A DNA stretch of 64,000 bases from positions 1-64,000 of the forward strand of contig PHET01000007.1 of assembly GCA_002841275.1 (NCBI GenBank), in the 5' to 3' direction. Position 1 is the stretch's first letter; each line of letters opens with the position of its first letter. Shown piece after piece: positions 1 through 64,000 of this stretch. The position numbers and the translations under genes are program-made. The notes beneath the pieces were generated by a model that searched no databases, was not told where the DNA came from, and saw only the letters and a list, made by a program, of their open reading frames with translations. This DNA comes from Actinobacteria bacterium HGW-Actinobacteria-7. Lineage in GTDB: Bacteria > Actinomycetota > Coriobacteriia > Anaerosomatales > PHET01.

Positions 1-2
1 GC

Positions 3-47
3 ATCGGAGCCTTCGAGGACGCGCTCAAGCTCGCCGGTTCCGGTTGA
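3..47 (+). CDS. C-terminal end of a gene that begins before the window
   Basis: Only the last 14 codons are visible. They read IGAFEDALKLAGSG and then TGA. The composition looks like a helical protein tail. The frame is open to the window edge, so this is probably the end of a gene lying upstream. No family can be assigned from so few residues, and a chance open frame cannot be excluded. Confidence 0.35.
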   Translation: MGAFEDALKLAGSG

Positions 48-205
48 ACACCACGAGTAGGTGGCGGTGGTCGCCCCCCTGCCCGGTCTCCTGGAAATGA
101 ATTGGCTCTTGGTGAATCTCGGCGCAGCGTGCGACGTCGGCCGCTGACTGGTAATGTCTGGTGGATCAACGCGTGTCGCGACCTAGGACGCCGCGGAGGG
201 CACGG

Positions 206-811
206 ATGAATGAGATCGGACAACCTGGCGGCACAAACGGCAGACGGTTCTTCGTTGCTGCTGCGATTGCGGCGGCGGGCCCATGGGCGCTCTGGCTGTG
301 GCAGGAGTCCGGAGTGTTTCGGTTTGCCGCTCGATGGTGGACTTCATCGCACGACTGGGTAGTTCTGGCTTCCGCCCTAGCGTGGGTGCTCTTTCCGTTC
401 GGTCACAACATCACGCTCGGGTACGGGGTCTTCAGTCGTGGCCCCTCCGGTTGGGCAGTGCTGGAGTTCGCCGCGCTGCCGGTTGTGGGTCTCGCAGTGT
501 TCGGATGGCTGACGAAGGACTGGACAGCGCGCGGCCTGCGCAGAGCAGGCTGGCTTGCTGCCGCCTGGGTCGCACTATCCATCGTCTTCGGTTTCGCTCA
601 GTACGGCATCATGGCGCCGGCTTTCGACGACCGCTGGACCTACCCCGCTGCCTTTGGCCGGATCACTGCTCGCGAGGTATTCGCCTTGCCATATCTACTG
701 GGCTACGTCGTGTGGATCTGTCCTATTCTGCTGGCCCGTGTCTACCCAGTAGTGAGTCGCACCGGGCCTGTCGGGCGCATCAAGGTGGGGGACTCGGCGG
801 AGAAGGTCTAG
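206..811 (+). CDS. Predicted integral membrane protein, about five transmembrane segments
   Basis: This 201-residue protein is not recognised as a known family. I chose ATG 206 because GGAGGG lies 5 bp upstream (195-200); an upstream in-frame start at 161 has no comparable site. About five hydrophobic segments can be seen, near residues 14-33, 49-68, 86-104, 116-136 and 157-180. The charged loops are short, and the basic C-terminal tail (GPVGRIKVGDSAEKV) is probably cytoplasmic. It stands alone between an unknown gene end and the SRP RNA gene. It could be a small transporter-like or unknown-function membrane protein; nothing visible points to a substrate. Confidence 0.7.
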   Translation: MNEIGQPGGTNGRRFFVAAAIAAAGPWALWLWQESGVFRFAARWWTSSHDWVVLASALAWVLFPFGHNITLGYGVFSRGPSGWAVLEFAALPVVGLAVFGWLTKDWTARGLRRAGWLAAAWVALSIVFGFAQYGIMAPAFDDRWTYPAAFGRITAREVFALPYLLGYVVWICPILLARVYPVVSRTGPVGRIKVGDSAEKV

Positions 812-840
812 GACTTGAGCATTCCACTACGTACGCCCGC

Positions 841-869
841 GTGACGCGCCCGTCTCGGCGGCGTATACT
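841..869 (+). promoter_or_regulatory. Promoter of the SRP RNA gene
   Basis: A -35-like GTGACG (841-846) is followed after 17 bp by a good -10, TATACT (864-869). The predicted RNA 5' end near 883 lies a little further downstream than usual. The same GTATACT core recurs before dnaX (1025-1030) and downstream of the por terminator (7180-7185), so it may be the housekeeping -10 of this genome. Confidence 0.55.
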
Positions 870-882
870 TCGGCACTTGCCG

Positions 883-989
883 AGCGCCTCGGGCGGGCTC
901 GGGCGGCGTCATGTCGTGAACCTGGTCAGGTCCGGAAGGAAGCAGCCATAAGCGGCCTCTGACGAGCGCCCGGGTCCGCCGGGGGCGCT
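883..989 (+). ncRNA. ffs: Bacterial signal recognition particle RNA (4.5S type)
   Basis: This is the small SRP RNA, which binds Ffh and directs nascent membrane proteins to the translocon. The conserved apical domain is present: GTGAACCTGGTCAGGTC (916-932) followed by the GGAAGGAAGCAGCC symmetric and asymmetric loops (934-946). The flanks pair into a long GC-rich rod: AGCGCC at 883-888 pairs with GGCGCT at 984-989, and pairing continues inward. The length of about 107 nt fits the short bacterial type without an Alu domain. Both ends are placed from the predicted pairing and may be off by a few bases. It lies just upstream of dnaX, a common arrangement in Gram-positive bacteria and actinobacteria. 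Confidence 0.93.
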
Positions 990-1024
990 TGAGTTTTCCC
1001 CACTCCGGTGTCACACAGCGGCGG

Positions 1025-1030
1025 TATACT
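1025..1030 (+). promoter_or_regulatory. Possible dnaX -10 element
   Basis: TATACT lies 41 bp upstream of the dnaX start and matches the -10 of the SRP RNA promoter. No convincing -35 is visible at the usual spacing, so this is a tentative call. Confidence 0.3.
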
Positions 1031-1070
1031 CGACGCTGAACACCGACCCTATCGGGAGTCAGCAGACCAT

Positions 1071-2990
1071 ATGGCGCACCAGTCTCTCTATCGCAAGTAC
1101 CGCCCAGCCACCTTCGACGACGTCGTGGGGCAGCAGCACATCGAGCGCACGCTGCGCAACGCGGTCGCCGAGGGATCGGTGGCTCACGCCTATCTGTTCA
1201 CCGGTCCGCGTGGTACCGGCAAGACGACCACCGCTCGGCTGCTCGCCAAGGCGCTGCTGTGCGAGCGCGGGCTGACCGGCGAGCCTGACGGCACGTGCGA
1301 TCAGTGCATCCAGGTCGCCAACGGCACGCACCCCGATGTGCGCGAGATCGACGCGGCGTCCAACACCGGTGTCGACAACGTGCGCGAGGAGATCATCGGC
1401 CGCGTGCAGTTCGCACCCACGCTGGGACGCTACAAGGTCTACATCATCGACGAGGTCCACATGCTCTCGACCGCAGCGTTCAACGCGCTGCTCAAGACGC
1501 TCGAGGAGCCTCCGCCCAACGTGGTGTTCGTGCTGTGCACCACCCACCCGCACAAAGTCCCCGAGACCATCCATTCACGCTGTCAGCGCTTCGACTTCCG
1601 GCGCATCAGCGTCGAGGAGATCGCCGATCGACTCCGCTATATCGCCGAGTCGGAAGGCTACAAAGTCGACCGCAGCGCGTTCACGCTCATGGCCCGTCAC
1701 GCCGAGGGCGGGATGCGCGACGCCATCACCACGCTCGAGCAGCTCGCATCGTTCACCGGCGGCGAGGTCACCGTCGACGACGTTGAGGGGCTTCTGGGTG
1801 AGGTCGATTCGGCGCAGCTGTTCGAAGTTGCCGCGCTCATTGCACGCCGGGATATCGCGGGCTGCTTCCGCTGGATAGCCGCGACCGCCGAGACCGGCAC
1901 CGACCTTGCTGAGCTCGTGCGCGAGTTCACCGGACATGTGCGCGACCTGTTCCTCATCGCGGCCGTGGGCGATGCGAGCGGCCTGGTGGATCGCACTGCC
2001 GAGGAGATCTCGATGCTCGAGGCCCAGGCCATGGAGTTCGGCGGCCCCGACCGGCTGGCCCGGCTCATCGGGCTTCTGGGCGAGCTTGCGAGCGAGATGC
2101 GGTGGTCGAGCGATCCGCGACTCTCCCTCGAAGTGGCGCTCACGCGGATGGCGCGGCCGCAGGGGGAGATGACGTTGGATGCGTTGGCCGAGAGGGTCGA
2201 GGCGATTGAGCGCGGGGCTTCTGTTGCGCCTGCCGGCGTGCCGGCGGCGTCCCCTACGGCGTCCGGTGCTCGCGGAGTGTCCTCCGCCTCTGGCGGCGAA
2301 CACGCCGCTCGCAGGGACGCCTCCGGAGACGTCGCCGACGCGCCTACTCCAGCTACGAAACCCGAAGATGCTCCTGCACCTTCCAAAGCCAAGTCCTCAA
2401 GCCAATCTGAGGCCTCTGAAACCGCGACTTCTGGGTCGCTGGAGCCTGAGGTTGTGATTACTTCGGTGCCGGGGGCGGCGGGGGCGTTGGACAAGGGGAC
2501 TGTTAAGCGGAACTGGCAGGCGGTGTTGGTTGAGATCAAGAAGGCCAAGCCTACTCGGGCCCAGTTGTTCAGTAGTGTCGAGGTTGATATCGACACGGAC
2601 GGCAAGACGCTCGTGCTTGAGTTCCCCAGTGACCAGGAGTTCTCGCTTCAGATGGCCGAGGAGCCCGAGATGCGCGAGCTGCTGCGCTCGGCGCTCAGCA
2701 AGGTCTTCTCGGCGGTCCCGCCCTTCCGTACTCAGCTGGGGCGCGGCGCGGTGAGGCCGCTCGAGCCGCCTGCACCGGAGCCGGTGATCTCGCGGGCGGC
2801 TCCCGAACACACGGAGACCGTGTTGACCGACGACGAGCCACTACCCGAGTACTACGAGACCGGGGCCGGTTTCACCGAGCCTACGGCCTCGCATGCACGA
2901 CCCTCAGGAGAGTTGGAGAGCGTGTTGGACCAGCTCGGAGCGACGATCGTCTCCGAGCATGCCTACGAGCCCGATGGAGAGGACGAATAA
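1071..2990 (+). CDS. dnaX: DNA polymerase III subunit gamma/tau
   Basis: This is the 639-residue clamp-loader ATPase of the replicative polymerase. The N-terminus MAHQSLYRKYRPATFDDVVGQ is typical of DnaX, which fixes the start at ATG 1071; GGGAG lies 12 bp upstream. Visible features are Walker A GPRGTGKTT (about residue 45), a cysteine-containing zinc module (CDQC and the upstream CE), the Walker B/DEx region IIDEVHM and the sensor 1/SRC region IHSRCQRFDF. A low-complexity Ala/Pro/Ser linker (about residues 380-475) separates the ATPase and oligomerisation part from a C-terminal domain. The linker carries an imperfect palindrome (2241-2326). No A-rich slippage site for producing gamma is apparent. 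The gene heads a dnaX-ybaB-recR cluster. Confidence 0.97.
   Translation: MAHQSLYRKYRPATFDDVVGQQHIERTLRNAVAEGSVAHAYLFTGPRGTGKTTTARLLAKALLCERGLTGEPDGTCDQCIQVANGTHPDVREIDAASNTGVDNVREEIIGRVQFAPTLGRYKVYIIDEVHMLSTAAFNALLKTLEEPPPNVVFVLCTTHPHKVPETIHSRCQRFDFRRISVEEIADRLRYIAESEGYKVDRSAFTLMARHAEGGMRDAITTLEQLASFTGGEVTVDDVEGLLGEVDSAQLFEVAALIARRDIAGCFRWIAATAETGTDLAELVREFTGHVRDLFLIAAVGDASGLVDRTAEEISMLEAQAMEFGGPDRLARLIGLLGELASEMRWSSDPRLSLEVALTRMARPQGEMTLDALAERVEAIERGASVAPAGVPAASPTASGARGVSSASGGEHAARRDASGDVADAPTPATKPEDAPAPSKAKSSSQSEASETATSGSLEPEVVITSVPGAAGALDKGTVKRNWQAVLVEIKKAKPTRAQLFSSVEVDIDTDGKTLVLEFPSDQEFSLQMAEEPEMRELLRSALSKVFSAVPPFRTQLGRGAVRPLEPPAPEPVISRAAPEHTETVLTDDEPLPEYYETGAGFTEPTASHARPSGELESVLDQLGATIVSEHAYEPDGEDE
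2241..2326 (+). repeat. Imperfect palindrome inside the dnaX linker
   Basis: Arms 2241-2253 and 2314-2326 are complementary at 12 of 13 positions. Inside them, a second pair (around 2271-2288 and 2291-2308) is complementary at about 14 of 17. The segment is in frame and encodes part of the disordered linker of DnaX. It is weaker than the palindromes in hypF and grpE and could simply be GC-rich low-complexity sequence. Confidence 0.4.
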
Positions 2991-2991
2991 C

Positions 2992-3300
2992 GTGAACTTC
3001 GGCAAGATGATGAAGCAGGCCCAGGCGATGCAGGTCAAGATGGCCGAGATGCAGGAGCAGCTTAAAGACGAGCGGGTCGAGGCGTCGGCGGGCGGTGGCA
3101 TGGTGCGCGCGGTGGTCACCGGCGACATGCAGGTCAGCTCGATCAAGATCGATCCTGCCGCAGTCGACCCCGACGACATCGAACTGCTCGAGGACATGGT
3201 CACCGCTGCCGTCAACGAGGCGCTGCGCTCCGCCCAAGAACTTGCGTCGGGCAAGATGGCTGCCATCACCGGCGGCGTCAACCTGCCGGGGCTCACGTAG
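2992..3300 (+). CDS. ybaB: YbaB/EbfC family nucleoid-associated protein
   Basis: This 102-residue protein belongs to the YbaB/EbfC family, small dimeric DNA-binding proteins of the nucleoid. The start NFGKMMKQAQAMQVKMAEMQ, a charged coiled-coil-like N-terminal helix, and the core GGGMVRAVVTGDMQVSSIKI are diagnostic. I chose GTG 2992 because it gives the usual family length. GGAGAGG (2977-2983) sits at a proper distance, and an in-frame ATG at 2974 would overlap the end of dnaX. The position between dnaX and recR is the classical conserved order. Confidence 0.94.
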   Translation: MNFGKMMKQAQAMQVKMAEMQEQLKDERVEASAGGGMVRAVVTGDMQVSSIKIDPAAVDPDDIELLEDMVTAAVNEALRSAQELASGKMAAITGGVNLPGLT

Positions 3301-3303
3301 AAC

Positions 3304-3900
3304 ATGCGCTATCCCGCGGCGATCAACAGGCTCCTCGAGGAGCTTGAACGGCTTCCGGGCATCGGGCCCAAGAGTGCGCAGCGCGTCGCGTACTGGCTGC
3401 TCACGGCCGAGACCGCTGACGCCGAACGTCTCGCGCGGGCGATCACCGAGGTCAAGCACGCCATCCATTTCTGTCCCCGGTGTTTCAACTTCGCCGAGGC
3501 GGAACTGTGTACCATCTGCGCCGATCCCACGCGTGACTCCTCGACGATCTGTGTCGTCGAGGAGCCGCGAGACCTTGCCGCCGTCGAGAGGGTCGCCGAG
3601 TACCGGGGCGTCTACCACGTGCTCCATGGCGCCATCTCTCCTATCGACGGCATCGGTCCGGACCAGCTGCGGATCCGCGAGCTGATCGAGCGACTCGGTG
3701 TCGACGAGGTGAGCGAGATCGTGGTCGCCACCAACCCCAATGTGGAGGGGGAGACCACCGCGCTTTACCTCGCGCGCTTGATCAAGCCACTGGGCATCAA
3801 GGTAACGCGCATCGCGAGCGGTCTGCCGGTGGGCGGCGACCTCGAATACGCCGATGAAGTCACGCTTGGGCGCGCTCTCGAGGCCCGCCGCGAGATGTGA
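3304..3900 (+). CDS. recR: Recombination mediator RecR
   Basis: RecR (198 residues) works with RecF and RecO to load RecA at gaps. In order, the protein shows an N-terminal helix-hairpin-helix ([18 protein letters not shown]), a four-cysteine zinc finger (CPRC and CTIC, about residues 58-73) and a Toprim domain beginning at about residue 80 ([15 protein letters not shown]). It ends with the conserved segment [20 protein letters not shown]. The length is standard. It starts 3 bp after ybaB and is surely cotranscribed with dnaX-ybaB. Confidence 0.97.
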
Positions 3901-4057
3901 TTGGCAGGTTCTTGCTGCCGCTCACCGACGCGCCGACGCCGTCGGCCGCCCCAGAGCTGCCGTACGCCGTTCGGCGAGCAGGGCGCCTCTATCCTGTACG
4001 AACCCCTCTTTGCAGCAGCAGGAGGAGTTTGGGTCTGACGGGGAGAAAGGGGGCGCA

Positions 4058-4633
4058 ATGCCAAAGCTGACCGAGATCCGCTGGCATGCACGCGCCGGTC
4101 AAGGTGCGGTCACGGCCGCCAAAGTCGTCGCAGAGACCGCTCTGCAGGCGGGGCAGTACATGCAGGCGATGCCCGAGTACGGGCCGGAACGCATGGGCGC
4201 GCCCATCAAGGCGTTCACGCGCATTAGCGACGAGCCCATAGAGATCCACAACAACATCGAGTTCCCGGACGTCGTGATCGTGCTCGACGAATCGCTGCTC
4301 GACGTGGTCGATGTGACCGAGGGCATCAAAGACGGCGGCGTGGTCATCATCAACACGTGTTCGCCGGCCAAGGCCGTCAAGGAAGCACTCGGCCTGGATG
4401 ATTCGGTTCGCGTCGCGTGCGTGGATGCGTCAGGCATCGCACTGGACACCATCAAGCGCGACATTCCCAACACGCCAATCGTAGGCGCCTTCACCAAGGT
4501 CACCGGCGTGGTCGACGTCGAGGTGTTCAAGGGCCTGCTCGCGAAGAACCTCAGCAAGAAGTTCGGCCAGGAGATGATCGACGCGAACTTCACGGCGGTC
4601 GATCGTGCGTACAAGGAGGTGACCGTAGCGTGA
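4058..4633 (+). CDS. porG: 2-oxoacid (pyruvate):ferredoxin oxidoreductase, gamma subunit
   Basis: This 191-residue subunit belongs to the POR/VOR gamma family. Together with the delta, alpha and beta subunits it makes the complex that oxidatively decarboxylates a 2-oxoacid to acyl-CoA and reduces ferredoxin. The N-terminal [20 protein letters not shown] is the family signature. ATG 4058 is preceded by GGAGAAAGGGGG (4041-4052); longer versions reading into the recR spacer look non-coding. The gene overlaps the delta gene by 4 bp. The substrate (pyruvate or a branched-chain oxoacid) cannot be told from sequence alone; pyruvate is the more likely guess for this subunit order. Confidence 0.93.
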
Positions 4634-4971
4634 GCAAATGGGACATCTCCAAGATCAGTGAGTGGAAGTCCGAAGATTTCCCCCGTGCCGCTGTGATCCC
4701 TGAGAGCGGGAACAGCGACGACTACAACGTGGGCGGCTGGCGCTCCGAGCGTCCCTACCGCGACGAGAAGGTCTGCACTCAGTGCATGCTCTGCTGGATC
4801 TTCTGCCCCGACAGCTCGGTGCTCGTCGAGGACGCCAAGGTCGTCGGTTTCGATTTCGAGCACTGCAAGGGCTGCGGCATCTGCGCGGCGGAGTGTCCGT
4901 CCAACCCGAAGTTCGGCAGGAAGGCCATCGAAATGGTGCCTGAGGGCTGCGAAATGCCGGGGGTGAAGTAG
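4630..4971 (+). CDS. porD: 2-oxoacid:ferredoxin oxidoreductase, delta (ferredoxin-like) subunit
   Basis: This 113-residue iron-sulfur subunit carries electrons from the thiamine-diphosphate site to the external ferredoxin. Two [4Fe-4S] motifs are present, [12 protein letters not shown] and [12 protein letters not shown], at about residues 54-65 and 82-93. The N-terminal 45 residues ([19 protein letters not shown]) match the extension typical of PorD. It starts at GTG 4630 in a GTGA overlap with the gamma gene and ends 2 bp before the alpha gene, so translation is probably coupled. Confidence 0.94.
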
Positions 4972-4973
4972 TC

Positions 4974-6161
4974 ATGGTAGATCAGAAGACTCTCGCCGCC
5001 ACCGGCAACTCCCTTGTCGCCGAGGCGATCCGCCAGTGCAACCCCGACGTGATCCCTGCTTACCCCATCACTCCTCAGACCACCGTGGTCGAGGAGCTGG
5101 CGAAGTTCGTCGCCCAGGGGCGTATGCACGCCGAGTACATCAATGTCGAGTCCGAGCACTCGGCGATGTCGGCATCGGTCGGCGCATCGGCCGCGGGGGC
5201 TCGTGTCGCCACCGCCACCTCCTCCCAGGGTCTCGCGCTCATGTGGGAGGAGCTGCACATCGCAGCCGGTATGCGGCTTCCCATCGTGATGTTCAACGCG
5301 AACCGTGCCCTCTCCGCACCGATCAACATCCATTGCGACCACAGCGACATCATGGGCGCCCGTGACACAGGGTGGATCATCATGTTCGCCGAGACGGCGC
5401 AGGAGGCCTACGACAACACGATCATGGCGTTCCGTATCGCCGAGCACCCCGACGTGCTGTTGCCGGTCCTGACCACGGCCGACGGCTTCATCACCACGCA
5501 CTCGATCGATCGTGCTGAAGTGATGGATGATGAGACGGTTGCGAAGTTCGTCGGAGAGTACGTGCCAACCTACGCGCTGCTCGATACCGACAACCCCACC
5601 AGCCACGGCAACTTCGCCGGTCTCGCGGGCCCCTACTTCGAGTTCAAGAAGCAGGAGCGCACCGCGATCGACGCATCGAAGCCGGTCATCAAGCAGGTTG
5701 GCGAGGAGTTCTCGGAACTCACCGGTCGCCCGTTCGATTTGGTTGAGACCTGGGGCATGGAAGACGCTGATATCGCGATCGTTGTCATCGGCTCGACCGC
5801 CGGCAACGCCCGTCATGTCGCGCGCGATCTTCGTACCAAGGGCGTCAAGGCCGGGGTCGTCAAGGTTCGCGTGTTCCGCCCGTTCCCGGCCGAGGAGCTG
5901 CGCACGGCACTCAAGGGCGTCAAGGCCGTTGCGGTGCTCGACCGTTCTGAGAGCTTCGGCGCAGAAGGCGGTCCGCTCTTCCTTGAGGTCAGAAGCGCGC
6001 TCTACGACCTTGAGACCCGCGTCCCGCTGGTCAACTACATCTACGGTCTTGGCGGCTCGGACGTGCGCCTCGAACTCATGGAGCAAGTCTTCTCGGACCT
6101 GTCCGACATCGCCTCGGGTGCGACTGCCCCCTTCGGCCTGACGTACCTCGGAACCCGATAG
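4974..6161 (+). CDS. porA: 2-oxoacid:ferredoxin oxidoreductase, alpha subunit
   Basis: The alpha subunit (395 residues) contains the pyrimidine-binding domain I/VI-like fold of POR. The N-terminal segment AATGNSLVAEAIRQCNPDVI and the stretch PAYPITPQTTVVEELAKF are classic. The NVESEHSAMSASVGASAAGA region contributes to thiamine-diphosphate activation, and the C-terminal domain II (from about residue 260) holds VVIGSTAGNARHVARDLR. It follows the delta gene by 2 bp and precedes the beta gene by 13 bp. Confidence 0.96.
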   Translation: MVDQKTLAATGNSLVAEAIRQCNPDVIPAYPITPQTTVVEELAKFVAQGRMHAEYINVESEHSAMSASVGASAAGARVATATSSQGLALMWEELHIAAGMRLPIVMFNANRALSAPINIHCDHSDIMGARDTGWIIMFAETAQEAYDNTIMAFRIAEHPDVLLPVLTTADGFITTHSIDRAEVMDDETVAKFVGEYVPTYALLDTDNPTSHGNFAGLAGPYFEFKKQERTAIDASKPVIKQVGEEFSELTGRPFDLVETWGMEDADIAIVVIGSTAGNARHVARDLRTKGVKAGVVKVRVFRPFPAEELRTALKGVKAVAVLDRSESFGAEGGPLFLEVRSALYDLETRVPLVNYIYGLGGSDVRLELMEQVFSDLSDIASGATAPFGLTYLGTR

Positions 6162-6174
6162 GAGGGATGCGGAT

Positions 6175-7110
6175 ATGGCAACGCTCAAAGAGCTGACTTC
6201 GAACCCCGAACGCCTTGCCGGCGGCCACCGCCTCTGTGCGGGTTGCGGCGCCTCGATAGCCGTTCGTCAGATCCTGCTTGCGGCTGGTGACACCCCGCTG
6301 GTCGCGGGGTGCGCTACCGGGTGTTTGGAGGTCTCGACGACCATCTACCCGTACTCGTCGTGGCGCGTACCGTTCATCCACAATGCGTTCGAGAACTCGG
6401 CCGCGACGGTCTCGGGTGTCGAGGCCGCATTCAAGGGTCTGCAGCGCGCCGGCAAGATCCCTGCGAACAAGAAGATGAAGTTCGTGGCGTTCGGCGGCGA
6501 CGGCGGCACCTACGACATCGGCCTGCAGTCGCTCTCCGGTGCGATGGAGCGCGGGCATGACATGGTCTATGTCTGCTACGACAACGGCGCGTACATGAAC
6601 ACCGGCATCCAGCGCTCCAGCGCCACACCGATGGGCGCGTGGGCGACGACGTCTGAGGTCGGCAAGGCGCAGCAGGGCAAGCAGCAGCGCCGCAAGGACC
6701 TCACCTCGATCATGGCCGCGCACGGCATCCCGTACGCTGCGCAGGCGTCCGTGAGCCACTGGCGCGATCTGACCACCAAGGCCGAGAAGGCCTTTGCTGT
6801 GGAGGGCCCCGCGTTCCTGAATGTGCTGGCACCGTGTCCTCGCGGATGGCGCACCGCGTCCAACCAGGCGATCGCCATCGCCAAGTTGGCCGTGCAGACC
6901 GGTTTCTGGCCGATGTTCGAGGTCGAAGACGGTGTCTGGCGTCAGACGGTCAAGGTGCCCGAGCGCAAGCCCATCGAGGAGTTCCTGAAGCCTCAGGGCC
7001 GATTCAAGCACCTATTCACGCCTGAGAACGCGGAGTTCCTGGTGACGATCCAGGCGGAGGTCGACAAGTACTGGGAGTACATCCAGAAGCGATGCGCCTG
7101 CGAGGGCTAG
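6175..7110 (+). CDS. porB: 2-oxoacid:ferredoxin oxidoreductase, beta subunit
   Basis: The beta subunit (311 residues) binds thiamine diphosphate and a [4Fe-4S] cluster. Cysteines of the cluster are seen in the N-terminal HRLCAGCGASIAVRQ, with a further one in GCATGCLEVST and another near the C-terminus (the tail reads KRCACEG). The Mg/ThDP-binding motif GGDGGTYDIGLQSLSG is intact. ATG 6175 is preceded by AGGAGGG. A strong hairpin closes the operon. Confidence 0.96.
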   Translation: MATLKELTSNPERLAGGHRLCAGCGASIAVRQILLAAGDTPLVAGCATGCLEVSTTIYPYSSWRVPFIHNAFENSAATVSGVEAAFKGLQRAGKIPANKKMKFVAFGGDGGTYDIGLQSLSGAMERGHDMVYVCYDNGAYMNTGIQRSSATPMGAWATTSEVGKAQQGKQQRRKDLTSIMAAHGIPYAAQASVSHWRDLTTKAEKAFAVEGPAFLNVLAPCPRGWRTASNQAIAIAKLAVQTGFWPMFEVEDGVWRQTVKVPERKPIEEFLKPQGRFKHLFTPENAEFLVTIQAEVDKYWEYIQKRCACEG

Positions 7111-7137
7111 TCGAGCGCATGCGACACAGATGATCAG

Positions 7138-7173
7138 AGAGGGCCCCGGACATATCACATTCCGGGGCCCTCT
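7138..7173 (+). terminator. Hairpin terminator after the por operon
   Basis: A perfect 13-bp stem (7138-7150 with 7161-7173, core AGAGGGCCCCGGA) encloses a 10-nt AT-rich loop. The T-tract after it is short (TGT). It lies 27 bp after porB, so it is probably an intrinsic terminator. Confidence 0.8.
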
Positions 7174-7220
7174 TGTGCGTATACTTCGCGAAGTGGTACT
7201 GACCTGACGCCGGAGAAAGA

Positions 7221-9812
7221 GTGTGCTGCGGACCAGTCCGCACAAGGACAATGAAGCCCAGACTGCCTGCGATATCCCGTCTCTACGGCCAGATCGTACT
7301 ACCACTGCTCATCGCCTCGGTGGCAGTCGGTGTCATCGCCACGCTCACAGCCGCCTACTTCCTTGATGGACTCGCCTCGCAGTGGGCCTCGGGCGTTGCT
7401 GAGAGTGCAACGCACACCATCGTTCACCAGTTCGAGAGTCAGGTCGTGCAGCTGCAGGACGACGCACGCATCGTCACCACGAACCTGGATATCAGCCAAG
7501 GGATCGTCGCGGGAGGCGTCCCCTTCCTTGCATCAACCGCCGCGGCGCGAAACCTCGGGATCGATTTCGACGTGCTGCTCATCCTGGATTCCACTGGCCG
7601 TGCGGTCGAGATCTCAGGCGCACCCAGGATCCAACCCGGAGACAGCCCGCTCGAACAAGCGAGTATCTGGCGTGACGAAGAGCTCTGGACCGGGTTCACC
7701 CGGATCGGTGACTCGTTCGCGTTGACCACGGTGAGGCCACTCTCAGCGAGCCCTCAACATCAGACCGTGGTGATGGCGCGCACGATGGACGCGCGACTTC
7801 TGGAGAGTCTTGGCGTCGATGAGAACGACGCGTTTGGCTTCTACGACGCGCGCGGCCGGAATGTCGCAGTGTCGGTGGGTGCGGGGTTGGAGTCTGACGA
7901 GAGTGCGGCGCTCACCAAAGCACTCAAGGATCCCTCGGCGAAGGTGAGTACCCTGCTTGCCCGGGCAGCTCGCTCGGGAAGCGGCGTCGAGGAGTTGAGT
8001 TCCAGCTCGTTGGAGTACGAACTGTACGCAGAGCGGGTGCCGCTGGGGTCGAATCAGGCGTCCGAATCCGCGGTGTATGTCGTTGGCGCCATCAGCAAGG
8101 GTGTTCCGGCGACGGCCGGTGAGGCGGCGCGCAACCTCATTGGACTGTGGTCCGTGGTTGCGGTCATCGTGCTGGTCGGTCTGGGTGGCTGGGTCGCCTA
8201 CCGTGTATCAGGCCCGCTGGTGGAGCTGTCCGCGGGCGCACGACGAATCGCCGACGGCGACTTCAGCACCAAGGTGCACGTCAAGAACTCCTCGGAAATC
8301 GGCGAACTGGCCGAGAGTTTCAACGAGATGACCGACTCACTTCGTGAGCGCTCAGAATCTCTGACCAAGAAGGTGCTCGAACTCGCTACGCTCTATGAGA
8401 TGAGCCGCGCTCTGGGCTCGACTCTGGACATGGAAGAGCTGCTCGGCTCGGTACTGGATTCTGCGCTCCGTATCTTCGATCTGGATCTGGGCTACGTGGC
8501 GCTTCGTGATCGGGATACCGATACGCTTGAGGTTCGTGCGATCAGGGGCAGTCGTGGCACTGATGCGGACGGTGCTGTCCGATCCTCGATGTCCGAGTGG
8601 GTCGTTCGTGAGGGCCGCCCTCTCATCTTCAACCCGGATGCGAATTCGTCTTACGAGCAGATAGATACCGTGACAGGGGCGAAAGCGGCCCTGTGTGTTC
8701 CGTTGATGTCCAGCGAGGGCACCATCGGTTCGGTGACCGTGGGCTCCAGCGATGCCCGCTACCGCTTCAACAGCGATGACGTCAGGTTGCTCTCGACGAT
8801 CGCCAACCATGTCACCATCGCCATCGGCAACATCGAGCTGTTCTCCAGCCTTCAGGATGCCTATCTCGCGACGGTGCGTTCGCTGGCGGCGGCGGTCGAT
8901 GCGAAGGACTCATATACACGCGGTCATTCCGAGTACGTCGCTGGCTACGCGACACTCATCGCCGAGCGGTTGGGGCTGGCACACGACCAGAAGATCGCGC
9001 TCGAGATGGCGGCCTATCTGCACGACATCGGCAAGATCGGGGTGTCGGAGGACATCTTGCTCAAGCCTGGTCGGCTGAGCGAAGGCGAGATGGTGCAGAT
9101 GCGCCATCACCCGCTGATCGGCGCCAATATCCTCAAGCCGGTCGCATTCCCGTGGGCCATCACGCCGGTGGTCAGGCACCACCATGAGGCGTGGGATGGA
9201 AGCGGCTACCCGGCGGGACTCAAAGGCGAGGAGATCCCGCTGCTGGCAAGAATCCTCACGGTCGCGGACAGCTACGAGGCGATAACGGCCGATCGACCCT
9301 ACCGAGAAGGGCGTTCGCCGCGTGAGGCTTTGGCTGAGCTGGAGGAGTGCGCCGGCACGCAGTTCGACCGTCGCATCGTGGCCGCCTTCAAAGAGGCCAT
9401 CCTCGAGGAGCTGGACGGTGAGGAGATCTTGCTTGAGTCGACGTCCGAGAGCATCGCTCCAGAAGAGGCCAGGGCGATCTTCTCGGTATTGGTGGATGGG
9501 GTGCTTTCGAGCTTCCGCAAACTGGGAGGGCCGCGACTGGCCATCAATGTGGAGCAGGAGCTCGATGCCTATCTCGTGGCGGAGCCCCTGCCGTTCAGGG
9601 TGTCTCACGGCCGGATCACTTTCAGCGACGATGCAGTGGCCGATCTGGCCACTGAGATCGGGCAGATGAGGCGCGTCCTCGCGCAGGTCGAAGTCATCAT
9701 AGGTCGGTTGTCCGGAGGCACGCTGGTGGAGCACTTCTTCGCCGATGCGCTGGGCGATCTGACTTCGCGTATGCAGACTCTCGCACGCGAGTTGGGACTC
9801 TACGCCGACTGA
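7221..9812 (+). CDS. Membrane sensor with HAMP, GAF and HD-GYP domains
   Basis: This protein of about 863 residues probably hydrolyses cyclic di-GMP. An N-terminal membrane helix (about residues 24-47) precedes an extracytoplasmic sensor region of about 240 residues and a second membrane helix (about 303-325). Then follow a HAMP domain (GPLVELSAGARRIADGDF), a coiled helix, a GAF domain (about 390-545) and an HD-GYP domain (about 550-720). The HD-GYP domain has HDIGKIGVSEDILLKPG, HHHEAWDGSGYPAG and VADSYEAITADRPYR, all the metal-binding residues expected. A C-terminal extension of about 140 residues is unassigned. GTG 7221 has GGAG 5 bp upstream; ATG 7251 is an alternative start. Confidence 0.9.
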   Translation: MCCGPVRTRTMKPRLPAISRLYGQIVLPLLIASVAVGVIATLTAAYFLDGLASQWASGVAESATHTIVHQFESQVVQLQDDARIVTTNLDISQGIVAGGVPFLASTAAARNLGIDFDVLLILDSTGRAVEISGAPRIQPGDSPLEQASIWRDEELWTGFTRIGDSFALTTVRPLSASPQHQTVVMARTMDARLLESLGVDENDAFGFYDARGRNVAVSVGAGLESDESAALTKALKDPSAKVSTLLARAARSGSGVEELSSSSLEYELYAERVPLGSNQASESAVYVVGAISKGVPATAGEAARNLIGLWSVVAVIVLVGLGGWVAYRVSGPLVELSAGARRIADGDFSTKVHVKNSSEIGELAESFNEMTDSLRERSESLTKKVLELATLYEMSRALGSTLDMEELLGSVLDSALRIFDLDLGYVALRDRDTDTLEVRAIRGSRGTDADGAVRSSMSEWVVREGRPLIFNPDANSSYEQIDTVTGAKAALCVPLMSSEGTIGSVTVGSSDARYRFNSDDVRLLSTIANHVTIAIGNIELFSSLQDAYLATVRSLAAAVDAKDSYTRGHSEYVAGYATLIAERLGLAHDQKIALEMAAYLHDIGKIGVSEDILLKPGRLSEGEMVQMRHHPLIGANILKPVAFPWAITPVVRHHHEAWDGSGYPAGLKGEEIPLLARILTVADSYEAITADRPYREGRSPREALAELEECAGTQFDRRIVAAFKEAILEELDGEEILLESTSESIAPEEARAIFSVLVDGVLSSFRKLGGPRLAINVEQELDAYLVAEPLPFRVSHGRITFSDDAVADLATEIGQMRRVLAQVEVIIGRLSGGTLVEHFFADALGDLTSRMQTLARELGLYAD

Positions 9813-9927
9813 CCCGCTCGTGGTGGCGCCGTTCAGGCCGAATCACTACACTGAATAGAAACCTTAACGGGCTGCGTTCAAGCGCCGCCCGAGATGTGTT
9901 GGCAGTCCATTTGATGCAGGGGTGTAC

Positions 9928-11184
9928 ATGGCAGTCGTTGTGACCAAGTTCGGCGGTACGTCGGTGGGGACCACCGAGCGTATTCGGGCGGTCGCCGAAC
10001 GGCTGATCGCGCGGAGACAGGCGGGCGACAGCGTGGTCGCCGTCGTGTCCGCCATGGGACACGTCACCGACGAGCTCGTGGATCTGGCTCGCCAACTGTG
10101 CTCCGATCCTCCCGAACGGGAGATGGACATGCTGCTGTCAACCGGCGAGCAGGTGTCGATCGCGCTGCTGGCCATGGCAATCCACGCGCAAGGGCATCAG
10201 GCCATCTCGTTCACCGGCCCGCAGGTGGGCATTGTGACCGACGCCGTGCACAGCAAAGCCAAGATCACAGCGGTTCGTGCCGAGCGCGTCAAAGAAGCGC
10301 TCGAACAGGGCAAAATCGTCATAGTGGCAGGTTTTCAGGGGACCACCCCTGACGGCCAGATCACCACATTGGGAAGAGGCGGATCGGACACCACCGCGGT
10401 TGCCATCGCCGCGGGGGTGGGAGCTGACGTATGCGAGATCTACACAGACGTCGACGGTGTCTACACCGCTGACCCCCGGATTGTCGCCGGGGCCCGCAAG
10501 ATCGATTCGATCTCCTACGAGGAGATGCTTGAGATGGCGGCGAGCGGCGCAGGAGTGCTCCAGATGCGCGCCGTAGAGTTCGCACGAAATCACGGAGTGG
10601 TGATCCACTGCCGTTCATCTTTCTCAGACGCACCCGGCACCATCGTCAAGGAGGCCGACGAAACCATGGAGCAGGCGATCATCTCGGGGGTCACGCACGA
10701 CACCTCTGAGGCAAAACTCACCATCCGAGACGTTCCCGACCATCCCGGCGTGGCAGCCACGGTCTTCGGCAGGTTGGCCGAGAACAACGTGAACGTCGAC
10801 ATGATCATCCAGAACGTGTCCGAGGACGGCACGACCGACATCTCGTTCACGGCGCCCAAAGACGACCTCTCTCGAGCCAAGCGTGTACTGGCCGAGCTTG
10901 TCGACGAGCTGGGCGCCCGAGAATGGCTTGTTGACGAGTCCATCGCGAAGGTGTCGCTCGTCGGGGCCGGGATGAAGACCCATCCGGGCATCGCGGCGGG
11001 TATGTTCAAGACGCTGGCTGACGCGAGCGTGAACATCGACCTGATCTCGACATCACCCATCCGCATCTCCTGTGTCATCTCGGCCGACCAGGTTGCCACC
11101 GCGGTCCAGGCGCTACACCGGGCCTTTGGACTGGAGGACGGGCTGCCGGTCGAGGTACGGCTAGCAAGCGGCGAGGAGGTGTAA
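9928..11184 (+). CDS. lysC: Aspartate kinase
   Basis: Aspartokinase (418 residues) phosphorylates aspartate, the first step towards lysine, threonine, methionine and diaminopimelate. The N-terminal VVTKFGGTSVGTTERI and the motif TTLGRGGSDTTAVAIAAG are diagnostic of the kinase domain. From about residue 265 two ACT domains follow (VPDHPGVAATVFGRLAENNV and VGAGMKTHPGIAAGMF), the usual feedback-inhibition module. ATG 9928 is preceded by GCAGGGG. It lies 3 bp before asd, so the two form an operon. No lysine riboswitch is visible upstream. Confidence 0.96.
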   Translation: MAVVVTKFGGTSVGTTERIRAVAERLIARRQAGDSVVAVVSAMGHVTDELVDLARQLCSDPPEREMDMLLSTGEQVSIALLAMAIHAQGHQAISFTGPQVGIVTDAVHSKAKITAVRAERVKEALEQGKIVIVAGFQGTTPDGQITTLGRGGSDTTAVAIAAGVGADVCEIYTDVDGVYTADPRIVAGARKIDSISYEEMLEMAASGAGVLQMRAVEFARNHGVVIHCRSSFSDAPGTIVKEADETMEQAIISGVTHDTSEAKLTIRDVPDHPGVAATVFGRLAENNVNVDMIIQNVSEDGTTDISFTAPKDDLSRAKRVLAELVDELGAREWLVDESIAKVSLVGAGMKTHPGIAAGMFKTLADASVNIDLISTSPIRISCVISADQVATAVQALHRAFGLEDGLPVEVRLASGEEV

Positions 11185-11187
11185 CCG

Positions 11188-12210
11188 ATGGCGTGGGACA
11201 AGACCATGCCGGCTCGCCCGGTGGTAGCGGTGGCCGGGGTGACCGGTGCAGTGGGCAGGGAGATGCTCAAGGTGCTTGAGCAGCGAAACTTCCCTGCCTC
11301 GCGGGTGGTCGCGCTGGCCTCTGCGCGCTCGGCGGGCAAGACCGTTCCGTTCGCGGGCGGGGAACTCGTTGTCGAGGAAATGACAGCCGGGAGTTTCACG
11401 GAGGTCGACATTGCGCTGTTCAGCGCGGGAGCGGGAATCAGCCGGGACTTTCGTGAGGCCGTGACCGGTGCAGGTGCCGTTATGATCGACAACTCGTCGG
11501 CGTTTCGGATGGACACTGACGTGCCGCTCGTTGTCCCCGAGGTGAACCCCGAGGATGTGGCGTGGCACTCCGGTGTCATCGCCAACCCCAACTGTTCGAC
11601 CATCCAGATGGTCGTCGCGCTCAAGCCACTTCACGACCTGGCGCCCATCATGAGAGTCGTTGTTGCGACGTACCAAGCAGCGTCGGGAGCGGGCGCGGCG
11701 GCCATGGACGAGCTCTACAGCCAGAGCGGGGACTTTCTGAGAGGTCAGGAGATCCACGTCGAGCAGTTCGCGCACCGCATCGCCTTCAATTGCATCCCCC
11801 AGATCGACGTGTTTCTCGACGACGGCTCCACCAAGGAAGAGTGGAAGATGGTTGTCGAGACGCAGAAGATCATGCACGCGCCTGACATGCGGGTACATGC
11901 GACCTGCGTGCGCGTCCCGGTGCTTCGGTGCCACAGCGAGTCGGTGAACGTGGAGTTCTCGGCTCCCGTTGCGCTTAAGGTGGCACGCGAGGCGCTGAGC
12001 AATGCTCCTGGGATCATCGTTTTGGATGATCCTGCAACCCAGACGTATCCGATGCCCGCGATGCTCGAAGGCACGGACGACACCTATGTCGGCCGGCTGA
12101 GAACGGACCCGACGGTCGAGCACGGCTTGGCCATGTGGGTGGTCGCGGACCAGTTGCGAAAGGGGGCGGCACTGAATGCGGTGCAAATCGCCGAGGCACT
12201 TCTCGGCTGA
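11188..12210 (+). CDS. asd: Aspartate-semialdehyde dehydrogenase
   Basis: Asd (340 residues) reduces aspartyl phosphate to aspartate semialdehyde with NADPH. Visible features are the Rossmann motif VVAVAGVTGAVGREMLKVLE, the phosphate-binding DNSSAFRMD, the catalytic-cysteine motif ANPNCSTIQMVVALKPLHD (Cys at about residue 134), and the substrate-binding CVRVPVLRCHSESVNVEF. It directly follows lysC. Confidence 0.96.
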   Translation: MAWDKTMPARPVVAVAGVTGAVGREMLKVLEQRNFPASRVVALASARSAGKTVPFAGGELVVEEMTAGSFTEVDIALFSAGAGISRDFREAVTGAGAVMIDNSSAFRMDTDVPLVVPEVNPEDVAWHSGVIANPNCSTIQMVVALKPLHDLAPIMRVVVATYQAASGAGAAAMDELYSQSGDFLRGQEIHVEQFAHRIAFNCIPQIDVFLDDGSTKEEWKMVVETQKIMHAPDMRVHATCVRVPVLRCHSESVNVEFSAPVALKVAREALSNAPGIIVLDDPATQTYPMPAMLEGTDDTYVGRLRTDPTVEHGLAMWVVADQLRKGAALNAVQIAEALLG

Positions 12211-12272
12211 GGTTTCGTCCGACCTGCGCGCTGACACGACGGAAGTCATGACTACAGAGGTAGGGGCACAAG

Positions 12273-12959
12273 ATGGCTGAGAATAACGCGAAGATCCTTG
12301 TGGTTGAAGACGACGCGACCATTGGTCGGTTCGTCGAACTGGAATTGAGCCATATCGGATTCACCGTGATGAAGGTGGGAGATGGCGCTGCGGCGCTCGC
12401 GGCGTTTCAGGAGTTTGAGCCGGATCTGGTGATTCTGGATCTTATGCTCCCGGGAATCGACGGGCTCGAGGTCGCTCGCACGCTGCGGGCCTCCGGCTCC
12501 ACTACCCCCATCCTCATGCTGACCGCTCGTTCTGAGACCCAGGACGTGGTGACCGGATTCGAGGCGGGTGCGGATGACTACCTGCGCAAGCCGTTCGAGA
12601 TCCCCGAACTGCTGTCGCGGGTGCGGGCGCTTCTCAAGCGCACTGAGCACGAGCGGCCCTCATCGCAGCTGAAGTCCGGCAACATCGAGATAGACGCTGC
12701 CTCGCGCAGTGTCTATGTCGCCAATGAGCCGGTGAACTTCACAGCGAAAGAGTACGACCTGCTCGCCTTCTTCATGCACAACGCCGGTCGTGTGATCAGC
12801 CGCGACGAGATCCTCTCGGAGGTATGGGGCGGTCAGCACACGTCGGACAGCAATGTCATCGAGGTGTTCGTCTGCCACCTCCGCAACAAGATCGGCGACA
12901 GGGACAACCAGATCATCAGAACCATCAGAGGCGTAGGCTACTTCTTCTCGAGCATCTAG
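12273..12959 (+). CDS. OmpR/PhoB-family response regulator
   Basis: This 228-residue two-component regulator has an N-terminal receiver domain with acidic pocket ED at 12-13, phosphoacceptor Asp56 (ILDLMLPG) and Lys in KPFE. A winged-helix DNA-binding domain follows (about residues 130-228; NFTAKEYDLLAFFMHNAGRV and the C-terminal IRTIRGVGYFF). AGGTAGGGG precedes ATG 12273. The kinase gene starts directly after its stop codon, so this is a cognate pair. The target genes are unknown. Confidence 0.95.
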   Translation: MAENNAKILVVEDDATIGRFVELELSHIGFTVMKVGDGAAALAAFQEFEPDLVILDLMLPGIDGLEVARTLRASGSTTPILMLTARSETQDVVTGFEAGADDYLRKPFEIPELLSRVRALLKRTEHERPSSQLKSGNIEIDAASRSVYVANEPVNFTAKEYDLLAFFMHNAGRVISRDEILSEVWGGQHTSDSNVIEVFVCHLRNKIGDRDNQIIRTIRGVGYFFSSI

Positions 12960-14444
12960 ATGGGACGAGGCTCGCTGAGATGGTGGCTGCTCACGGTCTC
13001 CGTGCTCTTTGCCGTGCTCGTGGTTGGCGGCATCGCGTTCACGACCTACGTCATCGTGTCGAACAGCATGCAGGACGTCGCCTTTGAGACGACTCGTCGT
13101 GTTTCGCAGGCCGCGGTTGCCGTGGTGCGCGACGCCGTCGCCGAGTCCGAGGCGGCTGCCGACGAACTGAGACTCACGGGCGATGCCCGTGAGCACGTGG
13201 CTGCGACCGAGATGGGGCAGCATGTCCCGGTGCTCTTCGAGCACTCGGGAATCACCGGCGCCGAGTTCGCCCTCTATGGACCCGACGACGACCTCATCTG
13301 GTTCTCCGGCGCTCAGGGGCTTCACCCCGACTACCAGGCGGAACGGTCAAAGACGGTGCAGGACGCGGTCGTGACCCGTTCGCTCTCGCGTGGCGGAGGC
13401 ATGGTGACCGGCCTTCTGACCGATGCGCGCCTTGGGGTCACGGTCGTGCACACGCCCGTGCGACTCACCGGCGGGACTATGGGTGTACTGGACGTCACCT
13501 ACACGCCCACCACCGAAGAGCACGTCATCGATGCCATCCGGATGCCGATGCTGGTGCTCGCGGTCTCGGCGATGCTCGTGATGGTCCTGCTGATGCAGAC
13601 CTCCATGACCTGGGTGCTCAATCTGGTCGGCGACTTGAGAAAGGCCGCAGACTCGGTTGAAGCCGGCCGGCTCGAGGCGCGGCTTCCTGAGGGCGGCCAG
13701 AATGAGATTGGCGAGCTCGCGCGTTCCATCAACCGACTGATCGAACGCTTGCAGCGTCGGGCAGACGCGCAGAGCCGGTTCGTTGCCGACGCGTCTCACG
13801 AACTCGCAACACCGGTCGCTGGAATCCGTGGCTACACCAGCATCCTTCGGGCTTGGGGCGCTGATGATGTCAAAGTGCGCGACGAGGCGATCGACGCGAT
13901 CGACCGCGAGTCGAAGCGCATGACGCGGCTCACAAGCGACCTGCTGAACCTCTTGCACGCGGATCAGGGGCTTCGTCTCAAGACGGAACGTTTCGATGTC
14001 AATGTACTTGCGCGCGAACGCCTCGCTGCTACGGCGAGCCGCTACCTCGACAAGGACATCGAGTACGAGGGCCCGGAAGACGACTCGCTGATGATGCTCG
14101 GTGACGCCGAACGGCTTGAGGACGTCCTATCCATCCTGCTCGACAATGCCGGCAAGTACACTCCCGAGCAGGGCGTTGTGGCGGTGCGCACCAGCCGGGT
14201 GCGCGATCAAGTCGTCATCGAGGTCTCCGACACCGGCCGCGGAGTGCCCGAAAAGGACCTACCGCGGCTGTTCGATCGCTTCTACCGCAGCGACCAGGCG
14301 CGCGCCGAAGGTGAGCCCGGGTTCGGGCTTGGACTGGCAATCGCCAAGAGCATAGTGGAGAGTATGGGGGGGCACGTCTCGGCCGAGAGTGTGCTGGGGG
14401 AGGGGACGACGTTCATCGTCAGCATCCCACGAGGCAGGGCCTAG
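12960..14444 (+). CDS. Sensor histidine kinase, HAMP type
   Basis: This 494-residue kinase is the probable partner of the preceding regulator. It has a membrane helix at about residues 10-34, an extracytoplasmic sensor of about 155 residues and a second helix at about 195-220. A HAMP domain (RKAADSVEAGRLEARLPEGG) follows, then a HisKA domain with phosphoacceptor His280 (FVADASHELATPVAGIRGY) and a HATPase domain with N, G1 and G2 boxes (LLDNAGKYTPEQ, VSDTGRGVPEKD, GFGLGLAIAKSIVESMGG). The start codon abuts the TAG of the regulator gene. Confidence 0.95.
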   Translation: MGRGSLRWWLLTVSVLFAVLVVGGIAFTTYVIVSNSMQDVAFETTRRVSQAAVAVVRDAVAESEAAADELRLTGDAREHVAATEMGQHVPVLFEHSGITGAEFALYGPDDDLIWFSGAQGLHPDYQAERSKTVQDAVVTRSLSRGGGMVTGLLTDARLGVTVVHTPVRLTGGTMGVLDVTYTPTTEEHVIDAIRMPMLVLAVSAMLVMVLLMQTSMTWVLNLVGDLRKAADSVEAGRLEARLPEGGQNEIGELARSINRLIERLQRRADAQSRFVADASHELATPVAGIRGYTSILRAWGADDVKVRDEAIDAIDRESKRMTRLTSDLLNLLHADQGLRLKTERFDVNVLARERLAATASRYLDKDIEYEGPEDDSLMMLGDAERLEDVLSILLDNAGKYTPEQGVVAVRTSRVRDQVVIEVSDTGRGVPEKDLPRLFDRFYRSDQARAEGEPGFGLGLAIAKSIVESMGGHVSAESVLGEGTTFIVSIPRGRA

Positions 14445-14523
14445 CGTGAAATCAAGTGAAACAGCTCATATACCGATAAGGTGCATGTCTGCATTCTGTT
14501 CGGAATAGCAGGGGGGCCGTCCT

Positions 14524-16611
14524 TTGGCCATCACCGGTCGTGACATAGCGCTCAGGGCTTTCTCGAGTCATGAGTGGCGCATGGCGGCTGACGCGCTGTT
14601 CCAGGCGACCGGCGCGACGGTCAGCGTCATGGACTTTGCCTATGGCGACGTGATTTTTGGCGAGCAGAAGTGCGCTCACTGCCACCTGGTGTCCGAGGGT
14701 TCCGGCGAGGGTACGTTCAGCTGTTTCGACCTCATGCCCGACCCGCGCAGCGGCGCAGGACGAATCGTCTGCCGGACCGGCGTCGCGGCGCTCTACAGCC
14801 CGGTTCTCAGAGACGGCAGGTCAGTCGCCCACATCGTATTGAGCGGGTTTGTGACCTCGACTCGCGAGCGTCGGGGCGTCTACGAGCGGCTGTTGTCGCG
14901 CGGGGTGAGTGAGGATTCCGCACGCAGGCTCGTCAAGGCGCTGCCTGTGATATCACGGCGGCAGGCGGAGTCATACCTGCATATCGCTCTCGCGAGCGCC
15001 CGTACCGTATTTGACGCTACTGTCGAGCGCCTGGCCTCCCGGGAGCGGATGGACGAGCTGAAGCTCTTCGTATCCGCCGGACGCCAGGTCGTGACGACGG
15101 AACACTTGGATTCTGAGACGCTTGGCGGAATAGCCGAGGAGGCCGTTGCGATGGTCGGCGGCGAGGCGGGGGCCATTCTGCGGCCTCGCGGCAGCGTTTT
15201 GGAGGTGCTCGCACGCACCGCCGAGTGGCGCGGTGCCGTTGGCGCCGTGGTGCCCTGCGCTTCGACCGCTTCCGGGCGGGCCTCCGAGACAGGCAAGACC
15301 GTCATCTCGCAAGGCAAGGAAGGCGCCTCGGCGACACTCGCCATGCCACTGCTGGTATCCGGCCGCGTGCTGGGCGTGCTGGAAGTACGTCTTGCCCAAT
15401 CGGCCGTGCCTGTCGCACCTGAGCGGCTGTCTCGGCTTGGCAGGTTCGGGCAGTTCGTTGCCATCGCGCTTGAGCGCGAAGACGAACGCACTGCGGTGAG
15501 CCGCGCGATGATCGGCTACTCGCAGCTCAACGAACTCGCCTCGGAACTTGGTGGGCAGACTGATATCAACGGAGTTGCGGCGTTAGTGCTGGCGACCATC
15601 GACCGCTCGTTCACGTTCGATGTGGGCGGGCTGGTGCTCACCGGGTGGGGCAGGGACCGTGCGGACGTGGCGATCGTCGACAAGATCAGCCAGGCCGACG
15701 TTGATTCTGCCCTCGATATCGTCTCTGGTAGAGACGGCGACCAGCATCCCTTCGCCGAGTTGAACCTGCGGGACCGCTGCATTGATGCCGACCTACCGGG
15801 GCCTGCGGTCGAAGAGCGCGCGTTGTCAGTGGTGAGTCTCACGTACGGTAGCCTCGATATCGGCTGGTTGTTCGTTGGCCGCTCAGACGGCGAACGGTTT
15901 GGCGCGCAGGACAATGCCTTGCTTGAGGGAATAGCTGCCCATGCGGGTGCGGCCTTCGGTCGCGCTGCGCTATTCGCTCGGATTCGCGACGACTACGCCA
16001 AGACCATCGCGGCGCTTTCTGCCACGTTGGACATGGGTGAACGTACGGGCCGAGGTCACGCCAGCCGTGTCATGGAATACGCGATGATGATCGGCGGCGA
16101 GCTGGGGCTGGACGTCGAATCGATCGAACAGCTCCGATTCGCCGGCCTGCTCCACGACATAGGCAAGACCGGCATCGCCTCAGAGATACTGCTGAAACCC
16201 AGCGCCCTGACCGCCGAGGAGCTCGAAGCGGTTCAGCGACACGCCGAGATAGGCGCCTCCATCGTCGACCAGATCGAGTTCCTCAAGTCGCTGACGCCGG
16301 TGATCCTCCACCACCATGAGCGGTGGGACGGCCGCGGCTACCCGCACGGCCTGCAGGGCGAGAACATCCCGTTGCTGGCGCGCGTACTCGCTGTCGCTGA
16401 CGCCTACGACTCGATGACGACCGAGCACCCCTACCGACAGCGACTGAGTTCCGCTGGCGCGAGGATGGAACTCCAGGGTTCCGCCGGGACGCAGTTCGAT
16501 CCGCGGGTCATCGCTGCGTTCTTTGAGGTGCTCGACAGGATGTCACTCGCGGGAGGCACAGGTCTGCTGGCCCCGCGCGAAGCCCAGGGCCGCGCGGACT
16601 TGCCGGCGTAG
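14524..16611 (+). CDS. PocR-like sensor with GAF domains and HD-GYP phosphodiesterase domain
   Basis: This 695-residue cytoplasmic protein begins with a PocR-like sensory domain (about residues 15-170). Cysteines in EQKCAHCHLVSEG, GTFSCFDLM and RIVCRTGVAALY could bind a metal or a small ligand. Two GAF-like regions follow (about 180-325 and 335-485), then an HD-GYP domain (about 490-670) with HDIGKTGIASEILLKPS, HHHERWDGRGYPHG and VADAYDSMTTEHPYRQ intact. It is therefore a likely cyclic-di-GMP phosphodiesterase. TTG 14524 is chosen because GGGGGG lies about 8 bp upstream and the protein begins sensibly there. No membrane helix is seen. Confidence 0.87.
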   Translation: MAITGRDIALRAFSSHEWRMAADALFQATGATVSVMDFAYGDVIFGEQKCAHCHLVSEGSGEGTFSCFDLMPDPRSGAGRIVCRTGVAALYSPVLRDGRSVAHIVLSGFVTSTRERRGVYERLLSRGVSEDSARRLVKALPVISRRQAESYLHIALASARTVFDATVERLASRERMDELKLFVSAGRQVVTTEHLDSETLGGIAEEAVAMVGGEAGAILRPRGSVLEVLARTAEWRGAVGAVVPCASTASGRASETGKTVISQGKEGASATLAMPLLVSGRVLGVLEVRLAQSAVPVAPERLSRLGRFGQFVAIALEREDERTAVSRAMIGYSQLNELASELGGQTDINGVAALVLATIDRSFTFDVGGLVLTGWGRDRADVAIVDKISQADVDSALDIVSGRDGDQHPFAELNLRDRCIDADLPGPAVEERALSVVSLTYGSLDIGWLFVGRSDGERFGAQDNALLEGIAAHAGAAFGRAALFARIRDDYAKTIAALSATLDMGERTGRGHASRVMEYAMMIGGELGLDVESIEQLRFAGLLHDIGKTGIASEILLKPSALTAEELEAVQRHAEIGASIVDQIEFLKSLTPVILHHHERWDGRGYPHGLQGENIPLLARVLAVADAYDSMTTEHPYRQRLSSAGARMELQGSAGTQFDPRVIAAFFEVLDRMSLAGGTGLLAPREAQGRADLPA

Positions 16612-16673
16612 CAGGGGATCCGTTCTTCCGGTCTCGGCGACACGCTGCAGATACTCTCACAGCTTCGACACAG

Positions 16674-16706
16674 ACTGAGGCCCGGGGGATTCCCCCGGGC
16701 CTCAGT
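16674..16706. terminator. Bidirectional hairpin terminator
   Basis: A perfect 15-bp stem (16674-16688 with 16692-16706) encloses a 3-nt loop. It lies between two convergent genes that end at 16611 and 16733 and probably terminates both. There is no strong T-tract on either side. Confidence 0.8.
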
Positions 16707-16732
16707 GGTTCCAGCACGTGAAGTGGTCGGTG

Positions 16733-19123
16733 CTATTTTGCGGTTATCGCCTTGGTGTACGAAGTGCGGGCGCTGTTCACGGTGCCACCCAGATACCGCG
16801 CTCGCACCTTGTTGGTGCCGCGTGAGGGCTTGAACGATGCGTACGCCTTGTTGCCCGAGATGGTCCTCGTTGCGAACGTGCGCCATGAGCCATACACGTA
16901 GCGCTCGAAGACTACTTTCCCAGCGGTGCCAGAGGGTGCGAGCGTGGCTCTAAGGGTGACGTACTTACCGTACTTCACCTTCGTGGCCGACGCTGCCAGA
17001 CTTATAGCAGCGCGCACCTTGACGGTCGCTGAGGCCTGAGAGCGCAACGTGTCCTGATCGCCATCGAACCACACGGTCAGAACCGAAGTCTTCTTGAGGC
17101 CGTAGATGGCCGTGTCGAACTCGTCATAGCCTTCGTCCGGGTCGGGCTTGATCGTGAGGCTACGCAGCAGCGTCGACGCTGTCGAGTCAACCGATCGGCC
17201 GTAGATCTTGAGACCGGAGGTCCGGTACACGCCATCGACCGAGCCCATGATGTAAGTCTCGCCGCCGTAGTTGATGGTGCTCGGCATGACGAAGAGCTCG
17301 ATGAACGCCGACGACTTGGCCACGGAACCTTCTAGGTACCACGGCGTGGCAGCCGTGGCCTCGATTGAGTCGTAGGACTTGCTGGTGTTGGGATTGCTGG
17401 GATAGAAGGTCACCCCGAGATCCGAGTTCACGAGTTCGGCCTGCAGGGCGGCCGCGGTCTGGCTGGTCGAGAGTGCCGCGGAGGGACTCTCGTCGTAGTA
17501 GTAGTCCTCTTCGTCGTACTGGCCATCGTAGTAGTTGCCACCCGAGCCTCCGGTGACCACCAGCTCGCCGCTTGTGGGCACGTTGGCGGGAATGGTGAGA
17601 GTCACGTCGACCGTTTGAGTAGTGGGATTGCCATCCTCAAGAATCGACACCGTGACTCGATTTGCCGTGTTGGCCTTGAGACCTTCGGGCGCTTCCACAT
17701 CAACGATAGTGGCGAAGCGCTCTTGGGGATCCAACACGGCCTGGAAGTCGACCGAGAGGACCTGAGCGTCCTTGAGGCCCCAGAAGGAGTCGACCATCAG
17801 GTACGCATCGTCGATCATGGTCCACGCCACGTCATAGCTGTCGTTCCAGACATTGCGGCGGGCGATGGTGTACTCGTTGACGCCGTCGCTCACTACGACG
17901 GTCGTGGTCGTGACCGCGCTGCCGCTGCAGGCATAGTCATCGCACGCCCGCAGAGCGGTCTGATAGGACGAGTACCCCGGAATGACCGACCAGTCGCCCG
18001 TTGCGAACGCACGAGGCATGTAGCTGGTGCCGGACTCCTGGTTGCCCGTGGAGAGGTCAAGCACGTTCGAGGTCATCGTCGTGACCTTGGACTGGATGTC
18101 GGTACGCCCAAGGATGGCGGCGCCTCGGTCCTGCGTCACTGTTCCTCGCACCATGCCCGGACGACCGACCTTGTACGGGTCATAGGTGCTCGGCCACACG
18201 TAGTCGATCCACGCGTTGGCGAACGCGTAGTTGCTCGAACCGGTCCAGTCCATCGGATGGCCGAAGGCCAGCACCGTGTCGGAGTCGACGTAGGTCGCAG
18301 TGCCTATTCCGCCGACCCAGAAGTCGCCCCATGAAGCCAGCGCGGCTACGCCGGCGCCGGGCTCGAACGGCACCGACCAGTCACTCTTGCTCATGCCCAG
18401 CGCGCCGTTGAGCGGCAGCACGTCGTAGCCGCGGCCGGCGGTGAGCGCAGCCAGCTTCTTGTAGCCCGGGCTCGCCGGCGGAAGTGCGCCGATGGACAGA
18501 ACGCTGTACGGCTTGGCGACGAACGTGTACTTGCCGCGTGCTGCAGCCGCCACTTTGGCGTCGCTGGTGATGACGATGTCTTTGACCAGGCCTGCGGATG
18601 TCGCCGCAGGAACGGAGAGTGCCGACATCGTCAGTTTCGGATCTGTGGGATAACCCGCAACGGCGATCATCGCGTCGATCGGAGTCGCCAGGCCGGCACC
18701 GTTCATGGAGAACCAGTCCCCATAGGAAAGTGCACCGACGACCTTGTCGGACACGCCGTCGTTCACGTAGATGGGGCTACCACTCATGCCTGCGGCTATA
18801 CCGCCGATCTTGTCGATCTTGGGCCCTTTGGCCTCGAAGATGATGAGCGCCTTGGCAGCGTTCGAAGCCCCGAAGTCATCGGATGTGATCGCGATTATCT
18901 CAACGGGAATCGTTTCGATGGTCGAGCCCCGAAGTACTGTCTTGAGGTAACCGTTGACGGGATCTCCCGCAGCAGTGTCGATCATCTGCTGCAGCTCTGA
19001 AAGCCCCATCGATTCGTCCGCTGGGGCGGCGAAGGCCGACGCCGCCCACCCCGCGGAAAGTGCCGTTACCAGTGCAAGGATCGCTATGAGGCGCCCCCAC
19101 CGCTGTGCTGCCCCCACGTACAT
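16733..19123 (-). CDS. Secreted SpoIVB/S55-like peptidase-domain protein with Ig-like C-terminal domain
   Basis: This 796-residue exported protein begins with a signal peptide (about residues 1-33; LIAILALVTALSAGWAASAFA). The next 300 residues resemble the SpoIVB S55 serine-peptidase fold. They contain the nucleophile motif GGIAAGMSGSPIYV, and further on FGHPMD, which matches the conserved GHxxxD-type segment of that family. A linker with an Asp/Glu/Tyr-rich stretch leads to C-terminal beta-rich domains; the last about 90 residues look like a bacterial Ig-like or adhesin stalk. ATG 19123 has GAGAGGGG 5 bp upstream; a start at 19156 is possible but has no such site. Substrate and localisation (free or wall-associated) are unknown. 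Confidence 0.8.
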   Translation of the reverse strand: MYVGAAQRWGRLIAILALVTALSAGWAASAFAAPADESMGLSELQQMIDTAAGDPVNGYLKTVLRGSTIETIPVEIIAITSDDFGASNAAKALIIFEAKGPKIDKIGGIAAGMSGSPIYVNDGVSDKVVGALSYGDWFSMNGAGLATPIDAMIAVAGYPTDPKLTMSALSVPAATSAGLVKDIVITSDAKVAAAARGKYTFVAKPYSVLSIGALPPASPGYKKLAALTAGRGYDVLPLNGALGMSKSDWSVPFEPGAGVAALASWGDFWVGGIGTATYVDSDTVLAFGHPMDWTGSSNYAFANAWIDYVWPSTYDPYKVGRPGMVRGTVTQDRGAAILGRTDIQSKVTTMTSNVLDLSTGNQESGTSYMPRAFATGDWSVIPGYSSYQTALRACDDYACSGSAVTTTTVVVSDGVNEYTIARRNVWNDSYDVAWTMIDDAYLMVDSFWGLKDAQVLSVDFQAVLDPQERFATIVDVEAPEGLKANTANRVTVSILEDGNPTTQTVDVTLTIPANVPTSGELVVTGGSGGNYYDGQYDEEDYYYDESPSAALSTSQTAAALQAELVNSDLGVTFYPSNPNTSKSYDSIEATAATPWYLEGSVAKSSAFIELFVMPSTINYGGETYIMGSVDGVYRTSGLKIYGRSVDSTASTLLRSLTIKPDPDEGYDEFDTAIYGLKKTSVLTVWFDGDQDTLRSQASATVKVRAAISLAASATKVKYGKYVTLRATLAPSGTAGKVVFERYVYGSWRTFATRTISGNKAYASFKPSRGTNKVRARYLGGTVNSARTSYTKAITAK

Positions 19124-19269
19124 ACACACCCCTCTCTTGAAGGAGTGGCGCACCACTCCAAGGAAGTTCGCTGGTCAGACACTCCGCGCCAGCACGGACA
19201 GAATGGCACATCTGGGTCAAAACTGCGCGCGCGTTCGAGGCCCGTTTGCCGTCCATAACCCACAGCGCC

Positions 19270-19283
19270 ATTCCATTTGGAAT
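19270..19283. promoter_or_regulatory. Short palindrome in a divergent intergenic region
   Basis: ATTCCATTTGGAAT has two perfect 6-bp arms. It lies between the divergently transcribed secreted-protease gene and the QueT-like gene. It could be an operator; no recognised regulator consensus fits. Confidence 0.25.
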
Positions 19284-19362
19284 AGCCCGTTGACGCATAG
19301 GCTGATAGAATTCGCAGGTTCGTACCTTGTCCGGATGCTGAATCAGGGGGACGCTCGCCACC

Positions 19363-19902
19363 GTGAAACGCACTCGCTACATAGCACAGGCCGGCGTGAT
19401 CGCCGCGCTCTACGCCGCAGCCTCGATGCTTGCTCTGAGCGGTATGGGCACCTTCGCCAGCGGGCCCATCCAATTCCGGATCAGTGAGTCGCTCACCGTA
19501 TTGGCGCTGTTCACTCCGGCGGCCGTTCCCGGTCTGTGGATCGGGACCTGTATCGCGAACCAGCTGGTTGGCGGGCTTGGCCTGCTCGACGTGGTGTTCG
19601 GTGGGCTGGGTACGCTGCTCGGTGCCTGGTGGACTTGGCGGTTCCGTGGCAGGACAGCTGTGGCTCTGCTCGGCCCGGTCCTGTTCAACGCACTCATCGT
19701 TCCCGCCTACCTCCCCATAGTGCTCGACGACCCGTTCGGGAGCATCAATCTGCCGTCGATCGGGCTGCCGGTAGGACTGACTGTCTATCTGTTCGGCGTG
19801 GTCACTGTGGCGCTCGGCCAAGCGGTGGTAGTCTACGGAGTAGGATGGCCTCTTCTCGCGGCGCTCAGGCGGGTTGGTTTTGACACCACGTTCAGGCGCT
19901 AA
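19363..19902 (+). CDS. queT: QueT-family membrane protein, probable queuosine-precursor ECF transporter S component
   Basis: This 179-residue membrane protein has about five hydrophobic segments. It carries the QueT-type segment SGPIQFRISESLTVLALFTP followed by AAVPGLWIGTCIANQLVGG, both characteristic of the family. QueT is the substrate-capture subunit of an energy-coupling-factor transporter for preQ1/queuine-like precursors; the shared ECF ATPases and T subunit would be encoded elsewhere. GTG 19363 has a distant AGGGGG. I looked for a preQ1 riboswitch upstream and did not find one. Confidence 0.8.
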   Translation: MKRTRYIAQAGVIAALYAAASMLALSGMGTFASGPIQFRISESLTVLALFTPAAVPGLWIGTCIANQLVGGLGLLDVVFGGLGTLLGAWWTWRFRGRTAVALLGPVLFNALIVPAYLPIVLDDPFGSINLPSIGLPVGLTVYLFGVVTVALGQAVVVYGVGWPLLAALRRVGFDTTFRR

Positions 19903-19925
19903 GGGACGTTCGGGGGAGTAGCACG

Positions 19926-21728
19926 GTGCAGGTTCAGCGGGGCGAGAAGCATCAAGGGCTGGTCCCTCTTCCTTTTGTGCCGCTCATCGGTTGGGCGCAC
20001 GAGGACTGCACCGGATGCTGGGGATGCGTCAGGCACTGCCCCGCAGACGCACTGCGTGTCGTCGAAGGCCAGACCACCGTCATCGCCGAACGCTGTGTCA
20101 AGTGCGGCGCGTGCGTCCAGGAGTGCGGCAAGTCATCCACCAGTGTGCGTGACGACACCGCCGCTGTCCTCGATCTACTGGCTTCGGATGTGCCGGTCGT
20201 CGCGCTGTTGGCCAGCGAGTACGTCTCGGCACTCCATCCCATGAGCCGGCCGGCTGTCGAGCAGGCTCTGACCGGACTGGGTTTCTCGGGCATGGAGACC
20301 ACGATTCTGGGTGAAGAGATCGTGGCGGCCGCATACGATCAGGCGCTCTCCGGGCAGCCCGGCGGCCCGCCGCGGTTGCGCTCGTCTTGCCCGGTGACCG
20401 TCGACTGGGTGAGGCGGTTCTACCCACAGCTCACGGGGGCTCTCCTGCCCATCGTTCCGCCTTACATCGCGCAGGCGCGTCTAGTGCGAGAACTGTATCC
20501 GTCTGACGTGGCAATCGTGTACGTGTCGCCGTGCTACGCCCGCAAAGACGAGGTGTTCGCCTCGGATGTGGCGGGCGATGTCGACGTGGCCATCGGCTTC
20601 GACGAGTTGCGCGCTCTGTTCGCCGGCGCGCCGCCCCGTTCCGACGACATGCCGTCACGGCGTAAGCCGCAGGTGGTCAAGCAACTGTCTGCCATCGACG
20701 GGTTCCCGCGCCGCGTGCTCGCTGGCGGCCACATGGACACGGCGTCGGTCACCACGGTTCGGGGCCTCGACGAGCTCGACCGGCTGCTGACGGCGATCGT
20801 CCGTGGCGAGACGGCGCCTGCCGTCGTCGACATGTTGTGCTGCGAGGGTTGCCTCGATGGGCCGTGCGTGAACTCCGAACTGTCGGTGTTCGCGAAGCGT
20901 TCGATCGACACCGCCGAGCGTAGTCGCCAGGCACCGCCTGCGGTCGATACCCGAACGCTTCTCTCGGCTCTTCCCTCGGTCCAATTGGGACGCACGTTCA
21001 CTCCTGATCCCGCGCCGGTACGCGAGCCGTCCGAGGAGCAGATTGACGAGGTGCTGGCCGCCGGAGAGTTCATGAGCCGAGAAGATCTTATCGACTGCGG
21101 TGCCTGCGGGCGTGCAACCTGCGTCGAGCAAGCGGTCGCGATCTGGAGCGGGGACTCTTCGTGGGACCTGTGTTTCCCCCTGCAGCGCAAACGTCTCGTT
21201 CGCGAGTGCGAGCACTTCTCGGAAGCGTCAGTGACCGACGATCTCACGGGGCTGATCAACCGCCGGGCCTTCGACCAACGGCTGTCAGACGAGGTGGAGC
21301 GTGCGGTGAGATACAAGACGCCGCTCTCTCTGGTGATGATCGACCTCGACGGCTTCAAAGAGGTCAACGACCGGTACGGTCACGCGGCCGGCGACGCGCT
21401 CCTGCGCGCCACGGGTACGCTGCTGCGCTCCGAGCTGCGCGCCACAGACGCGGCGGTCCGCTACGGAGGAGACGAGTTCGCTCTGGTGCTCCCCGGGGTG
21501 CACAAGACCGGTGCATGGGCCGTCGCCGAGAAGATCTGCGCCAGTCTCCGGCAGCTGCAGGCAGCCGCGGGCGATGATGGCCCGAAGGTCAGCGCGACGG
21601 CGTCGATGGGCGTGTCGTCGATGGGCGAGCACTGCACCGACGCCAGTGCGCTGCTCGAGTCCGCGGACGCCGCGCTGTATCGCGCCAAACGGGCGGGTCG
21701 TAACAGGGTGGAGCTGGCTGCTGGGTAA
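19926..21728 (+). CDS. Ferredoxin / [FeFe]-hydrogenase-like / Fe-S / GGDEF fusion protein, putative redox-sensing diguanylate cyclase
   Basis: This 600-residue soluble protein has four parts. Residues 28-67 are a 2x[4Fe-4S] ferredoxin (CTGCWGCVRHCP and CVKCGACVQEC). Residues about 85-325 resemble the [FeFe]-hydrogenase large subunit: RSSCPVTVDWV (Cys155), VSPCYARKDE (Cys203) and DMLCCEGCLDGPC (Cys305 and Cys309). These align with the four cysteines that hold the [4Fe-4S] part of the H-cluster, but the extra cysteine of TSCCP is Ser. Residues 391-416 hold CGACGRATC and a further Cys, an extra Fe-S module. Residues about 435-600 are a GGDEF domain with intact GGDEF (514-518) and an RxxD inhibitory site (505-508). 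GTG 19926 has GGGGGAG 8 bp upstream. Hydrogenase activity is unlikely; a redox- or H2-responsive cyclic-di-GMP synthase is the inference. Confidence 0.85.
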   Translation: MQVQRGEKHQGLVPLPFVPLIGWAHEDCTGCWGCVRHCPADALRVVEGQTTVIAERCVKCGACVQECGKSSTSVRDDTAAVLDLLASDVPVVALLASEYVSALHPMSRPAVEQALTGLGFSGMETTILGEEIVAAAYDQALSGQPGGPPRLRSSCPVTVDWVRRFYPQLTGALLPIVPPYIAQARLVRELYPSDVAIVYVSPCYARKDEVFASDVAGDVDVAIGFDELRALFAGAPPRSDDMPSRRKPQVVKQLSAIDGFPRRVLAGGHMDTASVTTVRGLDELDRLLTAIVRGETAPAVVDMLCCEGCLDGPCVNSELSVFAKRSIDTAERSRQAPPAVDTRTLLSALPSVQLGRTFTPDPAPVREPSEEQIDEVLAAGEFMSREDLIDCGACGRATCVEQAVAIWSGDSSWDLCFPLQRKRLVRECEHFSEASVTDDLTGLINRRAFDQRLSDEVERAVRYKTPLSLVMIDLDGFKEVNDRYGHAAGDALLRATGTLLRSELRATDAAVRYGGDEFALVLPGVHKTGAWAVAEKICASLRQLQAAAGDDGPKVSATASMGVSSMGEHCTDASALLESADAALYRAKRAGRNRVELAAG

Positions 21729-21781
21729 GGACTGTCTGTGTCGGATTCGACACAGGCTCGTCGTTACAGGAGGCCCCGTCC

Positions 21782-22822
21782 ATGCATGACGCGCTGCTCC
21801 AGACGCCCGAGGGTGATCGCGTTCGCTGCGGTCTGTGTCCCCATCGTTGTCTGATCGCCGAGGGAAGTCGCGGTGTGTGCGGAGCTCGAGGTGTGGTTGA
21901 CGGGCGGCTGGTGGCGTTGACGTACGGCATGGTGAGTTCGCTTGCCGCCGATCCCATCGAGAAGAAGCCGGTCTTCCACTACTGCCCGGGAACCCGGGTG
22001 CTCTCGCTGGGCAGCGTAGGCTGTTCGATGAAGTGCGGACACTGTCAGAACTGGCAGATCTCCCGACCCAAGGGAGACGACGGCTCAGTACCGCTGCGCT
22101 ACGTGGGTCCCGAGCAGATTGCCGGTCTGGCTGCCGAGAGTGGCTGCGCTGGCGTGGCGTTCACCTACAACGAGCCGGTCATCTGGCTTGAATACGTAAT
22201 CGATGCCGCCCGTCGTGCGCACGACGAGGGCCTCTACACCGTCATGGTCACCAACGGATACATCACCCCCGAGGCGCTCGATCTGCTCGCGGGGCATATC
22301 GACGTCTGGCGCGTTGACATCAAGGGCTTTCACGAAGAGACCTACCGTAGCCTGTGCCACGTCGGACACGCCGAGGCGGTGCGCAGTGCGGCCCAGCGCG
22401 CGAAGGTCGTTTGCGGCATGCATGTGGAGTGCGTGACCAACGTGGTGCCCGGCGTCAACGACTCCAGTGCGGAGTTGCGCCTCGTGGCACGATGGATTTC
22501 CTGTTCGTTGGGCCCGGACACCCCATGGCATGTGACGCGGTTCATGCCGTATCTCGAGTTCGCCGATCTCGATCCGACGCCGCTGTCCACGCTTATGCGC
22601 GCAGCTGAGATCGGTGCCGAGGAGGGGCTGAACTTCGTGTACTTGGGCAATGTCGACGCACCCGGGGGCGAAGACACGGTGTGTCCGCAATGCGGCGCGG
22701 TGGCGGTGCGCAGAACGGGGTTCTCGGCAGATATCAGCCGGCTTGCAGCGGGTGGTCGTTGCCCCGAGTGCGACACGGATCTCAACATGTACGTGTGCGG
22801 CGATGATACGAACCACGCGTGA
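21782..22822 (+). CDS. amrS: AmmeMemoRadiSam-type radical SAM enzyme
   Basis: This 346-residue radical SAM protein belongs to the PflA-related AmrS family. Its N-terminal cysteines (RCGLCPHRCLI and GVCGARG) precede the SAM-cluster motif CSMKCGHCQNW (about residues 80-90). The segment AFTYNEPVIWLEY and the late RFMPYLEFADLDPT are typical. A C-terminal zinc ribbon (CPQCG and CPECD, about residues 300-332) is also present. AGGAGG precedes ATG 21782. The usual partners, AMMECR1 and MEMO1 homologues, are not in this window. The chemical role of the family is unsettled. Confidence 0.88.
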   Translation: MHDALLQTPEGDRVRCGLCPHRCLIAEGSRGVCGARGVVDGRLVALTYGMVSSLAADPIEKKPVFHYCPGTRVLSLGSVGCSMKCGHCQNWQISRPKGDDGSVPLRYVGPEQIAGLAAESGCAGVAFTYNEPVIWLEYVIDAARRAHDEGLYTVMVTNGYITPEALDLLAGHIDVWRVDIKGFHEETYRSLCHVGHAEAVRSAAQRAKVVCGMHVECVTNVVPGVNDSSAELRLVARWISCSLGPDTPWHVTRFMPYLEFADLDPTPLSTLMRAAEIGAEEGLNFVYLGNVDAPGGEDTVCPQCGAVAVRRTGFSADISRLAAGGRCPECDTDLNMYVCGDDTNHA

Positions 22823-22850
22823 AGCTGCTGGTCAGAGAGGATGTGTGTGA

Positions 22851-23558
22851 GTGCACGCAACAGATGAGTCGGCGTCGAGCGCCCGTCCTGTACCGCATGA
22901 GACCCCACGGGTGCTCGTGTTCTTCGACTATGCATGCCAGTTCTGCTACCTGGACTGGCCGCGCTTCAAGCGGCTGAGACAGGATCACGAGGCGGACCTC
23001 GTACTCGTGCCGTTCGAGCTGAGGCCCCAGTTGCCGGGCGAGGGTGTGCCCGTCTCGGAACTGGGCACGCCGCACTCGGAACACGTCGAGCAGCATATTC
23101 GGCGAATGGCGAAGGAGGCCGGGCAGGACCTGGTGATACCGGACTTCGTGCCCAACACGCACTATGCGCTTGGCCTGGGCGAATACGCGCGCGACCAGGG
23201 GAACAGGATCCATGAGGCCGTTCACGAGGCGATCTTCTCGGCGTACAGCGGGAAGGGGCTCGACATCGGCCGAGAGGATGTTCTTCTCGACATCGCTTCT
23301 GCGGCGGGGCTGGATCGCGAGGAAGCTGCCAAGGTGTTCGCCGAGGGACGCTACGATGACCGCCTCCACCAGTTCTACCACCTCGCGGTGTCACTGGGCA
23401 TCACGGCGACCCCCAGCGCGCTGGTCTGCAACGAGCTGCTCATCGGAAGCAGGCCCTACGAGGTGCTCGAGGACGCGCTCGAACGCTGTCTTGTCACCGA
23501 ACACAACATCGCGGCACACCTCGCCGAGACGGTCGATCCTGCGGCAGCAGAATCGTGA
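22851..23558 (+). CDS. DsbA/FrnE-family thiol oxidoreductase
   Basis: This 235-residue protein has a thioredoxin fold with a helical insertion, like FrnE and HCCA-isomerase-type DsbA proteins. The active site is FFDYACQFCYLDW (CQFC at about residues 30-33). The cis-proline region is GITATPSALV (about residues 187-196). No signal peptide is seen, so it is probably cytoplasmic. GTG 22851 is the first start after an in-frame TGA. Physiological substrates are unknown. Confidence 0.85.
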   Translation: MHATDESASSARPVPHETPRVLVFFDYACQFCYLDWPRFKRLRQDHEADLVLVPFELRPQLPGEGVPVSELGTPHSEHVEQHIRRMAKEAGQDLVIPDFVPNTHYALGLGEYARDQGNRIHEAVHEAIFSAYSGKGLDIGREDVLLDIASAAGLDREEAAKVFAEGRYDDRLHQFYHLAVSLGITATPSALVCNELLIGSRPYEVLEDALERCLVTEHNIAAHLAETVDPAAAES

Positions 23559-23601
23559 GATGCCGCTCGGCGGATACCGGCGTTGCGTGCAGGGGAGTAG
23601 C

Positions 23602-23636
23602 GGTATCATGTACGAGGCCCAAAGCGGCCTGATACC
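23602..23636. other. Hairpin in the spacer before the glycosyltransferase gene
   Basis: GGTATC (23602-23607) pairs with GATACC (23631-23636), and AGGCC (23615-23619) pairs with GGCCT (26 to 30 of the same decade). Together they form a stem with a one-sided bulge. It may be a terminator for the upstream gene or a leader structure; no T-tract follows. Confidence 0.35.
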
Positions 23637-23666
23637 CGCAACCGTCACAGGAGTCGTCGAGAGCCA

Positions 23667-24926
23667 GTGGAACCCGTTGTTGTCATTCCGACTTTTTGGA
23701 CCCGCCGCCAGGGTGGACGCGGCCGCGTGGTCACTGATGAGCGTGTAGCCACCTACGACCATCCCACGCCGATCAACGAACTCGACCCACCGCTTGTCTC
23801 GTGCTTGGAGTCCCTCAGGCAGGTGCGCGGTCTGGGGCGGGTACTCGTCATCGTCGCAGTAACCGATGACACGATCGCGAATGCAGCCGAGGACCGCGTA
23901 CGAGAGATCGTCGATGAGTTTCCCGGCATCCATGCCTTCGTCTTCGGCCCGGTAGAGCTGGGGTCGTTGCACCGGAGGCTCGAACAACTCGAGTTCGCCG
24001 ACATGATCGACGGCGTCACACTCACCGGCTACGGAGCTGTGCGCAACGCGGGCCTCATCGCGGCGGCGGTTCTGGGTCATGACTCGGTGGTCTTCCTCGA
24101 TGACGATGAGGTCGTACTAGACCCGGACTTCCTCGAGAAGGCGCTCTACGGTCTGGGTGCCAAGCTGCAGGACGGCACCCCGCTTCTGGCGAAGACGGGC
24201 TACTACGTCGACGACCAGGGCAGATGGCAGCGTCACGACCAGCCGCACTGGACCGACATGTTCTGGCGCCAGAAGGACGCGTACAACGCGGCCCTGGACA
24301 TCGTGATGAAGCCGCCCAGGATCCAGCGGGCGCGGATCGCGTTCGGTGGCATCATGTCGCTGCACAGGGACATGTACTCCGCGGTGAGCTTCGATCCCTG
24401 GGTCAGCCGGGGCGAAGACATCGACTACGTGATCAACGTGCGTATGCACGGCGGCGACGTCTTCATCGACGATCAGTGGAACGCGCTGCACCTGCCTCCG
24501 GAACCGGTCAGCGAGGCGCTGCGCTTCCGGCAGGACGTCTACCGGTTCGTCTACGAACACCGCAAGATCGAGTTCGCCAAGTCCCAAGTCGACCTGCGCC
24601 AAGTCACGCCCAAGTCGATGATGCCGTATCCGGGCGAGTTCATCGACTCATCGGTAGGCTGGCGCGCGTTTGTCACCGGTATGCTCCGGGCTGTGGGTCG
24701 GCCCGAGAAGGGCCGCTACGTGACCGCGGCGTTCCATTCGGTCCGAGAGGCGAGCGAGTACGCGCGAGAGCACTGCCAGCACTACTTCGAATTCCAGCGG
24801 CGCTGGCCCATCATGATGGAGCGCTTGTGGGACGACGTGGCGCTCTCGTCGCTGTTCACCGGAGAGCGCAGGGTCGATCGTACGGCGCTCACCGGCCGGT
24901 TCCCGGTAATTCCGTCTGCCGAGTAG
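23667..24926 (+). CDS. Family 2-like glycosyltransferase
   Basis: This 419-residue protein has the nucleotide-sugar-binding pattern of GT-A glycosyltransferases. It starts with VVVIPTFWTRRQGG, passes YGAVRNAGLIAAAVLGHDSV and reaches the metal-binding motif FLDDDEVVLDPDF (about residues 148-160). A second conserved-looking region is AFGGIMSLHRDMYSAV followed by WVSRGEDIDYVINVRMHGG. There is no membrane helix. GTG 23667 is preceded by AGGAG at a longish distance. Donor and acceptor are unknown; it could act on a surface glycan or a compatible solute. Confidence 0.75.
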   Translation: MEPVVVIPTFWTRRQGGRGRVVTDERVATYDHPTPINELDPPLVSCLESLRQVRGLGRVLVIVAVTDDTIANAAEDRVREIVDEFPGIHAFVFGPVELGSLHRRLEQLEFADMIDGVTLTGYGAVRNAGLIAAAVLGHDSVVFLDDDEVVLDPDFLEKALYGLGAKLQDGTPLLAKTGYYVDDQGRWQRHDQPHWTDMFWRQKDAYNAALDIVMKPPRIQRARIAFGGIMSLHRDMYSAVSFDPWVSRGEDIDYVINVRMHGGDVFIDDQWNALHLPPEPVSEALRFRQDVYRFVYEHRKIEFAKSQVDLRQVTPKSMMPYPGEFIDSSVGWRAFVTGMLRAVGRPEKGRYVTAAFHSVREASEYAREHCQHYFEFQRRWPIMMERLWDDVALSSLFTGERRVDRTALTGRFPVIPSAE

Positions 24927-24933
24927 CAGCGCC

Positions 24934-25707
24934 GTGGGCGATTGGGCACTCGCCGCGGTCGTCGGGCTGGTCTCGGGAGTACTTTCGGGCGCATTCGGGA
25001 TAGGCGGTGGTATCGTCACCACGCCGGCGATCCGGTTGCTGCTGGGCGCGCCTGCGCTCATCGCCGTGGGTACGCCACTGCCGGTGATCATCCCGGCGGC
25101 TCTGACCGGGGCATTCGCTTACAATCGCAGCGGCCGAGCGGATCTTCGCGCGGCGCTGGTGATCGCCTTGGCCGGCGCCCTGCCTGCTGTGGGTGGCGCG
25201 CTGCTCGCGACGCGCGTGGGCGGCTCCATTGTGCTCGTGGGTACGGCGCTACTCATCCTGTGGGCTGCGACCGACACGATCCTTCAGGTGCTCCACCCGC
25301 CCACGCCGCTGCCGGACGAGACCCGGAGCACGCAGCTCAGGGTCTTGGCGCTGGTGGGAGTTGGTGCCATCACCGGTCTGTACTCGGGCTTCTTCGGGTT
25401 GGGCGGTGGATTTGTCCTCGTTCCTCTTCTGACGCGGTGGCTCCGTTTCGGCGTCAAGCGGGCCGTGGGCACTTCGCTGGCGACCGTTGCGATACTGGCC
25501 ATTCCCGGGACGGTCACGCACGCGCTTCTGGGCAATATCGATTGGCTCATCGCTGCAGGCCTTGCCGTAGGGGTGGTGCCCGGGGCGCTGCTGGGCGCGC
25601 GTATCTCGCTGGGCGCGCACGACCGCCAGATTCGAATCGCGTTCGCGCTGCTGCTCGTGGTGGTGGGAGTGTTGCTCGCCGTCACCGAGCTGACCGGGCT
25701 GCAGTAG
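24934..25707 (+). CDS. TauE/SafE-family membrane transporter
   Basis: This 257-residue protein has about eight hydrophobic segments in two repeats. Each begins with the family motif, GVLSGAFGIGGGIVTTPAIR near residue 16 and SGFFGLGGGFVLVPLL near residue 153. The family exports or imports sulfite, sulfonates or related organic anions; the substrate here is not determinable. GTG 24934 follows the glycosyltransferase stop by 7 bp, and the stop overlaps the next start (TAGTG). Confidence 0.88.
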   Translation: MGDWALAAVVGLVSGVLSGAFGIGGGIVTTPAIRLLLGAPALIAVGTPLPVIIPAALTGAFAYNRSGRADLRAALVIALAGALPAVGGALLATRVGGSIVLVGTALLILWAATDTILQVLHPPTPLPDETRSTQLRVLALVGVGAITGLYSGFFGLGGGFVLVPLLTRWLRFGVKRAVGTSLATVAILAIPGTVTHALLGNIDWLIAAGLAVGVVPGALLGARISLGAHDRQIRIAFALLLVVVGVLLAVTELTGLQ

Positions 25708-26522
25708 TGGACCGGCTGCGCCCGGCCACCGCGGCAGAGACGGTACGGCTCTGGCCGGCGGTGCGTGCCGCCCGCATCTTCGCCACGCTCGAAGAGCTGT
25801 CGCACTTCCGTGATTCAGCTCCATGGTGCGTGCGGGTCACGCCTGCAGGGGAGTCGTTGCTTCTGGGCCCGTGGCGTCACCACGGAGATCTGCTCGCGAT
25901 TCGAGGGCTCTGGGCTGCCCCTGCGCGCATTCCCGCCTTCGTCGAGGATGCGGCGGTCGTGGCACGTGCTCAAGGCTTCCGACGTGTGCTCTCGCCCTTG
26001 GTTTCCGAGAAGGGCTTCGAGCAGTACCAACACGCGGGTATGGCCGTCCACGAGCCGATCGTCGCGCTCCAGGGATTCGCGGCGGAGCTCATCTGCGGAG
26101 AACTTTCGACGTCTCCTGATATCCGGGATGCGCGGCCCGCGGACTTCGACGAACTCGAGCGCTTGGACGGCCTGTGCTTCGACGAGTTCTGGCGCTACGG
26201 GGCACGTGAGCTGGCCGACTCGTACCAGCGCGAGCGCATGACGGTCGCACAAGACGAAGCTGGCCGGATCGTGGGGTATGCGACGTGTTCGCTGCATGGT
26301 GCCTCGGCAACGCTGGGGCGGCTCGCGGTGGAACCGTCGATCAGACGCGCGGGTATCGGCCGCTCGCTGCTGTGTGATTCGGCGGCATGGGCTGCGCATC
26401 AGCAGGCGTATGCGCTCACCTTGTGCACGCAGCGGAGCAACACGGCGTCTCGCCAGCTGTACGCGTCGGCCGGACTGTTCGAACTGCCTGAGGCGTACGT
26501 GATCGGGGTCAGGGAGGCCTGA
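25707..26522 (+). CDS. GNAT-family N-acetyltransferase
   Basis: The 271-residue protein has a clear C-terminal GNAT domain (about residues 130-270). It carries the acetyl-CoA motif LGRLAVEPSIRRAGIGRSLL and the terminal SNTASRQLYASAGLFELPE. The N-terminal half may be a degenerate second GNAT fold. I start it at GTG 25707, overlapping the TauE stop by one base. A much longer reading that begins at 24942 overlaps the transporter gene in another frame and is not real. Substrate unknown. Confidence 0.82.
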   Translation: MDRLRPATAAETVRLWPAVRAARIFATLEELSHFRDSAPWCVRVTPAGESLLLGPWRHHGDLLAIRGLWAAPARIPAFVEDAAVVARAQGFRRVLSPLVSEKGFEQYQHAGMAVHEPIVALQGFAAELICGELSTSPDIRDARPADFDELERLDGLCFDEFWRYGARELADSYQRERMTVAQDEAGRIVGYATCSLHGASATLGRLAVEPSIRRAGIGRSLLCDSAAWAAHQQAYALTLCTQRSNTASRQLYASAGLFELPEAYVIGVREA

Positions 26523-26682
26523 ATCGGGCGGTCGACCATTCGACTTGCTGGCTTAAACCCGAAACACGGATGAATCACTCTTTGTGCGTGATGCCGGTTT
26601 GCGGATAAACTGTCGGAACGCGGCGCACCGGCCCTTGTGTCGCGTGGAGGGAAGCGAGGGTCACGCCGTTGAGGAGGCGTGG

Positions 26683-27393
26683 ATGCTCAAAGCTTTGGTT
26701 GTCGATGACGAAGCGCCGGCGCGCTCCGAACTGAGGTTTCTCCTTGGCGAGGCAGGCGGCGTTGAGGTCGTAGGGGAGGCGAGCAACGCGATCGAGGCGT
26801 TGCAGCTCATCAAGGCTATCCCATATGACGTGCTGTTCCTCGACATCGACATGCCCGGCCTCTCAGGCGTCCAGCTTGCCGAGGCGCTGACGGCACACCC
26901 CCGTGCTCCCGGAATCGTCTTCGTCACCGCTCACTCCGAGCATGCCGTCAAGGCGTTCGAGGTCAAAGCGGTCGACTATCTGGTCAAGCCGGTTGAGCTC
27001 GATCGCCTTAAGCAGGCGGTCGCGCGACTCGCACCACTGGCTGAGCAGCAGCCCGCCCGAATCGAGCGGATCCCCGTCGAGAAGGCGGGCAAGAAGTTGC
27101 TCATCGGCGTCGATGACATCCTCTACATCATGGCCAAGGACGACTACAGCTATCTGCACACCGCCACCGACCGCTACCTGTCGACGATGTCGCTGGCGAC
27201 ACTTGAGGCCCGGCTCGAGCCGGTCGGCTTCTTCCGCATCCACCGCCGCTATCTCGTGCGGCTCGCTTGCGTGAAGGAAGTGGTGCCGATGTACGGCGGC
27301 ACGCTGCTGCTCACGCTCACCGATGAAGGCGCGACCCAGATCCCCGTTTCGCGCAGGCGCGTTCCTTCGCTCAAGAAGGCCTTGGGGCTCTGA
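26683..27393 (+). CDS. LytTR-family response regulator
   Basis: This 236-residue regulator has a receiver domain (phosphoacceptor Asp in LFLDIDMPGLSG, about residue 55; Lys in LVKPVE). A LytTR DNA-binding domain (about 135-236) follows with IMAKDDYSYLHTATDRYL and FFRIHRRYLVRL. ATG 26683 has GAGGAGG 5 bp upstream; the longer in-frame reading from 26584 lacks a site and looks like leader sequence. No partner kinase is adjacent. The phosphoesterase gene starts 1 bp after its stop. Confidence 0.93.
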   Translation: MLKALVVDDEAPARSELRFLLGEAGGVEVVGEASNAIEALQLIKAIPYDVLFLDIDMPGLSGVQLAEALTAHPRAPGIVFVTAHSEHAVKAFEVKAVDYLVKPVELDRLKQAVARLAPLAEQQPARIERIPVEKAGKKLLIGVDDILYIMAKDDYSYLHTATDRYLSTMSLATLEARLEPVGFFRIHRRYLVRLACVKEVVPMYGGTLLLTLTDEGATQIPVSRRRVPSLKKALGL

Positions 27394-27394
27394 C

Positions 27395-27871
27395 GTGTCC
27401 GGCCCTGTGCTGGTCGGGCTGATATCGGACACGCACGGACTGGTCGACCCGCGCGTGCACGAAGCGCTCTGCGGCGTCGTGGCCATCATTCATGCGGGGG
27501 ACATCGGCAGTGACGCCACGCTCTACGAACTGGGGGTCATCGCGCCGGTGACCGCTGCGCTGGGCAACTGCGATGGCCCCGCCCTCGCCGCTTTCGACGT
27601 GCAGCTCCAGGTTCGCACCAAGGTCGCTGGTGTCCGAATATTGGCGATACACGATATCCACGACCTGGGCCCGATACCCTCAGATGTCGATGTCGTGGTA
27701 CACGGCCATACACACATGCCGAGCATCCAGTATCACGGTCGGGTCCTAGTGGTGAATCCGGGCTCTGCTTCGCACCCTCGACTCGTACCCGGGCCTAGTG
27801 TCGGAATCCTCGAGATCGGCGACGGGCGGCTGGAAGCGCGGATCGTCATGCTCGACGATCTGGCGGAGTGA
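27395..27871 (+). CDS. YfcE/MJ0936-family metallophosphoesterase
   Basis: This 158-residue phosphoesterase has the calcineurin-like metal motifs in order: GLISDTHG (about residue 10), HAGDIG (40), GNCD (64) and VVHGHTHMP (111). The family hydrolyses phosphodiesters in vitro with divalent metal; the biological substrate is not known. GTG 27395 follows the LytTR gene closely, giving the usual family length, and the two are likely cotranscribed. Confidence 0.92.
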   Translation: MSGPVLVGLISDTHGLVDPRVHEALCGVVAIIHAGDIGSDATLYELGVIAPVTAALGNCDGPALAAFDVQLQVRTKVAGVRILAIHDIHDLGPIPSDVDVVVHGHTHMPSIQYHGRVLVVNPGSASHPRLVPGPSVGILEIGDGRLEARIVMLDDLAE

Positions 27872-27888
27872 CCTACTCCAGAGCAGGC

Positions 27889-29556
27889 CTACTCCTCGAA
27901 CACGACCCCTGTGGCATCGGCAAGCCCTCGAACCAACAACGCCACTGATTCGGCCGAAGCATCCGGCAGATCGATTCTCAGCACCCGTCGCCCGGCCGCG
28001 ACCAGCGTGATCAGGTCTCCCTCGGCTTGTGCGCGGTGCAGTTCGCGCAGGCCCCAAGACTCTCCGGGAACCGGGACTTCGGTTGGATCTGATGTGGTGA
28101 CCAGCACAAATACACCGGTGTTGGGGCCGCCCTTGTGGTACTGCCCTGTGGAGTGCAGGTAGCGGGGCCCCAGTTCGAGCGTTATGGGAACACCCAACGC
28201 CGCCGAGCAGGGTGGCACGATCCCGCGCACCGGGGCGAGCAGGGTATCGTCATCCGGCAGGTAGACCAGCAGGCACAGGAAGTCGCCGGTCTGAAGTGAC
28301 GCCACCGCATGGCCGATCATCGTGCCCACGGACGTCTCTTGGTGCCCCGGGACGGGAAGCGTCCCGGCGAAGGTGTAAGAGCAGCCGGTCTCGTCGACCG
28401 AGCCCTGGGGCAGTGGTGCGACCGACTCACCGGAAAGCACCGCTGCCGTGGCCGCCTTGGCCGCAGCCACATTGGGCTGGCCGAACGGGTTGACGTCAAG
28501 AAGCGGCCCCAGCAGAGCCACCGCGTGCTCCCAACGCACGAACTCCGCCGCTACGTCGTAGGGATGGTGAAGCACCAGCTCGATCACTGGATGGCGTTCG
28601 GCCCATCCACTCGCCCAGCCGGCCATGCGGGAATCGTCCTCGTAGCGCACGACGACAAGCGCCCGGTCGCTGCCGTACTCCTGTGGCTTGTCGTCCGAGA
28701 GTTCGACCACCGGCAGGATTCCGGTGCCCTGCTTGCCCAGTGACTCCGCGACCAGCTGCTCTGCCCACAGCCCGAAGGATTCCAATCCGGGTGAGGCGAG
28801 CAGCGTGAGCTTGTCTCGGCCCTCTGCGTGCGCATCGGCCGCGAACGCTGCGAGTTGTGCCGCCGGGTTCTCATCGGCGGGAAGTGCACAGGCGGCTTCC
28901 ATCTTGCCGGCGCACGACAGCAGCTTCTCGAGATCGATACCGAGCAACGCTGCGGGCAGCAGCCCGAAGCTCGTCAGGGCGGAGTACCGGCCACCGACCG
29001 TGGGGGGAGAGGGCACTACGGCGCGGAAGCTCTCCTCGTTGGCGAGGCCCTCGAGCTGAGAGCCGGGGTCTGTGACCGCGATGAACCGGGCGCCGGCCTC
29101 GAGGTGTCCCACTGCGTGCTCGACGTACTCCCGGCAGACCGCATACAGCGACAGAGGCTCGATGGTCGAACCGGACTTGCTGGACACGATGAACAGCGTC
29201 GTCTGGAAGTCCAGGGTGGTGAGTGCGTGGAGCACGGTGATCGGTGAGGTGGTGTCGAGCACGTGCAGTCGGGGCCCATCTCCATCATCGGCCAACACGC
29301 GCCCCATCACCAGCGAGGCGAGCGAGCTTCCGCCCATGCCCAGCAGAACCACGTCGGTCAGTTCGTCCGCTGCGACCTCGCGGGCGAGCTGGTGGATGCG
29401 GGGCAGAATCTCCGCCGCGTCCGAGGCGAGCTGCGTCCACCCCAGATTCTCGCTGACTTGAGCTCGTACGGCGGCGTCTGCCGAGAAGAGCGAGCTGTCG
29501 CGGGCTCGCAGTCGTGCTGGCGCGTCAAGCGCCGCTAGCCGGCTCAGAGAGGCCAT
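27889..29556 (-). CDS. pgi: Glucose-6-phosphate isomerase
   Basis: This 555-residue enzyme interconverts glucose 6-phosphate and fructose 6-phosphate. It contains SIS-type phosphosugar-binding motifs, GMGGSSLASLVMGRV near residue 72 and IVSSKSGSTIEPLSLY near 124. The C-terminal region has LGPRYLHSTGQYHKGGPNTG. It resembles the actinobacterial form that also occurs as the second half of transaldolase/isomerase fusions; no transaldolase half is present. AAAGGA precedes ATG. It ends 17 bp from a convergent gene. Confidence 0.92.
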   Translation of the reverse strand: MASLSRLAALDAPARLRARDSSLFSADAAVRAQVSENLGWTQLASDAAEILPRIHQLAREVAADELTDVVLLGMGGSSLASLVMGRVLADDGDGPRLHVLDTTSPITVLHALTTLDFQTTLFIVSSKSGSTIEPLSLYAVCREYVEHAVGHLEAGARFIAVTDPGSQLEGLANEESFRAVVPSPPTVGGRYSALTSFGLLPAALLGIDLEKLLSCAGKMEAACALPADENPAAQLAAFAADAHAEGRDKLTLLASPGLESFGLWAEQLVAESLGKQGTGILPVVELSDDKPQEYGSDRALVVVRYEDDSRMAGWASGWAERHPVIELVLHHPYDVAAEFVRWEHAVALLGPLLDVNPFGQPNVAAAKAATAAVLSGESVAPLPQGSVDETGCSYTFAGTLPVPGHQETSVGTMIGHAVASLQTGDFLCLLVYLPDDDTLLAPVRGIVPPCSAALGVPITLELGPRYLHSTGQYHKGGPNTGVFVLVTTSDPTEVPVPGESWGLRELHRAQAEGDLITLVAAGRRVLRIDLPDASAESVALLVRGLADATGVVFEE

Positions 29557-29598
29557 GAAGCGTCCTTTCGGGCGGGAGTAGTCAGGAGTATATGCCCC

Positions 29599-30567
29599 TC
29601 AGAGGTGCTCGGCGGACTCCTCGGTCCCCACGGCTTCGATGGGGACCGTCTCATGTCCCTCTCCCGCTTCGAGTCGAGCGACGAGCAGTCCACCGCCGAC
29701 CACGAGCAACCCGCCGATCACTGTCGTGACGCTGAGCGGTTCGTTGGGCAGGAACATCGCTGCGAATACAACGGCGCTGACCGGCTCGACGTAGGTCAGG
29801 ATAGCGGCGTGGTCGGTGCGCACGCGGCGCAGGCCGCCAAGAAAGATGAAGCCGGACAGTGCGGTGTGGACGACGCCCAGCATGACGAGAGCGGCGTATG
29901 CGCGAGGCGTCTGCGGCACGTCCCCGCGCAGGTAGGCGGCTACCACGAACGGGGAGAGCACCAGAGAGGCGACTCCATACTCGATGAGCATGAGCGAGCC
30001 GCTCGATATGCCGCGCAGTATCTTCTTGGAGCGCAGCAGAAGCGTCGCATAGGTGAGGGCCGAGCAGAACGCCAGCGTCGCCCCGAGGACTTCCTTGTGG
30101 CTGGCAACCGAAAGGCCCTGGGGAGCCATGATGACCACGATGCCTACAAGCGCCAGCGCCAGCGGGGCGACGATCCGCCGGTCGAACCGCTCCTTGGTTA
30201 CGAACGGCGCCAGCGCTGCGACGAAGACCGGGCCGGTGTAGCCCAGAAGTTCGGCGGTGGCGACGGTCGTCATGTCCAGTGCGGTGAGGAACAGAAACCA
30301 GTTCAGCGTCAGGATGAGTCCTTGGAAGAACACCTGGACCCACTTGCTCCGTCCCAACGTGAGCAACTCGCGCCAACGCCCGCTGACGAGCAGCCAGCTG
30401 CCGATCACCAGCCACGCGAAGAAGACCCGGTAGAAGACCTTGACCACCGAGGCACCCTCGGCGGAGCGCAGCAGAAGCGGGATGGATCCCCAGATGAGCC
30501 CGGCTACCGCGACGCGGACAAGGCCGGACAGGCGCTGTTTGGGATCTGGTATGGAATCAGGACTCAT
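29599..30567 (-). CDS. EamA/DMT-family transporter
   Basis: This 322-residue protein has about ten membrane helices in two EamA repeats, typical of drug/metabolite transporters. Family-like segments are VAGLIWGSIPLLLR, ATAELLGYTGPVFVA at the end of the first repeat and ILTYVEPVSAVVFAAMFLPNE at the end of the second. Substrate unknown. It lies between pgi and the hyp genes on the same strand and may be part of one long transcript. Confidence 0.88.
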   Translation of the reverse strand: MSPDSIPDPKQRLSGLVRVAVAGLIWGSIPLLLRSAEGASVVKVFYRVFFAWLVIGSWLLVSGRWRELLTLGRSKWVQVFFQGLILTLNWFLFLTALDMTTVATAELLGYTGPVFVAALAPFVTKERFDRRIVAPLALALVGIVVIMAPQGLSVASHKEVLGATLAFCSALTYATLLLRSKKILRGISSGSLMLIEYGVASLVLSPFVVAAYLRGDVPQTPRAYAALVMLGVVHTALSGFIFLGGLRRVRTDHAAILTYVEPVSAVVFAAMFLPNEPLSVTTVIGGLLVVGGGLLVARLEAGEGHETVPIEAVGTEESAEHL

Positions 30568-30613
30568 GACGAGCAGTCTAGCGCAGCCGCAACGGCTCGA
30601 GATGCGGAATCGG

Positions 30614-31624
30614 TCAGCAGATGCGCGGCAGCTGTTCGCCCACGAGCATGTCCATGATCCGTGTGGCCCCGAAGGCCGTGTGCACGTAGACCTTGCCGGC
30701 CGGACCCTCGGCCACCTCGCCCACGATGGCGGCGTCCTCGCCGTACGGCGATGCCTTCATCGCGGCCAGTGCCGCCTCGGCCTGCTCGGCAGGTACCACG
30801 GCGATCATCTTGCCCTCGTTGGCGACTTGGAAGACGTCATAGCCCAGCATCTCGGAGGCACCGCGCACCTGGTCGTGTACCGGTACGGATGTCTCTTCGA
30901 CGGTAATCGAGACGCCAGAGGCGCTCGCGAGTTCATTCAGGGTGGAGGCCATACCGCCTCGGGTGGGATCGCGGAAGCACCGCGCGTCAGGCGCCGCGGC
31001 TAACACGTTGGCGATCAGAGTACCCAAAGGAGCCGCGTCGGTCTGGATGTCGGTCGAGAACGAGAGTCCTTCTCGGGTGGATACGATTGCGATCCCGTGG
31101 TCGCCCATGGTGCCGGAGACCAGTACGCGGTCGCCCGGCTTGCAGTATGAACCGGACAGGTCGACACCCTCGGCCAGTGCGCCTACGCCCGCGGTATTGA
31201 TGAACACGCCGTCGCAGCTGCCCTTCTCGACGACCTTCGTGTCGCCTGTGACGATGTGCACGCCCGCTTCACGCGCGGCATCGCGCATAGACACGAGGAT
31301 GCGCTTGAGGTCTGCGACCAAGAAGCCCTCTTCAAGGACGAATCCGACTGACAGGTATAGCGGGACAGCGCCCGACGTGGCTACATCGTTGACGGTGCCG
31401 CAGACAGCGAGCCGCCCGATATCGCCACCGGGAAAGAAGATCGGATTGACCACGTAGGTGTCGGTCGAAAACGCGAGCCGTGCGCCGTCGAAAGGCAGAG
31501 AGGCTGCGTCGTCGAGGCGTCCAAGGGCGTCCTCGGCGAACTCGGCCACGAAGACGTCGTCGATCAGCTCGCGCATCATGGTGCCGCCCGAGCCGTGCGC
31601 AAGAAGGATGCGATCAGAACGCAT
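30614..31624 (-). CDS. hypE: Hydrogenase maturation protein HypE (carbamoyl dehydratase)
   Basis: HypE (336 residues) dehydrates the carbamoyl group received from HypF to a thiocyanate on its C-terminal cysteine, the source of the CN ligands of [NiFe]-hydrogenases. The N-terminal ILLAHGSGGTMMRELI and CGTVNDVATSGAVPLYLSVG match the family. The protein ends in PRIC, the essential terminal motif. AAAGGA lies just before ATG. It is downstream of hypF, hypC and hypD on the minus strand. Confidence 0.97.
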   Translation of the reverse strand: MRSDRILLAHGSGGTMMRELIDDVFVAEFAEDALGRLDDAASLPFDGARLAFSTDTYVVNPIFFPGGDIGRLAVCGTVNDVATSGAVPLYLSVGFVLEEGFLVADLKRILVSMRDAAREAGVHIVTGDTKVVEKGSCDGVFINTAGVGALAEGVDLSGSYCKPGDRVLVSGTMGDHGIAIVSTREGLSFSTDIQTDAAPLGTLIANVLAAAPDARCFRDPTRGGMASTLNELASASGVSITVEETSVPVHDQVRGASEMLGYDVFQVANEGKMIAVVPAEQAEAALAAMKASPYGEDAAIVGEVAEGPAGKVYVHTAFGATRIMDMLVGEQLPRIC

Positions 31625-31664
31625 GAGAGTCCTTTCGAGTCGTCCGCAGGCCCGTAGGTGAGTC

Positions 31665-32762
31665 TCAGCTCTCCGTGCGGCCGTAGTCAGTGTAGCGGTA
31701 ATAGGCAGCGCAGCTACCTTCCGAGGAGACCATGCACGGTCCGATGGGGTGCTCGGGAGTACAGCCGCGCGCGAACAGTTTGCATTCGTAGGGGAGCGTC
31801 ATGCCGCGAAGAACCTCGCCGCACTGGCAGCCCTTGATCTCCTTGGGCTCCGGTGGCGTAACAGGTAGCTTCTTCGCCGCATCGAATGCCGAGAACTCCT
31901 CGCGGATGCCAAGCCCTGTTCCCGGGATGACCCCGATACCACGCCAGTCGGCGTCGATCGGTTCGAATACCCGCTCGACCATCTCTCGGGCGACCGGGTT
32001 TCCCTCAGGCATGACACCGCGGTGATAGGCGATCTCGATCTCGGCACGTTTCTCTTCGAGCTGCTTCAGGATCATGTAGACGCCTTGGAGCACATCGACC
32101 GGCTCGAAACCGGTGATCACACCGGGCACGTGGTAGTTCTCGGCCAGGAACTCATACGGATGGCTTCCGATGATGGTCGAGACGTGACCCGGCAGGATGA
32201 ACCCATCGATCTGGACGTCAGGGTCGTTGATGAGCGCCTCGAGGGCAGCGGGGACCGTCTTATGCGCACAGAAGACGCTGAAGTTGTCGATGTGCTCTGA
32301 CTGGGCGCGCAGGATTGCACTCGCGATCAGGGGGGCAGTGGTCTCGAAGCCCACGGCGATGAAGACGACCTGACGGTCGGGCTCCTTCTGGGCGAGGGCA
32401 ATCGCGTCGAGGGGGGAGTAGACGATGCGCACGTCGCGCCCGTCGGCCTTCTCTCGCGCTAGTGACGAGTAGCTGCCCGGTACCTTCATCATGTCGCCGA
32501 AGGTGGTGACGATGACTTCGGGACGGTGAGCGAACTCGATGGCCGTATCGATGTCGTGGTTGGCTGTCACGCAGACGGGACAGCCGGGGCCGGAGAGCAG
32601 AGTCACGTTCTCCGGCATGACGGCACGCAGGCCGTTCTTGGCGATTGATACGGTGTGCGTGCCGCAGACCTCCATCAGCTTCACGGGGCCGGTCTCGGTG
32701 GCGTTGATAGCCTCGATCAGGCCCCGGGCGATAGTGGGGTCGCGAAAAGCTGAAAGGTCCAT
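31665..32762 (-). CDS. hypD: Hydrogenase maturation protein HypD
   Basis: HypD (365 residues) is the scaffold, with HypC, for assembly of the Fe(CN)2CO unit. Key motifs are LMEVCGTHTVSIAK, LSGPGCPVCVT and the C-terminal Fe-S cluster region CKLFARGCTPEHPIGPC followed by a further Cys. I start at ATG 32762 (MDLSAFRD); extension upstream in this frame overlaps hypC and is not coding. It starts 7 bp after hypC. Confidence 0.97.
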   Translation of the reverse strand: MDLSAFRDPTIARGLIEAINATETGPVKLMEVCGTHTVSIAKNGLRAVMPENVTLLSGPGCPVCVTANHDIDTAIEFAHRPEVIVTTFGDMMKVPGSYSSLAREKADGRDVRIVYSPLDAIALAQKEPDRQVVFIAVGFETTAPLIASAILRAQSEHIDNFSVFCAHKTVPAALEALINDPDVQIDGFILPGHVSTIIGSHPYEFLAENYHVPGVITGFEPVDVLQGVYMILKQLEEKRAEIEIAYHRGVMPEGNPVAREMVERVFEPIDADWRGIGVIPGTGLGIREEFSAFDAAKKLPVTPPEPKEIKGCQCGEVLRGMTLPYECKLFARGCTPEHPIGPCMVSSEGSCAAYYRYTDYGRTES

Positions 32763-32769
32763 AGGGAGC

Positions 32770-33021
32770 CTATGCCCCCTCGACCAGAAGGCCTTCGTCT
32801 TCCGTGAAGAAGGGAAGCGTCTTGAGGAGTTCGAGCGTCTCGTTGGCGGTCTGCTCGTCCACGATCTGGAGAGCGAAGCCCGCGTGAACGAGCACGAAGT
32901 CGCCTTCGACCGCCTCGGGCACGAGGTCGAGCGAGACGGTGCGCGTGACACCCATGATGTCAACGACGGCCATGCCGTTGGGCTCCCGCGTTGAGATGCG
33001 AGCTGGAATTGCAAGACACAT
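32770..33021 (-). CDS. hypC: Hydrogenase maturation chaperone HypC
   Basis: HypC (83 residues) begins MCLAIPARI, so that removal of Met exposes the Cys that binds iron with HypD. The core VDIMGVTRTVSLDLVPEA and GDFVLVHAGFALQIVD are diagnostic. The start is fixed by the invariant MCLAIP; ten upstream in-frame residues are ignored. Confidence 0.97.
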   Translation of the reverse strand: MCLAIPARISTREPNGMAVVDIMGVTRTVSLDLVPEAVEGDFVLVHAGFALQIVDEQTANETLELLKTLPFFTEDEGLLVEGA

Positions 33022-33060
33022 AGTCTTCGTCCCTTCCGCCGCCGGCCCCATTCGCCAGCG

Positions 33061-35676
33061 CTATGCTTGATGCCGCCGAGCCCATGCTACAACGGCTTGG
33101 CCGAACGAGACGGCCCCATCGTTGACCGGCAGATTAACGTGGGTGAGCGGCTCAAGTCCGGCTGCCTTGAGCGCCTCTACCGATCCGCCCAGAACCAGGC
33201 GGTTCATGAACACGCCCCCGGCGAGCGCGACCTTCCTCGTACCCAGCCGGGTGGCGACTACTTCGCTGACCGCCACCACGCACGCGACGACTGCGCGATG
33301 GAACCTCATGGAGATTACCCCCGAGGGTATTGAGGCGTCAACGTCCGATAGTACTGCTGCAAGCAACGAGCCAGCGTCGATGATAAGTGGCGATTCCAAC
33401 AGTTCCGATTCTATCAGCTCGAAGCGGTAGCTGCCCTCCGCCTGAGGTTCAGCAGCGGCTTCAAGCAGGATCGCCGCCTCACCCTCGTAGTGCGCGTCGT
33501 CCGCGATACCGATGATCGACGAGACTGCGTCGAACAGGCGGCCCATCGAACTGGTCAGCGGGCAGTTCACCCCCCGGGCGATCATGGTCAGAAGCGTGTT
33601 CTCCTCGCCGGGAGCGAGTCTGGAGCGCAGCGCCCCGGCCCCCGGATGATCCAGTAGGCCGTATTCGCTCAGGACACCCAGCGCCATCCGGGCCGGCCGT
33701 TTGATCGCACCCGAGCCGCCGGGCATGGGAACGTAACGCAGGTGCGCAACACGCTCGAACTGCTGCCAGTCGCAGGCCAGGACTTCGCCGCCCCAGATGC
33801 GCCCGTCCGAACCGTAGCCGGTGCCGTCGAACGCGATGCCCACGACCTTCTCGGCGATTCCGTGCTCAGCGGTGACACTGGCGATATGGGCGTGATGGTG
33901 CTGAACGCTGACCTTGGGCAGATTCTGCTCGAGCGCCCACTTGGTCGAAAGATACTCAGGGTGGTCGTCGTGGGCGATGAGATGCGGCTCGATTCGGAAT
34001 AGCCGCTGGTACAGGTCGAGGGTGCTCTGGTAGCTCGCGAGTGTCTCGGCGTTCTCAAGATCGCCGATGTGCTGGGAGACGAATGCGTACTCGCCGGTGA
34101 GCAGTGTGAACGTGTTCTTCTGCTCGGGCCCCGCCGCCAGAATGGCTGTGTCGGCCGAGAAGGGCAGCTTGATGGGGTGAGGCGCGTACCCCCGTGCTCT
34201 GCGCACCGGCTCGACGATGCCGCGCACGACGCGCACCACCGAGTCGTCATAGCGGCTGTAGATCTCGCGGTCGTGCAGCAAGAACGCGTCTGCGATGGTG
34301 CCGAGCCGCTCGATTGCCTCGGCGTTGCCGGTGGCGATGGGTTCGTCCGAGAGGTTGCCACTCGTCATGACCAGCGGGGCGCCGACGGCGTCGAGCAGGA
34401 GGTGGTGCAGGGGGGTGTAGGGGAGCATGACGCCGATCTCTGCTAGACCGTCGGCGATGCCGTTAGCCAGAGGGGGAACGACCCCGGGGGGTGCCGTGCT
34501 CAGACAGTCCTCGTCGCCTTCGGCTCCTGCGGAACTGCGCGCGGCACCCCCCGGGGTCGTTCCCGAGCAGCTTGCGCTGCCGGGAACTGTGGTGCCGGGC
34601 GTGAGTCCAATGCCTACGCCCCCCTCACTTGAGGCCTTGCGGCGGAGGAGGACTACGGGGCGGACGGGGCCTGAAAGGAGGTCTGCTTCTTGGTCGTTGA
34701 CTTCGCAGTACTTACGGACCTCGTCGAGGTCGCGCATCATCACGGCCAGCGGTTTGCCCCAGCGGTGCTTGCGCTGGCGCAGGGTGGCGACGGCCTCGCT
34801 GTCGAGTGCGTTGCAGGCCAGGTGGAAGCCACCCAGTCCCTTGACCGCCAGAATCCGGCTGTCGAGCAGCAACGCGGCCGCAGTCGCGACGATCTCATCG
34901 CTGCGGGCAGCCTCAGTGTCTCTGTCCCGGTGCGGCCGGGGAACGGACTCTCGCTCGGGCGTCCAGCCCCAATCGGCCGGGAGGTGGTCGGATTCGGTCT
35001 TCACGCTGCTCGGCGCGGTCCCGGGGGGTGCCGCGCGCAGTTCTGCAGGCGGCGAAGCCGCCGAAGCCTGTTTGAGCACGGCACCCCCCGGGACCGCGCC
35101 CTCGCAGAGATTCAGGTACAACCTCGGCCCACAGACGAAGCAGGCGTCTGGCTGGGCGTGAAAGCGGCGGTCTGAGGGGTCCCCGTACTCGCTTGAGCAC
35201 TCCGGGCACATGGGGAAGTCCCGCATCGTGGTCATGGGGCGGTCGTAGGGCACGTCGGCGATGATCGTGAACCGCGGCCCGCAGTTCGTACAGTTGATGA
35301 AGGGGTACCGGTGGCGTCGGTCTCCGGGGCTCGCGAGCTCGCTGAGGCAGTCGGGGCAGGTGGCGATGTCGGGGCTGACGAGCGTCATGGCCCCTTGCTC
35401 GGCTCGCGATGAGCGAATCTCGAAGCCGACAAGGCCTTGGTAGTCGATCTGTTCGACGGTCAGTCCCTCAATTCGAGACATGACCGGGGCGTGCGCTCTG
35501 AGCTCTTCGGGGAACGCGTCGACCGCTACGTCAGCACCCTCCACGACGCAGTGCACGCCGTCACTCGCGTTGAGTACCCAACCCTGCAGACCCTGCGACA
35601 CGGCGAGGTTGTAGACGAACGGCCGGAACCCGACACCTTGGACGATGCCCGAGACATGAAGCTGGAGGGCCTTCAC
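33061..35676 (-). CDS. hypF: Carbamoyltransferase HypF with two palindrome-derived insertions
   Basis: HypF (871 residues) makes the carbamoyl group for HypE from carbamoyl phosphate. It shows the N-terminal acylphosphatase domain (GIVQGVGFRPFVYNLA), zinc fingers (CPDC, CTNC, CPEC and CFVC), a YrdC-like domain and a Kae1-like C-terminal domain (VQHHHAHIASVTAEHG and KVALAGGVFMNRL). Family members are about 750 residues. The surplus is in two low-complexity stretches, each holding a palindromic repeat (34474-34564 and 35012-35100): after the second zinc finger before EIVATAAALLL, and after VVLLRRKA before IADGLAEIGVMLPYTP. GTG 35676 is chosen because homology begins there; its ribosome site is weak. 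Confidence 0.94.
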   Translation of the reverse strand: MKALQLHVSGIVQGVGFRPFVYNLAVSQGLQGWVLNASDGVHCVVEGADVAVDAFPEELRAHAPVMSRIEGLTVEQIDYQGLVGFEIRSSRAEQGAMTLVSPDIATCPDCLSELASPGDRRHRYPFINCTNCGPRFTIIADVPYDRPMTTMRDFPMCPECSSEYGDPSDRRFHAQPDACFVCGPRLYLNLCEGAVPGGAVLKQASAASPPAELRAAPPGTAPSSVKTESDHLPADWGWTPERESVPRPHRDRDTEAARSDEIVATAAALLLDSRILAVKGLGGFHLACNALDSEAVATLRQRKHRWGKPLAVMMRDLDEVRKYCEVNDQEADLLSGPVRPVVLLRRKASSEGGVGIGLTPGTTVPGSASCSGTTPGGAARSSAGAEGDEDCLSTAPPGVVPPLANGIADGLAEIGVMLPYTPLHHLLLDAVGAPLVMTSGNLSDEPIATGNAEAIERLGTIADAFLLHDREIYSRYDDSVVRVVRGIVEPVRRARGYAPHPIKLPFSADTAILAAGPEQKNTFTLLTGEYAFVSQHIGDLENAETLASYQSTLDLYQRLFRIEPHLIAHDDHPEYLSTKWALEQNLPKVSVQHHHAHIASVTAEHGIAEKVVGIAFDGTGYGSDGRIWGGEVLACDWQQFERVAHLRYVPMPGGSGAIKRPARMALGVLSEYGLLDHPGAGALRSRLAPGEENTLLTMIARGVNCPLTSSMGRLFDAVSSIIGIADDAHYEGEAAILLEAAAEPQAEGSYRFELIESELLESPLIIDAGSLLAAVLSDVDASIPSGVISMRFHRAVVACVVAVSEVVATRLGTRKVALAGGVFMNRLVLGGSVEALKAAGLEPLTHVNLPVNDGAVSFGQAVVAWARRHQA
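34474..34564. repeat. Palindromic in-frame repeat, copy A, inside hypF
   Basis: The 23-bp arms 34474-34496 and 34542-34564 are perfectly complementary, enclosing a 45-nt core. The core is homologous, in reverse orientation, to the core of the repeat at 35012-35100. In the hypF frame it encodes Gly/Ala/Pro-rich sequence (TPGGAARSSAGAEGDED and then STAPPGVVP). It sits in a surplus segment absent from ordinary HypF. Confidence 0.85.
34559..34587. repeat. Additional hairpin next to palindromic copy A
   Basis: GTTCCCG (34559-34565) and CGGGAAC (34581-34587) pair. The inner GCAGC and GCTGC also pair, leaving one bulged base and a TTGC loop. It overlaps the right arm of copy A by 6 bp and may be part of the same inserted unit. 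Confidence 0.45.
35012..35100. repeat. Palindromic in-frame repeat, copy B, inside hypF
   Basis: The 22-bp arms 35012-35033 and 35079-35100 are perfectly complementary around a 45-nt core. The arms share a GGGGGGTGCCG end with copy A, and the core matches the reverse complement of the copy A core at roughly four of five positions. It encodes VPGGAVLKQASAASPPAEL and then APPGTAP in HypF. Confidence 0.85.
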
Positions 35677-35684
35677 GACTGAGC

Positions 35685-36323
35685 CTAGGCCTGGCTCTGA
35701 CGGTGGAACCCGTCGGCCACGAAGCGGTTGTTGATACGCACGAACAGCTTGTATGCCTGGTCCAACAGGGCCATCGCCTCGGCTGCGGTCGACTGCGTGA
35801 GTTCCTCTTTCGCGGCCTCGAACGAGGAGTCGTGGATGAATGCGTTGCGCTCGGCACGCAGTGAGCGCCACCGGCGCGGAAACTCCCCGAACCCCATCTC
35901 CGCGGCAGCGTCTTCGAACTGCTCGCCGGTGAGGGCGGGGAATAGTCTGCCGATGCGCTGGCCGACAGCCCGTTGGGTGTCGAGAACGGTGGCACGCAAC
36001 TTCACGCTCGCGCCGTTGGCTTGCATGATGCGGGCGAGAATGTCCTCGATCAGTGACTCGAGGAAGGTCGCCGCAAGGATCACCACGATCTCGGACTCGC
36101 CGTCCGCGTGGTATCCGCGGATGCGCGCATCGAGACGGCGAAGTCGCTCGGGCGGGAACTGGCGGCGATCCGCCGAATCCGCTTTGCAGCGAGGGCAGGC
36201 GATCTCGCCTGCACCGTAGCGAGGATCCTCAGACAGGAACCCACAGGACACGCACTCCCAGTACAGCGGAGTCCGCTCGCTGATGACCAACGGTGCTGGG
36301 GGCTGAATGCGCTTCGTGTTCAC
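35685..36323 (-). CDS. Zinc-ribbon protein of unknown function
   Basis: This 212-residue protein is not recognised. Its N-terminal part has two CxxC pairs, CVSC and CPRC (about residues 24-46), a likely zinc ribbon, followed by a basic stretch. The rest is helical, with no membrane segment. The region GFGEFPRRWRSLRAERNAFIHDSSF resembles RiboL-PSP/HEPN-type helices, where R and H residues matter, but this is only a suggestion. GTG 36323 is chosen because coding character begins there; the ribosome site is weak. It lies 8 bp upstream of hypF. Confidence 0.65.
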   Translation of the reverse strand: MNTKRIQPPAPLVISERTPLYWECVSCGFLSEDPRYGAGEIACPRCKADSADRRQFPPERLRRLDARIRGYHADGESEIVVILAATFLESLIEDILARIMQANGASVKLRATVLDTQRAVGQRIGRLFPALTGEQFEDAAAEMGFGEFPRRWRSLRAERNAFIHDSSFEAAKEELTQSTAAEAMALLDQAYKLFVRINNRFVADGFHRQSQA

Positions 36324-36346
36324 CCGAGGATTGTAGCAGTCGAACA

Positions 36347-36369
36347 GGGCGGCCCCGCCGGGGCCGCCC
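36347..36369. terminator. GC-rich hairpin between two minus-strand genes
   Basis: A perfect 10-bp stem (36347-36356 with 36360-36369, arm GGGCGGCCCC) has a 3-nt loop. It separates the trx group from the hyp group and probably stops transcription of the former. The T-tract is poor. Confidence 0.6.
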
Positions 36370-36381
36370 GTCGTGATTGCC

Positions 36382-36633
36382 CTATACGAGTTCGACGCTC
36401 GCGTCGGGATTGGCAGGCGTGCCTTCGATCTGTGCAGCCGCCCTGTCGAGCTTCGCCCGTGCTTCGCCAAGCAGAACCGACGCCTGCGCAACTGATGCGC
36501 TTGGGTGAATCATGTCGGCGTGATCCGCGAGGTGATGAATCTGCTCGAGCCACTGCTGCGCCATGGCGAGCGTGTCGTCCGCCTGGCCGAGCATGAGCTT
36601 CATCTGGTCTGTGTTGACACCCTTCTGGCACAT
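36382..36633 (-). CDS. Small helical protein of unknown function
   Basis: This 83-residue protein begins at ATG 36633, 4 bp after the trxA stop, and is therefore likely cotranscribed with trxA. It is predicted to be all helical (MKLMLGQADDTLAMAQQWLE, then ASVLLGEARAKLDRAAAQIE), with one Cys near the start. No family recognised. Confidence 0.65.
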   Translation of the reverse strand: MCQKGVNTDQMKLMLGQADDTLAMAQQWLEQIHHLADHADMIHPSASVAQASVLLGEARAKLDRAAAQIEGTPANPDASVELV

Positions 36634-36637
36634 GGCG

Positions 36638-36961
36638 TTATCCCAACCAAGCCGAGAGCTCATCGACGAGACGCTTCTTGGGCATGGCTCCAACGAGCTT
36701 CTTCACCACTTGGCCCTCGCTGAAGACGAGGAGGGTGGGAATCGACAGGATGTCGTGCTTTGTAGCGACCGCCGGGTTCTCGTCAACGTTGAGCTTGCCC
36801 ACCGAGACGGCGTCGTACTCGGCAGCGAGCTCCTTGAGAACCGGTTCCATCATTCGGCACGGTCCGCACCACGGAGCCCAGAAGTCGAGCAAGAACGGCT
36901 TGCCGCTGGCCTCCACCGTCTCGGCGAAGTTCGCGTCGGTTACCTGGACGAGATCTGACAT
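36638..36961 (-). CDS. trxA: Thioredoxin
   Basis: This 107-residue thioredoxin has the active site FWAPWCGPCRMMEP (WCGPC at about residues 29-33) and the cis-Pro region SIPTLLVFSEGQVVKKLVGA. ATG 36961 has GGAGAGGGG upstream; earlier in-frame residues are leader. It follows trxB by 22 bp on the same strand and is its natural substrate. Confidence 0.96.
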   Translation of the reverse strand: MSDLVQVTDANFAETVEASGKPFLLDFWAPWCGPCRMMEPVLKELAAEYDAVSVGKLNVDENPAVATKHDILSIPTLLVFSEGQVVKKLVGAMPKKRLVDELSAWLG

Positions 36962-36983
36962 CGGTACCCCTCTCCTAGCTGGT

Positions 36984-37928
36984 TCAGATCGTGCATACAT
37001 TAGCGGCATCGACGTACCGCAGGGCCTCGAACGCGGCAGACGCGCCTTTCGCCGCAGCAGTGATTACCTGCTTGAGCTCGGACTGGGTCACATCGCCTGC
37101 GGCGAAGAGCCCCGGCACCGAAGTGCGTCCATCGTGGTCGATAGAGATGTACCCGCTATCGGACAGTTCGCACAGCTCCTTGGCCAACTCGTTGACAGGA
37201 TGCACTCCTACGAAGATGAACACCCCGTCGAGCGGCAGGAGCTTGTCGGGCTCCCCGATGGTGGATTCCAATCGTATAGCAGCCACCTTGCCACCTTCGC
37301 CCACGATCTGGGCGGGGACGCGGCTGAGTTCCATTTCGATCTTGTCGTTGGCGAAGCAGCGCTCTTGGATGCACTTGGTCGCACGGAGTTCGTCGCGGCG
37401 ATGAATCAGGTGGACCCGCGTAGCGAACTTGGTGAGGAACATGGCCTCTTCGACGGCCGCATCGCCGCCTCCGATGACGGCGACGGTCTTGTCCTTGAAC
37501 AGCGCGCCATCACATGTTGCGCACCACGAGACACCCCGGCCGGTGAACTCGGCCTCGCCCGGGATTCCCAGCTTCCGCGGTATGGCACCGGTGGCGAGAA
37601 TGACGCTGTGGGCCTCGAATTCCTCGCCTTCGGACGTGAGTACGAACTTGCCGCCCTCGGTCCGAACGCCTTCGACCGGAGAGAAGGTGCGGATGATCGC
37701 GCCGTGCTCCTCGGCCTGAGCCGTCATGAGCTCGCCCAGATCCGAGCCCGAGATGCCTTTGGGGAATCCGGGGTAGTTCTCCACCCAATCGGTCGTGACG
37801 ATCTGGCCGCCGGGCAGCCCGCGCTCGAACACGACGGTCTTCGCGCGGCCACGGGCCGCGTACAGTGCTGCGGCCAGTCCGGCTGGTCCTCCGCCGATGA
37901 TGGCGATGTCTATGTGCTCACGTGTCAT
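36984..37928 (-). CDS. trxB: Thioredoxin-disulfide reductase
   Basis: This 314-residue flavoprotein reduces thioredoxin with NADPH. FAD-binding IAIIGGGPAGLAAALYAAR is at the N-terminus, and the redox motif WCATCDGALFKDK lies near residue 136. The NADPH-binding VAVIGGGDAAVEEAMFL follows, and GLFAAGDVTQSELKQVITAA is near the C-terminus. It overlaps the upstream PIN-TPR gene by 4 bp (ATGA), so translation is coupled. Confidence 0.96.
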   Translation of the reverse strand: MTREHIDIAIIGGGPAGLAAALYAARGRAKTVVFERGLPGGQIVTTDWVENYPGFPKGISGSDLGELMTAQAEEHGAIIRTFSPVEGVRTEGGKFVLTSEGEEFEAHSVILATGAIPRKLGIPGEAEFTGRGVSWCATCDGALFKDKTVAVIGGGDAAVEEAMFLTKFATRVHLIHRRDELRATKCIQERCFANDKIEMELSRVPAQIVGEGGKVAAIRLESTIGEPDKLLPLDGVFIFVGVHPVNELAKELCELSDSGYISIDHDGRTSVPGLFAAGDVTQSELKQVITAAAKGASAAFEALRYVDAANVCTI

Positions 37929-39061
37929 TGGATGACTCCTTGCGTGGTCTCGGCCGACGTTCCGAGCTGTGTCTCGATCTGCTGCAGGAGCAATGATGCC
38001 TGCTGGAAGACGGTATGGCCGTTGGGGTCGTTCTCGGTCAATGTCTTGACCTTGCGCATCTGATCGGCCGCTGCCTTGAGATCGCGGCGCCCCTGAAGGT
38101 AGAAGATGCCCAGATTGTAGTTCGCGTTCACGTGGTTGGGGTCACTGGCGAGCACCTGCCCGACCGCGCGGATCGCGGGATCGGTCTGCCCTGAGTAGAA
38201 CAGCAGTGACGCCATATCGGCGCGCGCATCGTTGTCGGAAGGCAGTTCCTTCAGATAGGCCGCGTAGTAGCGGATGCCTGCCTTGCTCAGGGGAATGACG
38301 GTCGCCTGATCGCCGGAAGCCTGCGCGTTACCTACGGCGTCGTAGTAGAAGTCACCCATGGTGAGCAGGGCTTCTCGGTTGTTGGGGTACTTGTCCAGCG
38401 CACCAAGTGCTTCGAACGCCGCGATCTGCTTCGTCGTCAGCAGCTCTCGATACTGGGTGGGTAGCTGGGTGGTGTCGAAGGCGGTCTTGTTGGTCATCGT
38501 CAGCACGATAACCGCGACGAAGACAGCCAAGGCGATCGCAAGGATGCCCAACGGCACGCGGTAGCGCTGGAACGGGCGGATGATGTAACGCTTGGCGAAA
38601 CCACCCTCGACGCCTTCGCCATAGCGAGCGACCGTGACGCCCAGTGTCTGGGCCTTCAGCAGCATGTTGAGGTCGTTGGTCACCAGTAAGACATCGCAGT
38701 CCGGGCCCGCCAGGCTGCAGACCTGCATCGCAGTGGCGATGATCTTGTCGTCGGAGTTGCGCGTCGTGATCCCGTCCGGCAGCTTCATGTCGGGGTCGAA
38801 GGGAACGACGCGAAGCCGACCGCCGTCGGGGATGTCGACACCGTCGATCAGCGAGCCCTCTTCGGACAGCTCGAAGAGCATACGGCTGACTTCCCTGCCA
38901 CGGAATCGAAGGTCGGGATCGACTCGCGCGGTCTTGAGCTTGTCGAGTTCGCCCAAGACCGTCTCGGGAATCACGACCTCATCACGTGGGTACGACAGCA
39001 CCGAGTTCGGGTCTGCGAGCAACACGTTGGTATCGAGTACGACGATCCTGCTCATGCGCAT
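37925..39061 (-). CDS. PIN-domain, single-membrane-helix, TPR fusion protein
   Basis: This 378-residue protein has an unusual domain set. Residues about 4-150 are a PIN nuclease domain of the PhoH/YlaK-associated type, with acidic residues in VVLDTNVLLADP, ETVLGELDKLK, NSDDKIIATA and VLLVTNDLNM. Next come a basic stretch and one membrane helix (about 175-195, GILAIALAVFVAVIVLTM). The C-terminal about 160 residues are TPR-like (NREALLTMGDFYYDAVG, then VNANYNLGIFYLQGRRDL). A second start, ATG 39055, is equally possible. No PhoH ATPase domain is present. It is translationally coupled to trxB. The role is unknown; membrane-attached RNA cleavage or quality control is a guess. Confidence 0.82.
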   Translation of the reverse strand: MRMSRIVVLDTNVLLADPNSVLSYPRDEVVIPETVLGELDKLKTARVDPDLRFRGREVSRMLFELSEEGSLIDGVDIPDGGRLRVVPFDPDMKLPDGITTRNSDDKIIATAMQVCSLAGPDCDVLLVTNDLNMLLKAQTLGVTVARYGEGVEGGFAKRYIIRPFQRYRVPLGILAIALAVFVAVIVLTMTNKTAFDTTQLPTQYRELLTTKQIAAFEALGALDKYPNNREALLTMGDFYYDAVGNAQASGDQATVIPLSKAGIRYYAAYLKELPSDNDARADMASLLFYSGQTDPAIRAVGQVLASDPNHVNANYNLGIFYLQGRRDLKAAADQMRKVKTLTENDPNGHTVFQQASLLLQQIETQLGTSAETTQGVIQ

Positions 39062-39155
39062 GGGCCTTTCATCGAGCGTTTGCCGCCGCCATCTTACTGC
39101 AACCTGACGTGGGGATATCTGGAGATTGTGGGTACGAGGTCAGCCGTCCCAACGT

Positions 39156-41174
39156 TCATCCCCTGTTTGTGCCCTCCGTTGACTCGGCCGAGCGGACGCG
39201 ACGGATGATGAACACGAGCATCACGCCAAGTGCCGTGACAACGGCACCGATGATAGCCAGCCGGTCCAGGTACGACGCGCGGACATCGACTGTTTTGCGG
39301 GCCAGGACCACGCCGGCCGAGGCGACCGTCACGGTCAGCTTGCCCCGCAATGCGTCCGGCATGGACACCGGCAGTTCCACGAAGTTGTCCTTCGGACTGA
39401 GCTCGACCCGGCGCAATTGGTCGCCTGAGATACTCACGCCCTTCGAGGTCGTCGCGACCACGTCGATGCTAAGGGGCGCATCGCCACCGTTGGTGATGGT
39501 GACAGGCACTTCTCCGGAGCTGCCCGCCAGCGTGATCGCCTCGACACGCAGGCTCACCGCCGAGAGGACATCACGCGCACTGCGTAGAGCGGTGGCAGAA
39601 TACGTGCGTCCCCGGTCGGCGAGGTCCCACTTGCCCTCGGGCCCGGCCCACGCCGAGCACTGCGCGATCAGCGAGTCGTCCTCGGCGATCTGGGACCTGC
39701 TGCCGGAGTCGGCCAATGCAGCAGTCAGCGCCTGGGACCAGTCGCGTGCGGTCTTCACGTCCCTCCAGTACCCCTTCGGGGCGGGAGAGTCTTCCTTTCC
39801 GTTGACGAGTTTGGCTACTGAGCTGGGGGTTCGCGCAGCCAGCGCGCGTGTGAGATCGACTCGCAGCCAGGCTTGATCGGCGAGCGTATCGTATGCCGCG
39901 ATGAGGGCACGCGCACTGGCTGCGCCCGGGCCGACATCGCAGCTGACCACAAGAGGACCGCGCAGACCCGGTGCGATGGCTCGATCGAATGCTTCTCTGA
40001 TCTGCCCGGTCGTGTCGCCTCCGGTCACCTTTTGGCTCAGAGCATCGTCGGCCACCAGCACCCTGACCGGCGGTCCGTCGAGTTTGTAGATGCCCGGCGC
40101 CGCCTTGGTCCGCCTGAACCGTGCACACGACTGCCCGACTACCACGTACTCAACACCGTGTCGGGCCAGCGTCGAGGCGGCCTCCGGTGGTAGACACCCG
40201 CCCGCGGGAATGGTCCCGGTCGACGGCGTCGTTTCAACCGAACTGAAGGTCGCCGAGAGGCCCTTGGCGTACTGAATGTCGACGTCTTGGACCATGCCGT
40301 GGGTTGCGAGAGCGGAAAGGTCGGGATCTGAGAATCCCTGCGTGGTCAGTTCGAGCCGTCCCGTGTCGAGAGCCTCACCCAGCAGCGCGAGGGTCGACCC
40401 GTATGCTTGAGGTACCGGGCTGTCAGCCGCGATTCGAGCCGTGCCTTCGGGCCCCACCAGCTCGTAGCCGGAAGCGATGTGCGACCACTCGCTGAGCAAC
40501 AGCGGCGAGACTGCCAGAGTGATCCGGGCGTCGGGTTGCGCTACCACCCAGGCCGCGATCTCCAGCACGTCATCACGAACCTGCGTGTACTGGCCGGGGT
40601 CGGCGACGAACCGGCCCTTGGGGTCGGCAAGCGGCTGCCCGCTGACTCGGGCGCAAATCGCCACAGGAAGGCGAGGGCGCTTGGGGTCGTACACGAGCAG
40701 CTCGGCCTCGACGGTCCCTTGGACTATCTGCCCCTTCTGGGCTATTCGTACTTCGAGTTGGACAGGGTAGGCACCCGGGCTGAGCTGTAGATCGCTCATG
40801 TCGCGCTCGAAGGCGGCGATGACCGTGCCAGTATCGGCGTTGTTCTCGATCCGCGTCTGCTGGATCATCAGTTTGCCCGAGGGGTTGAGGATCTTGAGCC
40901 GCGCCATGACCGAGTCGGCCGGTCGGCTCAACGAGATACGGGCCGAGTAGGCGAAGCTCCCGTTCGAGGGCATGGCCGGAGTCTGAGGCACGAGAGAGAC
41001 GCTCGATACGCCGATGGTTGCCACGACCGAACCAAGCGCCGCGCCGGGCGTCTGCTGGCTCTGTCCTGCAGCAGGGAGCGCTGTGGCGGGCTCTGTCAGC
41101 GAGACAGCGCCGATCGCGACGAGTGCCAGAGCGCACGCCCAGATCGCGTATATCGTGCTGCGCCGATGTGGCAA
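39156..41174 (-). CDS. Large cell-surface protein with signal peptide and C-terminal membrane anchor
   Basis: This 672-residue protein is probably exported and anchored by one C-terminal helix (LAIIGAVVTALGVMLVFIIRR). A signal peptide follows the start (YAIWACALALVAIGAVSL). I chose TTG 41174 because AGGAAG lies just upstream and earlier in-frame sequence runs into the lon promoter region. The ectodomain has beta-sandwich-like ends and a middle part (about residues 170-430) that somewhat resembles a glycoside-hydrolase or deacetylase-type barrel: ITLAVSPLLLSEW, ELTTQGFSDPDLSAL and GVEYVVVGQS. It recalls actinobacterial DUF6049-type proteins in plan; no catalytic assignment is possible. Confidence 0.7.
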   Translation of the reverse strand: MPHRRSTIYAIWACALALVAIGAVSLTEPATALPAAGQSQQTPGAALGSVVATIGVSSVSLVPQTPAMPSNGSFAYSARISLSRPADSVMARLKILNPSGKLMIQQTRIENNADTGTVIAAFERDMSDLQLSPGAYPVQLEVRIAQKGQIVQGTVEAELLVYDPKRPRLPVAICARVSGQPLADPKGRFVADPGQYTQVRDDVLEIAAWVVAQPDARITLAVSPLLLSEWSHIASGYELVGPEGTARIAADSPVPQAYGSTLALLGEALDTGRLELTTQGFSDPDLSALATHGMVQDVDIQYAKGLSATFSSVETTPSTGTIPAGGCLPPEAASTLARHGVEYVVVGQSCARFRRTKAAPGIYKLDGPPVRVLVADDALSQKVTGGDTTGQIREAFDRAIAPGLRGPLVVSCDVGPGAASARALIAAYDTLADQAWLRVDLTRALAARTPSSVAKLVNGKEDSPAPKGYWRDVKTARDWSQALTAALADSGSRSQIAEDDSLIAQCSAWAGPEGKWDLADRGRTYSATALRSARDVLSAVSLRVEAITLAGSSGEVPVTITNGGDAPLSIDVVATTSKGVSISGDQLRRVELSPKDNFVELPVSMPDALRGKLTVTVASAGVVLARKTVDVRASYLDRLAIIGAVVTALGVMLVFIIRRVRSAESTEGTNRG

Positions 41175-41286
41175 AGGAGCTTCCTGACGTGGGTGTACTT
41201 CGATTCGTGGTCTATCGGACGTGTACCATGATGCAGATACGGGCACATGATTATCGCACGCCGCACACGGAAAGGACGTACCGCGC

Positions 41287-43686
41287 ATGTCTCAGCGCGA
41301 GAACCCCACACAGACTTCGCAGCTTCTGCCTTTGATCCCTCTGAGGGACCTGATTCTGTTTCCTGACCTCGTGGTGCCGCTGTTCGTCGGCCGCGAGCGG
41401 TCGATTCGCGCGCTGGAGGAGGCGATGCGGGGCGAGCACGCGGTCGCTCTCGTGACGCAACGCCACGCCGAGACTCAGGACCCATCGCCCGAGGACCTCT
41501 ACGAGATCGGCTGTGTCGCCTCGGTGATGCAGGAGCTGAAGCTTCCCGATGGCACGGCCAAGGCGCTCGTCGAGGGCCAGCAGCGCTTCCGGATACTCGA
41601 GTTCGTCCAGACCGAGCCGTTCACGATGGTGCGCGTCGAGCGCATCATCGAGTCGCTTGACGTCGATATGGAGACCGAAGCCCTCATGCGGGCGCTGATC
41701 GCCGACTTCGAGAAGGCCTCTGAACTGGGCAAGCCGATTCCACAAGAAGTCATCGTGGCCGCATCGGCAATAGAGGAGCCGGGTCGGCTGGGCGACTTCG
41801 TCGCGTTTCACCTCAACCTCAAAGTCGAGCAGAAGCAGGAGATCCTCGAAGCACTCGACCCTGCCATGCGGCTTGAACTCTGCGCACGTTTCCTCCGCAA
41901 GGAGATCGAGCTTCTCGAGCTGGGCAGCAAGATCCAGAGCCGCGTGAAGGAGCAGATGACCCAGTCGCAGCGCGAGTATTTCCTCCGCGAGCAGCTGAAG
42001 GCCATCCATCAGGAACTGGGAAGCTTCGACGAGATACAGGCTGAGATCGACGAATACACCGAGAAGATCAAAGCCGCTGCCATGCCCGAGGCGGTCGAGA
42101 CCAAGGCCCTCAAGGAACTGGGACGGCTCGAGAAGATGCCGCAGGCCAGCGCCGAGACGAGCGTCATCCGGACGTACCTGGACTGGCTGGTCGGCATGCC
42201 GTGGGGCGCCGAGTCCGAGGAGAAGCTCGATCTGGTCGAGGCGCAGTCCATCCTCGACCATGATCATTATGGTTTGGAGAAGGTCAAAGAGCGTGTCTTG
42301 GAGTACCTCGCGGTGCACAAGCTCACCGACAAGATGCGTGGCCCGATCCTGTGCTTCGTCGGCCCTCCGGGTGTCGGCAAGACCTCCATCGGCAAGTCGA
42401 TCGCACGATCGCTCAACCGGGAGTTCATCCGCATGTCGCTGGGCGGCGTGCGCGACGAGGCCGAGATCAGAGGTCATCGGCGCACTTACGTCGGCGCCAT
42501 GCCCGGACGCATCGTCCAGTCGATCAGTCAGGCCGGCACGCGCAACCCCGTATTCATGATGGATGAGATCGACAAGGTGGGGATGGACTTCCGAGGAGAT
42601 CCCACCTCCGCGCTGCTTGAGGTACTCGATCCTGAGCAGAACAACGCGTTCCAGGACCACTACCTCGAGGCGCCGTTCGACCTGTCGGATGTCATGTTCA
42701 TCACGACGGCGAACCTGCTTGACCCCATCCCTCCCGCGCTGCGTGATCGCATGGAGGTCATCCACTTCCCGGGCTACACCGAAGACGAGAAGTACCACAT
42801 TGCGCAGCAGTATCTGATCCCCAAGCAGCTCGCCGAGCATGGGCTCACGCCCAGCAAGCTCGAACTGCAGGAGAGTGGCGTGCGCGAGATCATCCGCCGC
42901 CACACGCGCGAGGCTGGCGTCCGCGGGCTCGAGCGGACCATCGCGATGATCTGCCGTCAGGTCGCACGCAAGGTCGTTGAAGGCAAGAAGGGCAAGACCT
43001 CGGTGACCTGCCGGACTCTGCACAAGTACCTGGGCCCGCCACGGTTCAGCTATGGCCTGGCCGAGGAGAAAGACGAGGTGGGTGTCGCCACCGGTCTGGT
43101 CTGGACCGAGGTGGGCGGCGACGTGATCTTCATCGAGGCCACCGCAATGCCGGGCAAGGGCGCCGTGATCCTCACAGGGCAGCTGGGTGAGGTCATGCGC
43201 GAATCGGCCACCGCCGCACTGTCCTACATCCGCACTCGCGCGAAGACTCTGGGCATACCCGAGGACTTCTCGGAGAAGAACGATCTGCATATCCACGTGC
43301 CAGCGGCCGCGATTCCCAAGGACGGACCGAGTGCGGGTATCACCATGGCGACAGCGCTCGCTTCGGTGCTCACCGGCTGCGCGGTGCGCCGTGACCTGGC
43401 GATGACCGGCGAGATCACTCTGCGCGGACGGGTTCTTCCGATCGGCGGGCTCAAAGAGAAGCTCCTGGCGGCTCATCGCGCCGGTATCACCACCACGCTC
43501 GTGCCCAGGGACAACGTTCGTGACCTCGATCTTCTGCCGCCACACGTGCGCGAGGAGATGGAGATCATCCCGGTCTCGACGATGGACGAGGTCCTGGCTC
43601 TTGCACTGGTCGATTCGTGCGTGAAGGTGAAGACCAACGGCAAGCGGGTGGGTTCGAAGGCGCGCGCGGCCGCGAAGAGGAAGTAG
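41287..43686 (+). CDS. lon: ATP-dependent protease Lon
   Basis: Lon (799 residues) degrades misfolded and regulatory proteins. The N-terminal LON domain ([23 protein letters not shown]) is followed by a coiled region and then an AAA+ domain with Walker [13 protein letters not shown] (about residue 360) and Walker [11 protein letters not shown]. The C-terminal protease domain has the catalytic Ser in [15 protein letters not shown] (about 683) and Lys in [16 protein letters not shown]. Length and motifs are normal. It is divergent from the surface-protein gene; no HAIR or CIRCE element is evident upstream. Confidence 0.98.
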
Positions 43687-43744
43687 CGACGTGTCACGTA
43701 CCCGGCGTACCGGCGCATCGCGCGGGTCGCCGTAAGGAGGATGG

Positions 43745-44686
43745 ATGCACGTCCTGGTCACCGGCGGTGCCGGTTTCATCGGCTCGAATCTTGTCAGGGC
43801 CCTCCTGTCGGGGGGTCACCAAGTCTTCGTCGTCGACGATATGAGTACCGGATCTGCGGCGAACCTCGACCCGCGCGCTGGATTCCGCAAGATGGACATC
43901 CTCGATGACGGCCTGGTGGAGCTCGTCGCCCAGGTCGCCCCGGAGTTTGTGGTCCACCTGGCTGCCCAGGCGAGCGTGACCGTATCGTTGCGCGATCCCG
44001 AGCGCGATCGGGCGGTCAACGCCGAGGGCACTCGCCGCGTCGCTGCGGCGGCGCGTGCAGCCGGTGTGCGCAGGATGCTCTCGGCCTCGTCCGCTGCGGT
44101 GTACGGCGAGCCGGAGAGTCTGCCTCTGCAGGAGTCGGCTTCCACCGTGCCCATGAACCCGTACGGCTCGTCCAAGCTCGAGGCCGAGGGGCTGCTTGCA
44201 GCCGAACTCGCCGGGAGCGCCACCGACTACGCGAGCCTGCGCTTCAGCAACGTGTACGGTCCTCGTCAGGACGCCGCCGGAGAAGGCGGTGTCGTCGCGA
44301 TCTTCTGCGACCGCATCGGCAAGGGCGAGAAGCCGGTGGTCTTTGGAGACGGGTCTCAGACCCGCGATTTCATCTATGTGGGTGACGTGGTGGGCGCCAT
44401 CGTGCAGGCTCTCACCAGCGACGCCGCGCTCGCCTACGACGAGATCCCCGGTTCTCCGTATAACATCTCGACCGGCGAGCGTATCTCCGTGGACGGCCTG
44501 ATCATGGCGCTCCGTCCCGCCGCCGGCTATTTCGGTCCGGTGACCTACGTTGCCGCTCGCGAAGGCGACATCGTCCACAGTGCGCTCGATCCAAGCCGCG
44601 CTGAGCATGCTTTCGGCTGGCAAGCGGGAGTGGAGCTCGAGACCGGGATCGCCGCGACTTGGCGCTGGTTCTCGGCGCTGTCGTGA
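43745..44686 (+). CDS. NAD-dependent sugar-nucleotide epimerase
   Basis: This 313-residue short-chain-dehydrogenase-type epimerase resembles UDP-glucose 4-epimerase. It has the N-terminal Rossmann motif HVLVTGGAGFIGSNLVRALL, Ser of the catalytic triad in SASSAAVYGE, and YxxxK in NPYGSSKLEAE. RDFIYVGDVVGAIVQAL follows. AAGGAGG precedes ATG 43745. Its exact substrate (UDP-glucose, UDP-GlcNAc or other) is uncertain. It overlaps the next gene by GTGA. Confidence 0.9.
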   Translation: MHVLVTGGAGFIGSNLVRALLSGGHQVFVVDDMSTGSAANLDPRAGFRKMDILDDGLVELVAQVAPEFVVHLAAQASVTVSLRDPERDRAVNAEGTRRVAAAARAAGVRRMLSASSAAVYGEPESLPLQESASTVPMNPYGSSKLEAEGLLAAELAGSATDYASLRFSNVYGPRQDAAGEGGVVAIFCDRIGKGEKPVVFGDGSQTRDFIYVGDVVGAIVQALTSDAALAYDEIPGSPYNISTGERISVDGLIMALRPAAGYFGPVTYVAAREGDIVHSALDPSRAEHAFGWQAGVELETGIAATWRWFSALS

Positions 44687-45252
44687 GTGTGGATTCGCGC
44701 GAGGAACTCTCGGCTCGTGCTGCGGCCCTGCGCGAAGTGCATGAGGCGCGGGCGAGAGCCGAGCTTGCCGAGGCGGATCGCGCGTGCCCGGGATGTGACG
44801 CCGTGCCGGGTGCAGGTGACGTACTCGCCGAGGTCCTGCTGCTCAAAGGCCTACCCGGACCAGCAGAGGCGGCTGGTGGCGATGCACTTTCGGGCGTAGA
44901 CGGGGAAGCAGCTTCCAAGGCCCTCGAGGCGCTGGGATGGGATGCTTCGCAGGCCTTTCGCGCGCTCACTTGTCCGCAACCCGGGCTCGATCGAACACGC
45001 TGCGCGCGCCGGGTCCGGATCATGGTGGAGGCGGTCGACCCGCGTGTGGTGGTGGCGCTTGACGGTCAGGCCGCCGAGGATCTCGCCCGTGCGTTCGAGG
45101 TGGCTCCATTGCGGCCCGGAGCCGAGGTCGTGGCAGCCGGCCGTCGGCTTGTGGCGGTATCGGGTCTCGAGGAGTCACTGGACGACCCGGCGCGCAAGAA
45201 GGTCGTGTGGCGCGAGTTCAAGGCGGCAGCGCCTGGTGGCCCCTCGTATTAG
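44683..45252 (+). CDS. Diverged uracil-DNA-glycosylase-superfamily-like protein
   Basis: This 189-residue protein shares the layout of family 4 uracil-DNA glycosylases. A CPGC pair and Ala/Glu-rich helix come first, then GAGDVLAEVLLLKGLPGPAE (where active enzymes have GEAPG). EAASKALEALGWDASQ and the core VDPRVVVALDGQAAEDLARAF follow. The catalytic motif and several of the cluster cysteines are changed, so repair activity is doubtful. It overlaps the epimerase stop by 4 bp. The similarity is judged by eye. Confidence 0.6.
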   Translation: MSVDSREELSARAAALREVHEARARAELAEADRACPGCDAVPGAGDVLAEVLLLKGLPGPAEAAGGDALSGVDGEAASKALEALGWDASQAFRALTCPQPGLDRTRCARRVRIMVEAVDPRVVVALDGQAAEDLARAFEVAPLRPGAEVVAAGRRLVAVSGLEESLDDPARKKVVWREFKAAAPGGPSY

Positions 45253-45266
45253 ACAGGGCAAGAAGA

Positions 45267-45290
45267 AAGGCGCCCGAAAGCAGGCGCCTT
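45267..45290. terminator. Hairpin terminator between convergent genes
   Basis: AAGGCGCC (45267-45274) pairs with GGCGCCTT (45283-45290) around an 8-nt loop. On the minus strand it is followed by TTTCTTCTT, so it is a good intrinsic terminator for the ferredoxin gene and probably also serves the plus-strand gene. Confidence 0.85.
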
Positions 45291-45315
45291 GCAACACGGT
45301 TCGGATTGCCGGGAC

Positions 45316-45504
45316 CTAGTCCTCTTCGATCTCCGTGATGGCGCCCATCGGGCAGTCTTCCATGCACGCGGCGCAGCCGTCGCAGTTCTCGTCGTGCACC
45401 GGCTCAGCAGCATCGCCCACGATTTCAAGCACGCCGTTGGGGCAGGTATCGACACAGATGCCGCACGCCGAACACTCGTCCTCATTGATGATGGGTCGGG
45501 GCAT
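45316..45504 (-). CDS. Small 2x[4Fe-4S] ferredoxin
   Basis: This 62-residue ferredoxin has two full clusters of cysteines, CSACGICVDTCPNGVLEI and CDGCAACMEDCPMGAITEI. It is acidic at the C-terminus. ATG 45504 has GGAGG 6 bp upstream. It is the likely electron acceptor for the oxidoreductase at 4058-7110, though not linked to it. It is divergent from dnaK. Confidence 0.94.
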   Translation of the reverse strand: MPRPIINEDECSACGICVDTCPNGVLEIVGDAAEPVHDENCDGCAACMEDCPMGAITEIEED

Positions 45505-45712
45505 TTCAATCCTCCACGATGTCGTGAGTGGGGAGGCCGGATGGCCGCTGTTTCGTGCGTACCTTACCGAGCCGCCAGCACCATGTAAAGAGCGTTCGCG
45601 CAATGTGTGCCGACTCCTCTGAATCGGCACGCTTCTCAAGGGATGAAATGGGTTTGGTCGGCAGGGTCGCCGGGTACAATGAACTGGTGATTATCGGGAG
45701 ATTGATACATAA

Positions 45713-45733
45713 CTTGATAATGATGCACTTAGA
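45713..45733 (+). promoter_or_regulatory. HAIR-like HspR binding site overlapping the dnaK promoter
   Basis: The HAIR consensus is CTTGAGT, 7 bp, ACTCAAG. Here CTTGATA, 7 bp and ACTTAGA occur at 45713-45733. The left arm matches 5 of 7 and the right arm matches less well. It overlaps the -35 element, as expected for an HspR operator, and hspR is in the same gene group. Confidence 0.4.
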
Positions 45734-45742
45734 TTGTAGTAT
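45714..45742 (+). promoter_or_regulatory. dnaK promoter
   Basis: TTGATA (45714-45719) and TAGTAT (45737-45742) are separated by 17 bp, a good vegetative-sigma promoter within an AT-rich patch 90 bp upstream of dnaK. Confidence 0.65.
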
Positions 45743-45834
45743 GGGCCTTGGCGACGAGTCACAGCCGCCGGAATCAGGCGTAGAAAAGCTCGCGTCGCGA
45801 ACACCGCGGCGCGGATGAAAGGGGAGCGACAGAC

Positions 45835-47745
45835 ATGGGCAAGGTCATTGGAATCGACTTGGGTACCACCAACTCGGCTATGGCGATCATCGAAGCCGGC
45901 GAGCCGACCATTGTCATAAACGCCGAGGGCGATCGCACGACGCCGTCGGTTGTGGCATTCCGCAAGGAGGGCGATCGGATCGTGGGCAAGTCCGCCAAGA
46001 ACCAGGCGGTTACCAACCCCGAGAACACCATCAAGTCGATCAAGCGTTTCGTGGGCCGCAAGTTCTCCGAGGTCGCCTCGGAGATGAAGACGGTCTCGTA
46101 CAACGTGATCAAGGGCAAGGACGGCCGTGTGGAGGTCGACATCGAGGGCAAGAACTACACCCCCGAGGAGATTTCGGCGATGGTCCTCCAGAAGCTCAAG
46201 GCAGACGCCGAGAAGTATCTGGGTGAGACGATCACGCAGGCCGTCGTCACGGTGCCTGCGTACTTCAACGACACACAGCGCCAAGCGACCAAGGATGCCG
46301 GCAAGATCGCCGGTCTCGAGGTGCTGCGCATCGTGAACGAGCCCACCGCTGCCGCGCTCGCGTACGGTCTGGATAAGGCCCACAAGGAAGAGACCGTTCT
46401 TGTCTTCGACTTGGGCGGCGGCACGTTCGACGTGTCCGTCCTCGAGCTGGGCGACAACGTGGTCGAGGTCCGCTCGACGTCAGGCGACAACCACCTGGGC
46501 GGCGACGACTGGGATCAGGAAGTCATCAACTGGCTTGCCGACAAGTTCAAGGGTGACACCGGGATCGACCTGCGCGCGGACAAGATGGCCCTGCAGCGCC
46601 TCAAGGAGGCTGCCGAGAAGGCCAAGATGGAAGTCTCCACCGCCGCAACCGCACAGATCAACCTGCCGTTCATCACCGCAGACGCGTCGGGTCCCAAGCA
46701 CCTCGATGTGACGCTGACGCGTGCTGAGTTCGAGAAGATCACCGCGCATCTGCTGGATCGGTGCCGCAAGCCTGTCGAGCAGGCCATGAAGGACGCCGGC
46801 GTCTCGATGGGCGAGATCGGTGAGGTCGTCATGGTCGGCGGCTCGACGCGCATGCCTGCCGTTCAGGAGCTCGTCAAGAAGATGACCGGCAAGGACCCGC
46901 ACATGGGAGTGAACCCCGACGAGGTCGTCGCGCTGGGCGCTGCGATTCAGGCGGGCGTGCTCTCTGGTGAGGGCGAGAGCTCGATTCTTCTGCTCGACGT
47001 CACGCCGCTGTCTCTGGGCGTGGAGACGCTGGGTGGAGTGATGACCAAGCTCATCGAGCGCAACACCACCATCCCGACCCGCAAGAGCGAGATCTTCACC
47101 ACCGCAGCCGACGGGCAGACCTCAGTCGAGGTACACGTGTTGCAGGGCGAGCGCAACATGGCGTCTGACAACAAGACGCTCGGCCGCTTCCACCTGATGA
47201 ACATTCCGTCCGCGCCACGCGGTGTCCCGCAGGTCGAGGTCGCATTCGACATCGACGCCAACGGCATCGTGAACGTCTCGGCCAAGGACTTGGGCACGGG
47301 CCAGGAGCAGAAGATCACCATCACCGGCACGACGGCCCTCTCTGACGAGGAAGTCGACCGCATGGTCAAAGATGCCGACGCTCACGCCGACGAGGACCTG
47401 AAGCGCAAGGAAGAGGCTGAGGTTCGCAATACCGCCGACAGCTTGATCTACGCCACCGAGAAGTCCTTGAAGGACCTGGCCGAGAAGGTTCCGGCCGAGA
47501 CCAAGGAAGCGTGCGAGACGGCGATGGCCGATCTCAAGAAGTCGCTCGAAGAGGGCGACGTCGAAGCGATGAAGTCGGGCACTGAGAAGCTCCAGGAAGC
47601 CAGCTACAAGCTCGCCGAGATCGTCTACTCCGATGCGCAGGCTGCTGCGGCCGCTGAAGGTGAAGGTGCCGAGGCACCGGCCGCCGAGGACGATGTCGTC
47701 GAAGCTGACTATGAAGTCGTCGATGAGGACGAGGCGGCGAAGTAG
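45835..47745 (+). CDS. dnaK: Chaperone DnaK (Hsp70)
   Basis: DnaK (636 residues) is the Hsp70 ATPase that binds unfolded peptides. Its N-terminal [20 protein letters not shown], the middle [19 protein letters not shown] and [19 protein letters not shown] mark the nucleotide-binding domain. The linker-to-SBD region [18 protein letters not shown] follows, and the tail is acidic. GGGGAG precedes ATG 45835. It heads the heat-shock group dnaK-grpE-dnaJ-hspR. Confidence 0.98.
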
Positions 47746-47747
47746 TC

Positions 47748-48389
47748 ATGGTCGACCGCAAAGCAAAGCACGATTCTGAGGGGGGGAGCCAGAAGGCTCC
47801 TCCCTCCGGAAGACATAGCCTACGGGAGGAGCCTTCCGGCTCCCCGTCCGGCAGCGACGTCTCGGCGGTCGATCCGGAACTTGTGTCCGATCTGGGAGCT
47901 GAGTACGAGTTGCGGGGCGATGTGGCCGCCGATGAGTTGGCTGAGGCCAAGGCCGAAGCGGCGGAGTGGCGGGACAAGGGGATGCGGGCGCAGGCGGACT
48001 TCGAGAACACGCGCAAGCGTCTCGAAGTGCGGCACGCCGACGCACTTCTGCGGGCAGGCGAGCGCATCGTGGAGAACCTCTTGCCGGTGCTTGATGACCT
48101 GGACCGCGCCATCGATCATGCCGTAGCTGATGGCGCCGACCTGTCCGATGGGTTGGACGCGGTGAGGCGCAAGTTGCTCGACCTGATCGCTCGTGAGGGC
48201 TGCTCGGCGATCGATCCGTTCGGAGCGGTCTTCGATCCGCTGAAGCACAACGCGGTGCAGATGCGTGAGGACACCGAAGTCGCCGACCAGACGGTCGTCG
48301 AGGTGTTCCAGAAGGGCTATGAGATGCACGGTCGCGTCCTGCGGCCGGCGATGGTGGTCGTGTCCACCGGGGGTCCTTCGAGGGAGTAG
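47748..48389 (+). CDS. grpE: Nucleotide exchange factor GrpE
   Basis: GrpE (213 residues) releases ADP from DnaK. The coiled-coil region is at about residues 45-100 (AEWRDKGMRAQADFENTRKRL), followed by ENLLPVLDDLDRAI and the C-terminal beta domain (FDPLKHNAVQMREDTEV and GYEMHGRVLRPAMVVVS). The variable N-terminal region (residues 11-35) is encoded by a palindromic repeat (47783-47845) and is rich in Gly, Pro and Ser. It starts 2 bp after dnaK. Confidence 0.95.
   Translation: MVDRKAKHDSEGGSQKAPPSGRHSLREEPSGSPSGSDVSAVDPELVSDLGAEYELRGDVAADELAEAKAEAAEWRDKGMRAQADFENTRKRLEVRHADALLRAGERIVENLLPVLDDLDRAIDHAVADGADLSDGLDAVRRKLLDLIAREGCSAIDPFGAVFDPLKHNAVQMREDTEVADQTVVEVFQKGYEMHGRVLRPAMVVVSTGGPSRE
47783..47845. 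repeat. Palindromic in-frame repeat inside grpE
   Basis: Arms 47783-47804 and 47824-47845 (22 bp) are complementary with one mismatch and enclose a 19-nt core. In the GrpE frame it encodes GGSQKAPPSGRHSLREEPSG. It has a different arm sequence from the hypF repeats but the same plan: GC-rich palindrome, coding, in a non-conserved region of the protein. Confidence 0.8.
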
Positions 48390-48395
48390 GTCGCC

Positions 48396-49496
48396 ATGGC
48401 GCCAAAGGGCAACTACTACGACACCCTTGGGGTGAAGAAGAACGCCTCGGCTGACGAGATCAAGAAGGCGTTTCGCAAGCTCGCGCGAAAGCATCACCCC
48501 GACGCCGGTGGCGACGAGGAGAAGTTCAAGGACATCAACGAGGCCTATGAGGTCCTCTCGGATACCGAGAAGCGTGAGCAGTACGACCAGTACGGCCAGT
48601 ATTTCGGTGGGCAGGCTCCGCCTCAGGGTGCGGGTGGTCCCAGCGGAGCAGGCTGGCCGGGTCGCGGCGGCAACGTGAACGTCGACCTGGGCGACATCTT
48701 TGGAGACATCTTCACCGGCGGGTTCGGCGGACGGACAAGAGGCCCGCAGCCGCATCGCGGCCGTGACGTTCAGGTCAATCTTGATCTGAGCTTCGACGCC
48801 GCGCTCACGGGCACCTCGGCACAAGTGCAGATAGAGCGTGCCGAGGAGTGCTCGGTGTGCAAGGGCTCGGGTGCGAAACCGGGCACTTCGGCGGTCACCT
48901 GCGCGACATGCGGCGGAAGCGGCGCTGTGAGCGAGGGCCAAGGGATGTTTGGCTTCTCCCGCCCCTGCCCGCGGTGCGGTGGAACCGGGAAGGTCATCGA
49001 GCAGCCCTGCTCGGCATGCAGAGGGCTGGGGCGCGTGGTGCGCATGAAGCCGGTCACGGTCAACGTGCCGGCTGGTGCCACCGACGGTGGCAAGTTGCGG
49101 TTCAAGGGGCAAGGCCAGTCCGGTGACGCGGGAGGGCCCGCAGGCGACCTGTACGTGGTCACCCGCATCAAGAAGCACCCGTACTTCACCCGCGACGGCG
49201 CCGATGTGACCATGGACCTGCCCATCACGGTGAGTGAGGCCGCATTGGGAGCCCAGATCACGGTACCGACGCCCGGCGGCGCGAAGGTCAAGATGAAGGT
49301 GCCTGCAGGGACTCAGAGCGGCAAGACGCTCCGCGTCCGCGGCAAGGGAGCGCCCAAGCTGAAAGGCAGCGGCTCAGGCGACCTGCGCGTGAAGGTGAAG
49401 GTCGTGGTGCCCGAGGAGCTCAGCGACGAACAGCGCGAACTGTTCGAACAGCTCGCCGAGGCGAGCACGGGAGACATCCGGGCGCACATAACGTAG
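48396..49496 (+). CDS. dnaJ: Chaperone DnaJ (Hsp40)
   Basis: DnaJ (366 residues) is a type I Hsp40. It has a J domain with HPD ([20 protein letters not shown]), a Gly/Phe-rich linker and four CxxCxGxG-like zinc repeats ([24 protein letters not shown] and CSACRGLG, about residues 150-210). A C-terminal substrate-binding region follows. It starts 6 bp after grpE. Confidence 0.97.
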
Positions 49497-49539
49497 GTCG
49501 GAAACCGCGGGGCGACCCGATACACGAAGGGCTGAGACG

Positions 49540-49932
49540 ATGACGAGAACGGGCAAAGACAGGCCGCTGTACATGATCAGCGTCGCAGCTGATCTTGCTG
49601 GCGTTCACCCTCAGACGCTTCGCATCTACGAGCGCAAAGAACTCATCTGCCCTCAGCGGTCGGGAGGCAACACACGGCTCTACTCGGAGGCCGACATCGA
49701 GCGGCTGCGGCTCATCCAGCAATTGACCCAGGACGAGGGCATAAACCTCGCGGGGGTCATGCGGATCATCGAGCTTGAACGGGAGTTGGAGCGCACTCGC
49801 CAGGAGCTCGAGGCCACTCGCCGCATGCTCGCGCGTGCCGAGCGGGCAGTCCATGACTACGCGCGGGCCGCACATGTGCGCACCGCGCTCGTGCACGTGC
49901 GTAGCGGCGCCGTCGCACGCCGACAGGGGTGA
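49540..49932 (+). CDS. hspR: Heat-shock repressor HspR, MerR family
   Basis: HspR (130 residues) represses the dnaK operon in actinobacteria, often with DnaK as corepressor. The N-terminal MerR helix-turn-helix [20 protein letters not shown] and the wing [18 protein letters not shown] are typical. A coiled-coil dimerisation segment (about residues 75-105) and a basic tail follow. It is placed 43 bp after dnaJ, the usual order. Confidence 0.95.
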
Positions 49933-49940
49933 GGAGCAGG

Positions 49941-50036
49941 ATGCCTACCGAGAGGCCCGAGGGCGACAAGCGCGGTGTGGTCGTGCGCTGGATGGAGAGC
50001 GTGCACAACGGAGAAGTGTGGGGCGGACCACCATGA
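49941..50036 (+). CDS. Possible 31-residue small protein
   Basis: An ATG with GAGGAGCAGG directly upstream opens a 31-codon frame (MPTERPEGDKRGVVVRWMES and a short tail). Its stop overlaps the start of another short frame (50033-50131) by an ATGA. The strong ribosome site is the only support; it may be chance in the hspR-clpB spacer. Confidence 0.3.
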   Translation: MPTERPEGDKRGVVVRWMESVHNGEVWGGPP

Positions 50037-50131
50037 CAGGCCGTCGCCTGGGTGTGGTCACGCCTGTTCAAGGGTCGCACGGCCCCTGCTTGAAGTGCCA
50101 AGCGATAGCGCTCGGTCGAGCGCATAGGTAA
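50033..50131 (+). CDS. Possible 32-residue small protein
   Basis: This frame starts in an ATGA overlap with the preceding short frame and ends 11 bp before clpB. It contains one CLKC pair. There is no homology that I recognise. It could be a leader or a chance frame. Confidence 0.2.
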
Positions 50132-50142
50132 GGAAGACAGTC

Positions 50143-52725
50143 ATGAGACTCGATAAGCTCACCATCAAGGCGCAGGAAGCGCTGGAGGCCTCCAGCGGCA
50201 TCGCCGAGGAGTTCGGCGCCGGTCAGATCGAACCCGAGCACCTGCTCAAGGCACTGCTCGACCAGGCGGAGGGCATCGTGCGCCCCATCCTGTCGAAGGT
50301 GGGCGCCGACCCCCACGGGCTCGACGCGGCCGTGGCAGATGCGCTCTCGAAGGCCCCCAAGGTGTCTGGCGCTACTGCGCAGACGGGTATGGGCCCGCGC
50401 TTGAACACCATCCTCTCGGATGCCTTCAAGATCGCCGAGAAGATGAAGGACGCCTACGTCTCAAGTGAACACCTACTGGTGGCGCTGGCGTCAGACAAGG
50501 GCGAAGCAGGTCGAGCGCTCGAGCGTGCCGGCGCATCGGCCTCGCGGCTGACCGCCGCTGTCGATGAGCTGCGCCGAGGCTCGAAGGTCACCGATCAGAA
50601 CTCCGAAGCGCAGTTTCAGGCGCTCGAGCGCTACGGTCGCAACCTCACGCAGGCTGCGCGCGATGGCAAGCTCGATCCGGTCATAGGCCGAGTCGATGAG
50701 ATCCGGCGGACGATCCAGGTCCTTTCGCGCCGTACCAAGAACAACCCGGTGCTCATCGGCGAGCCAGGGACGGGCAAGACGGCGATCGTCGAAGGGCTCG
50801 CGCAGCGCATCGTCGCAGGTGACGTGCCCAGCTCGCTGCGCGACAAGGACGTGATCACGCTCGATCTGGCTTCGATGGTCGCGGGCGCGAAGTACCGCGG
50901 TGAGTTCGAGGACCGGCTCAAGGCGGTGTTGCGCGAGGTCGAGGAGGCGCAAGGGCAGATCGTGCTCTTCATCGATGAGCTGCACACCATCGTGGGCGCG
51001 GGCGCCGCTGAGGGCGCGATGGATGCGGGCAACATGCTCAAACCAGCGCTCGCACGAGGCGAGCTGCATGCCATCGGCGCGACGACGCTCGACGAGTACC
51101 GCAAGCACATCGAGAAGGACGCTGCTCTCGAGCGCCGATTCCAGCCGGTGTTCGTGGGTGAGCCCAGCGTCGAAGAGACGATTGCAATCCTGCGCGGGCT
51201 CAAAGAGAAGTACGAGGTCCATCACGGCGTACGCATCACCGACGGCGCGATCGTGGCGGCATCCGAACTCTCGAACCGCTACATCGCAGATCGCTTCTTG
51301 CCCGACAAGGCCATCGACCTGATCGATGAGGCGGCCAGCCGGCTGCGCATCGAGATCGACTCGATGCCGGTTGAGATCGACACCATCGCGCGTCATCTCA
51401 CACAGCTTCAAATCGAGGAGATGGCGCTGACCAAGGAGAAGGACGCCGCGAGCAAGGAGCGCCTTGAGGCGTTGCGTGAAGAGATGGCTCAGGTCAACGA
51501 GAAACTCGCTGGCATGAGGGCGGCCTGGCAGAACGAGAAGGACGTGATCACCACCGTCCAGGAGCGCAAGGCAGAGCTTGACGAAGCGCGCGGTGAGGAA
51601 GAGCGCGCTACCCGTGACGGTGATCTGACCCGTGCCGCCGAGATCCGCTACGGCCGTATTCCTCAGCTCGAGGCCTCTATCGCTGAGGCGGATGCGAAGC
51701 TGCGCCTACAGCAGGAATCCGGCGCGATGCTCAAAGAAGAGGTGACCGAAGAAGAGGTCGCTGAGGTCGTGAGTGCGTGGACCGGCGTGCCGGTGAGCCG
51801 CATGATGCAGGGAGAGATGGCTAAACTCATGCTGCTCGAAGACGTGCTGCACCAGCGGGTCATCGGCCAGGACGAAGCGGTAGCCGCGGTCTCGGGCGCG
51901 ATCCGTCGCTCCCGGGCAGGCCTGTCCGATCCCAACCGGCCCATCGGCAGCTTCCTGTTCCTGGGCCCTACAGGCGTGGGCAAGACCGAGCTGGCCAAGA
52001 CGCTCGCGAACTTCCTGTTTGATGACGAGCGCGCGATGGTGCGCATCGACATGTCCGAGTACATGGAGAAGTTCAGCGTGCAGCGCCTCATCGGGGCGCC
52101 TCCGGGCTATGTGGGCTACGAAGAAGGCGGCCAGCTGACAGAGGCCGTCCGCCGCAGGCCCTACTCGGTGATTCTGCTCGATGAGGTCGAGAAGGCGCAC
52201 CCGGACGTGTTCGGGGTCCTGTTGCAGGTGCTCGATGACGGTCGGCTGACTGACGGCCAAGGCCGCATCGTCAGCTTCAAGAACGCGATCGTGATCATGA
52301 CGAGCAACGTGGGCTCCCAGTTCATCCAGCAGTTCGCCGAGGGTGGAGCCGATGAGACCGAGCGCGACCACATGCTGCAAGACGCGCTGCGTGCGACGTT
52401 CCGTCCCGAGTTCCTGAACCGCATCGATGACGTGGTGACGTTCCACGCGCTTTCAATGGACCAGATTGCGAGCATTGTTGTTCTCCAGCTTGAGGAAGTG
52501 CGCGTACGACTCGCCGACCGGAAGATCGCGTTGGTGCTCACCGACGCCGCTGTGGAGCGGCTGTCACTCGACGGCTTCGACCCGGTGTTCGGCGCACGGC
52601 CGCTGAAGCGCATGATCCAGCGCGAGGTGGTCGATCGCGTCGCCAAGGCACTCATCGAGGGGCGCATACACGAGGGCGACACGGTGACGGTGGACGTCAC
52701 CGACGAGGGATACGTGGTGAGCTAG
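50143..52725 (+). CDS. clpB: ATP-dependent disaggregase ClpB
   Basis: ClpB (860 residues) resolubilises aggregates together with DnaK. It has the N-terminal Clp-N repeats (to about residue 145), AAA-1 with [13 protein letters not shown] (about 205), the coiled M domain (about 405-520; [20 protein letters not shown]) and AAA-2 with [12 protein letters not shown] (about 607). The C-terminal part ends in the ClpB D2-small domain. The start [17 protein letters not shown] is typical. It is 210 bp after hspR and probably in the same regulon. Confidence 0.97.
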
Positions 52726-52866
52726 GGCGCTGTGAGGCTGAGTGCAGGCGTACAGGGAGATCGAACGTGACAACCGGAACGTCGGCCACGCCGCGTCCCT
52801 TTACCGTTTCCCCTCCAATCCCTATCGTTGAGCTCGCGCTTTCCCCCTCGACTCCCGGGGAGTCCC

Positions 52867-54234
52867 GTGCTCAGAGACTACGTCTTCCATGACTTCACTC
52901 GAAGCTTCTGCAGCAAGTGCCATGAGCTGTGCGACGCGAAGATCATCATCAAGAACGGGAGTGCCTTTCTCCTCAAGAACTGCCTCACTCACGGTGAGGA
53001 GATCGAGGTCTTCGAGGAGGACGCGAGCTACCTGTTAGAGCGGCAGCGCTACGACAAGCCGGGGAACCGGATTCGTTCCGACACCGTCGTCGAGCGGGGC
53101 TGCCCGTATGATTGCGGGCTGTGTCCTGACCATGAGCAGCACACCTGCATCGGGCTGATTGAGATCACGACCCACTGTGATCTTGGTTGCCCGGTCTGCT
53201 ACGCCGACTCCGGCGCTGGGGAGCACCTGTCGCTTCAGCAGATTGAAGCGATGATGGACTTCTACAAGGCCCGCGAGGGTGGCAGACCTGAGATCCTGCA
53301 GATCGGTGGTGGCGAACCCACCACGCACCCGGACATCGTCGAGATTCTGCGGATGGCGAAGAACAAGAAGTTCAAGTACGTCATGCTCAATACCAACGGG
53401 TTGCGGATTGCACGTGACAAGCCCTTCGCGGAACTCCTCGCTTCGCTCACGCCCGGGTTCGAGGTATACCTTCAGTTCGATGGTGTCACGGACAGGACTT
53501 ACAAGAAGCTTCGCGGTGCCAAGCTGTGGGACACGAAGCTGCACGCCATCGAGAACCTCGGGAACGCTCGCGTCCCAATCACACTGGTCGCCACCATCAC
53601 GCGTGGAGTCAATGACGGCCAGATCGGCGACATCGTGAAGTTCGGTCTGGCAACCGACTACGTCCGCGGCGTGAACTTTCAGCCGATTGCCTTCTTCGGC
53701 CGCACCAACATCGCGGACGTGAAGAACCGCACGACGCTGTCAGGCATTCGGCGCGAGATCGAACGCCAGACCGGTGGGCTCTTCCTCCGGGAGGACATCA
53801 TCCCGCTTCCGTGCGACATTGACCGAGTCGCCGTGACCTACGCAGTCAAGCGAGATGACGTGTTCGTGCCTGTCGTGCGCAAGATCAGGCTCGAGGGCTA
53901 TCTCGAGCTGATTGACAACACCATGGACTTCCGCGCCGAGGATCTGGTCAGGAATGCGTTGGCCGCGTCGATCACCAAGGGGATGGTCTGCGATTGTTTC
54001 AAGCTCCGTGACGAGATCTCAGAGATCCTTCCTGAAGGCTACCTCACGTGGTCGTCCAAGCAGCGTGCCGAGTTCATCGACACCAACACGTTTCGGATCA
54101 CTATCTCCTCGTTCATCGACCGCTACAACTTCGATGCGAAGTCGATGAGGAAGGAGTGCGTTCACGTCATCACTCCTGATCTCAAACGCATTCCGTTCTC
54201 GGCATACAACATGGTGCACAGGAGCCGCCAGTGA
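52867..54234 (+). CDS. COG1964/MJ0619-type radical SAM enzyme (tetraether-synthase family)
   Basis: This 455-residue radical SAM protein has the N-terminal zinc-type region of the family (CSKCHELC at 15-22 and NCLTHGEEI). A second motif, GCPYDCGLC (79-86), is followed by HTC (94) and the SAM-cluster motif CDLGCPVC (104-111). ILQIGGGEPTTHPDIVEI and IPLPCDIDRV follow. The same plan is seen in archaeal MJ0619/Tes, which joins lipid tails in membrane-spanning lipids, and in related bacterial enzymes. GTG 52867 has GGGGAG 4 bp upstream; TTG 52828 is an alternative. The stop overlaps the next start (GTGA). Substrate here is unknown. Confidence 0.87.
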   Translation: MLRDYVFHDFTRSFCSKCHELCDAKIIIKNGSAFLLKNCLTHGEEIEVFEEDASYLLERQRYDKPGNRIRSDTVVERGCPYDCGLCPDHEQHTCIGLIEITTHCDLGCPVCYADSGAGEHLSLQQIEAMMDFYKAREGGRPEILQIGGGEPTTHPDIVEILRMAKNKKFKYVMLNTNGLRIARDKPFAELLASLTPGFEVYLQFDGVTDRTYKKLRGAKLWDTKLHAIENLGNARVPITLVATITRGVNDGQIGDIVKFGLATDYVRGVNFQPIAFFGRTNIADVKNRTTLSGIRREIERQTGGLFLREDIIPLPCDIDRVAVTYAVKRDDVFVPVVRKIRLEGYLELIDNTMDFRAEDLVRNALAASITKGMVCDCFKLRDEISEILPEGYLTWSSKQRAEFIDTNTFRITISSFIDRYNFDAKSMRKECVHVITPDLKRIPFSAYNMVHRSRQ

Positions 54235-54863
54235 GCCTGTGGGAGATGCTGAAGGCCGCGCCGTTGCTGTCGCAGCCACCGTTGGCGATTGCGGTGAACG
54301 TGACGGTCTTCGTAGCCGTTCTTCTGATCGTGGCCTCGGTTGTGATCGACTTCAGAGACTACCACCGGCAGAATCGCGAAGTCGTACACGGCGATCGGAG
54401 CTGGGTTGAGACCGGGAGTATGACGGGGTTCTTCGTCGTCTACTATCTGGTCGTCCGGTTTCGGCTGGGGGAGGTGGCGATGCCCTACGCCGTCAGGTCA
54501 GCGATGATAGTGGTCGGGCTCGCACTCATGATTGTGGGCGCGGTGTTCAATGTCGTTGGACGCCTGCATCTGAAGTCGAACTGGGCGAACCAGATCAAGA
54601 TCTACGAGGGTCACTGGCTGGTGACCACCGGACCCTTCTCGGTTGTGAGACACCCGCTCTACGCATCTCTGGTCTGGATGTTCCTCGGTGGGGCGTTGAT
54701 CTACTCCAACGTTATCGCGCTGGTGCTTACGTTCGGCGTATTCGTCCCGATGATGTATGTTCGCGCCAAGAAGGAAGACGCCCTCTTGAGGGAGGCCTTC
54801 GGTGCTCGGTTCGATGCGTACGAGTGCTCGACGGGCAGGCTATTCCCGAGAATGCCGAGGTAG
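54231..54863 (+). CDS. Isoprenylcysteine/phospholipid methyltransferase-like membrane protein
   Basis: This 210-residue protein has about five membrane helices and the C-terminal signature of the ICMT/PEMT methyltransferases. That signature includes GPFSVVRHPLYASLVWMFLG, then KKEDALLREAFGARFDAY. The family transfers a methyl group from SAM to a lipid or lipidated substrate at the membrane. GTG 54231 overlaps the radical SAM stop by 4 bp. The substrate is not predictable from sequence. Confidence 0.88.
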   Translation: MSLWEMLKAAPLLSQPPLAIAVNVTVFVAVLLIVASVVIDFRDYHRQNREVVHGDRSWVETGSMTGFFVVYYLVVRFRLGEVAMPYAVRSAMIVVGLALMIVGAVFNVVGRLHLKSNWANQIKIYEGHWLVTTGPFSVVRHPLYASLVWMFLGGALIYSNVIALVLTFGVFVPMMYVRAKKEDALLREAFGARFDAYECSTGRLFPRMPR

Positions 54864-54865
54864 CC

Positions 54866-55297
54866 GTGGACGCAGCTATCGTTCAACGAAACGCTTTCGT
54901 GTTCTGTCGCTACTCGGTGGCCATCTTCGTGTGGGCCGCTTTGCTGATGCACAGCGCATGGGTGCTGGGAGCGGTGTTTGCGATTCTCGCGCTTTCTGCC
55001 GCGCTCAAGGTCCAGAACTCCCCGATGGTGCGGCTATACACGGGCACTCTGGGTCGCTATGTGCCGTCCGATGAGGTCATCCTCGGAGTGAAGGCGATGC
55101 GATTCGCCCATTCTGCGGGGGCAGCGATGGCGCTGGCCGCCTTGGCACTGGCTGCAGCAGACAGCCCCTTCGCATGGCCGTTCGTCGCTGTATTTGCGGT
55201 CCTGAAGACTACCAGCGCGCTGGGATTCTGCCCTGCGTACAAGCTGTACGGCTGTGTCGCCAAGGGCGGCTGCTGCGCGATGACCGGGAAGCGATGA
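54866..55297 (+). CDS. DUF4395-family membrane protein
   Basis: This 143-residue protein has about four hydrophobic segments. The start VDAAIVQRNAFVFCRY and the C-terminal cysteine-rich tail (GFCPAYKLYGCVAKGGCC) match DUF4395 proteins, which often accompany redox or lipid genes. The cysteines at the tail could bind a metal or form a disulfide. GTG 54866 is 2 bp after the methyltransferase stop; the stop overlaps the next ATG (ATGA). Confidence 0.8.
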   Translation: MDAAIVQRNAFVFCRYSVAIFVWAALLMHSAWVLGAVFAILALSAALKVQNSPMVRLYTGTLGRYVPSDEVILGVKAMRFAHSAGAAMALAALALAAADSPFAWPFVAVFAVLKTTSALGFCPAYKLYGCVAKGGCCAMTGKR

Positions 55298-56055
55298 TTC
55301 CGGACACTCACACCTCGCCCGTCGGCTGGGGGATCCGACCGGTCTTGCTTGTGGTCGGCGGATACCAAGTGACCTCCTACGGTGTATTCGTGCTGATCGG
55401 GCTTCTTGCTGCGATCGGGCTGTACTACTACAACACGCACGATCGGAAAGCGGGCAGCAATGGCCTGTACATCGCCGCAGCGGCGCTGGTGGGTGGAATC
55501 ATCGGAGCGAAGCTGCCCATCTGGATTGCATATGCCCCGCAGATCGTCGCAAGTCCCAACCCGGCTGTGCTGCTGTCGGGAAGAACGATCGTGGGCGGCA
55601 TCATCGGTGGAGTGATTGCGGTGTACTTCACCAAGAAGAGGCTCGGTATCAAGGAGAAGCTCGGCAACTACCTCGTGCCTTCGCTGTGCATCGGCATCTT
55701 GTTCGGGCGAATCGGCTGCTTCCTGACCGGCTGTTGCTACGGCAGTGCCACCGCGCTGCCCTGGGGGGTCGACTTCGGCGACGGTATCGGGCGTCATCCC
55801 ACGCAGCTGTACGAGGCGTTGTTCGTTATGGGGCTGTTCATCTACGCGCAGGCGACGTTGGACAGGTACGCTCCGGGTGAGCTGTTCAAACGGTTCATGA
55901 TCGTGTACTTCGGCTGGAGGTTCTTCGTCGAGTTCATCAGAGCCAGTCCTGTGTCAGCGCTCGGCCTGACGTACTATCAAGTCGCCGCTGTCATCGTGAT
56001 CTTCCTGTACGTGTGGCGGGTTTCAGTTGGTGTTCGAGAAAGGGGTACCAAGTGA
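55294..56055 (+). CDS. Lgt-like prolipoprotein diacylglyceryl transferase paralogue
   Basis: This 253-residue protein has about seven membrane helices and the Lgt hallmarks in modified form. SGRTIVGGIIGGVIAVYF occupies the place of the HGGLIGG region. GRIGCFLTGCCYGSAT takes the place of GRIGNFINGE, with extra cysteines, and HPTQLYEALFVMGLFIY follows. True Lgt moves diacylglycerol from phosphatidylglycerol to a lipobox Cys; the changed motifs suggest a paralogue with another lipid or acceptor. It is coupled to the neighbours by 4-bp overlaps at both ends. Confidence 0.85.
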   Translation: MIPDTHTSPVGWGIRPVLLVVGGYQVTSYGVFVLIGLLAAIGLYYYNTHDRKAGSNGLYIAAAALVGGIIGAKLPIWIAYAPQIVASPNPAVLLSGRTIVGGIIGGVIAVYFTKKRLGIKEKLGNYLVPSLCIGILFGRIGCFLTGCCYGSATALPWGVDFGDGIGRHPTQLYEALFVMGLFIYAQATLDRYAPGELFKRFMIVYFGWRFFVEFIRASPVSALGLTYYQVAAVIVIFLYVWRVSVGVRERGTK

Positions 56056-56540
56056 ACGAGGAGCCGAAAGAGGGCGAACAGGGTCTCGACTCCCCTGTCG
56101 CGCCGTTGCCAACGGCGCCGGATCCTCCGAGCTACTCCGTCGGTGGCTCGGCTACCACGCCTTCTGCGGACTCGCCTCAGAGGCTTGATCACCATCCCTC
56201 CTCAGTGGCCTACCCAGATGCGGTCGAAGCACCGAAGCGGAAGCTGGACGGGGGCTTCTTTGCCTTGGGACTGGTTACCCCTTTGCTAGCGGGTGCGCTT
56301 ACGACCCTCCCGATCAACATATTCGGCGAGGGCGCCCCGCCCCTCGCCTGGCTCGGATCGGTCCTGCCCATTGGAGTGTTCGTCGCCCAGCTGATCGCGT
56401 GGCTCGTTGGTCGAGTCAACGGCAACAATCGCCTTCGTAGCTGGGGACTCGGCGGCGTGGCGTCGGTGGCCATGATGGCGCTTGCCGGACTTCTCCTGTT
56501 CGGAGCATGCATGCTTACGTTGGGCGCATCCGGGTTGTAG
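56052..56540 (+). CDS. Small membrane protein with Pro-rich N-terminus
   Basis: This 162-residue protein has a disordered Pro/Ser-rich N-terminal region (residues 1-60). Three hydrophobic segments (about 68-85, 96-115 and 132-155) follow. GTG 56052 overlaps the Lgt-like stop by 4 bp, so it is the last coupled gene of the group. No family recognised. Confidence 0.75.
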   Translation: MNEEPKEGEQGLDSPVAPLPTAPDPPSYSVGGSATTPSADSPQRLDHHPSSVAYPDAVEAPKRKLDGGFFALGLVTPLLAGALTTLPINIFGEGAPPLAWLGSVLPIGVFVAQLIAWLVGRVNGNNRLRSWGLGGVASVAMMALAGLLLFGACMLTLGASGL

Positions 56541-56551
56541 ACAGAGCAGCC

Positions 56552-56575
56552 CGAGGCCAAGGGCCCCGGGCCTCG
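56552..56575 (+). terminator. Possible hairpin terminator after the lipid-type gene group
   Basis: CGAGGCC (56552-56558) pairs with GGCCTCG (56569-56575). The loop is GC-rich and only a short TT follows. It lies 12 bp after the last gene of the group. Confidence 0.4.
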
Positions 56576-56590
56576 TTGCAAGGAGCACCA

Positions 56591-57190
56591 ATGCCACTTG
56601 AGGATCTCGCACATCAGAAGAGCCGATTTCTGAAGCGGTTCGGCGCCGCGCGTGACATGTCGGCCGCTCGTGCCTTGGCACTCCGGGAAGCTGTAGGTTC
56701 GGCCGTCACCAAGAACGCGCTCTTCGCGCCCAAGGCGACGACCAGCGATCGGTACGAAGTCGATACCGGGTGGAAGCAGCTGCTCGAGTCCTACGCAGCC
56801 AAGTACGTGAAGCCCGTGTCTTCCGAGGAGTACGAGCAGGACCTAGTCCGGCTGACTGCCGGGATGAACCGCCACTTCGGTGCCCATTTCCGCCAAGACC
56901 GTCACCCCAAGTTCGGCTATGAGCCCGGCTTCCGAGTCTCCCATGCGCAGATGAGCCTGTCCCTGGTTCTCAAGCATTACTGGTGTCTAGGGCTTGTCGC
57001 GATGCCCCCACAATGCCCCGTCAGCCGGGTCGTACTCCTCGCCGCGCGCGCGGGTGAGTTGAACTCGAAGTGGACGGACGTCAACTCGATCGAGGCGCAC
57101 CGGATCAAGGTCAAGTGGCTGTTTGAAGCGGCGGGCCACGAGGGTCTCGAGTTGGCCGAGTGGGAGCTCAAGACCGTCAACGCGACGTAG
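56591..57190 (+). CDS. Hypothetical soluble protein
   Basis: This 199-residue protein is not recognised. ATG 56591 is preceded by AAGGAG. It is basic and probably soluble, with no membrane segment. A conserved-looking part is GFRVSHAQMSLSLVLKHYWCLG, and two Cys are present in the middle. It is probably separate from the preceding group, from which a hairpin separates it. Confidence 0.6.
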   Translation: MPLEDLAHQKSRFLKRFGAARDMSAARALALREAVGSAVTKNALFAPKATTSDRYEVDTGWKQLLESYAAKYVKPVSSEEYEQDLVRLTAGMNRHFGAHFRQDRHPKFGYEPGFRVSHAQMSLSLVLKHYWCLGLVAMPPQCPVSRVVLLAARAGELNSKWTDVNSIEAHRIKVKWLFEAAGHEGLELAEWELKTVNAT

Positions 57191-57288
57191 AGCTTCTCGG
57201 GACCGACCACTCGCACGGCAACGAGACTATTCTGCTGTGCCTCATGCCCGCATGGCCGCCGAGTCCGCATCCGAGTCTATCGTCGAGC

Positions 57289-57316
57289 TTGACGGTCTGT
57301 TAAGCGGTGATATGAT
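57289..57316 (+). promoter_or_regulatory. Promoter of the rrf2-cydAB operon
   Basis: TTGACG (57289-57294) and TATGAT (57311-57316) are separated by 16 bp. This is the only good promoter-like pair before the regulator gene. Confidence 0.6.
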
Positions 57317-57331
57317 ACTAGCGCAGTATCA
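57313..57331 (+). promoter_or_regulatory. Perfect palindromic operator, probably for the Rrf2 regulator
   Basis: TGATACTAGCGCAGTATCA has 7-bp perfect arms and a 5-bp centre. It overlaps the -10 element and the presumed start site, so a bound repressor would block transcription. The Rrf2 gene begins 26 bp downstream, so autoregulation is the natural inference. Confidence 0.6.
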
Positions 57332-57356
57332 GTTATTCGACCCGGATGGTGTCCTC

Positions 57357-57764
57357 ATGGAGATTGCGCGCCGAACAGACTACGCGATTCGCATGCTGAT
57401 GGCGCTTGCCACCGCCGAGGAGTGCCCGGTGTCGGTACGCGCACTAGCCGAAGCGCAGGGCGTTCCATACGCGTTTGCCAGGGCAGTCCAGCGTGATCTG
57501 GTTGCAGCCGGGCTTGTGACCACGACACGGGGGGCCGCAGGGGGCCTGTGCCTGGGGCGACCTGCTGAGGACGTCACGCTCCTCGACATCGTCACGGCAA
57601 CGCAGGGTGTGCCGTCGGTGGCGGTATGCGCGAAGGACCCGGAGTGGTGTGGGCGGGCCGGATCATGCACCGTTCACGCGGTATGGCGAGGCGCGGACGA
57701 GATGTTGCGCCTCTACTTGGGCGGTAAGACCCTTGGGGGTCTCGTTTCCGACAGAAGGAAGTGA
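57357..57764 (+). CDS. Rrf2-family transcriptional regulator with Fe-S-type cysteines
   Basis: This 135-residue regulator has an N-terminal winged helix (EIARRTDYAIRMLMALATAE and GVPYAFARAVQRDLVAAGLV) and the Rrf2 wing TRGAAGGLCLGRPAEDVTL. Three Cys in VCAKDPEWCGRAGSCTVH are spaced like the Fe-S ligands of IscR and NsrR. It may therefore sense NO, O2 or redox state. It lies 9 bp upstream of cydA and is almost certainly its regulator. Confidence 0.9.
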   Translation: MEIARRTDYAIRMLMALATAEECPVSVRALAEAQGVPYAFARAVQRDLVAAGLVTTTRGAAGGLCLGRPAEDVTLLDIVTATQGVPSVAVCAKDPEWCGRAGSCTVHAVWRGADEMLRLYLGGKTLGGLVSDRRK

Positions 57765-57773
57765 GGTGGGAGG

Positions 57774-59105
57774 ATGGACGTAGTAGCCTTGTCGAAACTG
57801 CAGTTCGCAGTGACCGTTGGCTACCACTTCCTCTTTGTTCCGCTCTCGATCGGCATCGGCCTCGTGTTGGTCTTGGCTGAGCGCCGGTACAACAAGAGCG
57901 GTAGCGTAGAGGACAAAGCAGCATCGGATTTCTGGATCAAATTGTTCACTGCGACGTTCGCGGTGGGGGTGGCGACAGGAATTGCGATGGAGTTCGCCTT
58001 TGGGACGAACTGGGCGACCTATTCGCGGTTCGTGGGTGACATCTTTGGCGCGCCGCTGGCGGCAGAAGGGCTGTTCGCATTCTTCCTCGAATCGACCTTC
58101 CTCGCCGTGCTGCTCTTTGGCCGCTCGCGCGTCTCGAGGAGATTCTTCTACACCAGCACTTGGCTTGTGTGGGGCGGGTCGCTCCTTTCGGCATTGTGGA
58201 TCATCATCGCGAACTCGTGGATGCAGACGCCGGCGGGCTACAAGATCGTGGGTGAAGGTGCGGCTCGCAAGGCGCAGCTCACCAACTTCTTCGAGGCCGG
58301 GTTCAATCCGTCCACGTTGCCCCGGTACTTCCATACGGTCGACGCCATTCTGATGGCGGGCGGCTTCATCGCTGTAGCGATGGCGGCACACTACCTGCGG
58401 CGCGGCACGCACACTGGTTTCGCGCGCAAAACGATGGCGACCGGCATAGCAATCGCAGGGATCACCACGGTCCTGATGCTGCCGATCGGTCACTGGCAGG
58501 CCGTGAACGTGGTCAACAACCAGCCCAGCAAGTTGGCAGCTTTCGAGGGCCACTGGGACGACGGGGCCGTGCCGCTGGGGATCATCGGGTATATCGACGA
58601 GACGAACGGCAAGACGGTGGGGTTGGCGATTCCCGGCGGTGTCAACCTGCTTGCTGGCGATTTCTCGCGCACCAAGTCCTACCCTGGACTCAACAGCTTC
58701 ACGCCTGCAGATCGTCCGCCTTTGCAGCTCAGTTTCCAGACGTATCACTTCATGATCCTGTTGTGGGGAGTGATGCTTGTTCTCGTCGCCTCCGCGTGGC
58801 TCCTCAACCGAGGCGGCAAGCTCGAGCGCAACAGGGCCCTTCTCGGCATGCTTGTGTGGTCTCCGGTGCTGCCGATGCTTTCGATCCAACTAGGATGGGC
58901 GGCAGCCGAGGTGGGAAGGCAACCTTGGATCGTGTGGGGTGAGCTGCGCACCGTCGATGCGATATCGAAGGCGGTGCCAGCCGGCGAGATCCTCACGACG
59001 CTCATCCTGTTCGTCCTGTTCTACACGGTGCTCTATGTGGCGTGGGGTCGGGTCGTGATCGGCATCATCAAACGCGGTCCGGAACTCGCAGAGGGGGTGG
59101 AGTAG
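57774..59105 (+). CDS. cydA: Cytochrome bd oxidase subunit I
   Basis: CydA (443 residues) is the quinol-oxidising, haem-carrying subunit of the bd oxidase, a high-affinity O2 reductase. LQFAVTVGYHFLFVPLSIGIG carries the axial His near residue 18. The Q-loop region (KLAAFEGHWDDGAVPLGIIG) is followed by a short loop, and GRQPWIVWGELRT appears near residue 380. The total length indicates the short-Q-loop type. It ends at a TAG directly followed by the cydB ATG. Confidence 0.97.
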   Translation: MDVVALSKLQFAVTVGYHFLFVPLSIGIGLVLVLAERRYNKSGSVEDKAASDFWIKLFTATFAVGVATGIAMEFAFGTNWATYSRFVGDIFGAPLAAEGLFAFFLESTFLAVLLFGRSRVSRRFFYTSTWLVWGGSLLSALWIIIANSWMQTPAGYKIVGEGAARKAQLTNFFEAGFNPSTLPRYFHTVDAILMAGGFIAVAMAAHYLRRGTHTGFARKTMATGIAIAGITTVLMLPIGHWQAVNVVNNQPSKLAAFEGHWDDGAVPLGIIGYIDETNGKTVGLAIPGGVNLLAGDFSRTKSYPGLNSFTPADRPPLQLSFQTYHFMILLWGVMLVLVASAWLLNRGGKLERNRALLGMLVWSPVLPMLSIQLGWAAAEVGRQPWIVWGELRTVDAISKAVPAGEILTTLILFVLFYTVLYVAWGRVVIGIIKRGPELAEGVE

Positions 59106-60152
59106 ATGGGACTGGGTGAGCTCTGGTTCGTACTGGTCGGCGTGCTACTCGCCGGCTACGCGATATTCGACGGCTTCGATCTGGGTGTGGGAACGCTCTA
59201 TCCTTTCTTGGGCAAGTCCGAGGCCGACAAGGCCGCTATGCGCATGTCGATCGGGCCCATTTGGGACGGCAATGAGGTGTGGCTGCTCACGGGAGGCGGC
59301 GCGCTCTTTGCGGCGTTTCCGGCGGTCTACGCCACGGTGTTTTCCGGCTTCTACATCGCGCTCATGCTGCTGCTGTTCGCGCTGATCTTCCGGGCGGGCG
59401 CCCTGGAGTTCCGCCATGTCGATCCGGCGTGGGCGAAGCTCTGGGACTGGGCGTTCTTCTTGGGCAGCGCAATCCCTTCGCTGCTGTTTGGTGTGGCAGT
59501 TGGAAACATCATCCGCGGCTTGCCGCTGACTGCGGAAGGCGAGTTCATCACCGGTGGTGGTGATCCGATCTTCCTCGCCAATCTGGTCACGGCGCTCAAC
59601 CCATACGCGATTGTCATCGGACTGCTCAGTGTCGCGTGGATTGTACTGCAGGGATCCACGTGGCTCTCTCTGAAGACCACTGGTGATCTGTACGAGCGCG
59701 CGAAGAAGACCCGCAAGGTCATGGTGGTGGCGTTTGGGGTCTTGTTGGCCGTCTCCGCCGCCGCTACCGCGCTGCTCGTACCCGGGGCGTTCGCCAAGGG
59801 CGTTGCGAGCCCGGCCGGCTGGTTGTTCGTCGTGCTCGCCATCGCTGGCACTGTGCTCGTGGCTATGGGTGCAGCACGTGGCGCGGACCGTACGAGTTTC
59901 TACGGATCGTCGCTCGCAGGAGCTTCCATGGTGGGCATCTGGGCGGCGTCGATCTTCCCGGCGCTCGTGCCTTCGATCGGACCGGGCGAAGCGCTCACCA
60001 TCGCCAACTCCCAGTCGTCTCCGTTGACGCTGACGGTGATGCTCATCATCGCGGGCATCGGCGTGCCGCTCGTGCTGTTCTACTTCTTCGTGATCTACAA
60101 GACGTACGCGGGCCGCATTGACAGCTCTTCAGTCACCAGTGGGCACTACTAG
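59106..60152 (+). CDS. cydB: Cytochrome bd oxidase subunit II
   Basis: CydB (348 residues) has about nine membrane helices. YAIFDGFDLGVGTLYPFLG is near the N-terminus and IGPIWDGNEVWLLTGGGALFA follows, both diagnostic. It starts directly after cydA. No cydCD genes follow. Its presence suggests at least microaerobic respiration or O2 detoxification in an otherwise anaerobic-looking gene set. Confidence 0.96.
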   Translation: MGLGELWFVLVGVLLAGYAIFDGFDLGVGTLYPFLGKSEADKAAMRMSIGPIWDGNEVWLLTGGGALFAAFPAVYATVFSGFYIALMLLLFALIFRAGALEFRHVDPAWAKLWDWAFFLGSAIPSLLFGVAVGNIIRGLPLTAEGEFITGGGDPIFLANLVTALNPYAIVIGLLSVAWIVLQGSTWLSLKTTGDLYERAKKTRKVMVVAFGVLLAVSAAATALLVPGAFAKGVASPAGWLFVVLAIAGTVLVAMGAARGADRTSFYGSSLAGASMVGIWAASIFPALVPSIGPGEALTIANSQSSPLTLTVMLIIAGIGVPLVLFYFFVIYKTYAGRIDSSSVTSGHY

Positions 60153-60173
60153 GTCGTGCCAGCCGTCACTTTG

Positions 60174-60200
60174 GGGGCGTCGGCGCAGTGCCGGCGCCCC
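60174..60200 (+). terminator. Hairpin terminator after cydB
   Basis: GGGGCGTCGGC (60174-60184) pairs with GCCGGCGCCCC (60190-60200) with one G-U wobble and a 5-nt loop. It lies 21 bp after cydB. The following 200 bp to the next gene show no other signal. Confidence 0.6.
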
Positions 60201-60403
60201 TGTGCGTATTTCGGGCGTACCGTTCTTGGCCCCCGCCCGCCGTTCGCGGAACGGTCGCGCCGTTCCCCGGCGCTCACGCGCCACTGGCCGGTGTGTAGGT
60301 TTCCCCGTGGCGTTCTGCTCGGCATACTTCGCTGAAGTCAAGTGCGGGCGGCCCTCTGGCGCGCTCCGTACGCACGGGTGGGTTGCGAACACGGAGGTCA
60401 AAG

Positions 60404-61690
60404 ATGGCACGCGCTGCTTCTTCGCGCGGGTGGATAGTCACGGCCGCAGGCCTGGGTATCAACCTCGCGCTAGGTGTCCTGTACTCGTGGAGCGTTGTGG
60501 CTAAGACGCTCACCAAGCCGCTGGCCGAGCACGGTTGGGGCTGGACCGCGGGACAGGCGAGTCTTCCCTACGCGATAGCGGTCGGCGTCTTCGCTGTGGC
60601 GATGGTGTTCGCGGGGCGGGCGCAGGACCGGTTTGGGCCGCGTATCGTCGCTAGCATCGGTGGCGGGTTGTGTGGCGCCGGCATGCTCGTCTCGAGCCTT
60701 GCCACCCCCACCAATCCGCTGCCCATCATTCTGGGATTCGGCGTGCTCACCGGTATCGGTATCGGCTTGGGCTATGCCGCGGCGACCCCCGCGGCGGTCA
60801 AGTGGTTCCCCGCCAGCAAGAAGGGGCTCGTGACCGGCATCGTGGTGGCGGGTTTCGGGCTGGCTAGCGTCTATATCGCCCCGGTCACGACTTGGCTTCT
60901 GGGCACGCAGCAGGTGGCAGGCACGTTCCGCATCTTGGGTCTCGCATTCCTTGTGGTGACCGTCGGGCTCGCCCAGCTGCTGCAGAATCCGCCGGTGGGC
61001 TACGACCCTCAGGCCGAGAAGGTCTCATCGGCGAAGCGCAAAGCTCATTCGGGCCATGGCGAGGACTACGAGTGGCATGAGATGGTGCGAACCAGGCAGT
61101 TTGTCTTGATGTGGTTGATGTACGCTTTCGCGGCGTTCGCCGGGCTGATGATCATCGGACATATGGCCAAGATCGCGGCAGTACAGCTCACGGGTATCGA
61201 CCTTGGGTTCGTGCTCGTGGCGGTGCTTGCGGTTGGCAATGCGACCGGCCGAGTGGTGGCCGGCATGGTCGCCGACCGGTTGGGCGGCATCAAGACCATG
61301 CTGGGGGTGTTCGTGCTGCAGGCGGTCATGATGGGCATTCTGGCCTTCTCGGCCACACCGCTCGCACTGGTCCCGGTCGCGGCCGTGGTGGGCTTCTGTT
61401 ATGGCGCCAACCTCTCGTTGTTCCCTTCGACGACCGCCGGATACTTCGGGACGAAGAACCTGGGCGTGAACTACGGACTCGTGTTCACCGCGTGGGGATT
61501 CGGAGGGGTGTTCGGGTCGCTCACGGCCGGTTCGATAGTGGACCGGACCGGCAGCTACGGCGTCGCATACGCCATTGCGGCGGGGCTCTGTCTTGCGGCA
61601 GCGGCACTGACTTTCGCGACCAATCCGCCGGCTCCGCGTGCTTTGCCGGTCTCAATCGAGCGGGACGGCACCAAGCAGGCAGCTGCCTGA
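60404..61690 (+). CDS. OFA-family major facilitator transporter
   Basis: This 428-residue transporter has twelve predicted membrane helices. INLALGVLYSWSVVAKTLTK at the N-terminus and ALPIILGFGVLTGIGIGLGYAAATP-like sequence near residue 115 match the oxalate/formate antiporter family. ATG 60404 has GGAGG 6 bp upstream; an earlier in-frame start is less likely. The substrate is probably a small carboxylate; it cannot be determined here. Confidence 0.88.
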   Translation: MARAASSRGWIVTAAGLGINLALGVLYSWSVVAKTLTKPLAEHGWGWTAGQASLPYAIAVGVFAVAMVFAGRAQDRFGPRIVASIGGGLCGAGMLVSSLATPTNPLPIILGFGVLTGIGIGLGYAAATPAAVKWFPASKKGLVTGIVVAGFGLASVYIAPVTTWLLGTQQVAGTFRILGLAFLVVTVGLAQLLQNPPVGYDPQAEKVSSAKRKAHSGHGEDYEWHEMVRTRQFVLMWLMYAFAAFAGLMIIGHMAKIAAVQLTGIDLGFVLVAVLAVGNATGRVVAGMVADRLGGIKTMLGVFVLQAVMMGILAFSATPLALVPVAAVVGFCYGANLSLFPSTTAGYFGTKNLGVNYGLVFTAWGFGGVFGSLTAGSIVDRTGSYGVAYAIAAGLCLAAAALTFATNPPAPRALPVSIERDGTKQAAA

Positions 61691-61762
61691 TCGACGAGGC
61701 CGGGTTTGCTTTGGTGTGAGCGACCGCATGATACTCTTCGCTTCGTGGCAGGAGGTCACGGG

Positions 61763-61897
61763 ATGAAGAACAGGTCGATCGACAAGCAGTTCCCGCATTG
61801 GGCCAAGGGCCTGACGGCTCAGATTGCGCTGTTCGTGTCATTCCTCCTGGTCCTTTCACTGACGGCTGCGGTCTTCGGGCTACTCGGGCAGCGATAG
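61763..61897 (+). CDS. 44-residue single-helix membrane protein
   Basis: A short frame begins at ATG 61763 with GGAGG 8 bp upstream. The product has a basic N-terminus (MKNRSIDKQFPHWAKG) and one membrane helix (IALFVSFLLVLSLTAAVFGL). It lies 16 bp upstream of the TrkH gene and may be an accessory subunit or a leader peptide of it. No known family is recognised. Confidence 0.6.
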   Translation: MKNRSIDKQFPHWAKGLTAQIALFVSFLLVLSLTAAVFGLLGQR

Positions 61898-61913
61898 GCG
61901 GAACCAAGCAGCG

Positions 61914-63431
61914 ATGTGGGTGACACCGACAAGCTCCGACCTGCGGACCGTGCTGCACTTCCTCGGGATGCTTCTCATGGGTATCGCAGCTGCGATGCTG
62001 GTTCCGCTCGTGCTTGCCTTGGTGCTTGCCGAATGGGCTCCCGCGCTCGACTACGTGATCGGCATAGGCGTCACGCTGTTCTTCGCGAGCACGCTGATGC
62101 TGGCCGACGTCCGGGCGGACTCACTGAACCGCCGACAGGCGCTCGTCGTGACCGCGCTGGTGTGGATCGTCGGGGCTTCGGCCGCCGCGGTACCGCTGCT
62201 GTTCTCCCAGAACTACATCCACTTCATAGACGCACTTTTCGACTCGATGTCGGGGCTCGCCACCGCCGGGCTGACCGTGGTCTTCGACCTGGATCACATG
62301 GCGTGGTCGCACTCGATGTGGCGCCACCTGCTTCATCTCATTGGCGGACAGGGAATCGTCGTGGCGGCAATATCATTCGCCGTCGCGCGTGGAGGCGGCG
62401 CGTTCGCCCTGTACCAGGCCGAGGGTCGCGAGGAGCGCATTCTGCCCAACGTGCAGCACACTGCGCGGTTCATCTGGTTCGTCACGGCCGTGTATGTGAC
62501 GCTCGGAACGGTCGCTTTGGCCATTGCGATGTTGCTTGATGGCATCTCTCTGGGCCCGGCGCTTCTGAACGCGTTCTTCATCTGTGTCGCCGCGTTTGAC
62601 ACCGGTGGCTTCGCTCCACACTCGCAAAGCCTGCTGTACTACCACAGTTGGTTCGTGGAGGCGGTTTCGATGGTGCTGATGCTGGCGGGCACCATGAACT
62701 TCGCTCTCCAGGCCGACGTATGGCGAGGCGACGTGAAGGAGATGATCACCAACATCGAGACCAGGACCCTGGCCATCAACATGCTGATTCTGACGGCGTT
62801 CGCCTCGGTGGGCATTGCTCTTTTCGGGGTTCTCGACACGGGTGGCGAGTTCGTGCGCAAGGTGATGTTCCACATCGTCTCAGCGCACACCGGCACGGGC
62901 CATCAGACGATCTACGCACCACAGTGGTCTCTGACGCTTGGCAGTGCGGGCATAGCTGCGGTCATCCTCGCGATGGGGGCGGGTGGCGCGGTATCGTCCA
63001 CGGCGGGCGGGATCAAGGCACTGCGCATCGGCGCCATAGTCAAGGCGATCTCTCTGAGTATCCGTAAGGCGCTCTCGCCGGACAGCGCGGTGGTCAAGTC
63101 CCGGTACCATCACATCACCGACAAGACCCTCACAGACCAGCTCATCTCGTCGTCGATGACGGTGTTCATCCTCTACATGGTCACCTACATCACGGGCGCC
63201 CTGGTGGGGATGGCCTACGGCTACTCGGCCGGTGACGCCCTGTTCGAGTCCACGTCCGCTGCCGGCGGAGTCGGGCTGACGATCGGCATCACGTCGCCGT
63301 TCATGCCCACCGGGATGAAATGGCTCTACATCATCCAGATGTGGGCAGGCAGGCTCGAGTTCCTGGCATTGATGGCGCTTGTCGCCGTGGTCATCATTTC
63401 GATACCTCGCGTGGTCAGGAAGAAGCGATGA
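61914..63431 (+). CDS. trkH: TrkH/KtrB-family potassium transport protein
   Basis: This 505-residue membrane protein has the four P-loop selectivity-filter segments of the Trk/Ktr/HKT family: GLATAGLTV (about residue 117), FDTGGFAPH (about 228), HTGTGHQTI (about 325) and AAGGVGLTIG (about 453). The overall plan of eight core helices is visible. No trkA/ktrA gene is in the window, though a partial minus-strand gene begins downstream. It is coupled to the next gene by ATGA. Confidence 0.92.
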   Translation: MWVTPTSSDLRTVLHFLGMLLMGIAAAMLVPLVLALVLAEWAPALDYVIGIGVTLFFASTLMLADVRADSLNRRQALVVTALVWIVGASAAAVPLLFSQNYIHFIDALFDSMSGLATAGLTVVFDLDHMAWSHSMWRHLLHLIGGQGIVVAAISFAVARGGGAFALYQAEGREERILPNVQHTARFIWFVTAVYVTLGTVALAIAMLLDGISLGPALLNAFFICVAAFDTGGFAPHSQSLLYYHSWFVEAVSMVLMLAGTMNFALQADVWRGDVKEMITNIETRTLAINMLILTAFASVGIALFGVLDTGGEFVRKVMFHIVSAHTGTGHQTIYAPQWSLTLGSAGIAAVILAMGAGGAVSSTAGGIKALRIGAIVKAISLSIRKALSPDSAVVKSRYHHITDKTLTDQLISSSMTVFILYMVTYITGALVGMAYGYSAGDALFESTSAAGGVGLTIGITSPFMPTGMKWLYIIQMWAGRLEFLALMALVAVVIISIPRVVRKKR

Positions 63432-63940
63432 GAGTCCGGTCCGTCATTGCCTCTCTGACCGTCGCGGTGGTTCTGGCCGCTGTGGTGCAGCCAGCCTTCG
63501 CTGCCGAGAATCTCGTTCGGCTCAACGACCTGATTGCCTACCCCGCATCCCGCAGCGGCGAGACCGTGGTCTTCGAGGGCGAGGCGATCGGCCAGGCGCT
63601 CAGGCAGCCGGACGGACATGTGTTCGTCAACGTGCTGGACGATGGCACTGCCGTGGGTGTCTACATGACAGATCAGCAGTCCTCGGGAATCATCGGCTAC
63701 GGCGGCTACAAGCAGATCGGCACCATCGTACGCGTCTCGGGGGAGCTCAATGTGGCGTGCGCACAGCACGGCGGCGACTTCGATGTCCATGCCGCCGGCG
63801 TGTCGGTCATCGAACAGCCCACAGCGCGTGAGACGGAACCGCTTGGTTTGAGGCTCATGCTCGCGCCGATCGCGCTGGCACTGGGTATCGGCCAGTTCTT
63901 CCTCTACCGCAGGCTGCGATCGCACCGGCATCTGTTCTAG
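63428..63940 (+). CDS. Exported OB-fold-like protein with C-terminal membrane helix
   Basis: This 170-residue protein has a signal peptide (SLTVAVVLAAVVQPAFAAE) and an OB-fold-like beta core (about residues 35-130; VVFEGEAIGQALRQPDGHVF and IVRVSGELNVACAQHGGDF). One C-terminal membrane helix (LRLMLAPIALALGIGQFFLY) ends the protein. It overlaps the TrkH stop by 4 bp, so it may assist the transporter. Family unclear. Confidence 0.7.
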   Translation: MRVRSVIASLTVAVVLAAVVQPAFAAENLVRLNDLIAYPASRSGETVVFEGEAIGQALRQPDGHVFVNVLDDGTAVGVYMTDQQSSGIIGYGGYKQIGTIVRVSGELNVACAQHGGDFDVHAAGVSVIEQPTARETEPLGLRLMLAPIALALGIGQFFLYRRLRSHRHLF

Positions 63941-63958
63941 CCTGATGCGCTGGCGGTC

Positions 63959-64000
63959 CTAGTCGGTGTCGTCCATGAAGCGCTTGCCGGCTTCGAACGC
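63959..64000 (-). CDS. C-terminal end of a minus-strand gene running past the window
   Basis: Only 13 codons and the stop are visible (AFEAGKRFMDDTD then TAG). The frame is open to the window edge. The composition looks like a real protein end; no family can be named. Confidence 0.4.
   Translation of the reverse strand, partial: AFEAGKRFMDDTD

Follow-up and report, generated by a model that had tools for sequence, protein, structure and literature searches.

A conserved gene set joins a Tes-related radical SAM enzyme, an Lgt paralogue and a small cysteine-bearing membrane protein in a possible lipidation pathway

Five closely packed genes in the window (the whole stretch of 64,000 nucleotides that was analyzed, from an actinobacterial contig) raise the question of what a radical SAM enzyme, an ICMT/PEMT-family methyltransferase, a DUF4395 protein, an Lgt-like transferase and a small membrane protein might accomplish together. 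All five open reading frames are present on the forward strand at the positions given in Table 1. A reading made from the sequence only had described them as translationally coupled, and the coordinates confirm this: the radical SAM and ICMT-like genes overlap by GTGA, a gap of 2 bp separates the ICMT-like and DUF4395 genes, the DUF4395 and Lgt-like genes share ATGA and the Lgt-like and fifth genes share GTGA. The family assignments were likewise borne out by Pfam and NCBIfam profiles (Radical_SAM with the HMPTM zinc ribbon, ICMT, PEMT, DUF4395 and LGT). The GTG start of the first gene is preceded by the SD-like sequence GGGGAG, and its homologues begin at the same residue. A search for a promoter-like site serving the operon found none, and a GC-rich hairpin 3' of the fifth gene is weakly better than shuffled sequences (z -2.0).

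Table 1. Positions of the five genes and of the candidate acceptor codon in the window.
Feature	Product	Coordinates	Strand	Remarks
P0001	Radical SAM enzyme, 455 aa	52867..54234	+	GTG start
P0002	ICMT/PEMT-family protein, 210 aa	54231..54863	+	Integral membrane SAM methyltransferase
P0003	DUF4395 membrane protein, 143 aa	54866..55297	+	
P0004	Lgt-like transferase, 253 aa	55294..56055	+	
P0005	Small membrane protein, 162 aa	56052..56540	+	No family
Acceptor-candidate Cys codon		56508..56510	+	TGC in the fifth gene, read from the sequence

A three-part core in distant genomes

The sequence-only reading had proposed asking whether these genes occur together elsewhere, and they do. An Lgt-like gene adjoins the radical SAM gene in 38 of 38 loci of the clade with readable neighborhoods, in Actinomycetota, Bacillota and two archaea; these comprise 11 diverse loci and 27 of 27 from one Bacillota order. 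A large share of the loci therefore does not count as independent observations. Within that order the cassette is present in 44 of 280 sampled genomes. Plasmids extend its range to Bacteroidota and Mycobacterium, and records of M. avium, M. branderi, Persicobacter and Nonomuraea contain it. Among viral contigs, a scan yielded no confirmed relative. The order rSAM-ICMT-DUF4395-Lgt is kept in Actinomycetota, in Syntrophomonas-type Bacillota and in one archaeon, and its recurrence in unrelated genomes goes far beyond chance. The five genes had been taken as the unit, and this needs revision: the conserved core consists of the radical SAM enzyme, the Lgt-like protein and a small membrane protein bearing a C-terminal cysteine, while the ICMT-like and DUF4395 genes are limited to one cassette clade. 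No described system with this combination of genes emerged from literature searches, in agreement with the earlier reading, which knew of none. The gene set is widespread and, it appears, undescribed.

P0002 matches the Pfam models ICMT (49.7 bits) and PEMT (46.3 bits) and PDB 4a2n (E 1.6e-15), and its gene is conserved in clade A. It shares with ICMT (PDB 4A2N) the ICMT/PEMT fold family and a conserved VRHPLYASL segment, but it differs in its restriction to one cassette clade and in scoring 87.7 bits against the isoprenylcysteine methyltransferase model NF040696, below the cut-off of 160. P0003 exceeds the Pfam gathering score for DUF4395 (36.4 bits against 24.5) and falls below the cut-off for YgaP-like_TM (22.2 bits). 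Its family alignment contains invariant cysteines near the C-terminus (C122, C130, C136 and C137) and a GFCPxY motif that is common to the YgaP-like TM domain. Both proteins probably serve as clade-specific accessories.

A Tes-related enzyme beside an Lgt paralogue

The radical SAM enzyme had been described without its kinship to Tes and TrsS. Its nearest solved structure is tetraether lipid synthase (Tes; PDB 7tol, E 1.6e-67), and the same entry is the first PDB match of its AlphaFold model, although the pLDDT of that model is only 64. Among named families, NCBIfam TrsS (NF045646, radical SAM (seleno)protein) scores highest across the whole protein, at 335.5 bits against a cut-off of 490; cassette relatives score between 295 and 368 bits on this model, and the match to NCBIfam Tes (NF045702) reaches 294.1 bits against a trusted cut-off of 450. 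The cassette enzymes form one clade (SH-aLRT 89), the third within the superfamily. Judged by its sequence, the protein is thus a Tes/TrsS-superfamily enzyme that lies outside both the Tes and the TrsS families. The examined TrsS-like loci differ in having neither an adjoining Lgt-like gene nor a small cysteine protein.

Comparison with Tes (GDGT-MAS, M. jannaschii MJ0619, PDB 7TOL/7TOM) shows which parts of the enzyme have been kept. The overall fold and the radical SAM core are shared, with the CX3CX2C cysteines at C104/C108/C111, the N-terminal rubredoxin-type site at C15/C18/C39/H42 (C9/C12/C33/H36 in Tes) and the Cys3His ligands of [4Fe4S]N at C79/C83/C86/H89 (C73/C77/C80/His in Tes). In contrast, the C-terminal cluster cysteines are altered in the window's enzyme (C316, C377, C431), and the cassette enzymes lack the conserved C455, C470 and Tyr459, together with Met439 in the window's clade. 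Met439 and Tyr459 are invariant across 1000 archaeal homologues (PMC9433317), but the window's protein has Ser414 and Val434 in their place; clade B likewise lacks Tyr459, and most of its members retain the Met. Because the Tes-type C-terminal cluster residues are absent, tail-to-tail coupling cannot be assumed. A lipid tail is the proposed substrate. Unlike Tes, the cassette enzymes are linked to genes for an Lgt-like protein and a small protein. For bacteria, too, a radical-mediated coupling of tails has been proposed, and the bacterial membrane-spanning lipid synthase Mss is reported to share the Tes architecture (PMC13274423). No HMPTM zinc-ribbon match was found in Thermotoga maritima, whose phylum is reported to make membrane-spanning lipids, and the cassette family therefore looks distinct from Mss, at least in that domain.

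Lgt is usually seen as a single housekeeping enzyme that acts on N-terminal signal peptides. The cassette protein belongs to the same family as E. coli Lgt, scoring 119.9 bits against Pfam LGT (gathering score 24.9), but it falls well short of the NCBIfam lgt equivalogs (117.9 against a cut-off of 334, and 59.8 against 118.9). Its profile matches PDB 5azb (E 6.7e-24); its AlphaFold model (pLDDT 67) gave no significant PDB match. The cassette proteins form one clade (SH-aLRT 98), and they are extra copies: a separate housekeeping lgt is present in the window's genome and in all nine other cassette-bearing bacterial genomes that were checked. The two archaea carry the cassette copy only, and a genome with a related radical SAM gene and no cassette (G1003) carries the housekeeping copy only. 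R139/Y205/R209 of the window's protein correspond to the phosphatidylglycerol-binding R143/Y235/R239 of E. coli Lgt, and the donor-binding positions R143, Y235, R239 and E202 are retained in 30 of 30 cassette Lgts. The position of H103, however, is aliphatic in all 30 (V100 in the window) as opposed to H, Y or F in 11 of 11 housekeeping-type Lgts, and N146 is replaced by C142 in the window. H103 is essential in E. coli, the substitutions H103A/N/Q/R/Y being inactive (PMC4728403). Acceptor activation in the cassette enzymes must therefore differ, unless they catalyze something other than diacylglyceryl transfer. Altered Lgt motifs had been pointed out before; the H103 position is the diagnostic change, whereas GCFxxGCCYG is not itself unusual, and GCCYG was discarded as a marker since a Cys is found there in 4 of the 11 housekeeping-type Lgts as well. 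Selenocysteine was considered for an in-frame TGA in one Lgt-like gene (L092) and rejected, as the stop falls in a variable loop.

A candidate acceptor and the readings of the cassette

The fifth protein has a Pro-rich N-terminus, three predicted TM helices and no family match. It has a single Cys (residue 153, in LLLFGAC), 9 residues short of the C-terminus, and G-x-C is conserved in its clade A relatives. Under a strict test, which asks for a small membrane protein encoded at most 350 nt away on the same strand and having a TM cysteine close to its C-terminus, such a protein accompanies 36 of 38 cassettes, compared with 0 of 29 related radical SAM loci without Lgt and 5 of 335 background ORFs; inspection of the remaining 2 found the cysteine protein further away or the Cys in a variant place. 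The Pro-rich protein thus belongs to the set, as had been thought, but as a conserved likely acceptor and not as a bystander. Charge-based topology predicts an extracytoplasmic last-helix Cys in the forms examined; in P0005 the loop charge pattern is 5-0-3-0, from which the last helix is predicted to start in the cytoplasm and to have the Cys at its extracytoplasmic end. This predicted geometry agrees with that of a bacterial lipobox cysteine, but the Cys of the small cassette proteins is only 1-13 residues away from the C-terminus, and P0005 has no N-terminal signal peptide with [LVI][ASTVI][GAS]C at its end. The residues up to the conserved Cys (GAC, GTC, NAAC, AIC) are only loosely lipobox-like. 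CaaX-type prenylation was set aside, a CxxX-like tail being present in one relative only (L093). The active site of Lgt opens on the extracytoplasmic side (PMC4728403), the same side as the predicted position of the Cys, and we count this agreement in favor of lipidation. The cysteine is the likely lipid acceptor, although the small proteins could alternatively be partner subunits.

These observations suggest a pathway in which a dedicated Lgt paralogue attaches to the small-protein cysteine a lipid whose tails have been altered by the Tes-like enzyme, with the ICMT-like and DUF4395 proteins as accessories; we give this reading a probability of roughly 0.5. In the order of steps that seems most plausible, the cytoplasmic radical SAM enzyme would pull phospholipid hydrocarbon tails into its site, where it would change an unactivated carbon by joining, thiolation or some other alteration of tails. 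The Lgt-like enzyme would then move the diacylglyceryl part of the altered lipid to the cysteine at the outer face of the membrane, so that the small protein would carry a tail-modified lipid bound to it covalently. The methyltransferase added in the window's clade would perhaps methylate a product, and the cysteine-rich DUF4395 protein that accompanies it would perhaps handle thiols. A lipid or lipoprotein modification pathway, as first proposed from the sequence, is well supported by the structure match of the Tes-like enzyme, the kept phosphatidylglycerol-binding residues of the Lgt-like protein and the co-occurrence of the genes.

The radical SAM enzyme might instead make a membrane-spanning or tail-modified lipid that remains free, with the Lgt-like and ICMT/PEMT-like proteins remodeling head groups and the cysteine protein acting as a scaffold or regulator. 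Its Tes homology fits such a role, as do the proposal that bacterial Tes homologues serve brGDGT synthesis (Zeng et al., PMC8941075) and a locus (L100) where a related radical SAM pair lies among FabF/FabG/ACP/FabZ-like and ICMT/PEMT-family genes. However, the recurrence of an Lgt-family enzyme with a C-terminal membrane cysteine would be left unexplained, conservation does not extend to the C-terminal cluster residues of Tes and no Ger/PlsA-type partner was noted within the cassettes; we regard free-lipid synthesis as unlikely, though still a serious contender. The retained phospholipid-binding residues of Lgt speak against membrane thiol or sulfur/selenium handling, in which cysteines of the small protein, of DUF4395 (GFCPxY..C, CC) and of the Lgt-like protein would pass sulfur or reducing equivalents on to the radical SAM reaction, the Lgt fold being reused without diacylglyceryl transfer. 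The loss of H103 with a Cys at the N146 position, the resemblance of DUF4395 to the YgaP-like TM domain and an ICMT domain fused to a sulfur-transport (YeeE/YedE) domain (L069) would suit this scheme, and relatives without Lgt lie near a YgaP-like/4Fe-4S protein or CcdA, DsrE and redoxin genes. These sulfur-type neighbors are found mainly at loci without Lgt, however, and most cassettes have no adjoining DUF4395, so that we consider a thiol relay distinctly improbable. That the genes are loosely connected or adjacent by chance, with no common function, is hardly credible: each family is large and common by itself, but content and order are conserved in distant genomes of two domains of life whose surroundings otherwise differ.

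If the lipidation pathway is correct, the cassette may represent a new class of post-translational lipidation common to bacteria and archaea, with radical SAM-altered, possibly membrane-spanning or thiolated tails, an Lgt paralogue of different acceptor chemistry and a C-terminal membrane cysteine; we put forward this broader claim only tentatively. The roles of many bacterial Tes relatives have been left open (PMC9433317, PMC8941075). Since the cassette is found in cultured organisms (the Persicobacter, Nonomuraea and Mycobacterium records) and in 44 sampled genomes of one Bacillota order, it can be tested experimentally. Tes, known as an archaeal lipid enzyme, is here linked to Lgt through one cysteine by a conserved gene set, which offers a specific, testable role for part of the bacterial Tes family and a possible new linkage between protein and lipid.

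Gene composition and distribution

The sequence-only reading had claimed a row of five genes encoding a radical SAM enzyme (rSAM), an ICMT/PEMT-like protein, a DUF4395 protein, an Lgt-like protein and a small membrane protein. All five were found where it placed them, with the overlaps it described, and its family assignments were borne out by Pfam and NCBIfam matches; for the fifth gene, no family of either database scored above threshold. Relatives of the rSAM were first located by a pattern scan, which returned three Actinobacteria MAGs in the range of 73-76% identity, a Coriobacteriia MAG at 53%, and a Syntrophomonas MAG and an uncultured archaeon at about 49-50%; further ones were located by profile in whole genomes. 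Within the clade of the window (clade A) the order rSAM-ICMT-DUF4395-Lgt is identical in the fetched loci L037-L039, L041, L062 and L064 and in the archaeal L042/L056. Within the wider clade B only the rSAM and the Lgt-like gene stay together, as seen in L068, L069 and the archaeal L067, whose neighboring genes were interpreted as those for ribosomal protein L11, aIF5A and Spt5, and in every one of 27 additional loci belonging to a single Bacillota order, in which 44 of 280 genomes carry the cassette (rSAM, Lgt-like protein and small membrane protein). Named carriers in a plasmid collection are Persicobacter psychrovividus (Bacteroidota), Mycobacterium avium, M. branderi and Nonomuraea gerenzanensis. 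Many of these loci come from a single order, and the independent lineages are nearer ten than forty. The surroundings of the cassettes otherwise vary between genomes, and TrsS-like proteins of the same class, at 26 loci, had no cassette partner within ~1.5 kb. The expectation that the genes co-occur elsewhere therefore holds for the rSAM with the Lgt-like protein in both clades, but the ICMT-like and DUF4395 proteins occur only in clade A, of which they are accessories. The DUF4395 protein has a CPxY..C motif resembling the membrane domain of YgaP, which, together with the fusion of ICMT to a sulfur-transport domain in L069, makes a sulfur link possible.

A small membrane protein with a C-terminal cysteine

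The small membrane protein that adjoins the cassettes has a cysteine in its last predicted helix, 1-13 residues from the C-terminus. The criterion for recognizing it was drafted after the pattern had been noticed in the first loci, and was tested on data fetched later (the 27 Bacillota loci mentioned above, together with the plasmid records). In its strict form it specifies a cysteine in the last 25 residues, preceded by a hydrophobic and uncharged stretch, in a gene no more than 350 nt away on the same strand. Such a gene accompanies 36 of 38 cassettes and none of the 29 loci that have a related rSAM without Lgt, with thresholds that had been relaxed once, after a background test in which 5 of 335 ORFs away from cassettes passed a similar criterion. 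As for the two exceptions, L102 has a qualifying gene ~500 nt downstream, and in L056 a small protein encoded between rSAM and ICMT has GAC where its first helix is predicted to end on the outer side. The proteins are of several types (Zn-ribbon one-helix, multi-helix, clade-A and archaeal) with no obvious homology; within each aligned type the cysteine column is invariant and most other columns vary. In Persicobacter a 59-residue ORF, read from the frames, overlaps the rSAM stop and ends in GTGICGSLLS; in M. avium, two proteins encoded in tandem terminate with AGICTGLNP and AGYCTGLNP plus a short tail, and the single one of Nonomuraea contains AGICTGINP. In the forms examined, charge patterns predict that the N-terminus faces inward and the cysteine outward.

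The two enzymes compared with Tes and E. coli Lgt

TrsS is the best named family for the window rSAM (335.5 bits against an NCBIfam cut-off of 490), and the score against Tes, the archaeal tetraether lipid synthase, is 294.1 bits (cut-off 450). The nearest solved structure is that of Tes (GDGT-MAS, PDB 7tol), matched at E 1.6e-67 by the window sequence and at 6.5e-112 by the clade profile, and it is also the first match of a low-confidence structure model. The ligands of the rubredoxin site, the N-terminal cluster and the radical SAM cluster, described for Tes by Lloyd et al. (PMC9433317), are kept, whereas the C-terminal cluster region is not: in nearly all the Lgt-linked clade rSAMs C455 is replaced by E/S and C470 by S/D. 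Tyr459 is absent from this group, and in clade A the Met439 position is Ser/Thr; C316 and C431, in the C-terminal cluster region, are invariant in that clade. Because M439A Tes retains activity, the loss of this methionine is not by itself decisive. The altered C-terminal cysteines, however, point to a cluster environment, and perhaps a chemistry, different from that of Tes. Lgt-linked rSAMs form one group separate from Tes and TrsS-like proteins (support 89), in a tree that has several long branches and leaves out the mycobacterial members, which were found later. The window's genome has no second close copy of the rSAM.

A profile match (E 6.7e-24) shows that the window's Lgt-like protein and E. 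coli Lgt are homologous, and cassette Lgts form a single clade (support 98). The positions of R143, Y235, R239 and E202 are kept in 30 of 30 cassette Lgts, whereas that of H103 is V/L/I/A in all 30; it is H/Y/F in 11 of 11 housekeeping-type Lgts. The N146 position is Cys in 30 of 30 cassette Lgts and also in 4 of the 11 housekeeping copies. E. coli Lgt is inactive when H103 is substituted, and its donor site, made up of R143 and R239, lies on the outer face (PMC4728403, PMC8689077). Of three lgt-family genes in the window's genome, one is clearly housekeeping; a housekeeping lgt is likewise present in the other bacteria with cassettes that were checked, and in two archaea the cassette copy is the sole lgt-family gene. 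The interruptions of Lgt-like genes in three loci listed in the table represent either decay or sequencing error. The L100 row, in which gene names except rSAM and ICMT were read from translations, resembles a biosynthetic cluster for lipids or fatty acids.

Coordinates of the five-gene row and of other features observed
Locus	Position	Feature
Window	52867-56540	Five-gene row; clpB ends at 52725, 141 bp upstream; gap of ~50 bp to next downstream gene
Window	57774-60152	cydA, cydB (cytochrome bd oxidase subunits; by eye), after Rrf2-like regulator; outside cassette
L007, L066 (window's genome, contig C31)	48436-49092	Third, divergent lgt-family gene; no rSAM partner in surrounding 9 kb
L069	14191-15645	ICMT/PEMT domain fused to YeeE/YedE sulfur-transport domain, ~2 kb downstream of rSAM-Lgt cassette
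L070	7194-10919	Related rSAM without Lgt; downstream of it a methyltransferase and a 4Fe-4S membrane protein ending in YgaP-like GFCPTY domain
L092	6102-6884	Lgt-like gene, in-frame TGA
L094	6426-7206	Lgt-like gene, apparent frameshift
L105	3821-4857	Lgt-like gene, apparent frameshift
L100 (genome G894, contig C39, 270000-288000)	2767-12832	Two more Tes-like rSAM genes side by side (7008-8426, 8423-9817) among FabF-, FabG-, ACP-, FabZ-like, hydrolase, cysteine-desulfurase-like and ICMT/PEMT-family genes
L134 (M. vanbaalenii plasmid)	3317-8357	TrsS-like rSAM and methyltransferase without Lgt, near thiol/sulfur genes (CcdA, disulfide oxidoreductase)
L135 (Haloarcula plasmid)	185-7177	As L134, with DsrE, TauE and redoxin as the thiol/sulfur genes
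L136 (M. avium plasmid)	3198-6518	Cassette, with two small hypothetical genes in tandem separating Lgt-like from rSAM
L138 (M. branderi plasmid)	2364-5557	As L136

A putative lipidation system

Given the homology, co-occurrence and residue conservation observed, and the predicted topology, the most economical reading is that the cassette is a dedicated lipidation system. In the chemistry that we infer, the Tes-like rSAM would alter lipid tails and the Lgt-like enzyme would move the lipid onto the small protein's outer cysteine. The loss of H103 from the cassette Lgts is the main difficulty for this reading; that C142 of the Lgt-like protein might play a part in acceptor activation is speculation. 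Every cassette enzyme belongs to a known superfamily, with the rSAM under the named-family cut-offs, and the small proteins tested matched no family above its cut-off. A published combination of these parts was not found in the open-access literature. The cassette would belong within protein lipidation, a known process, and there is a real chance that the kind of system itself is new.
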